Source: a virus
DNA: 38,384 nt
Direction: 5' to 3' (one strand)
Virus record (IMG/VR): IMGVR_UViG_3300048011_000498
Coordinates: 1 to 38,384 of that record
The notes below the pieces were generated by a model. The model was not told the origin of the DNA. It saw only the letters and a program-made list of their open reading frames with translations, and ran no database searches. The first letter of the stretch is position 1. Each line of letters opens with the position of its first letter. Below, piece by piece: positions 1 through 38,384 of this stretch. Position numbers and translations under genes: made by a program.

Positions 1-9
1 CCAAAAAAA

Positions 10-1149
10 ATGAGTAAAAAAAAGTCTTCTCGAAATACATTTTGTGCATTGCCATTTACAGAAATATTTTTATATCCTAACGGAGACATTAAGCCGTGTT
101 GTTCGGCCATAATGCCACTCGGAAATTTAAACGACGACACTATAGAAAACATATTGCAATCTAAAACTGCTAAAAAACTTAGACAAAATATGCTTGATAA
201 CAAGTGGAATCCTATATGCAATCAATGTAGACAGCAAGAAAAACAAGGTGCTAGATCAGAAAGACAACCTGAATATAGTAACGTTCTCAAAGACCTAGAA
301 TTAACAGCTTCGACTTTTAAATTAGAAAGACTAGATTTAAGATGGAGTAATACATGCAATTTAAGTTGCGTTTATTGTTACGAGGGATTTAGTAGTAAAT
401 GGGCAAGTATTAAAGGTATTTCGTTTAACGATGTTAAAAAAACCGGCGAACAAAGTTTATTAGATTTTATTAAAGAAAATATTGAGTCTGTTAATATAGT
501 TATGTTATTAGGAGGTGAGCCTCTCTTACAAAAACAAAACTTGACTCTAATTGATATACTGCCTAAAGTTAGTTTTTATTGTTTAACTAATTTGTCAGTG
601 CCAATGAAAACCAATAAAATTGCACAGAAATTACTTACTAGAGAAGCTGCTACTAAGTTTGGTGTTAGCATAGAAACAATAGGAGAGAAATTTGAATATG
701 TAAGACGAAATGCTTCTTGGGAGTTGCTTGTTGACAATGTGAAATATTTTAATAAGATGCAGCGCCCTCTAGAAGCACATTCTCTTTATTCTATATATTC
801 TGCTTTTAATCTAGTTGAATTTTATGATTTTATACTGGAACATAATTTTAAAAATATATTTTGGAATCTTTTAGAAAGTACAGGAGAAAATTGTAACGCA
901 AGTGTATTTAGATTACCTATGTCACTTAGAGAAAAAGCAATACAAGAAATTGATCGTTGTGTTGAAAAATACAAAGGAGAAACAGGCATAGACCAATTAG
1001 AAATTTATAAAAATAATTTAATTAATATAACAACGCCCCCTGCTTCGAAATACTTTCTAGATGAAATTAAAAGTCTTGAATTATTACAACCCTATAATAA
1101 AACTTTTTCTGATATTTGGCCTGCTGAGTGGGAGTTATTAAATCAATGA
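10..1149 (+). CDS. Twitch/SPASM-type radical SAM protein
   Basis: 379-residue radical SAM protein. The N-terminal ~75 residues hold Cys at 12, 30, 31, 70 and 73, the pattern of an auxiliary Fe-S (twitch/SPASM-like) domain placed before the core. The radical SAM cluster motif CNLSCVYC follows (C116, C120, C123), with the SAM-binding GGEP at 168-171. The same N-terminal layout recurs in the proteins at 8140 and 11396, so these three are paralogues. Such enzymes make a 5'-deoxyadenosyl radical from SAM; the substrate is unknown. The reading frame is open to the window edge, so a start upstream of this ATG cannot be excluded. It overlaps a short SGNH remnant by 4 bases (ATGA). Family assignment is firm; function is not. 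Confidence 0.88.
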   Translation: MSKKKSSRNTFCALPFTEIFLYPNGDIKPCCSAIMPLGNLNDDTIENILQSKTAKKLRQNMLDNKWNPICNQCRQQEKQGARSERQPEYSNVLKDLELTASTFKLERLDLRWSNTCNLSCVYCYEGFSSKWASIKGISFNDVKKTGEQSLLDFIKENIESVNIVMLLGGEPLLQKQNLTLIDILPKVSFYCLTNLSVPMKTNKIAQKLLTREAATKFGVSIETIGEKFEYVRRNASWELLVDNVKYFNKMQRPLEAHSLYSIYSAFNLVEFYDFILEHNFKNIFWNLLESTGENCNASVFRLPMSLREKAIQEIDRCVEKYKGETGIDQLEIYKNNLINITTPPASKYFLDEIKSLELLQPYNKTFSDIWPAEWELLNQ

Positions 1150-1253
1150 AAATACTAGTCTGCGGAGACAGCTATGCAACCGATCATGAGCATTATAGTT
1201 GGTTAAAATTAGTTGTAAATTATAAATCTTTAGATAAATTAAAGACACTATGA
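1146..1253 (+). pseudogene. 35-codon remnant of an SGNH hydrolase N-terminus
   Basis: A short reading frame starts in the ATGA overlap with the upstream radical SAM gene and ends in another ATGA overlap with the next gene. It reads MKILVCGDSYATDHEHYSW, which matches the block I strand-plus-GDS start of phage SGNH/GDSL hydrolases. The downstream gene starts in the same way (MIKIWAYGDSF). It then stops after 35 codons. The likeliest reading is the 5' stub of a second SGNH gene whose body was deleted, leaving the translational coupling intact. A real tiny peptide is possible but less likely. Confidence 0.6.
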
Positions 1254-1987
1254 TAAAAATATGGGCATACGGTGACAGTTTTGTAGCAGGCGATCAAGAT
1301 GATCCTAAGCGTATTGACGCTATACCTGAGATAATGGAATACAACAGATATAATTTTAGTTTTGCTGCTCACTTAGCTAAAAATTTAGGCATAGATATAA
1401 TTAACAGAGCAATTAGTGGTTGTAGTAATTTTGTACAGCTAGATAAGTTGTTTAAAGATGCTGCATCTATTGCACAAGATGATATTGTAATTTTTGGAAT
1501 AAGTTCTCCACTAAGAGATAGATTTCAAATACCACTTAACTATCCAGAATTTGTAAAAGATACTAGAGGACCAACACTGGGCGATAGAGATTTATTCAGC
1601 AAGAAAAATATACATTGTGTGCCTACGGTAGATATGTTTTATCTATTGAGCAGTATAGAAAAAATAGAAAAACTCTATAATATTAAAATTATAAAAATAA
1701 ATGCATTCCATAACTTTATGGAAGATTGTCCTCTAGAAGAAACCCATAAATTTCAATTTGCAAATTACTTAGGGTTAAACAAACCTAACAATACTTTGTT
1801 AGATGTGCTAATAGATAATTGGTTAGGAACAAAAAAGTTAGCAACTAAAGATCATAATAAATGGACTCCTCCTGAAGAATATAAAATATATTTTACTAGA
1901 AAGAGTCATCCTAGTGCCGAAGGACATAAAAAAATAGCAATATGGATGTATGAAAGATTAAAAAATGATTATAACTATCCCATATAA
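1250..1987 (+). CDS. SGNH/GDSL hydrolase-like protein
   Basis: 245-residue protein with the SGNH block I start (YGDSF; Ser10 is the presumed nucleophile), a block-II-like Gly/Asn segment (SGCSNF, about residues 57-62) and a C-terminal block V (SHPSAEGHKKIA, His220). Families of this type hydrolyse or transfer acyl groups on glycans and lipids. The Asp normally two or three residues before the block V His is absent here (RKSH), so the triad is altered or a dyad is used. It starts at an ATGA overlap and its 3' end overlaps the next gene by 23 bases. No signal peptide is evident. A role in acylation or deacylation of a surface glycan is inference from neighbours. Confidence 0.75.
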   Translation: MIKIWAYGDSFVAGDQDDPKRIDAIPEIMEYNRYNFSFAAHLAKNLGIDIINRAISGCSNFVQLDKLFKDAASIAQDDIVIFGISSPLRDRFQIPLNYPEFVKDTRGPTLGDRDLFSKKNIHCVPTVDMFYLLSSIEKIEKLYNIKIIKINAFHNFMEDCPLEETHKFQFANYLGLNKPNNTLLDVLIDNWLGTKKLATKDHNKWTPPEEYKIYFTRKSHPSAEGHKKIAIWMYERLKNDYNYPI

Positions 1988-2774
1988 CTGGTGTAAAGGA
2001 CTAGGCACACAAATTTGCACTATTAGTGCCATTGCCGATTCTCAATATGATACAGTTAAGTTTCTCGAAAATACATCAGAATACAATAACTTTAAATTTT
2101 TTGTAGATTATTACAATCTTGATTTAAATATTATACTTGGCCAACCAGAAATAATAGATAACAAAATATGGTTTGACGATTTTACAAAATTATGTTCTCC
2201 TTATATTAAAAAAGATATTAAATATAAAGATAACAAGTATATCTGCCTTAGTATGTACCAAGATTTGCCACAGTATCTAGTAGATGATACAGCAAACAAT
2301 TACCCATTTAATAAAATGTATACTTTAGATCAATACTCAGAAATTTTTAAATTATCAAGAAAATTTGGCTACGATATAGTTACTATGGACTCTGTACACA
2401 CTACAATACAAGAAAAACTTAATCTATTATCGAAATGTCGTGCAGTTATTGGATACGAAGGCGGAATTTTACACCTAGCACATACATTGGGAATACCATG
2501 TATAATGCTTCCTTGGCGTGATGCAAGCGTAGCTCGATCTAATATAACTGAACTATTACATTTAGATTTAAAAACGTATTTTTTAAGAGATATTAACGAA
2601 TTACTTAACATGAGTAAAAAAAGATTCCATAAGACATTATACCTTCTTGATGTTAATAAAGGTAATAATTCTGTTGTACATACCCCATTACGAAAAAAAA
2701 TGTTAAGGGGTTTAAATATTTCTAAACAAGAAATTAAATTGTTGCCAGAACATAGAAAACTCGGCGGCTTTTAA
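1965..2774 (+). CDS. GT9-like (heptosyltransferase-fold) glycosyltransferase
   Basis: 269-residue protein. The C-terminal half carries a signature of the GT-B family 9 nucleotide-sugar site: a 'CRAVIGYEGG' segment followed by 'ILHLAHTLGIPCIMLPW', equivalent to the (D/E)(S/G)G...HLA..LG.P segment of ADP-heptose:LPS heptosyltransferases. It is shorter than cellular GT9 enzymes (usually over 320 residues), mainly because the N-terminal domain is reduced. The start used is the ATG inside the SGNH gene; no strong Shine-Dalgarno is seen, consistent with coupled translation. Transfer of a sugar to a surface or virion glycan is inferred; donor and acceptor are unknown. Confidence 0.65.
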   Translation: MIITIPYNWCKGLGTQICTISAIADSQYDTVKFLENTSEYNNFKFFVDYYNLDLNIILGQPEIIDNKIWFDDFTKLCSPYIKKDIKYKDNKYICLSMYQDLPQYLVDDTANNYPFNKMYTLDQYSEIFKLSRKFGYDIVTMDSVHTTIQEKLNLLSKCRAVIGYEGGILHLAHTLGIPCIMLPWRDASVARSNITELLHLDLKTYFLRDINELLNMSKKRFHKTLYLLDVNKGNNSVVHTPLRKKMLRGLNISKQEIKLLPEHRKLGGF

Positions 2775-2787
2775 AATACATACTATA

Positions 2788-2794
2788 TAGGAGA
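2788..2794 (+). promoter_or_regulatory. Shine-Dalgarno that fixes a TTG start
   Basis: TAGGAGA lies about seven bases upstream of TTG at 2801. No ATG in this frame occurs until codon 13, so the ribosome site supports the TTG start for the B12-type radical SAM gene. Confidence 0.65.
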
Positions 2795-2800
2795 ACTTAC

Positions 2801-4798
2801 TTGGATAGTGAAATTGGAGATTTTGACGATAAGCATATGGCCGTAATGGAAGCAATACTGCCTTATGCTAAATCCAAACCGCAAAAAAATCTAATAGAAT
2901 TACAAATAGAAAATATAACAAGAGACACTTCGATTCGATTTTTCTTGTTGCCTGAATGGGCACCTAATTTTCCTCCTTATAATTTAGCAAGGTTAGTTTC
3001 GGTATGTAAAAATGCAGGATATAAATCCGATGCTGTTGATTTAAATATTAAAGCATACCGCGAATCAAAAAAATGGAATTTAGAGTTTGATCCCTGGCAC
3101 GGAAGTCAAGAATGGAGATGGACAGGACAATCTTATCACAATTCGATTCACAAACATTTAGCATTAATGTTAGAAGATTATATTACAGCAATCGAAGAAG
3201 ATAAAATTGATGTAGTAGGATTTACTTTATATTACTGTAACCAAGAACCTACACAATGGATGGCTGAACAAATAAAAATAAGATATCCACATATTAAAAT
3301 ACTTGTAGGCGGTCCTCAATGTCATACGTTTCCGCCCGGAAAAGAACAATGGTATTATGATTATGTAGTATCAGGAGAAGGCGAGCAACTGTTGTTGGGC
3401 ATTCTAAGTCAAATTGAAGAAAATAATATTAGCAAGACACAACAGGTATTGACTCAACCTCCTGGATTGAGACTTAATTTAGATACTATGCCGATGCCTG
3501 ATTATAGTTCGTTTGATATAAGCGAATATAAAATGCCAAACGGAGTTAATACTGAATTTAGTAGAGGATGTGTAGCTAAATGTGTATTCTGTAGTGAAAC
3601 ACATTTTTGGAAATTTAGAGGACGATCGTCAAGTAGCTTGTTAAACGAAGTTCTTACACTCAATGAACGATATGGTATAGATTTTATTTGGTTTCTTGAT
3701 AGTTTAGTAAATGGTAATATTAAAGAACTAAGGGCGTTTTGTAAAGGAATTATTGCTAGTGGCATACATTTTGGATGGACAGGATATGCTAGGTGTCACA
3801 ATGCAATGGACGAAGAATATTTCGATGATCTAGCAGCAAGTGGCTGCAAACATCTTAGTTACGGTATTGAGTCTGGATCTGATAAAGTTCTTGAAGACAT
3901 GGACAAAAAAATTACTGTAGATATTATTGAACGTAATTTAGAACTCGGTCATAAAGTTGGTATACAAGCGCATACTAATTGGATAGTAGGATTTCCTACG
4001 GAAAAACTGCAAGATATATACGAATCATTAACACTATGTCACCGTAATAGTGACTATTTACAAGCAGTTGCAACTGGACACGGTTTTACTGAACCACCTG
4101 ACACTATTGTATCACAAAATTCAACAAAATATGGTATGCTTAAATCTTATTATTTAGATAACTGGATTAGTTCAGATTTTACTAGTTCTAAACTACATAG
4201 AATGCTTAGGCTTATATATTTTAATATTTTGTTAGAAAATACTACAAGTTTTGATAAGAAAACCACTTTACAAAATTTTGATACTACTAGATTCTGTTCG
4301 ATAGATTTTAAAACAAACAAAAATATATCAGTTGAATATGAAAAATTTAATTTTGATATAATCGACAACGGCCCTACAAACTTTGCAAATAGTTTAATGA
4401 ACGAAGTATGGCCTTTATTGAGATTACTTTGGAGGTCCCGCGGCGCATTTGATGCAACTTTTAATATTAATCCAAGTGATACTTATCAAGTATTCGGTGA
4501 CAGACTTGCTGGAGATGTAATTATGGACGGGTCGTTTAATATTGACAGATTTGGAAATTTTACAGCAAACTTTAATTATTCATTTAAACAGCCAGACGAC
4601 GCCTGGAGATATGTTGATTATTCCAACGAAACTTCAATAGCTGCCCAAAATGCACGTATACAATCAATACCCGGAAACAAAGGTGAAATTATTTCTAACT
4701 TCGAAGAATCTAGGAATCAATTTTTAAAGGATTTAGACGAACATCGAAAAATTAACTTTACATTTAATGAACAAATATCGATAAAAGATCGATGGTAG
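2801..4798 (+). CDS. B12-binding-domain radical SAM protein
   Basis: 665-residue class B-like radical SAM enzyme. Residues roughly 45-210 resemble a cobalamin-binding Rossmann domain, with an LVGGPQCHTFPP segment and a later SGEGEQ. The radical SAM cluster is CVAKCVFC (C257, C261, C264), followed by a long TIM-barrel region with the FLDSL, YGIESGSDKVLEDM and VGFPTE segments typical of this class. The last ~200 residues match nothing I recognise. Members methylate unreactive carbons or rearrange substrates using cobalamin. TTG start chosen from the Shine-Dalgarno at 2788. The DNA 3' of its stop carries a consensus promoter for the next gene. A second B12-type radical SAM lies at 14042. Confidence 0.88.
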   Translation: MDSEIGDFDDKHMAVMEAILPYAKSKPQKNLIELQIENITRDTSIRFFLLPEWAPNFPPYNLARLVSVCKNAGYKSDAVDLNIKAYRESKKWNLEFDPWHGSQEWRWTGQSYHNSIHKHLALMLEDYITAIEEDKIDVVGFTLYYCNQEPTQWMAEQIKIRYPHIKILVGGPQCHTFPPGKEQWYYDYVVSGEGEQLLLGILSQIEENNISKTQQVLTQPPGLRLNLDTMPMPDYSSFDISEYKMPNGVNTEFSRGCVAKCVFCSETHFWKFRGRSSSSLLNEVLTLNERYGIDFIWFLDSLVNGNIKELRAFCKGIIASGIHFGWTGYARCHNAMDEEYFDDLAASGCKHLSYGIESGSDKVLEDMDKKITVDIIERNLELGHKVGIQAHTNWIVGFPTEKLQDIYESLTLCHRNSDYLQAVATGHGFTEPPDTIVSQNSTKYGMLKSYYLDNWISSDFTSSKLHRMLRLIYFNILLENTTSFDKKTTLQNFDTTRFCSIDFKTNKNISVEYEKFNFDIIDNGPTNFANSLMNEVWPLLRLLWRSRGAFDATFNINPSDTYQVFGDRLAGDVIMDGSFNIDRFGNFTANFNYSFKQPDDAWRYVDYSNETSIAAQNARIQSIPGNKGEIISNFEESRNQFLKDLDEHRKINFTFNEQISIKDRW

Positions 4799-4801
4799 TT
4801 C

Positions 4802-4830
4802 TTGACAAGTTATTAAAAATATAGTATAAT
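4802..4830 (+). promoter_or_regulatory. Consensus sigma70 promoter (TTGACA-N17-TATAAT)
   Basis: TTGACA at 4802-4807, a 17-base spacer and TATAAT at 4825-4830: a perfect host-type (early) promoter directly after the B12 radical SAM stop codon. TATAAT ends five bases before the ATG at 4836, so transcription would start at or next to the start codon, giving a leaderless mRNA. Confidence 0.8.
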
Positions 4831-4835
4831 TAACC

Positions 4836-5510
4836 ATGTATGATATTGTATTCATAAGTTATCAAGAACCTAGTGCAGATGAAAACTATGCTGCACTAAA
4901 GGCACGATTTCCCATGGCTAAGCGTGTGCATGGAGTTAAAGGAATTCATCAAGCACATATAAAAGCAGCAAAAAAATGCTTTACTAAAATGTTTTGGATT
5001 GTAGATGCTGATGCAATTATTTTAGATGACTTCAACTTTGATTATGTTGTTCCTGATCACCAATTAGATCATGTACATGTATGGCGCAGTCAAAATCCTA
5101 TTAATGATTTAGTATATGGTTATGGCGGAGTAAAGTTATTTCCTCGTAAACTAACAATTGACATGGACACTAGCAAGCCTGACATGACTACAAGCATAAG
5201 CGAACATTTTATTGCTGTAGAACAAGTTGCAAATATTACAGCATTTAATACTGATCCGTTTAACACTTGGAAAAGTGCATTTAGAGAATGTGCTAAATTA
5301 AGTAGCAAAACAATCTTGAGGCAAAATAATGAAGAAACAGAACAAAGACTTGATACTTGGTGTACAAAAGGCATTGAGGGATGCTATGGCGACTACGCTA
5401 TTGCTGGCGCTATTGCTGGTAGGGAGTTTGGGATTTCTAATAGGGACGATATTAGCCTTATAAACAATTTTGAGTGGTTACATGAACAATTTTCAAAACA
5501 TACCATTTGA
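4836..5510 (+). CDS. GT-A-like glycosyltransferase
   Basis: 224-residue protein beginning with a beta-strand typical of nucleotide-sugar folds (MYDIVFISYQEP). It has a DAD motif (57-59, in FWIVDADAIILDD) that fits the DxD metal/sugar-nucleotide site of GT-A glycosyltransferases. The residues after it (VWRSQNPINDLVYGYGG) look like an acceptor or donor loop. The gene has its own consensus sigma70 promoter, and the ATG lies five bases after TATAAT, so there is no room for a Shine-Dalgarno. It overlaps the next gene by 29 bases. Probably made early and used on a cell or virion glycan (inference). Confidence 0.62.
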   Translation: MYDIVFISYQEPSADENYAALKARFPMAKRVHGVKGIHQAHIKAAKKCFTKMFWIVDADAIILDDFNFDYVVPDHQLDHVHVWRSQNPINDLVYGYGGVKLFPRKLTIDMDTSKPDMTTSISEHFIAVEQVANITAFNTDPFNTWKSAFRECAKLSSKTILRQNNEETEQRLDTWCTKGIEGCYGDYAIAGAIAGREFGISNRDDISLINNFEWLHEQFSKHTI

Positions 5511-6486
5511 AGACATAACGAGTTTTGGGCAGAAAACCCTATTAAACACAAACTTGTTTACTGTATCGTGGATTCTTGCTAGATTTTGTAATTACAATTG
5601 CAGCTATTGCTGGCCCTATGCTCGCAGCAGCACTCCTGATCATCAAAGCTTAGAGGTATATACTCGCACAATAGATAGTATTAAAGCACAAGCTAGGGCA
5701 AACGGATTTACTGACTTTCACTTTAGTTTTAGTGGTGGCGAACCTACTGCATATAAATACTTTGGGAAGGTTATAGACCATTATTGCAGTGATGCAACTC
5801 CTGAGTACCAGAGTATCCACATGACGACCAATCTAAGCCCGGGAAGCAAATGGTGGAACAACTGGTTAGAATCTACAAGCAGTCTGCAACGTAGAAGTAT
5901 TACAGCAAGCTATCACGCAGAGTTTGCTAATGAACAAGAGTTTGGAGACAAGTGTCTTCAACTAATGAAAGCAGGTGTTTATGTTACGATCAACCAAGTT
6001 ATGGTTCCGGAAATGTTTGACGAACTATATCAACGTCTTGAACGATTTGCCACCAGAGGTATTAATGTCACTCTCAAGCCCCAATCCGACCCTAGTGCCT
6101 CCTACGTTATTCCAGGATACACACAAGAACAAATCCACAAAATGCAAACAGGGTTCCCACAAAAAATTCCAGAAGCATTTAAAGGAATAATTTCTACATT
6201 AGGTGTAGAACTTGTAGACAACAAGGGCAACAAGTACTACATAGATCAAGCAGAACGCTTTAATGCATTTGGATTTAATAAATTTAAAGGTTGGATTTGC
6301 AACGCAGGCTATCAAGGATGTGTCATTAGAGAGAACGAAGTTAAGCGCAGCTACAGTTGCCATGATGAACCTTTAGGCACGTTAGACGGCGGATTTGAGC
6401 TGTTTAAAGCACCAGCTAAGTGCATTACTCCTAGTTGTGTAAGCAGTGCAGATAGTAAAATACCAAAGGTGAAATATGAAAGTTGA
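5482..6486 (+). CDS. Radical SAM protein, C-terminal Cys-cluster type
   Basis: 334 residues from the ATG at 5482; an in-frame TTG at 5470 has no ribosome site. The core cluster is CNYNCSYC (C36, C40, C43) with SGGEP in strand 2. The C-terminal third has GWICNAG and several later Cys (SYSCHDEP, KCITPSC), an auxiliary-cluster pattern shared with the proteins at 9543 and 10498. These three form a sub-family (GWxCNxG). The gene overlaps the upstream transferase by 29 bases and the downstream methyltransferase by 11, so all are translated together. Substrate unknown. Confidence 0.85.
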   Translation: MNNFQNIPFEDITSFGQKTLLNTNLFTVSWILARFCNYNCSYCWPYARSSTPDHQSLEVYTRTIDSIKAQARANGFTDFHFSFSGGEPTAYKYFGKVIDHYCSDATPEYQSIHMTTNLSPGSKWWNNWLESTSSLQRRSITASYHAEFANEQEFGDKCLQLMKAGVYVTINQVMVPEMFDELYQRLERFATRGINVTLKPQSDPSASYVIPGYTQEQIHKMQTGFPQKIPEAFKGIISTLGVELVDNKGNKYYIDQAERFNAFGFNKFKGWICNAGYQGCVIRENEVKRSYSCHDEPLGTLDGGFELFKAPAKCITPSCVSSADSKIPKVKYES

Positions 6487-7081
6487 TATACAAGACGTAT
6501 TATTCTGGATGGATGCAATTCGCAACAGCGATGACAAATATCGTACACTTGAAAGTTTTTGGAAAGGACAAGTTAACAGTAAGATTTGGCTTGCAAATAC
6601 TTTAAAAATTAATCATATAGATGATGATAATCGTATTGTGATATACGGTGGATGGAACGGTGTTCTAGCTAGTATTTTATTTAATAGCAATTTAAGCATC
6701 GAGCATATTACAAGTGTAGACATTGACGAAGATTGTCAAGAAATTGCTTACACAGTTAATAAGAACTACGAAATTGCAGGACGCTTTGATGCAGTAACAG
6801 CTGACATGTGTACATACACAGAACCTGCCGACATTGTTATCAACACAAGTTGCGAACACATTACACAAGAGCAATACGAGCAATGGTTAAGTATTCAGCC
6901 AGACGATGCGCTATTTGTAATACAAAGCAATAACTATTTTGAGTTAGAAGAACACATTCGTTGTGCAACTGACATTGATGACTTTATGCGTATGAGTAGT
7001 ATTAACCCTTACTGGAGAGGCGAATTTAAAACCCCTAAGTATACTCGTTATATGATTATAGGTGAAAAGAAAAATGTTTAA
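6476..7081 (+). CDS. Class I SAM methyltransferase-like protein
   Basis: 201-residue protein with a Rossmann core: strand 1 and the glycine loop (RIVIYGGWNGVLASILF), the acidic end of strand 2 (ITSVDIDEDCQEIA) and a strand 4 segment (ADIVINTSCEHITQEQY). Strand 1 has a YGGWNG loop where DxGxGxG is usual, so SAM binding is plausible but altered. AAGG lies seven bases upstream of the ATG. Situated between two radical SAM genes with overlaps on both sides, it probably acts on the same substrate. Methyl acceptor unknown. Confidence 0.65.
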   Translation: MKVDIQDVLFWMDAIRNSDDKYRTLESFWKGQVNSKIWLANTLKINHIDDDNRIVIYGGWNGVLASILFNSNLSIEHITSVDIDEDCQEIAYTVNKNYEIAGRFDAVTADMCTYTEPADIVINTSCEHITQEQYEQWLSIQPDDALFVIQSNNYFELEEHIRCATDIDDFMRMSSINPYWRGEFKTPKYTRYMIIGEKKNV

Positions 7082-8147
7082 ATTTGATCAATTAGAAAAC
7101 ATACATTTAGAAATTACAAATCGTTGCCAAGCAAGTTGTCCGATGTGTAGTAGAAACTATCACGGCGGATTAGAAAATCCATTAATTAAAAATCAAGATT
7201 GGACAATTAACGATTTTAAACACATTTTGAATAGCGAAGTACTAAACCAAATAAATGGTTTTTACTTTTGTGGAAACTTTGGCGACCCTATTATTAATAA
7301 CGATTTAACAGAAATGTGTAGTTATGCAACTGATGTTAATCCTAGTTTAGAGATTAGAATACACACAAACGGCGGAGCAAGAAGTAAAGATTGGTGGAAA
7401 AAACTTGCAAAAGTATTGCCTAATAAACATTGTGTTATTTTTGCAATTGATGGATTAGCAGATACACATAGTTTATATCGTATCGGAACTGATTTTAACA
7501 AAGTATTAGAAAATGCAAAGGCTTTTATTAATGCCGGCGGCACAGCAGAATGGGCGTTCATTAAATTTAAACATAACGAACATCAACAACTTGCCTGTGA
7601 AGCACTAGCAACAGAACACGGCTTTGCTAGATTTACATGTAAAGATAGTGCAAGATTTGTTGCTACTAATAAGTTTGAAGTTTTAGATAAAAAAGGTCAG
7701 CTTGAATATTACTTAGAACCGCCCACGGGAAGCAACATAACTCTTATAACCCAAGATGTAATTGACAATTATAAAGATATAGTAGATGCTAGTGAAATAG
7801 ACTGCATTGTTTTAAAACAGAAAGAAATTTATATAACCGCACAAAGAAACATTATGCCTTGTTGCTTTTTAGCAAGTACTCCATATAATTATATACATCC
7901 TAACGATTTAGCTAAAGATATTAGACAAAAGATTAAATCACAGCATTCTAGTCTTATTACAGATTTAGGAAATACTAATGCGCTTGATCATTCTATAAAA
8001 GATATAATAGATTCTAATTCTTGGCAAACAGTATGGCACAAGTACTGGAACACACATAAATTAATTACTTGTGCAAGAACCTGCGGAGTAAACAAACTTA
8101 GTAAGCCTAAAGATCAGTTTATACAAGGAGAAAACTTAGATGTCTAA
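7074..8147 (+). CDS. Radical SAM protein with GNFGDP in place of GGEP
   Basis: 357 residues from the ATG at 7074. This start is preferred over GTG at 7062 because AGGTG (7060-7064) sits nine bases before the ATG. The cluster motif is CQASCPMC (C18, C22, C25), almost at the N-terminus. The SAM-amine loop reads FCGNFGDP rather than GGEP. A Cys pair near residue 265 (IMPCCFLAS) and a late CARTCG suggest an auxiliary cluster. The SCPMCSRNYHGG segment distinguishes it from the other eleven radical SAM proteins in the window. It overlaps the genes on both sides by 8 bases. Confidence 0.83.
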   Translation: MFKFDQLENIHLEITNRCQASCPMCSRNYHGGLENPLIKNQDWTINDFKHILNSEVLNQINGFYFCGNFGDPIINNDLTEMCSYATDVNPSLEIRIHTNGGARSKDWWKKLAKVLPNKHCVIFAIDGLADTHSLYRIGTDFNKVLENAKAFINAGGTAEWAFIKFKHNEHQQLACEALATEHGFARFTCKDSARFVATNKFEVLDKKGQLEYYLEPPTGSNITLITQDVIDNYKDIVDASEIDCIVLKQKEIYITAQRNIMPCCFLASTPYNYIHPNDLAKDIRQKIKSQHSSLITDLGNTNALDHSIKDIIDSNSWQTVWHKYWNTHKLITCARTCGVNKLSKPKDQFIQGENLDV

Positions 8148-9546
8148 ATACTGGTATGCAAAAGCCGACACAAGACTTGGTAAGTTTCAGCGTAACTTAG
8201 AAACTAAATCAAGTTGTACCTTTTGTGTACTTCCTTGGATACACCTAGCAACACGCCCTAACGGAGATATGCGCCTTTGCTGCACTGCAAACGCTAGTGG
8301 CGCAGGAAATAATCATACAATAGGATTAATTAAAAACAAAGACGGCACACCTGCTAATTTTGGAAAAGTTGCACCTACGGAAGCGTGGAACAATGACTTT
8401 ATGAAAAGTGTTCGTACTACTATGCTTCGAGGAGAAATTCCTGCCAGTTGCACAGGTTGTTTTGATGAAGAAGCACAGGGTATTGTTAGTAAACGTATCT
8501 GGGAAACTGCTACATGGATGAATGACGAAGGTATTGATGTAGAGGAACTTATTTCGCAAACAGAAGAAGATGGCACTGTCCCCGAACGCTTACAATATCT
8601 AGATTTGCGTTTAGGACATACTTGTAATATTAAATGTGTAATGTGCAGTCCGCATGATTCAAGCAAGTGGGTTGCAGACTGGCAGAAACTTGTCCCGCAA
8701 CTAGAAGACGAATCTGTAAAAAAACAGATGACATGGGATAAGAAAGAATTTAATAACAAGTGGCACGAAAAAGAATCATTCTGGAAAGAATTATATGCAC
8801 AAATACCTAATCTAAAACAAGTTTACTTTGCTGGCGGTGAGCCCCTAATGATCAAAGAACATAAAATGTTTATCGAAGAAATTATTAGGCAAGGTTACCA
8901 AGACAAAGTGTTATTGCGGTATAATTCAAACGGACTTCTTGTAGATGAATCGCTAATTGAATTGTGGAGTAAGTTCCGTAAAGTTAAATTTGCAGTTAGT
9001 GTTGATGCAAGTTTTGAGAAAGATGACTACATACGTTTTCCTACAACGTTTGAAGAAGTTGAAAGAACGTTACATATGCTAGACAATACTCCTGATAATA
9101 TACATGTTAGCATAGCAACTGCTGTACAAATTTTTAATATAAAACACATGCCTGACTTTATTAAATGGAAAGTCAACAGTAATTTTAAAAAGATGAATGT
9201 AGGTTTAATTGATGGCAACATAATGGGCGGAGGCTTAGTTAACGCACATCTTGTACATATTCCTACTTTCCTTAATATTACAATATTGCCAGAAGCAGAC
9301 AAACAAGATATACGTACACGTTTTGCAGAACTTAAAGAATGGCTTTGGAATAACTTTACACAAGACGATGAGTTTTGGATACACAATCCCAAAGGTTGGC
9401 GTCAGTGGGAAGGTCTATTAAAACATATGGATTCAAAAGATAATAGCCATTTATTACCAGGATTTAAAGAATACGTAAACAAACTAGATGCAATTCGAGG
9501 TTTAGATGCTTCTAAGATATTTCCGGAGTTATCACACTTATTATGA
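8140..9546 (+). CDS. Twitch/SPASM-type radical SAM protein
   Basis: 468 residues. An N-terminal auxiliary cluster domain has Cys at 26, 29, 47, 48, 104 and 107 (CTFCVLPWIHLATRPNGD then RLCC, then CTGC). The core follows with CNIKCVMC (C162, C166, C169) and AGGEPLM. It is closely similar in layout to the protein at 11396 (CTFCMHPFTGLATREDG) and more distantly to the first gene of the window. An acidic linker (about 130-150) separates the two modules. AAGGAG lies just before the start inside the previous gene, with which it overlaps by 8 bases. Substrate not predictable. Confidence 0.87.
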   Translation: MSKYWYAKADTRLGKFQRNLETKSSCTFCVLPWIHLATRPNGDMRLCCTANASGAGNNHTIGLIKNKDGTPANFGKVAPTEAWNNDFMKSVRTTMLRGEIPASCTGCFDEEAQGIVSKRIWETATWMNDEGIDVEELISQTEEDGTVPERLQYLDLRLGHTCNIKCVMCSPHDSSKWVADWQKLVPQLEDESVKKQMTWDKKEFNNKWHEKESFWKELYAQIPNLKQVYFAGGEPLMIKEHKMFIEEIIRQGYQDKVLLRYNSNGLLVDESLIELWSKFRKVKFAVSVDASFEKDDYIRFPTTFEEVERTLHMLDNTPDNIHVSIATAVQIFNIKHMPDFIKWKVNSNFKKMNVGLIDGNIMGGGLVNAHLVHIPTFLNITILPEADKQDIRTRFAELKEWLWNNFTQDDEFWIHNPKGWRQWEGLLKHMDSKDNSHLLPGFKEYVNKLDAIRGLDASKIFPELSHLL

Positions 9547-10514
9547 AAGAATTAATTAAAGTTAAAACAATGGAATCTAGCAAGAGATTGCGCATTGAGT
9601 TTATGATAGGAAATTATTGCAATTTTAAATGTACATACTGCGGTCCATATGCAAACGGCGGCGACACTAGATGGCCAAAAGATTATAATGCGCTAATGCA
9701 TAACTTTAAACATCTACTAGACTTTTATGTACGCAATGGCAGAACTGAGTTTGAAGTTAACTTATTAGGCGGTGAACCAACACTATGGCCTAAGGTTGCT
9801 GACTTTGCAAGAGACTTAAAAAAACTATATAATGTAAAAGTTACAATAACTACTAACGGTAGTAGGACGATTCGTTGGTGGAAGAAAAACGCCACGGCCT
9901 TTGATAAAGTTATGTTTAGTTATCATCCCGGGCAAGCAGACTTACCGCATTATATAAATGCAATAGATACTGTTTACGCCTTAGGTATTCCTACAAACTC
10001 ACTGGTAATGATGGACACTGCACAATGGGACGATTGTATAGATGCAATAGAACAAATGAAACAAAGTAAATATCCTTGGTTCGTTTGTGCAATGGAAATT
10101 AATCCGCCAAAATATACACCCGAACAAAGAAAAATATTTAAAAATCATATAAAGCGTATGCCGCCGTTGCTTAGGCTTGTAAAAGACGAATATAAAAACA
10201 TACTAAAAGGAAAAACAAAAGTAATATTTAATGACGGATCTAAAAAACGTATAGAACGCAATTATCTTTCAACAAATGATCTAAATAAATTTAAAGGGTG
10301 GATGTGTAATATTGGTATTGAAAATATTAACATACAGAAGTCTGGTCAAATAACAGGTGTATGCGGAAACCTAGTATACGGCGAAGACAAACTATATAAT
10401 CTTTATGATCCTAACTTTGTTACTGAATTTAATCCTAAATTAGTTCCTAGCGTATGTACAAAATGTGTGTGCTGGTGCCAGCCCGAACAACTAATGACTA
10501 AGTGGAAACCTTAG
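9543..10514 (+). CDS. Radical SAM protein, C-terminal Cys-cluster type
   Basis: 323 residues with CNFKCTYC (C26, C30, C33) and LGGEPTLW. The C-terminal region has GWMCNIG, then VCGN and a dense Cys group (VCTKCVCWC) close to the end, an auxiliary Fe-S site like those in the proteins at 5482 and 10498. It overlaps the preceding gene by 4 bases (ATGA) and ends the plus-strand cassette. Its 3' end runs 17 bases into the convergent gene at 10498, and no terminator is visible between them. Confidence 0.86.
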   Translation: MKELIKVKTMESSKRLRIEFMIGNYCNFKCTYCGPYANGGDTRWPKDYNALMHNFKHLLDFYVRNGRTEFEVNLLGGEPTLWPKVADFARDLKKLYNVKVTITTNGSRTIRWWKKNATAFDKVMFSYHPGQADLPHYINAIDTVYALGIPTNSLVMMDTAQWDDCIDAIEQMKQSKYPWFVCAMEINPPKYTPEQRKIFKNHIKRMPPLLRLVKDEYKNILKGKTKVIFNDGSKKRIERNYLSTNDLNKFKGWMCNIGIENINIQKSGQITGVCGNLVYGEDKLYNLYDPNFVTEFNPKLVPSVCTKCVCWCQPEQLMTKWKP

Positions 10515-11403
10515 TCAACGGAATATCAGCAGCACATGTACACCATGTACGTGTACACGTAATAGGAGCAACAGGTGATTCAAATGTGCCGTTATAGATG
10601 TTACCTAAACTTCCTCCTACTCTACAAGTGGCACGATGTACTTCTCCATCCCAGTTAATCATTAAGCTTTCTAATCCAGCATTGCAAATCCATCCTTCGA
10701 ACTGATTTAATTTATTCTTAATGACATCGTTAGCATGTATCGTATCCTTTTCGTCTATAATACAGTTAGCTTTCACAGTAGAAGTTTTGCTTAGAATCCA
10801 TTCTAAATCTTTTTCTTTGTAGCGCATATCATCAAACCATTCACGGTCATCTGCTTCGGTCCATCGTATACGCCTGCAAACATACGGAATATTATGTCCT
10901 TCTAGCAAGATAGCTGCTGCTCGTACGGCATCCATGTGTTTGTGATGTGCCATAAGATTAACTTGAAACAGTGTAGCTATACTCTCCATATCCAGTAATT
11001 GCGAATATCTAACAATGTTTTCAGCAGCTCTCTGACAGTGTTCGTTATCGAAATGCAAACTAAACACCCACTGATTTACTGGTTGTTTAACATACCATTC
11101 TGCACTACGTAACCCGTTAGTTGTAACACTAAGCCATTGCAATCTTGCTCTAGCACATTGTAATATGTCATTAATTTTAGGATGCACAGTGGGTTCGCCA
11201 CCAGTTAAACTCAATCGAATCGGCTTGCCGATCTTCTCTAATTCGTAGATTGTGTTAACCATGATATCTAAGTCAGTGTGTGGACTAAAGTTATCATGTA
11301 TTTCTGCAGGACAATACCCGCAATCTAAGTTACAGCGTTTTCCTATGTTCCATTCAACATGAATACTATTTTGATGTCCCCAGCGACTTTCTACTTTATA
11401 CAT
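10498..11403 (-). CDS. Radical SAM protein, C-terminal Cys-cluster type
   Basis: 301 residues, third member of the GWxCNxG sub-family (with 5482 and 9543). The core cluster is CNLDCGYC (C24, C28, C31), with TGGEPTVHP as SAM loop. The C-terminus has GWICNAG, then CRVG and a terminal CTRTWCTC. It is the last gene of a three-gene minus cassette after the QueC-like and twitch radical SAM genes, overlapping the latter by 8 bases. Having paralogues on both strands next to each other points to duplication within the island. Confidence 0.86.
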   Translation of the reverse strand: MYKVESRWGHQNSIHVEWNIGKRCNLDCGYCPAEIHDNFSPHTDLDIMVNTIYELEKIGKPIRLSLTGGEPTVHPKINDILQCARARLQWLSVTTNGLRSAEWYVKQPVNQWVFSLHFDNEHCQRAAENIVRYSQLLDMESIATLFQVNLMAHHKHMDAVRAAAILLEGHNIPYVCRRIRWTEADDREWFDDMRYKEKDLEWILSKTSTVKANCIIDEKDTIHANDVIKNKLNQFEGWICNAGLESLMINWDGEVHRATCRVGGSLGNIYNGTFESPVAPITCTRTWCTCAADIPLTKVST

Positions 11404-12667
11404 AAGGCTCGAACTCTGGATTGGTAGTAAGAAAGTCTTGGCCGCGAGTTTTATCTAATGCACGATTAAAGTTTATACAATCTTGCCAATGTGTGTCGTA
11501 CATGCACTTTGATTCTAAGAAATTAATATTATCTTGTATCTGTTGTAGTGTCACAGTTTCTAATAGTTTGTGTTGCTGTACCAAAGGATATTTTAATACC
11601 TCTGTTTTCATTTGTTCTAATCGATTAACAACTTTTACTTTTAGTTCAGGAGGGAGTACTTGCGCACTTAAACTCATAGGATAAGTTACACGATGCGAAT
11701 AAAATACAATGCCTAATTTATTAATAAAGTAATCGATTACTTTGTCAATCTGCATAATATTGTTTGCTTGTACAGTAAATGCACCGACTACTCTAGTTAC
11801 ATTAGGAAAACTCTTAAACACTTCGATGTTTTCTTCTATTTCGCTAAACTTGCCGTTGCCTCTAATATATTCGTAAACGTCATGTAAGCCGTCTATGCTT
11901 ACGTTTACAGCTATGCTTTTAAACTTAGGCCAATAGTCGTGTATTGTTCTTCCGCCTTTAATACCTAGCGTTGTGCCGTTTGTAGCGTACTTTAGTTCTA
12001 TGTTGTCGCCGTACTCTGCAAGTTTGTCTAGTATCTTGTAGTGATATGGATCCATTAGCGGCTCACCGCCAGCAAACTCTACACGTCTAAAGAACGGTAA
12101 TAGTTTTTCAAATGATGCCCACCAGTTATCTGAGTTATCAAACGGTCCTATGTATTTTCCTGGAGTATCTACTAATGATTCTACAATAGGAATTAAAATA
12201 TTGTCTTCTTTTTTATAAAATTCAGTAACTTGATCCCAGTCTTTCCAACTTGTGCTGTCTAACGGATTGCACATACGACACTTTAAATTACACAAGTTAT
12301 TGAGCTTGATCTCCATAGTAGGAAACTCAAAAGGCATGTTGTAATCATCGTCTAGTGCGTCTAGTGCATCAGGGTATAAGTTGACCCTAGCTTCAGGTAT
12401 TACCCCTGCTGTATGACGCTGTCGTAAGCTCTGTACACCCTGATCTTCTAAATCAAAGCAAGGTTTGCACACTTCAGGACGTTCGTCATTAAGTACTTGC
12501 CTGCGAACTTCACGCATAGCATCACCATTCCAAACTTCCTCTAGAGTTTCATTTTGAATATATCCAATCGGCGCACTACGGCAGCATACCTTAATAGCAC
12601 CGTCTTCTCTAGTAGCTAATCCAGTAAATGGATGCATACAGAATGTGCAACTATTTGACTTCGCCAA
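11396..12667 (-). CDS. Twitch/SPASM-type radical SAM protein
   Basis: 423 residues from a TTG start at 12667. GGGAG sits seven bases upstream of the TTG, and this start puts CTFCMHPF at residues 7-14. A longer version from ATG at 12769 would add 34 residues that merely read the conserved end of the upstream gene in another frame. The N-terminal auxiliary Cys group is followed by the core CNLKCRMC (C126, C130, C133) and AGGEPLMDP. It is closest in the window to the protein at 8140. It overlaps the QueC-like gene by 17 bases, so the two are probably made together and may act on one substrate. Confidence 0.84.
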   Translation of the reverse strand: MAKSNSCTFCMHPFTGLATREDGAIKVCCRSAPIGYIQNETLEEVWNGDAMREVRRQVLNDERPEVCKPCFDLEDQGVQSLRQRHTAGVIPEARVNLYPDALDALDDDYNMPFEFPTMEIKLNNLCNLKCRMCNPLDSTSWKDWDQVTEFYKKEDNILIPIVESLVDTPGKYIGPFDNSDNWWASFEKLLPFFRRVEFAGGEPLMDPYHYKILDKLAEYGDNIELKYATNGTTLGIKGGRTIHDYWPKFKSIAVNVSIDGLHDVYEYIRGNGKFSEIEENIEVFKSFPNVTRVVGAFTVQANNIMQIDKVIDYFINKLGIVFYSHRVTYPMSLSAQVLPPELKVKVVNRLEQMKTEVLKYPLVQQHKLLETVTLQQIQDNINFLESKCMYDTHWQDCINFNRALDKTRGQDFLTTNPEFEPYV

Positions 12668-13328
12668 GAGCCCACTCCCGTTCCTTACACCAAAAACATT
12701 CTCCGCATATTGGAATATCTTGTCCAGGTGTATATGATGTATAATCCAACTCTTTAAACTCTCCTTCACAACTTCGTGTAATGTCTAATAAGTCTTCTAT
12801 GTTATTTTCATAATATTGTTTTATGATCCAGTCTTTAGTAGTATACACGAAAGGATGACAAATGTCAACTCCCATATGTTTCATTTGTAATGGTAATACT
12901 CCGTCATTACGTTCTTCTAATGCCCCAGGTATGTCTATATCTGGGTTCCTATTAACACCTGCAAACCATGCATCTAACTTATGTGCATGTGCAATAAACT
13001 CGTTGTGTGCTCTAAGTATAATTCTGTTGCCTGGTTTTAGCTTTCCGTACTCGTCAGTAATATATGTTGTGTGCGGTTCTTCCATTTCGGGAGGAATAAA
13101 TCCTTCAATGTGTTCAATGCGATTAGAAAATCTTTTACAAAACCATGCAACTACATCCTGTGCAATATAACGCTGCCAAGGGCGTGTCTTCCACATGCGT
13201 ATTTGTGTAGTAAAATATATGTCAGCATTAGTTTGTGACAATACAAGATATGCAAGCAATGCACTATCAGCTCCGCCACTAAGACTAATACCTATGCGTT
13301 TCCACGTTTGATCCAAATAAAGATTCAT
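12651..13328 (-). CDS. QueC-like PP-loop ATP pyrophosphatase
   Basis: 225 residues. The N-terminus carries the PP-loop SGGADSALLAY (17-27) of N-type ATP pyrophosphatases, which activate a carbonyl by adenylation. The C-terminus has four Cys (187, 208, 211, 214) in SC...CGECFWCKER, the zinc site layout of QueC (7-cyano-7-deazaguanine synthase). No QueD, QueE, FolE or transglycosylase gene is in the window, so preQ0 synthesis or DNA deazaguanylation is not shown; amide or nitrile formation on another substrate is equally possible. First gene of its cassette: TATAAGTA lies five bases before the ATG and there is no Shine-Dalgarno. Confidence 0.75.
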   Translation of the reverse strand: MNLYLDQTWKRIGISLSGGADSALLAYLVLSQTNADIYFTTQIRMWKTRPWQRYIAQDVVAWFCKRFSNRIEHIEGFIPPEMEEPHTTYITDEYGKLKPGNRIILRAHNEFIAHAHKLDAWFAGVNRNPDIDIPGALEERNDGVLPLQMKHMGVDICHPFVYTTKDWIIKQYYENNIEDLLDITRSCEGEFKELDYTSYTPGQDIPICGECFWCKEREWALGEVK

Positions 13329-13333
13329 GCAAA

Positions 13334-13341
13334 TACTTATA
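13334..13341 (-). promoter_or_regulatory. Late-type promoter octamer TATAAGTA, leaderless spacing
   Basis: Minus-strand TATAAGTA, one base from the T4 late consensus TATAAATA, followed by five bases and the ATG at 13328. Confidence 0.6.
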
Positions 13342-13342
13342 T

Positions 13343-13350
13343 ACTAAATA
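13343..13350 (+). promoter_or_regulatory. Possible late-type octamer ACTAAATA
   Basis: Plus-strand ACTAAATA, about 32 bases upstream of ATG 13383, which has its own AGGGG ribosome site. Two bases differ from TATAAATA, so this is a weak call. Confidence 0.35.
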
Positions 13351-13382
13351 TTTCATATTAGATAATATTGGCAGGGGTTATT

Positions 13383-14042
13383 ATGCTACAGACATTACCA
13401 TATACAGTTGATTCAACACTTCTTAGCGAAGCACGAGATTCTATCCCGTCAGTAGCGTCTAAACTAACAATTAACCAACCAACGGGTAATTTCTTTTACG
13501 ACCCGTGGGAGATTAAAGAAGAATTTAAAGGCACTGTTTGGGAAACTCTTTTAAATACGTTGCCTTTGGATATAGGCGAAGCAAGAATCATTGTACTCAG
13601 TCACGGAACAACTTATATGTCTCATACTGATATTGATGATAGATATCATCTAAGTATTAAAGGACAATATTCTTTTTTAATTAATATAGACGATGAAAAA
13701 ATGTATCCTACTATTAATGACGGACAATGGTATGAAATGAATACCGGGCTACGTCATGTAGCAGCAAATTTTGGATCTTACGATCGTGCTCAGCTTGTTA
13801 TAAGAAAACTTTTGAATAATGCTAATTTAAAAAATTATACAAACATAACAATTAAGCCAGTATGTGAAAATCCTAGATTTGAATTTGATGACTTAATTAG
13901 TCCCTGGTTAAATAAAATAAACAAACAGCACTTAATTAATAATTTTAGTATTTTGCAAGACGGCGTTACATTTAATTTAGACACTGCCGCCATACATGAA
14001 TTAGATAATATAGATATTAATAAATTTAAGGTAATAAAATAA
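13383..14042 (+). CDS. AspH-like Fe(II)/2OG oxygenase
   Basis: 219 residues from ATG 13383; AGGGG ends five bases upstream, and the in-frame TTG at 13368 lies before that site. A double-stranded beta-helix core is visible: HTD metal ligands (H81, D83), a run of strands (QYSFLINIDD), and the distal His in GLRHVAANFG (H125) followed by YDRAQLVIR with a candidate 2OG-binding Arg. This resembles the aspartyl/asparaginyl beta-hydroxylase family. About 70 C-terminal residues are unassigned. Its stop overlaps the next start (TAATG), tying it to a B12-type radical SAM gene. Confidence 0.72.
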   Translation: MLQTLPYTVDSTLLSEARDSIPSVASKLTINQPTGNFFYDPWEIKEEFKGTVWETLLNTLPLDIGEARIIVLSHGTTYMSHTDIDDRYHLSIKGQYSFLINIDDEKMYPTINDGQWYEMNTGLRHVAANFGSYDRAQLVIRKLLNNANLKNYTNITIKPVCENPRFEFDDLISPWLNKINKQHLINNFSILQDGVTFNLDTAAIHELDNIDINKFKVIK

Positions 14043-15589
14043 TGCATCATGTACTTTTCTTTTCGTTAACAGGAAAAAGATGGGAACGAGCACTTTGGCC
14101 ACACCGTGTAGCTACATTTTTAAGAATGAATGACTGGGATGCCGAGGTAGTAGACTTTACAGCATTTTGGGAATTAGAAGAACTACAAGAGTTTGTGCGC
14201 AGTAGAACTACAAGTAAGACTGTTATGTTTTGTTTCGGCACTGCTTTCTTAAATCCTTGGAGCCCTTACTTAAATGATTTTATTGCTTGGTTAAAAAATG
14301 AATATCCTGATATTCCAGTGGTAGTCGGCGGCAACAATGCGTTAACAACTCCTGCTGACAATGTAGATTATTGGGTAGACAGTTACGGAGAAAATGCTAT
14401 CCTTGCATTGTGTAAACATTTAATAGGCACATTAGGAGCTCCTCTGAGATCTGATCCTACTTTTATGGGAAGCAAAAATGTTCTTAGAGGATTGCATCAC
14501 TACCCGTCAGCACCACTAGACAACTACCTTGTGGACTATGAAACACGAGACTTTATAATGCCGTATGAATGTCCTCAAATTGAAACTGCTCGTGGATGTA
14601 TGTTTGAATGTAGCTACTGTAATTTTCCTCTGTTAGGCCAATCTAAAGATGTCAGTGTAAGTAAAGAAGAATTCAAACGACAGATGCAGACAGGGTACGA
14701 CAAGTGGGGTATTAAAAATTGGCGTGTAATGGACGAAACATTTAATGATCGTCCTTCTAAATTACAAAAGTATGCTGACGCAGTAGACGAACTAGGATAC
14801 AATCCTTGGATCTGCGGCTTCGCCCGCGGAGACTTAGTTGTTAAACATAAAGAGCACTGGGACACTTATATTAGATTAGGGTTCCTAGGACATAGTATGG
14901 GACTTGAAACTTTTAACAGAGAAGCAGGCAAACTTGTGCGTAAAGGTATGGATCCGGCACAAATACAAGAAGGCTTATTGGAGTTTCAAGAATATACAGA
15001 TATTCATGCTCCTAAGAGATATAGGGCAAACATACAATTAATCTGCGGCATACCAGGAGAAACACACGAATCTTGGCATAGTTCATTAAATTGGTTAAAC
15101 ACTAAATGGAATAGACAAAGTGCCAGCGCACATATTTTAGAAATTGGCGATTATGACGAAAGCCTTACAAACCAAAGCCGATTTACTAAACAACTTAAAG
15201 ACAACGGCTTGTTGAAGATCGAGGCTAAACAAAATCCAGGGTATGACGTATATAAAGATGCTAACGGAAATGTTGTCTTTCAGTCTACTACTCCACGAGG
15301 CGGCGGCGTAGGAAGTACACGAAATGATATTGTTATATGGAAACACAATACTATGGATTGGTACCAAGCGCAGAAATTAGTAAAAGAATTTTATTCGGAT
15401 GATGGGTTTATTGGACTTCGAGGGTGCAATCCGTTTTTATCAGATAGATTATTTGTGCTAACAGAAGCAGAACGATATGAAGATATTTACGATATAAACA
15501 TGTCACAGACAGATACTAACGATCCTAAGTTTAAAACTTTTGTACAAAATTACATCGATAAAAAATTAAATCATACACTTAGTAATTAA
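14042..15589 (+). CDS. B12-binding-domain radical SAM protein
   Basis: 515 residues. The N-terminal ~140 residues fit a cobalamin-binding Rossmann domain (VVVGGNNALTTPADNVDYWV, DSYGENAI). The radical SAM cluster is CMFECSYC (C186, C190, C193), preceded by ETARG. Later segments (VMDETFNDRPSK, GLETFNREAGKLVRKGM, ICGIPGETHESW) match the class B core. It is shorter than the paralogue at 2801 and lacks that protein's C-terminal extension. Translationally coupled to the AspH-like oxygenase upstream (TAATG). Its stop shares TTAA with the convergent gene at 15586. Confidence 0.86.
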   Translation: MHHVLFFSLTGKRWERALWPHRVATFLRMNDWDAEVVDFTAFWELEELQEFVRSRTTSKTVMFCFGTAFLNPWSPYLNDFIAWLKNEYPDIPVVVGGNNALTTPADNVDYWVDSYGENAILALCKHLIGTLGAPLRSDPTFMGSKNVLRGLHHYPSAPLDNYLVDYETRDFIMPYECPQIETARGCMFECSYCNFPLLGQSKDVSVSKEEFKRQMQTGYDKWGIKNWRVMDETFNDRPSKLQKYADAVDELGYNPWICGFARGDLVVKHKEHWDTYIRLGFLGHSMGLETFNREAGKLVRKGMDPAQIQEGLLEFQEYTDIHAPKRYRANIQLICGIPGETHESWHSSLNWLNTKWNRQSASAHILEIGDYDESLTNQSRFTKQLKDNGLLKIEAKQNPGYDVYKDANGNVVFQSTTPRGGGVGSTRNDIVIWKHNTMDWYQAQKLVKEFYSDDGFIGLRGCNPFLSDRLFVLTEAERYEDIYDINMSQTDTNDPKFKTFVQNYIDKKLNHTLSN

Positions 15590-16137
15590 TATCCGATTAT
15601 GTGAAACATAAACTTTGGAGACATGCCTGCATTAATACCACTATGCCACTCGTTATGATTATTCCAACGAAATATTGATCCTCGAATACAGTCGTACAAA
15701 TAATCTTCCCCTAGCATAAAAATATGTCCAGGAGTTTTATTTCCTAGTAACATACTGTAGCGTTTAATTTCGCCTCTTTTTAAATATTCTTGTTCATTAT
15801 CGTCAACGTCCCAATGCCACGGAGCGTAGTATCCTGGATCAACTTTACTAATCCATGCACGATGCACACCTTTTAAATTTAGATGATCTGAAACATCATC
15901 AACAAACTGTTGCGGAAATTGTTCGTTAGGATAATAGTTTGTCCACTTCATAGCATCAGCATTAAAATTAGCTTCCTTCCAAATAGCATGTATTTTTCCA
16001 TACTCGCTATTGTCTAAGTTCCAGCGACTTGGATCAGTAGTAACGTCTGACCCTTGTTTGTCTTTTAATGCTGTTGTTAGATCTTTGTGATCATAAACAT
16101 TAACAAACGTACAGCTCTTTAAATTATTGTGGTCCAT
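15586..16137 (-). CDS. Small AspH-like Fe(II)/2OG oxygenase
   Basis: 183 residues from ATG 16137; an in-frame ATG at 16152 would add five residues. Metal ligands are HWD (H98, D100), followed by RYSMLLGNKTPGHIF and the distal His in NEWHSGIN (H155). Ends IIGY, like the paralogue at 20874 (ILGY). This is one of five closely similar small AspH-like proteins in the window (15586, 16852, 17378, 20874, 21458), all sharing the P-G-H-x-F strand and a W/Y-x-x-x-x-E-x-H core. The start codon lies inside an 18-base inverted repeat shared with the divergent gene; GATAAGTA is five bases before the ATG. Substrate unknown. Confidence 0.7.
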   Translation of the reverse strand: MDHNNLKSCTFVNVYDHKDLTTALKDKQGSDVTTDPSRWNLDNSEYGKIHAIWKEANFNADAMKWTNYYPNEQFPQQFVDDVSDHLNLKGVHRAWISKVDPGYYAPWHWDVDDNEQEYLKRGEIKRYSMLLGNKTPGHIFMLGEDYLYDCIRGSIFRWNNHNEWHSGINAGMSPKFMFHIIGY

Positions 16138-16142
16138 AACTA

Positions 16143-16150
16143 TACTTATC
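16143..16150 (-). promoter_or_regulatory. Late-type octamer GATAAGTA (left arm)
   Basis: Minus-strand GATAAGTA with five bases to ATG 16137; no Shine-Dalgarno before the start. Confidence 0.55.
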
Positions 16151-16164
16151 ATACATTTACAATC

Positions 16165-16172
16165 GATAAGTA
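16165..16172 (+). promoter_or_regulatory. Late-type octamer GATAAGTA (right arm)
   Basis: Plus-strand GATAAGTA with five bases to ATG 16178; mirror image of the site in the left arm. Confidence 0.55.
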
Positions 16173-16177
16173 TAGTT

Positions 16178-16855
16178 ATGGATACGAGTAATTGGAATTA
16201 TTATTACAAAAGAACAGCTGAACGTGTAACAGCATCATCTAATATGTTATACACAGCCTTAATGAATCCAAATAAAGATATTTTATGCAAACACTATTGT
16301 ATTAACGAAGATTATCAAGGCCCTCAGTCTGGAATGACACAAGAGATAGTAGATTTCTTTTTTGAAAGAGAAGTACGTTTTTTAGAAGAGCTACAACATT
16401 TGAGCTGCACTCCTAAACTTTTAGAAATTGATCGTGCTAATAATAAAGTTTTTATAGAATGGAACACAGAAACATTATCGCAAATAATATTTGATCCAAC
16501 TAGGTCAATTGATAAAGAAATTCCTAGTTGGAAGGATCAACTGTATAGTGTTGTAAAAGAATTTAAAGATAATGGTTATTATAAACTAGCACTCTATCCA
16601 CATTGTTTCTTTATAAACAAAGACGGTATTTTAAAAATTATTGATTATTACTCAGTTGTGCCGCATGACGATTATTTTATTGAAAGAAAATTAATTGCAG
16701 GCATGATTGGTACTGAAGGGTCTTATAGATTTGATCAGTCGGAAGTTAATGGCGTAATTGATCTTAAAAACTTCTTTAATCTTACAATGAACATACACTT
16801 GCCGAAGTGTTGGCCCGACTGTCCATTCCCAGAGTTTTTTAATAAATTATATTAA
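16178..16855 (+). CDS. Degenerate kinase-like protein
   Basis: 225 residues. The order of segments recalls a small protein- or sugar-kinase fold: a Lys strand (ILCKHYC), a Glu helix (FLEELQHL), a hinge-like strand (VFIEWNTETLSQI), a catalytic-loop-like LALYPHCFFINKDG, then LKIIDYYS where DFG or its equivalent would be. The usual HxD catalytic Asp is not evident, so it may be inactive or a binding protein. The protein at 28164 is a paralogue (same YYWN/YYYK start and loop order). The start lies in the right arm of the inverted repeat. Kinase-like fold is an inference from pattern only; otherwise unknown. Confidence 0.45.
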   Translation: MDTSNWNYYYKRTAERVTASSNMLYTALMNPNKDILCKHYCINEDYQGPQSGMTQEIVDFFFEREVRFLEELQHLSCTPKLLEIDRANNKVFIEWNTETLSQIIFDPTRSIDKEIPSWKDQLYSVVKEFKDNGYYKLALYPHCFFINKDGILKIIDYYSVVPHDDYFIERKLIAGMIGTEGSYRFDQSEVNGVIDLKNFFNLTMNIHLPKCWPDCPFPEFFNKLY

Positions 16856-17376
16856 TCGTGTAATGTAATTTGTAACGTAAGCCTAGGAGTGTATCCAATG
16901 TTAGTAGGCCCGTGTATACATTCAGGATCACTCCATTCGTATAAATCACCTGCTTTATAGTTAGATAACATTTTATCATCATATGCAAATATGTGTCCAG
17001 GCTCCCAGTCTTGTAAGAACATAGTGTATCTTACAAAATTAGTAAGTTCGGTTAAATGCGGATCGACATGCATTGCTTGAAATTCCCCAGGGTATAGTTT
17101 TACAAACCACCAAAACTGATATTTTCTAGTATCTGGTAAATCAGGATACACAAAGTTGTATCCTTCCATTTCTGGTGATCCTGCGTTAAGCTGATGGAAG
17201 AAAAACTTATTATTTGAGTATCCTGGTCTTGCCATTTCTCTAAACTTTTCTAACGTTTCATTGCCTGTCCAGCGATCAGGTTGCCATACTGGAGTCGTCT
17301 CGCCTTGTTTACTGTTTAACATTTCTATAATGTTATTTTCAATAATCCAATCTGCATAATTACCTATATAATTCAT
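16852..17376 (-). CDS. Small AspH-like Fe(II)/2OG oxygenase
   Basis: 174 residues. The N-terminus MNYIGNYADWI is shared with its neighbour at 17378 (MIFIGNYKEWV) and with 21458 (MEYIGNESEWI). Ligands are HVD (H103, D105), then RYTMFLQDWEPGHIF and the distal His in CIHGPTNIG (H155). The segment FVKLYPGEFQAMH matches 21458 nearly residue for residue, so those two are recent paralogues. One base separates it from the upstream gene. Its stop shares TTAA with the convergent kinase-like gene. Hydroxylation of a side chain or sugar is a family expectation; the target is unknown. Confidence 0.7.
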   Translation of the reverse strand: MNYIGNYADWIIENNIIEMLNSKQGETTPVWQPDRWTGNETLEKFREMARPGYSNNKFFFHQLNAGSPEMEGYNFVYPDLPDTRKYQFWWFVKLYPGEFQAMHVDPHLTELTNFVRYTMFLQDWEPGHIFAYDDKMLSNYKAGDLYEWSDPECIHGPTNIGYTPRLTLQITLHD

Positions 17377-17377
17377 T

Positions 17378-17875
17378 TTAATCTCTTTCGTATGTGCTAA
17401 AATGAAAAGTTAATCTTTTGGAATAACTTATATTACATGCACCGTGAATTTCATTTGCGTCAGGATATTGAAAAATATCACCTTTTTTATAATTAGTTAG
17501 TACTTGATCTTTGTATTGAAAGATGTGTCCTGGAACATACTCTTGCATAGCAATCCAATATCTTTTGCACTTTTTAAAACTGTGAGTATGAGGATCAGTG
17601 TGCATAGGCATAAAATTTCCAGGATTCATTTTAATACCCCACCAAATATTATCTAAGTGACTGTCAAATGGTATTGTAATTTCAAACGGAAAAGTGTGTG
17701 ATTCGTAAATGTACCAATACGTGCTAGTTAAGTCATACCCTGCGGAAGTAGCAATTTTAAATTCTTCACTGTCTGGATTAGGTCCACCACCGGGTCTGCT
17801 AGTTCCGTCGTTATTAGACATAAACTCAACATATTCGTCTTTAACCCATTCTTTATAATTACCTATGAAAATCAT
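17378..17875 (-). CDS. Small AspH-like Fe(II)/2OG oxygenase
   Basis: 165 residues. Ligands are HTD (H92, D94) in FMPMHTDPHTHS, then RYWIAMQEYVPGHIF and the distal His in NEIHGACNIS (H144). It shares the IGN start and the GHIF...KKGD core with 16852 and 21458, but lacks ~10 residues of the N-terminal linker. First gene of a two-gene cassette. AGTATATA ends five bases before the ATG and no Shine-Dalgarno is near; an AAGG lies too far upstream to serve. Confidence 0.7.
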   Translation of the reverse strand: MIFIGNYKEWVKDEYVEFMSNNDGTSRPGGGPNPDSEEFKIATSAGYDLTSTYWYIYESHTFPFEITIPFDSHLDNIWWGIKMNPGNFMPMHTDPHTHSFKKCKRYWIAMQEYVPGHIFQYKDQVLTNYKKGDIFQYPDANEIHGACNISYSKRLTFHFSTYERD

Positions 17876-17880
17876 ATTCG

Positions 17881-17888
17881 TATATACT
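17881..17888 (-). promoter_or_regulatory. Late-type octamer AGTATATA, leaderless spacing
   Basis: Minus-strand AGTATATA (weak match to TATAAATA) with five bases to ATG 17875. Confidence 0.4.
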
Positions 17889-17902
17889 ACCTTTCATCAA
17901 CT

Positions 17903-17910
17903 TATAAATA
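17903..17910 (+). promoter_or_regulatory. T4-type late promoter octamer TATAAATA
   Basis: Exact TATAAATA on the plus strand, 41 bases before ATG 17952 of the halogenase cassette; the leader would hold a short GGA/GAG ribosome site. Confidence 0.65.
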
Positions 17911-17951
17911 TTTATTAATACACTATATTATAATTGTGAGAATTGGAACTT

Positions 17952-19532
17952 ATGAAAGAACTTGTAATTGTCGGCGGCGGCACAGCAGGATGGTTTGCAG
18001 CAGGGTGGCTATCAAAACAACACAAAGATATAAACATTACAGTTATTGAATCTCCTGACATTCCAAAAATTGGTGTAGGCGAAAGTGTCACTCCGCATGT
18101 GGCATTATTTTTTGATTATCTTGATCTTCCGTGGCAACAGTGGATGTATGAAACCGGAGCAATATACAAGTATGCTAATAAATTTGTTGACTGGAAAACT
18201 GGTAACGGAGAATACGAATATTTCAGTTTTGCACCTAATGTTGATGCTAAGTTTATGCATAAAGATACAAGTCAGCCTATGTCTAAAGAAGATTGGCATG
18301 TAGACTTATCTAGAACTAGACTCACAGACTTAATTTTAGATCTTAATACTAGCAAAGACTTTTCACGCTTTGATCAGTATTTTGATAGTCAGTATCATTA
18401 TATGGAAAAAAATACTGCACCGTATATTGGAAAAGAATATCTTTTGAATCCATTGTTTAGTTGGAGTCAACATATAAATGCAGACTTAGCATCTGACTTT
18501 ATAAGAGACAATATTGCATTGCCTAACGGTGTAACACATATAAAAGATAAAGTTGTCGATGTTGTATTTGAAAACGAAACAGTAAAGTCTTTAATTTTAG
18601 AATCTGGAAAAACTATAACTGCTAATTTTTATTTAGATGCTTCTGGTTTTAATCGTGTACTTATTTCTAAATTAGGATGGAAAGAAAAGTTGTATGAAGA
18701 TAATCCTGTTGACAGCGCCTGGGTGTGTCAACTAGATTATAATGATCCTGAAAATGAGATGGTTAATTACACACAAAGTATTGCTAAAAAACATGGCTGG
18801 TTATTTAAAATAGGGTTGTATCATCGAATGGGTACAGGCTATTGCTTTAGTTCTCAGCATGTAAGTGACGACCAAGCGTTGACAGAATATTTAGAAATGA
18901 TCGGGCCAAATGCGCTCCGAAAAGAACCTCGTTTAATTAAATGGAAACCATCTAGGCTAGAACAAACTGCAAAGGGCAATGTTGCAGCAATTGGTCTTAG
19001 CTCCGGATTTGTTGAGCCAATGGAAGCAAATGCATTATATATAATAATTAACAGCATACAATTATTTTCAAAATCTCTCAAAAGTTCAGACTTTACAGAA
19101 CTAAATGAAAAAATGGCATATGCATTAGATGATATTGCAGATTTTATTAAGGTGCACTATTCTTTAAGTCAGCGTACTGATTCTAATTTTTGGTTAGATA
19201 TGCAACAGCAGGGAATAAAGAACAATCATAAAGATCTTATGTATGAAAAATACATAAACGATAAAAATTTGATGATTAATTCTATTAGTGGATATACTAT
19301 GTTTCCAGATTATATGTGGGCCCAATTAGCACACGCCTGGGATATTGACACTAAAAAATGGTATAAACCGCCTACAGAATTAGATTTAAAACTTACTAAA
19401 ATTAATTTAGAAGCACAGGAAGCAAAACATAATTTAGTAAGTTCTGTTTCAAAAAATAATTATCAATGGTTAAAAGAAAATATATTTAACAATTTAACAT
19501 ATAGCGAATGGAGTAGTAAACGAGGATTATAA
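17952..19532 (+). CDS. Flavin-dependent (tryptophan-type) halogenase-like protein
   Basis: 526 residues from ATG 17952 (an in-frame TTG lies nine bases earlier). FAD loop GGGTAGW (8-14), GVGES (about 41-45), the GAIYK segment carrying the Lys (K73) that matches the conserved catalytic Lys of flavin halogenases, and SSGFVEPMEA with the Glu (E355) of the active site. The WxWxIP motif of known chlorinases and brominases is changed to WLFKIG (283-288), so halide use is uncertain. Family members need reduced FAD from a partner reductase; none is seen here, so the host would supply it. Heads a cassette with an SDR, a methyltransferase and an AspH-like oxygenase. Confidence 0.85.
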   Translation: MKELVIVGGGTAGWFAAGWLSKQHKDINITVIESPDIPKIGVGESVTPHVALFFDYLDLPWQQWMYETGAIYKYANKFVDWKTGNGEYEYFSFAPNVDAKFMHKDTSQPMSKEDWHVDLSRTRLTDLILDLNTSKDFSRFDQYFDSQYHYMEKNTAPYIGKEYLLNPLFSWSQHINADLASDFIRDNIALPNGVTHIKDKVVDVVFENETVKSLILESGKTITANFYLDASGFNRVLISKLGWKEKLYEDNPVDSAWVCQLDYNDPENEMVNYTQSIAKKHGWLFKIGLYHRMGTGYCFSSQHVSDDQALTEYLEMIGPNALRKEPRLIKWKPSRLEQTAKGNVAAIGLSSGFVEPMEANALYIIINSIQLFSKSLKSSDFTELNEKMAYALDDIADFIKVHYSLSQRTDSNFWLDMQQQGIKNNHKDLMYEKYINDKNLMINSISGYTMFPDYMWAQLAHAWDIDTKKWYKPPTELDLKLTKINLEAQEAKHNLVSSVSKNNYQWLKENIFNNLTYSEWSSKRGL

Positions 19533-20099
19533 ATGAAAATAGGAATAACAGGTCATACACAGGGGTTCGGAAAGTCTTTATATGATGTTTTTAACTCTCA
19601 AAAACATGATACTTTAGGATTTAGCAGAAGTAACGGGTTTGATATTGGAAACAAATTAGTTAGAAAGAAAATTATTAACGAAATAAAAGACATTGATGTT
19701 TTTATTAATAATGCATATGATCCTCAAGGCCAGTTAGACATTCTTGAAGAAGTTTTAAGCTGCTGGTCCGGTACAGAAAAGATTGTTGTAAACGTTTCGA
19801 GTATAATAGTAAATAAGGAAATTCCCTATTTTGAAGGAGAGTTAGCGGTATACAGAGAATCAAAAATTAAATTAAACAATATAATAAAAAATTATAAAGG
19901 TTCTGTAAAAATAATAAATATTATACCGAGCTTAATGAATACTAACTTTGATATTATACCTATTAACTTTGATAGATCTAATAGTATTGATACAGATGCT
20001 CTTGCAGAATTGATATATACTATGATTAAACATCATAACAACTTTTTTATAAAGGAAATAATTGTAGATAACAATGGAACATTTAAAAGTAACCTCTAA
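19533..20099 (+). CDS. Short-chain dehydrogenase/reductase (SDR)
   Basis: 188 residues with the SDR cofactor loop TGHTQGFG (6-13), FINNAYD (58-64, the NNAG equivalent), a catalytic Ser region (NVSS, 87-90) and YRESK (Y107, K111). It is shorter than most classical SDRs (about 250 residues), having lost part of the substrate-binding C-terminus. It begins directly after the halogenase stop, with GAGG seven bases before the ATG. NAD(P)-dependent oxidation or reduction of the cassette's substrate is likely; the substrate is unknown. The last 26 bases overlap the methyltransferase start. Confidence 0.8.
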   Translation: MKIGITGHTQGFGKSLYDVFNSQKHDTLGFSRSNGFDIGNKLVRKKIINEIKDIDVFINNAYDPQGQLDILEEVLSCWSGTEKIVVNVSSIIVNKEIPYFEGELAVYRESKIKLNNIIKNYKGSVKIINIIPSLMNTNFDIIPINFDRSNSIDTDALAELIYTMIKHHNNFFIKEIIVDNNGTFKSNL

Positions 20100-20838
20100 T
20101 AAAGGCGATCTCAATGTCAGTTGGTACAATAAAGATAAGTTAGCCTGGTATGCTACTCAACAAGGCGGCTGTTATTTTGCAGATCTTAAAGATACTAACT
20201 GGAAATCACCAGATAAATTTATACCAATACATGATGCGAATTTTCATAATTGGCATCAAGAACAATGGCGGCAGAGAGAAGAAATGTCTGTATTCGATAT
20301 ACCGGATGGTGCAAAAATTATTGATATTGGCTCTGGTGCGTCAGTTATTGATTTATTATTATATTCTTATATCCCAAATTCTATTTTTTATTTAATTGAT
20401 AAAGAGGACGAATGGCCGAATTCTGTTCATCCTTTAGATGTTGTATACACTGAATACCATCCGTTTTATCATTCGTGGAATACAGTTTTAGATGCAATCA
20501 CTACTTCGAAGTTTGATTCTGATAGATTTAATTTTCTTAGCCCAGATAACAATTTTCCAGAAGATGTAGATTTAATTATGTCGTCGTTTTCCTATTGTTT
20601 TCATTATCCTAAGGATCAGTACTGGGAGAAAATTTTAAATTCTCTTAAAAAAGGCGGCAACTTATTTTTAGATGTAAGATTGCTACCTGATAGAAATATA
20701 ATTGAAGAAATAAGTGAAGACTTAAAAAGTAAGCCAACGATGATTAAAATTCCTACTCTATCTAATTATTTAGATAGCCCTCCTAATGTAGAATTAGATA
20801 CAGTTGCTTATCGTTGTTTATGGAAGAAAAATACTTAA
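20074..20838 (+). CDS. Class I SAM methyltransferase-like protein
   Basis: 254 residues. A strand-1/glycine loop KIIDIGSGASVIDLLL begins near residue 81; an acidic strand-2 end (FYLIDKEDEW) and a strand-4 VDLIMSSFSYCFHYPKD followed by LKKGGNLFLDVR complete the core. The first ~75 residues (Trp- and His-rich, HNWHQEQWRQ) are unassigned. The ATG used overlaps the SDR by 26 bases without an obvious ribosome site, so a slightly different start is possible. Third gene of the halogenase cassette. Confidence 0.72.
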   Translation: MEHLKVTSNKGDLNVSWYNKDKLAWYATQQGGCYFADLKDTNWKSPDKFIPIHDANFHNWHQEQWRQREEMSVFDIPDGAKIIDIGSGASVIDLLLYSYIPNSIFYLIDKEDEWPNSVHPLDVVYTEYHPFYHSWNTVLDAITTSKFDSDRFNFLSPDNNFPEDVDLIMSSFSYCFHYPKDQYWEKILNSLKKGGNLFLDVRLLPDRNIIEEISEDLKSKPTMIKIPTLSNYLDSPPNVELDTVAYRCLWKKNT

Positions 20839-20839
20839 A

Positions 20840-20847
20840 CATAAATA
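20840..20847 (+). promoter_or_regulatory. Late-type promoter octamer CATAAATA
   Basis: CATAAATA, one base from TATAAATA, 26 bases upstream of ATG 20874, which has AAAGG as ribosome site. Confidence 0.5.
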
Positions 20848-20873
20848 TTAATTAAACATGCAAAGGTTAAAAA

Positions 20874-21461
20874 ATGAATAAATTTGATCCCTCAATATTA
20901 AGATTACAAGATAGCAGTTATGTAGGCCAATATGAAAAAACAGATTGGAGTGATATAATTGAACAACTTGATACTACTACTAAACCTCTTACTGTGCATC
21001 AAAATACACCGGCATATGAAGATCAATGGGATAGTAATCCGTTATACCAACAAATGTATTCGTCATGGGTAGAAAATAGTTTTAATCCTGACAGTATTAA
21101 GTGGCGTAGTTTTTATCCAGGAGTACACTTTGACAAATTAGTAGTCGATGCAATGGCATCTCATTTAGAATTAGATACTGTTCACAGTTGTTGGATTAGT
21201 CGTATTGATCCGGGATTTTTTGCACCATTACATTGTGATCCGTTTGTTGACGATATTCATGATACAGAAAAGGGCGAACTTAAACGTTATGCAATTTTTA
21301 TAACCCCTTCGGAATTAGGACACATCTTTATAATAGGCCAAGACCATTTATACAATTTTCCAGTAGGTACTATTATTAAATGGAACAATCCTAATGAGTT
21401 ACACATTGGTATTAACGGAAGTATGAAGACCAAATATATGGTTAATATTTTAGGTTATTAA
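20874..21461 (+). CDS. Small AspH-like Fe(II)/2OG oxygenase
   Basis: 195 residues. Ligands are HCD (H120, D122) in FFAPLHCDPF, then RYAIFITPSELGHIF and the distal His in NELHIGIN (H177). It ends NILGY. It is most like the protein at 15586 (same WISRIDPG/WISKVDPG stretch and the E-L/I-K-R-Y core). It has its own late-type octamer (20840) and an AAAGG seven bases before the ATG. Its stop shares TTAA with the convergent paralogue at 21458. Confidence 0.72.
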   Translation: MNKFDPSILRLQDSSYVGQYEKTDWSDIIEQLDTTTKPLTVHQNTPAYEDQWDSNPLYQQMYSSWVENSFNPDSIKWRSFYPGVHFDKLVVDAMASHLELDTVHSCWISRIDPGFFAPLHCDPFVDDIHDTEKGELKRYAIFITPSELGHIFIIGQDHLYNFPVGTIIKWNNPNELHIGINGSMKTKYMVNILGY

Positions 21462-22051
21462 CTAGCTTTGTCATACATAACTAGTTGTAAAGTATATCTA
21501 GGCTTAAAACTAATATTTATAACACCATGAAGTGTTTCTGGATTATTCCATTCATAAAGGTCTCCTTTTTTATAGTTTACACTTAGATTATCGTCGTATA
21601 TAAAGGCATGTCCAGGATGGTAATCTTGTAAAAACATTGTATATCGTTTTGGATTTGTTAGCTTTTTTGCACTAGCAACATTTGTAAATTCTGGATCATC
21701 GTGTGCTACCCCTAACAAAATTGCATCGTAGTGCATGAACTGAAATTCGCCAGGATTTAATTTAGTAAACCACCAAACAATAGATGCCTGTGATGGTATA
21801 AGATTGGGTAAGGTAAAATTAAAATTTTCCATGCAATCAGTTTGACTATAAAAAACATGGAAAAAATTATTTGGTATTGTATCGCCGTAATAGTTTTGCC
21901 CAGCAACACCGACTTCTTCTAATAACGGATGCCCTCGAAATCTATTACGATCCCATACCGGAAGTTTACTACCAGTATTATTTGTTAACAGTGACATTAA
22001 TTCGTCAGATATCCACTCCGATTCGTTGCCTATATATTCCATATTAATCAT
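21458..22051 (-). CDS. Small AspH-like Fe(II)/2OG oxygenase
   Basis: 197 residues. Ligands are HYD (H107, D109), with a ~20-residue insertion (VAHDDPEFTNVASAKK) before RYTMFLQDYHPGHAF; distal His in ETLHGVINIS (H175). GGAGA seven bases upstream supports ATG 22051, although paralogues begin at the equivalent of ATG 22042 (MEYIGN). It overlaps the upstream gene by 8 bases. Close paralogue of 16852, now on a different cassette, which suggests copying or shuffling inside the island. Confidence 0.72.
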   Translation of the reverse strand: MINMEYIGNESEWISDELMSLLTNNTGSKLPVWDRNRFRGHPLLEEVGVAGQNYYGDTIPNNFFHVFYSQTDCMENFNFTLPNLIPSQASIVWWFTKLNPGEFQFMHYDAILLGVAHDDPEFTNVASAKKLTNPKRYTMFLQDYHPGHAFIYDDNLSVNYKKGDLYEWNNPETLHGVINISFKPRYTLQLVMYDKAS

Positions 22052-22682
22052 TTAAATCTCTCCAATCAAATACGCTGTCTAATGTATCGTAATATTCTCG
22101 TTCTCTAAATCGTATAACAAGCACTTTTCTAGTTTTGTTGTTACTAGAGTTATCAACTCTATGATATATGTTTGATTTAATAAATGTAGGTTGGTCCATT
22201 ACAGTACTGCCGATAGGTTCAGGCTCATATCCGTCTTTAACAAAAGAAACAAAAAATTTATAGGGAAATTGAGCTCGTTCGTAGTAATGTATATTTTCCA
22301 TATCGTCGGGAACACTATCATTTGAATACCAATAGTTTATCGAATCTGTAGAATTTTCTATCGGAATGATTAATACATATTGATGAGATATACACATATC
22401 GCTAGGCACTTTGCCGTTGTCTTTTCTAAGCCCATCAATGTGTATTTTTGTTTTTTCGTTTGGTGGAATAAAATATACACTGACTTCGTTTACTTCTAGT
22501 TGTGCTCTAGGCAGTAAAAAACTTTTAGCCACTGGTAGTGAATCTAATGGTACGTGTATAAAAAAATCACCTCCTAGTCCGTCTAGTACGTTTGGGTTAG
22601 TTTCGAAATAGTCTAAAACTTCATTTTGTATCTGTGGCAGTTCTTGAATTTTAATCTTTTGGTATAAAGTATTTTTATCCAT
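22044..22682 (-). CDS. Fe(II)/2OG oxygenase-like protein
   Basis: 212 residues with a HID pair (H81, D83) in KTKIHIDGLRK, a strand QYVLIIPIENSTDSINYWY, the distal His in NIYHRVDNSS (H174) and a candidate 2OG Arg (R191) in KVLVIRF. The layout fits a double-stranded beta-helix hydroxylase but not the small AspH-like group of this window. It overlaps the next gene by 8 bases and starts directly after the stop of the upstream gene, in a five-gene minus cassette. Confidence 0.62.
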   Translation of the reverse strand: MDKNTLYQKIKIQELPQIQNEVLDYFETNPNVLDGLGGDFFIHVPLDSLPVAKSFLLPRAQLEVNEVSVYFIPPNEKTKIHIDGLRKDNGKVPSDMCISHQYVLIIPIENSTDSINYWYSNDSVPDDMENIHYYERAQFPYKFFVSFVKDGYEPEPIGSTVMDQPTFIKSNIYHRVDNSSNNKTRKVLVIRFREREYYDTLDSVFDWRDLND

Positions 22683-23492
22683 TTAATATTCTCCTAAATG
22701 ATCAACTCCGAGTGTTTTACGGAATTCGTCTGTAAATTCACCGTCTACTCGTAGTGCATAGCTTTGTTCCATTATGCGATCTCCGCCGTGCCAGTCTTGA
22801 TCGTTCCACCAAGCTGCTCGAGTATTAAGATATGTTTTGTTTTTAGTTTCCGGATCCCATATATAAAACGGTTTTTTGGTATTAGGACGAATGTGTATAA
22901 ATTCGTTTTTATGCGGAAAGCTTTCGTTCATGCCATTCTTAGCATCTAAGTCTCTGTGCTCAAAAGGAATACCGTCTGCATCACAATGGAAGAAAATAAC
23001 TCTACCGATGTGTTTGAATATGTTTTGATTGATTAAATTTTCAACCCAATTAACTGTTTCAGGAAAATATTGTGCTTCTTCAGTTAACTTTCGTTCTGCC
23101 GTTCTGTCGTCCCAACTGCCTTCTTCCCAAAGGAAATAATAAATGTAAGGATCGTATGCCCCCATTGCCATTTTTAGAAAACGAGTAAAAATATTACGCT
23201 GTTTATAATCACTAAAGTCTTGTGGCATAATTTTAGCTCCAGCTTGTTTAATTGGATCTTCATCAGGTAGCTGCTGCCATTCTTCTAGTGCTTGATATAT
23301 AGGTTTCCAATTATGAATATAGCTCATGTCTTCAAATGTAAATCCCGGAGTCATCCAAGTTGCTTCTTTTGCATATTCTCTTGCTAATGCGAAGCCTGTT
23401 ATAATTTCAGGCTGTAATTTTTCAAATCCGTCCATATCGATATATTGTTCCATATCAAAATACGGTATTCCGTCAATTCCTCTATTTGCCAT
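22683..23492 (-). CDS. Fe(II)/2OG oxygenase-like protein with long N-terminal region
   Basis: 269 residues. The first ~165 are helical and Trp/Tyr-rich with no domain I recognise. A compact oxygenase-like core follows: HRD (H179, D181) in GIPFEHRDLDA, EFIHIRPNTKKPFYIWD, and the distal His in QDWHGGDR (H235) with SYALRVDGEF (R248). Likely a hydroxylase of the same broad fold, more divergent than its neighbours. It overlaps the Tes-like radical SAM gene by 11 bases. Confidence 0.58.
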   Translation of the reverse strand: MANRGIDGIPYFDMEQYIDMDGFEKLQPEIITGFALAREYAKEATWMTPGFTFEDMSYIHNWKPIYQALEEWQQLPDEDPIKQAGAKIMPQDFSDYKQRNIFTRFLKMAMGAYDPYIYYFLWEEGSWDDRTAERKLTEEAQYFPETVNWVENLINQNIFKHIGRVIFFHCDADGIPFEHRDLDAKNGMNESFPHKNEFIHIRPNTKKPFYIWDPETKNKTYLNTRAAWWNDQDWHGGDRIMEQSYALRVDGEFTDEFRKTLGVDHLGEY

Positions 23493-24540
23493 AATTGTCT
23501 ATCCATTCCTTTGGTATTGTATCTAGTAGTGGTAGTTTTTTATTAATTGCTCCGTCTCTAAGAAGTACTTGATGCACTAACGGACTTGGGGGCTTCCCAG
23601 GTAATATGTCTGCAATTGCCTCTGTCTGTACTTCACTTAGATCTAGTGTTTCTGCACTTGGCCACTGTATAATTTTAGTAGCCAGACCGTTGATTCTTAC
23701 TGGATAATGTGCTCGATTACCGGATTCAGGTTCTCTTTCAAAAGTATATCCTTTAGATTTACAAATTTCTTCTGTAGCATTAAGTAAATCACTTAAAAAC
23801 ACTTGTTCGTTGTCTTCTGGAGACCTTCCAATATCTACACCACAACGAATCCTAAACTGGTTACAATACTTAGTACCAAAACTAATAAGTTCATCAACAC
23901 AATCTTCTAGTTGTGTAAGATTTAACAAGGTGTATGAAATATTTTTAATTGGAAGATTATACTTCATCATATTTTTTATACCTTGCATTTGTTTCTTTCG
24001 TACTACAGGCCCTTGGTAGTCTGTGTGATTTAACCCAATAGTCCACATAAGATCTTGTATACCTTCAAACTTTTTTGCATAGTCTTCTTTGTGCATATTA
24101 ACGCCGTTAGTTAATACCATTATGGTACGTTTCTTTCCGGGAAGATTGTGTATACGGTTTATAATTTCAGGTAGGTCTTGTCTTACTGTAGGTTCAGCTC
24201 CTACAAGTGCAACAGGATATCCGTCATCAGGCCAGGATTGAATTTTATCAAGCATAGTTTCGATTGCAGGATCAGTTGATTTATTATCAGGCATTTGGTA
24301 ACAATGCGGACAAGTTAAGTTGCATCTATTAGTAATTTCTATAAAATAGCTTTGTAATGCATGTCTATGGTAAACATAATTGTTATAAAACTCTGCATCT
24401 AGTTCTACTAGATGTGTTGATTCTCCGTGCTCCGGACACGTTTTAGTTAACCAAATGCTATTGTTTTTTTCGAATCGAGTTGCCGAAACGTGTCTATAAC
24501 AATGGTGACATATCGACAATGTATTTTTGATATTATTCAT
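23482..24540 (-). CDS. Tes/MJ0619-like radical SAM protein
   Basis: 352 residues. An N-terminal metal site CHHC (C11, C14) and TCPEHGE (C35, H38) precedes the core CNLTCPHC (C73, C77, C80). This N-terminal Cys/CPEHG arrangement, followed by a LVELDAEFY-type link, is the layout of archaeal MJ0619 and of tetraether lipid synthase (Tes) relatives. The SAM loop is GAEP in place of GGEP. Paralogues are at 24540 and 27054. Family resemblance is by motif; lipid chemistry is not shown. Starts at TAATG with the upstream paralogue. Confidence 0.8.
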   Translation of the reverse strand: MNNIKNTLSICHHCYRHVSATRFEKNNSIWLTKTCPEHGESTHLVELDAEFYNNYVYHRHALQSYFIEITNRCNLTCPHCYQMPDNKSTDPAIETMLDKIQSWPDDGYPVALVGAEPTVRQDLPEIINRIHNLPGKKRTIMVLTNGVNMHKEDYAKKFEGIQDLMWTIGLNHTDYQGPVVRKKQMQGIKNMMKYNLPIKNISYTLLNLTQLEDCVDELISFGTKYCNQFRIRCGVDIGRSPEDNEQVFLSDLLNATEEICKSKGYTFEREPESGNRAHYPVRINGLATKIIQWPSAETLDLSEVQTEAIADILPGKPPSPLVHQVLLRDGAINKKLPLLDTIPKEWIDNYGK

Positions 24541-25679
24541 TACTTAATATCCTTGGGTCGTTTTCTAGGATCGTTAATAGTGTAATCAAACTCGGTAAAT
24601 TCAACAGGCCCAGACCAGTTTGTTTTCCAGTGACTAGAACCAATTTCATCTACTGATTTTATATGATAAAACTCTGGAGTTAAATCGAGCCTTTTTTGGT
24701 TATTGTTTATAAATGCATCTCTAAGAATAACTTGATGTACAAAGTTAGTAATAGGACCGTCCTGAAAGTTAGCCCATGGCCCAGTATTAAGTTCTTCCAT
24801 ATCGATATTACGAACATCGGGCCATTGTATAATTCTTAAGGTAACTCCTCTCCAGTTATACATTACATGATATGGATTATCGTCATACGGAGTTGCTATT
24901 AATTCGTCTCCGACAATTGATCGAATCTTTGCTAACGTTTTACTTAAAAAATTTCTATTCTGGTCACTACTTCTACCAATAAAACTTCCAAGTCTAATTC
25001 TTACTAATTTAACGCCTTGCGTAGCAACTTTTTCTATTTCCTCTAATATTTCCGGAATGTGGTCAAGATTTTCAATAGTGTAACCAAAATCGTCTAATGT
25101 TCCAGTTGCTTCTAAGATATTGTTAATTCCTCTTAGTTGCTTTTTGTGTACTTTTTCTCCTTGATATGACCAATGATTAAGTCCAATTGCCGCAGTAATA
25201 TTACGTCCTTCCATTAGACGTTTTGTAAACTTCATATCTGCAAATCTTAATCCGTTTGTAAGCAGTCTAGTTTGACCATATTTTTCTGCTAGTGCATGTG
25301 CTAGAGGAATAATATCATTATACAGTGTACATTCAGCACCTGCTATCATAGGCATATGCCAATCTGGGTAAGTATCTACTTGCGACAACACAGTTTGTAA
25401 CGGCTCGTCTATATATTTGTTATCGGGTAATTGATAGCAATGGGGACAATTGAGCTGACATTTATTAGTTGCTTCGAACATTAATGCTCGGATATTGCCT
25501 GTTTTTTGTTTGGTTATTCCGTAGTAAAATTGTGCATCGATTTCAACAAGTTCTTTTTGTTCCCCATGATCTTGACATTTTTTAGTTAACCATATTTTAT
25601 CTTCATCTTCGTAGACAATGGCAGGCACGTGCCTATAGCAATGATTACAGAGACTAATTGTATCGTGAATGAACTTCAT
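24540..25679 (-). CDS. Tes/MJ0619-like radical SAM protein
   Basis: 379 residues from ATG 25679. N-terminal CNHC (C11, C14) and KCQDHGE (C35, H38), core CQLNCPHC (C74, C78, C81), and the SAM loop is GAEC, losing the Pro of GGEP. An extended C-terminus (about 30 residues, Trp- and charge-rich) is absent from the two paralogues. GGTAAATA lies five bases before the ATG and there is no Shine-Dalgarno; an upstream in-frame ATG at 25712 lies beyond that octamer and reads promoter DNA, so it was not used. First gene of a five-gene minus cassette. Confidence 0.8.
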   Translation of the reverse strand: MKFIHDTISLCNHCYRHVPAIVYEDEDKIWLTKKCQDHGEQKELVEIDAQFYYGITKQKTGNIRALMFEATNKCQLNCPHCYQLPDNKYIDEPLQTVLSQVDTYPDWHMPMIAGAECTLYNDIIPLAHALAEKYGQTRLLTNGLRFADMKFTKRLMEGRNITAAIGLNHWSYQGEKVHKKQLRGINNILEATGTLDDFGYTIENLDHIPEILEEIEKVATQGVKLVRIRLGSFIGRSSDQNRNFLSKTLAKIRSIVGDELIATPYDDNPYHVMYNWRGVTLRIIQWPDVRNIDMEELNTGPWANFQDGPITNFVHQVILRDAFINNNQKRLDLTPEFYHIKSVDEIGSSHWKTNWSGPVEFTEFDYTINDPRKRPKDIK

Positions 25680-25686
25680 ATAAATA
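25679..25686 (+). promoter_or_regulatory. T4-type late promoter octamer TATAAATA
   Basis: Exact TATAAATA on the plus strand, 19 bases before ATG 25706; it overlaps the minus-strand start codon. A second octamer nearer the ATG lies at 25693. Confidence 0.45.
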
Positions 25687-25700
25687 TTTACCAATAAATA
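25684..25700. repeat. 17-bp bidirectional promoter repeat, copy 1
   Basis: ATATTTACCAATAAATA. Minus-strand GGTAAATA (25685-25692) abuts plus-strand AATAAATA (25693-25700); each lies five bases from the ATG of its gene (25679 minus, 25706 plus). It matches copy 2 at 28129-28145 in 16 of 17 bases. Confidence 0.75.
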
Positions 25701-25705
25701 ATTAT

Positions 25706-26452
25706 ATGACATATATTATTGAAAACTTTTTTACACCTGAACAATGTAATACTGCTTTAGACACTATTAATAGTTTAGAAACAGATTGGAAAAAATGTCA
25801 TCATACTAGTATGTATATTTTAGGCAATAGTCTTTTTCGAAAGTTTAATATTAATAATGAAAACATAACCTACGGAACTTATTTTGACGATAATACATAT
25901 TTTTTTGAATCTGCAGAATTATTAAAAGAAAAATTAAAAACACAATTTAAAGAGGTAACCTATACTAAAAATTTTAGTCGTCCGGGATTTCAGTTAATAA
26001 AACGTAACGAAGATAGCCGTCCGTCAGTATGGCATTACGATAATATGATAACCTGTTTTCCTTACGAACTAGAGTTTAAAGACTATAATAATGATTTTTC
26101 TAATTATTTTGATGAATATTATATCTTTACTTTGATGTTATCAGACGAAATTGGAAGTTTTGACTACTATTCAGAAACAGAATCAACATTTGGAAAAGAT
26201 ATTTACCAAGCATCGACAATCACTCCTATATGTAAACAACATGTAAATCTGGTAGGCGACAACTGTTCTAATTTAAATTGTAATCTTAAAGATTATAAAA
26301 CACTTTATTATAATAAAGGTTCGTTATTAGTACAAAATGATCGTGTTCTGCACAGAGTTGGGAATAGAGATATCAACGGCAACAACACAATACGTGCTAC
26401 ATTGCAAACTTATGGAGTTGTTAAAAACGAAATTCTTTACTTGTTTTGGTAA
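25706..26452 (+). CDS. P4H-like Fe(II)/2OG oxygenase
   Basis: 248 residues. Begins like prolyl-4-hydroxylase-type enzymes (YIIENFFTPEQC). Ligands are HYD (H110, D112) in SVWHYDNM, the distal His in RVLHRVGNRD (H216) and a 2OG Arg (R230). Between them is an Asp/Tyr-rich insertion of about 70 residues. Single-gene cassette. AATAAATA stands five bases before the ATG with no ribosome site. The 3' end overlaps the convergent methyltransferase by 16 bases. Confidence 0.72.
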   Translation: MTYIIENFFTPEQCNTALDTINSLETDWKKCHHTSMYILGNSLFRKFNINNENITYGTYFDDNTYFFESAELLKEKLKTQFKEVTYTKNFSRPGFQLIKRNEDSRPSVWHYDNMITCFPYELEFKDYNNDFSNYFDEYYIFTLMLSDEIGSFDYYSETESTFGKDIYQASTITPICKQHVNLVGDNCSNLNCNLKDYKTLYYNKGSLLVQNDRVLHRVGNRDINGNNTIRATLQTYGVVKNEILYLFW

Positions 26453-27054
26453 ACGATAAAGGTAAAAAGCTCGTATCCTACTTTTTCTCTAAGGACATTA
26501 TAATTATATAAACGAGTTTGTTCTTTAACTTCGGATATATTATAAGCTGCTTTGAAAGAATTTTTTACATCGATGTCAAAATGATTTTGTATATATTTTA
26601 ATTTTTTAGGTCTTTCTAAATCGCATACTAAAATATTTTCTGATAGTGTATTAATTAAACTCCAAAAATTTTTGGTGTTGCTTATGTGATGTAATACACG
26701 ATTAGCAATTACAACATCAAATGTTCCTTTAGCATTGAAAAAATTATCTTGAATAACTGTTATACGATCTTGTAAATCGTTGTCACTAATATTTTTATTA
26801 GCTATTTTTATCATAGCACTACTGCCTTCGTAGCAAGTAGCAGTTAGATCCGGATGCACCTTGCATAGCTCTATTATAAAGTTTGCTGTTCCTGATCCTA
26901 AGTCAATAATAGAGCCTTGAAATATTCCGATATATGTGTTGTATATTTCTATAAATTTCGATAATGCATTTTCGTTATCTACAAGAGATTGATTATAAGT
27001 ACTGCATTGTTCTTCGCTCTCCATTAATTCGGGTTCAGGAATTCTTTTAAGCAT
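26437..27054 (-). CDS. Class I SAM-dependent methyltransferase
   Basis: 205 residues with a good class I core: IIDLGSGTANF (about 49-59), strand 2 ATCYEGSSAMIKIA, and strand 4 FDVVIANRVLHHIS. Strand 5 (NILVCDLERPKK) follows. The N-terminal ~45 residues form a helical lid. It starts at TAATG with the Tes-like radical SAM gene upstream, so the two are coupled and may modify one substrate in turn. Methyl acceptor unknown. Confidence 0.8.
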   Translation of the reverse strand: MLKRIPEPELMESEEQCSTYNQSLVDNENALSKFIEIYNTYIGIFQGSIIDLGSGTANFIIELCKVHPDLTATCYEGSSAMIKIANKNISDNDLQDRITVIQDNFFNAKGTFDVVIANRVLHHISNTKNFWSLINTLSENILVCDLERPKKLKYIQNHFDIDVKNSFKAAYNISEVKEQTRLYNYNVLREKVGYELFTFIVYQNK

Positions 27055-28100
27055 TATCGATATTTCTTTGGTAATGTATCAAACAACGATTTTCTTTCAT
27101 TGACTGCTCTATCTCTTAATATAACTTGATGTAATAGTGGACTTTTTGGTTTTCCTGGAACTACAGTTGCCCAAGACTCGGAATAGATTTCTTCAAAGTC
27201 TATTGTTTTAACATCGACCCATTTAATAAATCTATGTGTAATTCCGTTTATTCTTACCAAATAATGTGTGCGATTTCCGTTTTTTTCATCTACTTCCCAC
27301 GACCAACCTTTTTCATTACATACACGTTCTGCTGTTTTGACTAGCTCTGATAAGTAATGTTCTGGTTCATCTTCGTCTGGAGTGCGTCCAATTTCAACAC
27401 CTAGCTGTATTCTTGCATCGCTGCACACTCCCTTACGATGCCATTCTTGAATTTCTTCTAGAACATCATCTAGCTGATTCATAGTACCTAATGTGTAAGT
27501 AAAATTCTTAATAGTAAGTCCTAGCTCAATGCAGTTGTCTATGCCTATTTGCTGTTTTTTTCTAATAACACCACCGTTATAATCTGGATGGTTAAGACCA
27601 ATGGTCCATGTTAACCCTTCTATGCCTGCAAATTTTTCTGCATATGCACGTTTACCTAAATTTATTCCGTTAGTAACAACCATTAGCCATCTTGGCTTTT
27701 CAGTTAGTGCTTGTATATCTTTTACAATGTCTGGTAAGTCTTTTCTTGTTGTAGGTTCGGCTCCTACAAGTGCAATAGCCATATCATCTGGCAGTTTTTT
27801 AGTTTGGTTTATTATTGAAACAATTGTAGGATCTATTGACAGATTGTCTGGCATTTGATAACAATGGGGACAATCTAAGTTGCATCGATTAGTTATCTCA
27901 AACCAGAAAGTATTAGGCAATCTACGTTCATATTTGAAATTAAGATAAAACTCTGCATCTATTTCTACTAAACATTCATGGTATCCGTGCTCAGGACATG
28001 TTTTACTTAACCATATCTGGTTGTCTCTTTCAAATCGTACTGCTGGTACATGTCGATAACAGTGTTCACACATTGATAATGTATCTTGTAGTTTATTCAT
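27054..28100 (-). CDS. Tes/MJ0619-like radical SAM protein
   Basis: 348 residues. CEHC (C11, C14), TCPEHGY (C35, H38), core CNLDCPHC (C73, C77, C80) and GAEP as SAM loop. It is nearest to the protein at 23482, with shared stretches such as ITNRCNL and MPDN. GAG about seven bases before the ATG serves as a weak ribosome site. A minus-strand GGTAAATA about 30 bases upstream is part of a bidirectional promoter repeat. Followed by a coupled methyltransferase gene. Confidence 0.82.
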   Translation of the reverse strand: MNKLQDTLSMCEHCYRHVPAVRFERDNQIWLSKTCPEHGYHECLVEIDAEFYLNFKYERRLPNTFWFEITNRCNLDCPHCYQMPDNLSIDPTIVSIINQTKKLPDDMAIALVGAEPTTRKDLPDIVKDIQALTEKPRWLMVVTNGINLGKRAYAEKFAGIEGLTWTIGLNHPDYNGGVIRKKQQIGIDNCIELGLTIKNFTYTLGTMNQLDDVLEEIQEWHRKGVCSDARIQLGVEIGRTPDEDEPEHYLSELVKTAERVCNEKGWSWEVDEKNGNRTHYLVRINGITHRFIKWVDVKTIDFEEIYSESWATVVPGKPKSPLLHQVILRDRAVNERKSLFDTLPKKYR

Positions 28101-28128
28101 TAAGCACTCACATTTTAATTATATACTC

Positions 28129-28145
28129 ATATTTACCTATAAATA
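28129..28145. repeat. 17-bp bidirectional promoter repeat, copy 2
   Basis: ATATTTACCTATAAATA. Minus GGTAAATA (28130-28137) abuts plus TATAAATA (28138-28145). Here both genes have short leaders with ribosome sites, unlike copy 1, where both ATGs lie five bases from the octamers. Confidence 0.75.
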
Positions 28146-28163
28146 CCAGTGAGGAACAACGTT

Positions 28164-28850
28164 ATGGATTATGAATATTATTGGAACAATGTGCCAGGTG
28201 CTGGACTTTGTAGGAACAATTTAATCTACACTAGTTTAGTAAATACACAACAAACTGAATTTGTACAATGGTATTATAACGATCAAGGATATCATAAAGG
28301 ACAAAATCAAGTAGTTGATCCTGCACTAATGGAATCAAAATGGCTGCGCGAAGTTAAGTATATTACACAAATGAGTGAAAAATATCCCGAGTTAGTTCCT
28401 ATAATAAAAAATATTAGTCACACTGAAAGAAAATTACATTTAGAAATAGAAGGTCCTGATTTTTGGGAACTTGCAAAATGTGACCAAGCAAACTACGATA
28501 GTGTATTACCTGACTGGCAAGAACAGATGCTAGACATAATTCAAGCGCACAAGAGTCTAGGCATTTACAAATACAGTATGCATCCTAGCAGTTATTTTGT
28601 AGTAAATGGAAAGCTTAAAAGCATTAACTATTTTTTTGCGTATAATGAAGAAGAAGGTCCTATTAGCATAGCAGATCATTCTAGTCATATATACAGCACA
28701 CGGCAAGAAGAAATGCGTAAACACATTGAATCGTTAGGCATTGACTGGCATGCACCGCAGCCTTTAAATTTATTAGAACAACTATGTTGGGAGAGTTTTA
28801 GAAAGAACTTTCCTAATGACTTTATAGAGAAAGCTAAATGTATAAAATAA
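28164..28850 (+). CDS. Degenerate kinase-like protein
   Basis: 228 residues from ATG 28164; GAGGA lies eight bases upstream, so an in-frame GTG at 28149 is not used. Paralogue of 16178: same aromatic start (YEYYWNN), a Glu helix region (LREVKYITQM), a hinge-like LHLEIEGPDFWEL, a loop GIYKYSMHPSSYFVVNGKLK and SINYFF where an ID/DFG-like Asp would be. Asn replaces the Asp, and no HxD loop is seen, so kinase activity is doubtful. The fold call is tentative. Exact TATAAATA at 28138 drives this three-gene cassette. Confidence 0.45.
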   Translation: MDYEYYWNNVPGAGLCRNNLIYTSLVNTQQTEFVQWYYNDQGYHKGQNQVVDPALMESKWLREVKYITQMSEKYPELVPIIKNISHTERKLHLEIEGPDFWELAKCDQANYDSVLPDWQEQMLDIIQAHKSLGIYKYSMHPSSYFVVNGKLKSINYFFAYNEEEGPISIADHSSHIYSTRQEEMRKHIESLGIDWHAPQPLNLLEQLCWESFRKNFPNDFIEKAKCIK

Positions 28851-29392
28851 TCCCTTGGAGTGAAGACTTAGAATTATCTAAATTTTATGAAGGTGCTGCT
28901 GCACGTGGGTTTGAAAATAATTCATCTCAACATATGCTGGTAGATTGTTTTCGTAAAGAAGCTAAATGGCAAACTTGGATATTATATTATAATAATGCAG
29001 CAGTAGGAAGTGTAGCAGCACATACATTCGACGATGTTATGGGTCCTAATACATTTAGAGTTGCAGCTAGGACATGTGTGTTTACAGATAAATTACCGCT
29101 AGATAGTTTACGAACACGTAATCAGATTGTCACACATCAACATGCAACCGGACAATTTTTAATTCCTGCTTGTTTAGAATGGCTTCCAGAAGGAGCTAGA
29201 GCATTTATAACTTCTAACGAAAATGAAGCAGGCACACAGCGTATAGTACACAGAGTATTTGCTCCTGCTATGGAAAAGACAGGTCAAATGAAACGTATAA
29301 AAGATGTGTTTTATAGAGGCACCAATCAAACAGTGTGGGAAATTTTTCCAGACAAGTTTTTTGAAGAATTAAATAAACATCCTAGATGGTAA
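28838..29392 (+). CDS. GNAT-like protein
   Basis: 184 residues. The alternating pattern of an N-terminal helix (SEDLELSKFYEGAAARG), a strand pair (WQTWILYYNNAAVGSVAAHTFDD) and a later segment FITSNENEAGTQRIVHRVF recall an N-acetyltransferase (GNAT) fold, in which strand 4 and the NxxA helix bind acyl-CoA. The pyrophosphate loop (Q/RxxGxG/A) is not clear. It overlaps the kinase-like gene by 13 bases. Other reading: an unrelated conserved phage protein. Confidence 0.4.
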   Translation: MYKIIPWSEDLELSKFYEGAAARGFENNSSQHMLVDCFRKEAKWQTWILYYNNAAVGSVAAHTFDDVMGPNTFRVAARTCVFTDKLPLDSLRTRNQIVTHQHATGQFLIPACLEWLPEGARAFITSNENEAGTQRIVHRVFAPAMEKTGQMKRIKDVFYRGTNQTVWEIFPDKFFEELNKHPRW

Positions 29393-29405
29393 AGTGAGGT
29401 AAGTT

Positions 29406-30152
29406 GTGCAAGAAAGTGCAGAAGATTTTTTAAAACATTTAAAGAAAGATTTACATCAGCATATAGATGCTTTTAAAGAAAAAACTCGATCTTTTAAGAT
29501 AGGTCATATAGAGGATATTGATAAGTTTTTTGACGAATACTTAGGTAAACTATTTGACAGTAAAACTGATCAAAGAATTTTTGATTCTATTAAAACTTTA
29601 TGTTTCCTAGAACCGAGTCATGTAGAAGGTTGTAAAGCATTGCTTGACAGAATGGTTTTACTAGAACAAATGCCAAAAAATGCTGTAGTAGCAGAGATAG
29701 GTGTTGATAGAGGTCGTTTTGCAGAACGTATATACGAAGTTACACAACCTAAAAAATTACACCTAATCGACTTATATCAGTTTGATTATCAATTAGAGTC
29801 AATAAACGATATTTTTGTTAATAAAGAAAATATCGAAATACATCAATCAAATTCTAAAGAAGCGGGTAAATTATTTAAAGATGAATATTTTGATTGGGTT
29901 TATATTGATACTGATCATACCTATGAAACAACAAAAGCAGAACTTAATGCATTTTCATCAAAAATAAAGCCCGGCGGATTTATATCAGGTCATGACTACT
30001 TTCAGGTTGGTGTATCAAATGGGTTTTCATACGGTGTAATGAGTGCAGTACACGAATTTGTAGTTATCAATAACTGGAAACTATATGCTGTTACACTAGA
30101 ACCTTTAGAAAACCAAAGTTTTGTTATACAAAAGCCGGATAATCAAAAGTAG
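29406..30152 (+). CDS. Class I SAM-dependent methyltransferase
   Basis: 248 residues from a GTG at 29406; GAGGT ends five bases upstream. About 90 helical residues precede a class I core: VVAEIGVDRGRFAERI, KLHLIDLY, then FDWVYIDTDHTYETTKAEL and KIKPGGFISGHDYFQ. The DxDHxYE segment is characteristic of the methyltransferase group often linked to sugar or cephalosporin-hydroxylase-like methylation. Its 3' end overlaps the convergent TauD-like gene by 29 bases. Acceptor unknown; a glycan is plausible. Confidence 0.8.
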   Translation: MQESAEDFLKHLKKDLHQHIDAFKEKTRSFKIGHIEDIDKFFDEYLGKLFDSKTDQRIFDSIKTLCFLEPSHVEGCKALLDRMVLLEQMPKNAVVAEIGVDRGRFAERIYEVTQPKKLHLIDLYQFDYQLESINDIFVNKENIEIHQSNSKEAGKLFKDEYFDWVYIDTDHTYETTKAELNAFSSKIKPGGFISGHDYFQVGVSNGFSYGVMSAVHEFVVINNWKLYAVTLEPLENQSFVIQKPDNQK

Positions 30153-30915
30153 CACGATGTACACGTCTAGTATTCATTGAATCAAAATGTAGTCTTTTGT
30201 GTACACCCATCCACTGATCACTTAATGAAACATCACCAGTTTTCCATTCAAGTATGTGACAATACTTATCTTGTGTAGTAAAGTTGAATAATGGCTCGGC
30301 AATTTCTAAACTTTGTTCTCTAGTCATTCCTTCAAATCTTTCAAACTGATGCAAACTTAAAAATAATCCTGTTTCTCCAATCTGGTTAGTATGTACTAGT
30401 GGAAATGGCACATCATCGTATATTGTTCTATTTTTAAAATTTTCTTGTGTACGTTCTACACTATGATTAACATTACCAAATGTAATAACTTTTAAGTCTT
30501 TGATACGATCTTTTGTATCGCTGTCTAAGTCCTTGTATGCTTCTATAGTATTATTCCAAATAGTTGTACTACCTTCGACGCCTTGTTCTGCATATAACCA
30601 AGCAACACCCGAGCCAGGTCTAGCATGTGGGCTTTCGTTATGCCATAGCATTTCCTCTTTGTGTCCTGCTATACTATTTTCTGTTACAAGACCTATGTAA
30701 CCTTCTTTGTCTAATGCACTACGGTCAAATCCTGGAGTGTTAGGTTTGAATAACACGTATGGATTAGGAAACATTTTTACAATTTCTGCTTCTCTTTCTA
30801 CAGATAAGTTCTGATTTCTTATAGTAACAGCAGTGTGTTTTGCACACAAGTTAACAAGGTCTTTAATTTCTTGTGCAGTAGCAGTATTTAAATCAATGCC
30901 TTCAATTATTAGCAT
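30124..30915 (-). CDS. TauD/TfdA-family Fe(II)/2OG dioxygenase
   Basis: 263 residues. N-terminal AVTIRNQNLSVEREAEI matches the start of TauD-like enzymes. The metal pair is HNE (H92, E94; Glu for the usual Asp), the distal His is in QWMGVHKR (H239) and the 2OG Arg in RRVHRATF (R251). The LAVTENS-like VTENSIAGHKEEMLWHNE stretch is typical of the family. Such enzymes hydroxylate small molecules such as sulfonates, amino acids or alkaloid-like substrates. It overlaps the hexapeptide transferase gene by 14 bases. Confidence 0.82.
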   Translation of the reverse strand: MLIIEGIDLNTATAQEIKDLVNLCAKHTAVTIRNQNLSVEREAEIVKMFPNPYVLFKPNTPGFDRSALDKEGYIGLVTENSIAGHKEEMLWHNESPHARPGSGVAWLYAEQGVEGSTTIWNNTIEAYKDLDSDTKDRIKDLKVITFGNVNHSVERTQENFKNRTIYDDVPFPLVHTNQIGETGLFLSLHQFERFEGMTREQSLEIAEPLFNFTTQDKYCHILEWKTGDVSLSDQWMGVHKRLHFDSMNTRRVHRATFDYPAFV

Positions 30916-31663
30916 TATTATATCCTAACGTAGGAATATCATCCCATTTATTATTATCTAAATTATTAAACTCGTCAACAAATCTAAAAACGTTATCAAC
31001 AGAAAGTGTTTTTAATATGTCTAACTTGGCGTCCCACCATTTTGTTTTTAACAGCATCTCTTTAACATTATCAGGAAATCTATCTCTAATAACTTTATTT
31101 ACTCCGCCGACAATAGTATATGGTTCTACATCTTTAGTTATAACAGCATTTGCAGCAACGACAGCACCATGGCCGATAGTAACTCCGGGCATAACAATAA
31201 TACTGTCACCTAAATACACATCATTACCTATGATAACAGGCCTGGCATTCATTTCTTTAACATCAGTTTGTTCTCTAGTAATGTTTAGCATAGCAAGTTC
31301 TTTGTCGGTATAATTGCTTTTTTTAGCCATTATAGTATCAGGATTTATACTAACTCCTGAAAAATTATGCATACCGGCAGCAATAGTACAGCGATAACCT
31401 ATACCGCTATGTCTTCCTATAAAAATATTGCACCGCATATAGCCACTACTGCGTATACTCGAATATGCCCCAATAAAAATTTTGTTAGGTGCATCTTGAA
31501 AACTAGGAATATTATTCATTATTCCTTTTTCAAACAAGATTCCGTTTAGATAATTATCGTCTAACCTTCTTATTCTATGGAAGTCTAATTCATCTCTATT
31601 TAATATTTTGTCTGCATTAAGAGATGATTCGAAAAACAATTTTTGTTTAATTTCAATATTCAT
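30902..31663 (-). CDS. CatB-like hexapeptide-repeat acyltransferase
   Basis: 253 residues from ATG 31663. Left-handed beta-helix repeats are visible as FIGAYSSI, NIFIGRHSGIGYRCTIAAG, then a loop with the candidate catalytic His (GMHNFSG), and later PVIIGNDVYLGDSIIVMPG with VTIGHGAVVAANAVITKDV. The C-terminal VGGVNKVIRDRF is standard for the family. Acyl-CoA dependent O- or N-acetylation of a sugar is the usual activity. TATAAATA on the minus strand lies five bases before this ATG, so the ~65-residue longer frame to 31864 was rejected. Confidence 0.85.
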   Translation of the reverse strand: MNIEIKQKLFFESSLNADKILNRDELDFHRIRRLDDNYLNGILFEKGIMNNIPSFQDAPNKIFIGAYSSIRSSGYMRCNIFIGRHSGIGYRCTIAAGMHNFSGVSINPDTIMAKKSNYTDKELAMLNITREQTDVKEMNARPVIIGNDVYLGDSIIVMPGVTIGHGAVVAANAVITKDVEPYTIVGGVNKVIRDRFPDNVKEMLLKTKWWDAKLDILKTLSVDNVFRFVDEFNNLDNNKWDDIPTLGYNNANN

Positions 31664-31668
31664 AAAGA

Positions 31669-31676
31669 TATTTATA
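31669..31676 (-). promoter_or_regulatory. T4-type late octamer TATAAATA, leaderless spacing
   Basis: Exact TATAAATA on the minus strand with five bases (TCTTT) before ATG 31663. Confidence 0.65.
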
Positions 31677-31690
31677 CCCTGTATTAGGAT

Positions 31691-31698
31691 GATAAATA
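31691..31698 (+). promoter_or_regulatory. Late-type octamer GATAAATA, leaderless spacing
   Basis: Plus-strand GATAAATA with five bases (TGTTT) before ATG 31704. It lies inside the alternative upstream start region. Confidence 0.5.
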
Positions 31699-31703
31699 TG
31701 TTT

Positions 31704-32267
31704 ATGGATTGGAATAACATTAAAGCAGCAGCAGTAAATATTGATGTTGACTGCGAAAGATTAACACAAGAGTTAAAATCTATTCCAGAAGATTTATGGG
31801 ACAGTGGCAAAGATACTGTATCTAAAACTTCATGGAATACTATTTGGATAAGAACAAATGACATTACAGAATTTTCTGATTTTAAAACTGCAAAACGTAT
31901 TCAACATTCTGAATGGCAATGGAGAGATGATTTAAATATTACATATATAAAATCTTTAGTAGAATCACTGCCAATTAAAACTATAGGAATGATACGTGCA
32001 TTTATCTTAACAGGTCCTCTGCCGATTCATATAGATAGTAACTCTACTACACCAGAAGAACTTGATTACAATTTAGCATTAACTATAGCATCTAAACTAG
32101 AAGTGCCTATGACAATGGCCGGCGATATTAAAGTTAAGGAACACAATATATTTTTTAATGATAGTATTCCGCACGGCTTTCCAGACGCAGTAGGCACACA
32201 GATGAGTATAAGAGTCTTTGGAGATTTTGAGTACGATAAATTTGAAGTGGACACTGTGTATGAGTAA
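31704..32267 (+). CDS. Fe(II)/2OG oxygenase-like protein
   Basis: 187 residues from ATG 31704 (five bases after GATAAATA); ATGs at 31689 and 31698 are in frame, and a TAGGA lies eight bases before 31698, so that start is a real alternative. HID ligands (H109, D111) in GPLPIHIDSNS, a distal His in DSIPHGFPDAVG (H157) and R170 in QMSIRVFGDF. The fold matches the small protein that follows it, with which it overlaps by 8 bases. Target unknown. Confidence 0.62.
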   Translation: MDWNNIKAAAVNIDVDCERLTQELKSIPEDLWDSGKDTVSKTSWNTIWIRTNDITEFSDFKTAKRIQHSEWQWRDDLNITYIKSLVESLPIKTIGMIRAFILTGPLPIHIDSNSTTPEELDYNLALTIASKLEVPMTMAGDIKVKEHNIFFNDSIPHGFPDAVGTQMSIRVFGDFEYDKFEVDTVYE

Positions 32268-32712
32268 TTTAGAATATTTAGACTTGCCTAAAATACCAGA
32301 CTATTTACTAGTTGACATATATCAGACTATTAGAAATACTTCTGCGGCAGATAGGCACTCTAATAAAGAAGGCACGGATGCAGAAAAAAATGCTGCATGG
32401 AATAGTATAAAGGCAAGCGATAAGCTAAAACAGTTTGTAGCAACGTTGTTTCAAGAAGAACACGATGTTCATATTTTTGTTTTATCTGCAGACTTGCCTA
32501 TGCACAAAGATAATACAAGAGATGTAGCATACAACTATGTACTAGAAACAGGCAATGCTCTTACTAATTTTCACAATGATGACGGAAATGTAATAGAATC
32601 TCATTCTATTACTACCTTTCAGTGGCATAAACTAGATGTTTCGACATACCATAGTGTATCTATTCCGAATGGTCCTAGGGTAGTAGTGAGTGTATCAATA
32701 CACTGGGATTAA
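32260..32712 (+). CDS. Small Fe(II)/2OG oxygenase-like protein
   Basis: 150 residues from ATG 32260 in the overlap with the upstream gene. HKD ligands (H82, D84) in ADLPMHKDNTRD, distal His in STYHSVSIPNG (H131) and an Arg (R140) before VVVSVSIHW. It is among the shortest oxygenase-like proteins in the window and has only a minimal beta-helix core. Likely a paralogue of 31704. Its stop shares TTAA with the convergent AMP-ligase-like gene. Confidence 0.6.
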   Translation: MSNLEYLDLPKIPDYLLVDIYQTIRNTSAADRHSNKEGTDAEKNAAWNSIKASDKLKQFVATLFQEEHDVHIFVLSADLPMHKDNTRDVAYNYVLETGNALTNFHNDDGNVIESHSITTFQWHKLDVSTYHSVSIPNGPRVVVSVSIHWD

Positions 32713-33353
32713 ATTGTTTTCCAAGTAGACCCAGTTGATTGATCTTTCCTACGTAAAAATTTTCTAGTTTGCACATCAAAGATATCGCCTGTAGCAAATC
32801 CATTAATAATACATTCGCCGTCATCTAAAAAGTCTACAGTGTAACCTTCCTTTGATGCAAAATCAAATTTTTCAGAATTATAACCTATAAACACAGGTGG
32901 TGGCTGTTCAGTCATTCCGTACCAGTTAGCAACGATACCAACACCTTTAGCAAGAAAGTCATTAATCATTTCTTGTGGCACAGGCCCGCTTCCGGTAACC
33001 ATGTAACGAACACTAGACATGTCAAGATTGTTCCATTCGTTTACTTCTTTAAGTAATTCCCAGTGTCTAGGAATAAGTGCAATGTATGTTGGATTTATTT
33101 GTTTAAATTTTTCTATATAACTAGCAGCCTCAAACTTAGCTGATACTAACTGAGCGCCGGCTCTATAGGCTGGCATTGCTGTTATAGTATAGTGAGCTAT
33201 TGTATTTGCTGGAAACACGTCTAATACAATGTCGTTACTAGTAAGCCCAATTTCTTCTATAGATTTTTGTATGCATGACTCGATATATTCCCAAGAGTGA
33301 ATTACTGTCTTAGGTGCTTTTGTTGTTCCGGAAGTTAATAAAGTTAATGACAT
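32709..33353 (-). CDS. Miniature ANL-superfamily AMP-ligase-like protein
   Basis: 214 residues holding a compact adenylate-forming core: TSGTTKAPKTVIHS (P-loop, A3), PRHWELL, VTGSGPVP, NWYGMTEQPP (A5) and a TGD motif (FATGDIFD, A7). The normal ~150-residue N-terminal lobe and the C-terminal swinging domain with the A10 Lys are missing; full enzymes exceed 450 residues. It could still activate a carboxylate, or may only bind ATP or acyl groups. First gene after the terminator at 33371; CATATATA lies five bases before the ATG. Confidence 0.75.
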   Translation of the reverse strand: MSLTLLTSGTTKAPKTVIHSWEYIESCIQKSIEEIGLTSNDIVLDVFPANTIAHYTITAMPAYRAGAQLVSAKFEAASYIEKFKQINPTYIALIPRHWELLKEVNEWNNLDMSSVRYMVTGSGPVPQEMINDFLAKGVGIVANWYGMTEQPPPVFIGYNSEKFDFASKEGYTVDFLDDGECIINGFATGDIFDVQTRKFLRRKDQSTGSTWKTI

Positions 33354-33358
33354 AATAA

Positions 33359-33366
33359 TATATATG
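33359..33366 (-). promoter_or_regulatory. Weak late-type octamer CATATATA, leaderless spacing
   Basis: Minus-strand CATATATA followed by TTATT and ATG 33353. It sits just after the upstream terminator. Confidence 0.4.
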
Positions 33367-33370
33367 CAGT

Positions 33371-33399
33371 CAAAAAAATACCAGCTCTAAGACTGGCAT
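33371..33399 (-). terminator. Intrinsic terminator after tail-fibre-like gene
   Basis: Minus strand ATGCCAG / eight-base loop / CTGGTAT followed by TTTTTTG: a 7-bp stem (one G-U) and a T run. The opposite strand also ends in TTTATTTT, so it may work both ways. It separates phage structural genes from the island. Confidence 0.75.
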
Positions 33400-33421
33400 T
33401 TTATTTTAATATTTTAAGCTA

Positions 33422-34483
33422 TTAATTTAAGTTAGCCCAGCCGGTTATAGTACCATCTGTATTGCCTTGAAACTTGGCAACATCAGTTACGAACACTATC
33501 ATTCCTGCTTCGGGTGCAGTAATTAGTGCATCTCTTGCTGTTGTATCGGCTACAACAATCATTTTAAATATTGGACCTTCTAATGCACCGTCACCTCTGA
33601 GCGTCATGTGATTAAACCCAGTCGGATCGCCATTTTGTCGTAGTAAAGTTCCTTTTCCGTCACCAGCATTAGCCATTAAACGCAGCCCTGATTTAGGATA
33701 TGTTTCACTAAAGTTTGCACCAGCGTCCCAAAATGTTTGTTGTATTGATCCTAATACCTGAGATCCGTTATTTAAACCTCGTACTTTTAACGCACCGATA
33801 ATATCGCCAGCTATGGTATCTTGTGGATTATCTAAAGTTCCTTTAGAACTATCTAAACTCAAAGATGACTCACCTCCAAACTCTCCGCTAGTAATACCCG
33901 AGATTGATAATGCAGTCCCAGCGGCACCGCTTTCTATTACAATCTTATCATAATCAGCTTGTATTAAGTTAGTATTTAATGATGCAGCAGTAATAGTATT
34001 GTTTATGCCATCTACGAGTATAGATGAATCATCACCAAACACACTGCCAATTAGTTCCCCTGTTACGTTACCGTCTACATTGCCGGTAAGATTGCCATAA
34101 AATCCACCGAAAAAATCGCCATAAAACGAAGAAGTGGAACCGTCTACTATTACTACACTATCGTCGCTCACAATGTTTATATTGTAATTGCTGCCATCTA
34201 TAACGCCATCCCCTCCGACGGCGATTGGCATTGGTTCCCATTTACTATCAACACTATTCCAAGTTAACACATCACCGTCTGCTATGCCTGTAACGTCTGT
34301 GTCAGTTAGTGCGGCTAATGTAGTTGCACCGCCGCTTCCTGTTCCTGTGACTAAAGTACCGCCAGCAGTTGTGCCGTCACCTACATATAGTAGTTTGGTA
34401 TCAATAGTGTAAATTAACTCACCTTGTAAGGGTGTTATTAGCAAGCGCTCTGCATCTGTGCCGCGTCTTAGACGTAATGCCAT
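33422..34483 (-). CDS. Tail-fibre-like structural protein
   Basis: 353 residues. The N-terminus RLRRGTDAERLLITPLQGE followed by YTIDT and LYVGDGTTAGG is the head seen on many phage tail fibre and tropism-determinant proteins. The middle (about 115-150) has short Gly/Phe and G-N-x-T-G repeats (YGNLTGNVDGNVTGELIG). The C-terminal part is Gly/Asp-rich with no clear receptor domain. Probably part of the virion's host-contact apparatus. AGGAG precedes the ATG, and an exact minus TATAAATA (34514-34521) gives it a classic late promoter with a ~30-base leader. It is the first virion-type gene beside the tailoring island. Confidence 0.72.
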   Translation of the reverse strand: MALRLRRGTDAERLLITPLQGELIYTIDTKLLYVGDGTTAGGTLVTGTGSGGATTLAALTDTDVTGIADGDVLTWNSVDSKWEPMPIAVGGDGVIDGSNYNINIVSDDSVVIVDGSTSSFYGDFFGGFYGNLTGNVDGNVTGELIGSVFGDDSSILVDGINNTITAASLNTNLIQADYDKIVIESGAAGTALSISGITSGEFGGESSLSLDSSKGTLDNPQDTIAGDIIGALKVRGLNNGSQVLGSIQQTFWDAGANFSETYPKSGLRLMANAGDGKGTLLRQNGDPTGFNHMTLRGDGALEGPIFKMIVVADTTARDALITAPEAGMIVFVTDVAKFQGNTDGTITGWANLN

Positions 34484-34494
34484 GTGTATACTCC

Positions 34495-34540
34495 TAGAAT
34501 ATCTTATTACTTGTATTTATACAAATTTTAAGATATCCTA
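34495..34540. repeat. Nested palindrome around a late promoter
   Basis: Arms TAGAATATCTTA (34495-34506) and TAAGATATCCTA (34529-34540) pair over 12 bases with one mismatch. The smaller palindrome TTGTAT-TT-ATACAA (34512-34525) lies within and contains the TATAAATA octamer. Confidence 0.6.
34514..34521 (-). promoter_or_regulatory. T4-type late promoter octamer TATAAATA
   Basis: Exact minus-strand TATAAATA, 30 bases before ATG 34483 of the tail-fibre-like gene, which carries AGGAG. Confidence 0.7.
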
Positions 34541-34545
34541 AATGT

Positions 34546-34863
34546 TTATTTTCTTTTCTTCATAAAACTCTTGGTTCTACGCTTAACATCATCGACTACT
34601 TTAGTAGTATTAAGTCTAAAGTCAACGTGTGAAATTTCATCGTTATATTCTGCTAAGAATGTTTCAAGACTACTTTCTATTGCAGATACATCATCTGATC
34701 GATTAATGCTATTTTTATTCAAATCAATTTCCCAAATTTTACCATCGTGAAAATGCACATGAACAGTGCTGATATATTCAATCGGAACTGCTTGAATTTC
34801 AACGTCTTCAAATATTTCAGGCCAATGCTTAATTACTTCAGGGGGAAGTTTATTTTTAGGCAC
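34546..34863 (-). CDS. Conserved-looking phage protein of unknown function
   Basis: 105 residues, acidic with a strongly basic tail (KRRTKSFMKKRK). No domain is recognised. An aromatic/His strand (VHVHFHDGKIWEIDL) and a helical second half suggest a small folded protein. It overlaps the upstream gene by 8 bases, within the minus-strand core block. The basic end could bind nucleic acid or another acidic protein, but this is a guess. Confidence 0.7.
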   Translation of the reverse strand: MPKNKLPPEVIKHWPEIFEDVEIQAVPIEYISTVHVHFHDGKIWEIDLNKNSINRSDDVSAIESSLETFLAEYNDEISHVDFRLNTTKVVDDVKRRTKSFMKKRK

Positions 34864-35482
34864 TTTGTGCTGTCTTTTTTGTAGATGTTTTCTTTTTAGT
34901 CGGAACTAATTCTTCAGCTTGTCTGCGCAACTCAGCTGCTTCTTTGCTCAAACGATCTGCATCACTACGGAATTTTTTAGCAAGTGCTTCGTCGGTAATC
35001 ACACCTTCTTCTGCAACAGGTGCAACACTAGGAGCAGCAGCTGCCATTTCACTAGCAGTCATTGCTGGAGCATTTGATGGTTGTACAGTTTGACCGTCTG
35101 GGCCTTTTATAGCTAAATCTGCAACTGTTACGCCTTTTTGTTGCGCAATAGCTTCATTGAGCTCGCTTAGTTTAATACTAGTGTTTTGATTAGGAATCAT
35201 TTCAACTTCGCTGGTCTTTAGTTTAACCATCTTGCCAGTTGTATGAAAACGTGCAAGCATATTACTACCGTCTGATAGTTGTGTACGCATCATAACAGTT
35301 GCTAAATCGTCTGCTTCTTGACCTGATGGAGATTCGACTAACTTGATCAGCGCATCGTGATCGCCTGCTTCTAAATTTTCTGTTGTTACTACTACACAGT
35401 TATCAGGCTCACCTGGTACTACTTTGTATGCAACAATTACTCTACGTTTGTTATTAGCCATGCGGCCTACGTGCTTTAACAT
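34856..35482 (-). CDS. Phage protein of unknown function with Lys-rich C-terminus
   Basis: 208 residues. AAGGAG six bases upstream supports ATG 35482, although the in-frame ATG at 35461 is possible. The N-terminal ~90 residues look globular (YKVVPGEPDNCVVVTTENL). An Ala/Pro-rich linker (APSVAPVAEEG, about 140-160) leads to a charged helix (SDADRLSKEAAELRRQAEEL) and a Lys/Thr-rich end (KKKTSTKKTAQ). Function unknown; placed with the core genes of the phage. Confidence 0.72.
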   Translation of the reverse strand: MLKHVGRMANNKRRVIVAYKVVPGEPDNCVVVTTENLEAGDHDALIKLVESPSGQEADDLATVMMRTQLSDGSNMLARFHTTGKMVKLKTSEVEMIPNQNTSIKLSELNEAIAQQKGVTVADLAIKGPDGQTVQPSNAPAMTASEMAAAAPSVAPVAEEGVITDEALAKKFRSDADRLSKEAAELRRQAEELVPTKKKTSTKKTAQSA

Positions 35483-35483
35483 A

Positions 35484-35711
35484 TTATGCTCCTTGTGCTG
35501 TTTGATTTTGCGCTACTGCTGCTAAAAATGCTTCTAACTTAGCATAAGTTTGTCCTACAGTCATCATTTCATTTGGCTTAAATGCGCCACGCTGACTAGC
35601 AACATCAATGATGCTCTTTAGTGCTTGCAAGTCCTGTACAGTTAGATCAGGACCTTGTGCTTCAGTAGCTGCTTCTGGTGCAGTTGCTTCAACATCTTTT
35701 TCTTCGCTCAT
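35484..35711 (-). CDS. Small acidic phage protein of unknown function
   Basis: 75 residues, Ala/Glu-rich at the N-terminus with a helical remainder (LQALKSIIDVASQRGAFKP, then QTYAKLEAFLAAVAQ). AAGGAG precedes its ATG. It abuts the next gene with 1 base between. Proteins of this size and composition are common next to the VWA/MoxR block in marine T4-like phages, but I cannot name it. Confidence 0.65.
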   Translation of the reverse strand: MSEEKDVEATAPEAATEAQGPDLTVQDLQALKSIIDVASQRGAFKPNEMMTVGQTYAKLEAFLAAVAQNQTAQGA

Positions 35712-35748
35712 AATTATCTCCTTGTTATATTATATATGCGCAGTTTAT

Positions 35749-36030
35749 TTATTTGTACTTTAAATGTGGACAAGCTAACATGAAATAACTCATGTCTTTT
35801 GTTTCTTCAAACCCCACAGTTAATACTTGTACTAACTTGTTATCGCTATCTAAACTTACATTTTTACCAGCATAAAATCTGTTCTTTAGGTTTTGTTTAA
35901 TCCACTTAATTAAACTTTCTTCTAAATTATATTTCATTGGTAAGTTAACATACTCGAAGTGAGGCGGAGCCGATTTGACTTGCCTCACTTCAAAAACGTT
36001 TAACGGATTTGGGGTTTTATTCTTAATCAT
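35749..36030 (-). CDS. Small phage protein of unknown function
   Basis: 93 residues, basic, with LEESLIKWIKQNLKNRFYAG as the clearest helix and alternating strands after it. No domain recognised. It overlaps the VWA/metallopeptidase gene by 4 bases (ATGA), with GAGG upstream, so it belongs to that transcript. Confidence 0.65.
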   Translation of the reverse strand: MIKNKTPNPLNVFEVRQVKSAPPHFEYVNLPMKYNLEESLIKWIKQNLKNRFYAGKNVSLDSDNKLVQVLTVGFEETKDMSYFMLACPHLKYK

Positions 36031-37337
36031 GCAGCCTCATCATAGTGTACTGAAGTGCCAAACGGACTTTGTAAACCTTTGTCTCGGTTTGAGTGAATAA
36101 CAAAAACTGTATCACAGTAGTCTGGATCGCCCCAACTATCCCAAGCATAGCCATCTGTAAACATAATCAGCTTCTTAGGAACATAGTCCTGCTCTTTCAT
36201 ATATGTCCAGTTAGCCATAAAGTCAGTGCCACCACCGCCCATTAGTTGATAGTCCAGCAAGTCTTTGCCGTCATTGGCTTCGAAGTCCTCTTCGTTATAT
36301 ACTCTAGTGTCGAAGCACCATACTTTAATATTGTAGTCTGGAAACTCTTCCATAATGCCTTTGACTTCACCTAAGAAGTCTTTGCCTTGCACTTCACCAA
36401 TTGATCCACTCATGTCTATACAAACAGCAACATCAATAGTGTCTTGAAAGTCCATACTAGGTAAAATAGCACCGCTCATTTGTCCTTTGCGTGAAGGACG
36501 ACTAAATGTGTAATCGCTTCGAATTGAACTCTGTACCGACTGACGAATAATTTCACGCCAGTTCATCTTAGGTTCTGTAAGCTCTTTGATCATACGTTGT
36601 ACAGCGCCTGGAACATTGCCTGCACCTGCACTCTGTGCTGCTGAGATCATGTTTTCTTTGATCTCATCTTTAATTTGCTTCATGTCTTCTTTAGAATATT
36701 TAGGCTTACTTTTACTTGTAGCATTGCCGTTGCCATCTTCGCCTACGTCACCGTCTGAACTACCTTCGTCACCTTCGTCCATGTCGAGGTGTTCGTCCAG
36801 CATTTCGCCAAGTTGCTTCAAGTACTCTTCGCCATTCTTTTTAGCTTCTTCATATACATCATCGTATACTTCTTCACTAGTCCAACCTTCGTATTTAAAG
36901 TCTTGATAGCAGCTTACAATACTTGGAATAGTGCCGATGCGATCTCGCACAAGCGTATTGTTTACAATGTAGTCTGCACTAATGTTATAGATCATAGGGT
37001 TGCGATCTTCACGACGCCCTAAGTGATCAAATACCATGTGTAGAATTTCGTGTGCAACAACAAACTCAATTTCTTTATTGTTCATTGCATTAAAAAATTG
37101 TGTGTTGTAATAAAGATTGCGACCATCTACAGCCGCAGTAGGCAACCAGTCATCAGCAGCAATAATCTTTAAACGTGTAGCCATGTTGCCAAAGAAAGGG
37201 TGACGTAATAACAGGCCAATACGTGCAGTAATAATACGGTCCATAACTTCTACACGCATTATTTCTAATGCTTCAGGAGTAATATCTGGATCAGGAGTAA
37301 AGTTTTTTAGTTTACTTGCTGTGTCTTTAGTAGCCAT
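36027..37337 (-). CDS. HExxH metallopeptidase-like protein with VWA-like domain
   Basis: 436 residues from ATG 37337; AAGGG lies eight bases upstream, and GTG 37346 / ATG 37343 are too close to it. The N-terminal half has HEILHMVFDH (96-105), a zinc-site motif. An acidic low-complexity linker spans about 170-200. The C-terminal half has a VWA-like MIDAS (CIDMSGSIG, near residue 308) with a GGGGTDF and a TDGY segment. This two-part layout (VWA-like, DUF2201 type) is paired with MoxR ATPases in T4-like phages and bacteria, where the pair is thought to remodel metal-dependent complexes. Its own consensus sigma70 promoter is at 37369. Confidence 0.85.
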   Translation of the reverse strand: MATKDTASKLKNFTPDPDITPEALEIMRVEVMDRIITARIGLLLRHPFFGNMATRLKIIAADDWLPTAAVDGRNLYYNTQFFNAMNNKEIEFVVAHEILHMVFDHLGRREDRNPMIYNISADYIVNNTLVRDRIGTIPSIVSCYQDFKYEGWTSEEVYDDVYEEAKKNGEEYLKQLGEMLDEHLDMDEGDEGSSDGDVGEDGNGNATSKSKPKYSKEDMKQIKDEIKENMISAAQSAGAGNVPGAVQRMIKELTEPKMNWREIIRQSVQSSIRSDYTFSRPSRKGQMSGAILPSMDFQDTIDVAVCIDMSGSIGEVQGKDFLGEVKGIMEEFPDYNIKVWCFDTRVYNEEDFEANDGKDLLDYQLMGGGGTDFMANWTYMKEQDYVPKKLIMFTDGYAWDSWGDPDYCDTVFVIHSNRDKGLQSPFGTSVHYDEAA

Positions 37338-37368
37338 TGTCATCACCCTTTTGTTAACTTATACATAT

Positions 37369-37396
37369 ATTATAGCATCTTTAGTATATATGTCAA
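37369..37396 (-). promoter_or_regulatory. Consensus sigma70 promoter (TTGACA-N16-TATAAT)
   Basis: Minus strand TTGACA (37396-37391), 16-base spacer, TATAAT (37374-37369): host-type early promoter. It gives a leader of about 25 bases with AAGGG before ATG 37337. Confidence 0.82.
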
Positions 37397-37409
37397 CCGT
37401 TATTTGAAT

Positions 37410-37444
37410 CAAAAGAACGGACGAGCTCAAAAGAACCCGTCCGT
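37410..37444 (-). terminator. Intrinsic terminator after MoxR gene
   Basis: Minus strand ACGGACGGGTTC-TTTT-GAGCTCGTCCGT: a 12-bp stem (two G-U pairs) with a TTTT loop, then TTCTTTTG. It lies six bases after the MoxR stop codon and just upstream of the consensus promoter for the VWA gene. Confidence 0.85.
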
Positions 37445-37450
37445 TTTGTA

Positions 37451-38384
37451 TTAAGCAGCGTTTGCAGCCTTAATATATTTGCCATAACGATCGTGGAACT
37501 CATCAAAGCACTCCACTTCGTCTGGATCAATGGGCAACCCATACTGTGTTAGTGCGAGCTTAATGCCCATAACAACTAGTTCAGTATCGAAATTGTCCAT
37601 CGAAAAGCGTAGGAAGTTGTTGACTTTATCGTCAAACTTCTTATCGCCACTATCACAGGCTTCTTTAAGTTCGTAGCAGAGTGAAACAGTTAAGGAATAC
37701 ATTGCACTGATTTCTTTAGTTTTCAGCTCTTTTACTTTGCCTGTTAAAATGTCAGTAGGGTTAGGCATGCTAGACGCAACTTTACGGTGCGCCATAAATT
37801 TGACAGCCAATCCTTCGCCTACTGCACCAGCTACAAGATCTGTAGTGGTGTTTTCGTCTAGGGCATCTTCTAGCAATTCGCTAACAAATGACCAAGAACG
37901 AGGTGTTGCAAACGAACGACTTGAACTTTTAGGATCAAAGTCATACAAGTCCTTCTTTGCAAATGTCAAGTAACCTACAACGTCTGTGTGCTCGTTGTTA
38001 GCAACAGCCCAGCTAAACCAGTCATCAAAGCTAACAGCAAGTTCCAAGTGAATAAATCGGTTAGCTAACGGAGCAGGCATACGATAAGTAACACCTTTGT
38101 CTGCTTCGCGGTTACCTGCCGCAACAATCATAACATTGTCTGGCAGCTTGTAAGTACCAACACGACGGTTAAGAATGAGCTGGTATGCTGCCGCTTGTAC
38201 GCTAGGTGCCGCAGAGTTCATTTCGTCTAGGAACAATACAATGTTGTCATATTGTGCCGCAAATTCTTCGCTTGGAAGTTCGCTAGGAGCACCCCAAACC
38301 ATTGCGCTTGAGTTGCTGTCAAAGTAAGGAATACCTTTAATGTCTGTAGGTTCCCAAAGACTCAAACGGATGTCAATTAAGTGT
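37451..38384 (-). CDS. MoxR-type AAA+ ATPase, 5' end outside window
   Basis: About 311 residues are visible; the frame is open to the window end. Walker B is NIVLFLDEMN, sensor 1 is MIVAAGNREAD and the arginine-finger region is PAPLANRFIHLEL. The Walker A part lies beyond the window. The upstream in-frame residues (IDIRLSLWEPTDIKGIPYFD) fit this family, so the TTG at 38365 is not the start. MoxR proteins are chaperone-like ATPases that act with VWA partners, and the VWA-like gene lies directly downstream but under its own promoter, after a terminator. Confidence 0.87.
   Translation of the reverse strand, partial: HLIDIRLSLWEPTDIKGIPYFDSNSSAMVWGAPSELPSEEFAAQYDNIVLFLDEMNSAAPSVQAAAYQLILNRRVGTYKLPDNVMIVAAGNREADKGVTYRMPAPLANRFIHLELAVSFDDWFSWAVANNEHTDVVGYLTFAKKDLYDFDPKSSSRSFATPRSWSFVSELLEDALDENTTTDLVAGAVGEGLAVKFMAHRKVASSMPNPTDILTGKVKELKTKEISAMYSLTVSLCYELKEACDSGDKKFDDKVNNFLRFSMDNFDTELVVMGIKLALTQYGLPIDPDEVECFDEFHDRYGKYIKAANAA

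Follow-up and report, generated by a model that had tools for sequence, protein, structure and literature searches.

The window analyzed here is the whole of a 38,384-nucleotide virus record (IMG/VR IMGVR_UViG_3300048011_000498), which carries 12 radical SAM genes and five cupin-fold oxygenase-like paralogues, and whose right end holds phage genes belonging to PHROG 1297 and 1314. Within it lies a gene encoding a homologue of the flavin-dependent halogenases (FDHs). The gene and its key elements are as follows.

17952–19532, + strand: WxF-type FDH homologue, 526 aa (open reading frame, PF04820, AlphaFold2 model, Foldseek)
17973–17993, + strand: FAD dinucleotide-binding GGGTAGW, residues 8–14
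18168–18170, + strand: K73 (in GAIYK), equivalent of the PrnA catalytic Lys79 by alignment
18798–18815, + strand: WLFKIG, residues 283–288, in place of WxWxIP by alignment
19023–19025, + strand: E358, equivalent of the PrnA catalytic Glu346 by alignment
19026–19034, + strand: A359-N360-A361, aligned with the halide-binding loop S347-T348-G349 of PrnA (loop role from PMC5945002)
19302–19319, + strand: FPDYMW, residues 451–456, a conserved C-terminal motif specific to the clade, aligned with the tryptophan-site region of PrnA

The open reading frame is unbroken from the ATG at 17952 to a stop codon ending at 19532, with a possible alternative TTG start 9 bases upstream. In profile searches the product matches PF04820 with E = 1.2e-85 (288.6 bits, against a curated cut-off of 21) and PHROG 2928 with E = 2.7e-90. 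The nearest solved structures by sequence are RebH (8e-59) and VirX1 (1.5e-56), followed by PrnA. An AlphaFold2 model built on 13 aligned phage sequences has a mean pLDDT of 85.7 and a pTM of 0.88. The best PDB matches of the predicted fold found by Foldseek are PrnA, VirX1, PyrH, RebH, Thal and BrvH, with TM scores of 0.75–0.82. Structure prediction had been proposed as a check in the first-pass annotation of this DNA, and it returns the FDH fold with the Lys/Glu pair in place. The open frame, together with dN/dS ratios of 0.03–0.19 among relatives, rules out a pseudogene. Judged by its sequence and its predicted structure, this is a real, conserved, phage-borne FDH homologue belonging to a new subfamily. 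The same annotation had called it a phage halogenase-like gene with an altered WxWxIP motif, and that description is borne out.

Residues were mapped using an alignment to the PrnA sequence that reproduces the published numbers K79, W272, W274, P277, E346, T348 and G349. The FAD loop conforms to GxGxxG, and K73 corresponds to K79; both had been picked out at the start from the letters of the sequence. So had GFVEPME, which is indeed present as residues 352–358, but the glutamate then taken as the key one, E355, is the first Glu of EPxE. PrnA E346 aligns with E358, and E355 is therefore rejected as the catalytic residue, although both glutamates are present. Within WLFKIG, W283 is equivalent to PrnA W272, F285 to W274 and G288 to P277. 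The FAD motif, the fold and the Lys/Glu pair of the FDH superfamily are thus all found in this protein, and the WxWxIP motif is not. Since WLFKIG takes its place, we class the enzyme as an FDH variant rather than a typical member.

PrnA, RebH and PyrH share with the window enzyme the PF04820 family, the FAD motif, the catalytic Lys/Glu and the overall fold. The PrnA-type tryptophan halogenases differ from it by W274F, T348N and P277G, and by the residues that bind tryptophan. Y443, Y444, E450, F454 and W455 of the PrnA tryptophan site align with N, L, S, M and F respectively, so none is kept. With these residues replaced and the clade's own FPDYMW in the region, free tryptophan is unlikely to be a substrate in the manner of PrnA. 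The Trp4 motif is a marker of Trp-FDHs (PMC8269204). BrvH and the bacterial group C FDHs are, like the window enzyme, without it, and they do not act on tryptophan (PMC8269204). BrvH, unlike the window enzyme, retains WxWxIP (PMC5945002).

Relatives were sought in IMG/VR by two scans, which found 21 and 90; the patterns of the second, IG[VI]GESVT and [IV][YH]K[YL][AG]N[KC]F, both lie outside the WxWxIP motif. Reduction of 83 clade sequences at 95% identity left 48 non-redundant proteins. The equivalents of Lys79 and Glu346 are kept in all 48. Phe at the position of PrnA W274 and Asn at that of T348 are each found in 48/48 as well, even though the sequences diverge down to ~30% identity. Position 277 is more variable (Gly in 29, Ser in 9, Asp in 4, Ala in 3 and Pro in 3). 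Among the GTDB matches listed, the best 80 bacterial relatives have Trp at 274 without exception and never Asn at 348, while position 277 is Pro in 62 and Gly in 15. W274F and T348N are therefore the diagnostic pair, fixed in the clade and absent from those 80 bacterial proteins. The motif change noted originally is thus real and clade-wide as regards the Phe at 274, but its Gly for Pro is rejected as a diagnostic change, since Gly is found in 15 of the same 80. In aligned phage FDHs outside the clade, position 274 is Trp in all except P-TIM40 (Tyr). Asn at 348 occurs in a few of these, never together with Phe at 274. As far as sequence comparison goes, WLFKIG is a property of the clade and not an oddity of one protein, and we refer to these enzymes as the WxF subfamily.

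In a maximum-likelihood tree the 48 WxF proteins form one clade with support of 100/100. The VirX1-type cyanophage group stands beside it on a branch of its own (100/99), and the window enzyme does not fall within that group. Its grouping had been suggested as a test of the original reading, and the tree places it among the FDHs, next to these phage enzymes. A GTDB scan with the clade's own motifs yielded 36 stretches and no relative. In a second GTDB scan the bacterial relatives among the matches listed all had ≤34% identity and all were WxW. These searches support a phage-only subfamily, apparently found so far only in viruses. Over 11 pairs of relatives dN/dS ranged from 0.03 to 0.19, with dS near saturation in some pairs.

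Halogenase-like proteins had been said to be known in phages, and the literature agrees. They are listed for 20 of 153 cyanophage genomes (PMC10452541), and publications already describe FDHs of phages (VirX1) and a phage island with a halogenase (cyanophage S-SSM6a, PMC7824862); the WxF variant is new. VirX1, from cyanophage Syn10 (PDB 6qgm), is described in a review (PMC8407142) as biochemically characterized. Like the window enzyme it is a phage-borne FDH with the same fold (TM 0.74–0.77) and the Lys/Glu pair, it lacks the free-tryptophan site, and no flavin reductase has been found in its phage. The two share 29% identity; WLFKIG and EAN of the window enzyme correspond to GWVWNIP and EST in VirX1, which thus retains WxWxIP.

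The WxWxIP motif has been suggested to act as a shield over the substrate site that prevents hydroxylation (PMC10696468, PMC5945002, PMC8407142), and its replacement raises an alternative to halogenation. The WxF enzymes might be FADH2-dependent hydroxylases derived from halogenases, whose shield W274F and the absence of Pro277 have opened and which make no use of halide. A C4a-hydroperoxyflavin would then hydroxylate the substrate directly. In favour of this, Phe at 274 and Asn at the position of the halide-loop Thr348 are both fixed in 48/48, and oxygenase-like genes are abundant in the neighbourhood. Yet the equivalents of Lys79 and Glu346, which are required for the use of HOX, are invariant throughout the clade. 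It is backbone amides that hold the halide, and in BrvH a changed side chain there is tolerated (PMC5945002). Active FDHs that lack the motif exist, such as Bmp5 (PMC8407142), and Gly at 277 is, as noted, not rare in the bacterial relatives listed. We therefore regard conversion to a hydroxylase as unlikely, while W274F and T348N may change the choice of halide or permit hydroxylation.

The genes surrounding the halogenase gene are listed next.

5470–13328, strand not specified: radical SAM island core, g06–g13, common to records G005 and G014
15586–16152, − strand: cupin-fold oxygenase-like paralogue, by alignment
16852–17376, − strand: cupin-fold oxygenase-like paralogue, by alignment
17378–17875, − strand: cupin/DSBH-fold oxygenase-like protein (g19) with invariant H92-x-D94...H144 (alignment; AlphaFold2 pLDDT 90.5; Foldseek)
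19533–20099, + strand: short SDR-like protein, 188 aa, abutting the halogenase gene (NCBIfam SDR 8.5e-6, far below cut-off)
20074–20838, + strand: putative class I methyltransferase, 254 aa, overlapping the SDR-like gene by 26 bases (motif IIDIGSG only)
20874–21461, + strand: cupin-fold oxygenase-like paralogue, by alignment
21458–22051, − strand: cupin-fold oxygenase-like paralogue, by alignment
22683–23492, − strand: conserved neighbourhood protein with no function assigned, with a homologue in 16/47 relatives
23482–28100, − strand: three HMPTM-type (zinc-ribbon) radical SAM enzymes, non-contiguous (PF23545, PF04055)
28149–29392, + strand: two conserved neighbourhood proteins, g32 and g33, with homologues in 15/47 and 18/47 relatives

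The two genes immediately downstream had been read as an SDR and a methyltransferase forming a short tailoring route with the halogenase. The abutting and overlapping arrangement is as described, but the names hold only in part. The SDR-like protein has no match in Pfam or the PDB beyond its weak NCBIfam score, and for the putative methyltransferase neither Pfam nor NCBIfam gives a match and the PDB gives none that is convincing. Of 47 non-redundant relatives, 14 have an SDR homologue no more than 7 kb from the halogenase gene, with the two adjacent in one, and a homologue of the methyltransferase was found in none of the 47 neighbourhoods. A conserved SDR–methyltransferase tailoring cassette is rejected on these counts; the recurrent partners of the halogenase are other genes.

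In lineage III, the division of the clade to which the window belongs, the halogenase is repeatedly found near genes for radical SAM enzymes, an aminotransferase, an amidinotransferase-like protein (labelled by eye, without a Pfam match), a small CPFAK protein, g26, g32, g33 and cupin-fold oxygenase-like proteins. Many relatives carry the CPFAK protein close to the halogenase; it matches no Pfam family, and the window lacks it. The g06–g13 core comprises six radical SAM enzymes, one methyltransferase-like and one QueC/TilS-like protein. Genes g06–g14, g26, g32 and g33 recur along with the halogenase in G014 and G005. In record L014 the version of the 22683–23492 protein is 71% identical and adjoins the halogenase. 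In 6/47 relatives a homologue of the g19-type protein is encoded immediately upstream of the halogenase. The g19 model matches cupins and Fe/2OG oxygenases in Foldseek, and its sequence and model fit a cupin barrel with an HxD...H set compatible with an Fe(II) oxygenase. A megablast search of the island against phages gave no match.

Islands of broadly this kind have been described. The S-SSM6a cluster has halogenase, 2OG oxygenase, cupin and methylase genes, and is read as serving surface-polysaccharide decoration or a secondary metabolite (PMC7824862). The type of island resembles that of the window, but the S-SSM6a halogenase is of the WxWxIP type, and the window island is instead dominated by its 12 radical SAM enzymes. 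Pelagimyophage host-recognition clusters are likewise variable islands, with fibre genes, radical SAM cassettes and glycosyltransferases, and share the first two with the window; the paper describing them (PMC7029224) makes no mention of a halogenase, unlike the window island. Phages CP220 and CPt10 carry 11–12 radical SAM genes (PMC2853527). The enzyme might accordingly be an ordinary member of a published type of phage island, decorating surface polysaccharide or making a small secondary metabolite, with the change of motif due to neutral drift. The S-SSM6a and pelagimyophage precedents make this conceivable. But drift would hardly keep two substitutions in 48/48 proteins down to ~30% identity under strong purifying selection, and the S-SSM6a enzyme retains WxWxIP. 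We consider this explanation quite improbable.

The neighbours that may bear on the substrate are encoded elsewhere in the window.

32709–33353, − strand: short truncated ANL adenylating enzyme, 214 aa (PF00501 5e-20), 13 kb from the halogenase gene
33422–34483, − strand: fibre-like protein with a major-tropism-determinant N-terminal domain (PF18454 2e-9), with the ANL gene directly downstream of it

An ANL adenylating gene immediately precedes the halogenase gene, on the same strand, throughout lineage I (8/8) and in 5/7 members of lineage II, the two deepest lineages, making 13/47 in total. The lineage I enzyme is most like 4-coumarate- and feruloyl-CoA ligases, a likeness that does not fix its substrate. 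In lineage III an ANL gene is adjacent to the halogenase in 0/33. Six of the larger records of lineage I encode PF00550 carrier proteins, which lie at distances of tens of kb from the halogenase, and the lineage III records searched yielded none. With regard to the Variant B FDHs, which act on a carrier-tethered substrate, the ANL gene is adjacent in lineages I and II only and the carriers are distant. Because lineage III shows neither ANL adjacency nor, in the records searched, a carrier, a tethered substrate for the window enzyme would be an extrapolation from the deeper lineages.

The ANL gene also has a connection with fibres. In L016, L093 and L102, all of lineage II, the gene order is fibre-like, ANL, halogenase, and the window retains the first two in that order with no halogenase there. 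VirX1-type FDH genes, unlike that of the window, lie in a conserved fibre-like array. In six phages or records (Syn10, S-RIM44, P-TIM40, S-CREM1, Sf-FR1 and record G005) they come after genes for homologous glycine-rich fibre-like proteins and one small conserved protein, either directly or behind a second FDH gene, and the fibre is annotated as a tail fiber in Sf-FR1. These two arrangements weakly suggest that phage FDHs may act on fibres. More generally, phage FDHs, WxF enzymes included, and their oxygenase-like neighbours could modify aromatic side chains of virion proteins such as tail fibres and adhesins. Against this, a fibre-like gene was found in only 5/47 WxF neighbourhoods by the test used, and the window halogenase is 13 kb from one. 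Moreover, cargo at the fibre region is known to be hypervariable (PMC7029224), so proximity may reflect only a shared cargo space. Virion modification in general is in our view very improbable, and the narrower proposal drawn from the two gene orders, that VirX1 and the WxF enzymes halogenate or hydroxylate side chains of the phage's own fibres or adhesins, is a long shot. If true, it would tell us a physiological substrate of viral halogenases and would be a new type of virion modification.

On balance we favour, with somewhat better than even confidence, a two-component FADH2-dependent halogenase of the phage-only WxF subfamily, for which an activated substrate other than tryptophan is the likelier. 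From the family, fold, residues, clade, selection and neighbours described above we infer an activity, a halide step, a class of substrate and hence a product along the following lines. PF01613 flavin reductases were found in none of seven records searched, one of them 265 kb, so the supply of FADH2 would fall to the host, presumably through its flavin reductase. Oxygen and halide would give hypohalous acid at the flavin. Given the conserved residues and the fold, K73 with E358 would deliver the hypohalous acid to an electron-rich substrate. The substrate is probably not free tryptophan, as the PrnA-type binding site has been lost. Since both of the deepest lineages have an ANL gene immediately before the halogenase, an activated, perhaps tethered, aromatic acid is more likely, or else a larger product of the surrounding island. 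W274F and T348N would reshape the flavin/halide chamber, and may thereby alter halide preference or bring the substrate closer to the flavin. The plentiful chloride and bromide of sea water had been invoked at the outset, but that argument is unsupported, sea water not being established as the source of this DNA.

WxWxIP has been treated as a hallmark of the FDHs, and a recent review finds the role of its residues unclear and calls for their probing (PMC10696468). The WxF family provides a natural experiment on this motif: 48 diverse enzymes under strong purifying selection in which the Lys/Glu pair is kept, and the Phe and the halide-loop Asn are fixed. The family would escape any motif search that insists on WxWxIP. 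The ANL neighbour of the deeper lineages offers a first handle on the substrate of these phage enzymes.

Twelve radical SAM genes lie within positions 1-28100 of the window (a 38 kb record), and the core set of this island, g06-g14, also occurs in the IMG/VR records G005 and G014 with its gene order shuffled. At 32709-33353 the window encodes a truncated ANL adenylating enzyme of 214 aa, with a fibre-like gene directly upstream. AMP-binding matches were found in open frames of about this length in records G024, G027 and G028. These three, together with G031, G032 and G034, belong to lineage I, one of the two deepest lineages of the WxF halogenases, and each of the six carries both the ANL-halogenase pair and phage-encoded acyl or peptidyl carrier proteins.

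The CPFAK/CPYAK protein (138 aa; L002:4704-5120 and relatives) adjoins or lies near the halogenase gene in 17 of the 47 non-redundant WxF neighborhoods, and a Pfam search with it gave no match. In L006:2615-4591 this protein is fused to the halogenase ORF, while the ORF at L007:3833-6043 is fused to a methyltransferase-like domain. Each fusion comes from a single assembly and could therefore stem from the loss of a stop or from a frameshift error. The annotated tryptophan halogenase of cyanophage S-RIM44 (AOO13082.1, L025:4004-5440) has Gln in place of the catalytic Glu (EPLQAT), and is possibly an inactive or altered enzyme.

A single 265 kb phage record contains five flavin-dependent halogenase (FDH) genes (L028 = G005:30001-50000, at 2553-4169 and 12400-16983; L005). 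One is VirX1-type, i.e. resembling VirX1 of cyanophage Syn10, three are in tandem, and one, located ~160 kb away, is WxF-type. In six phages (L023, L024, L042, L043, L045 and L028) the VirX1-type gene is preceded by homologous glycine-rich fibre-like proteins and by a conserved small protein of about 140-165 aa. It follows this array directly, or a second FDH gene intervenes.
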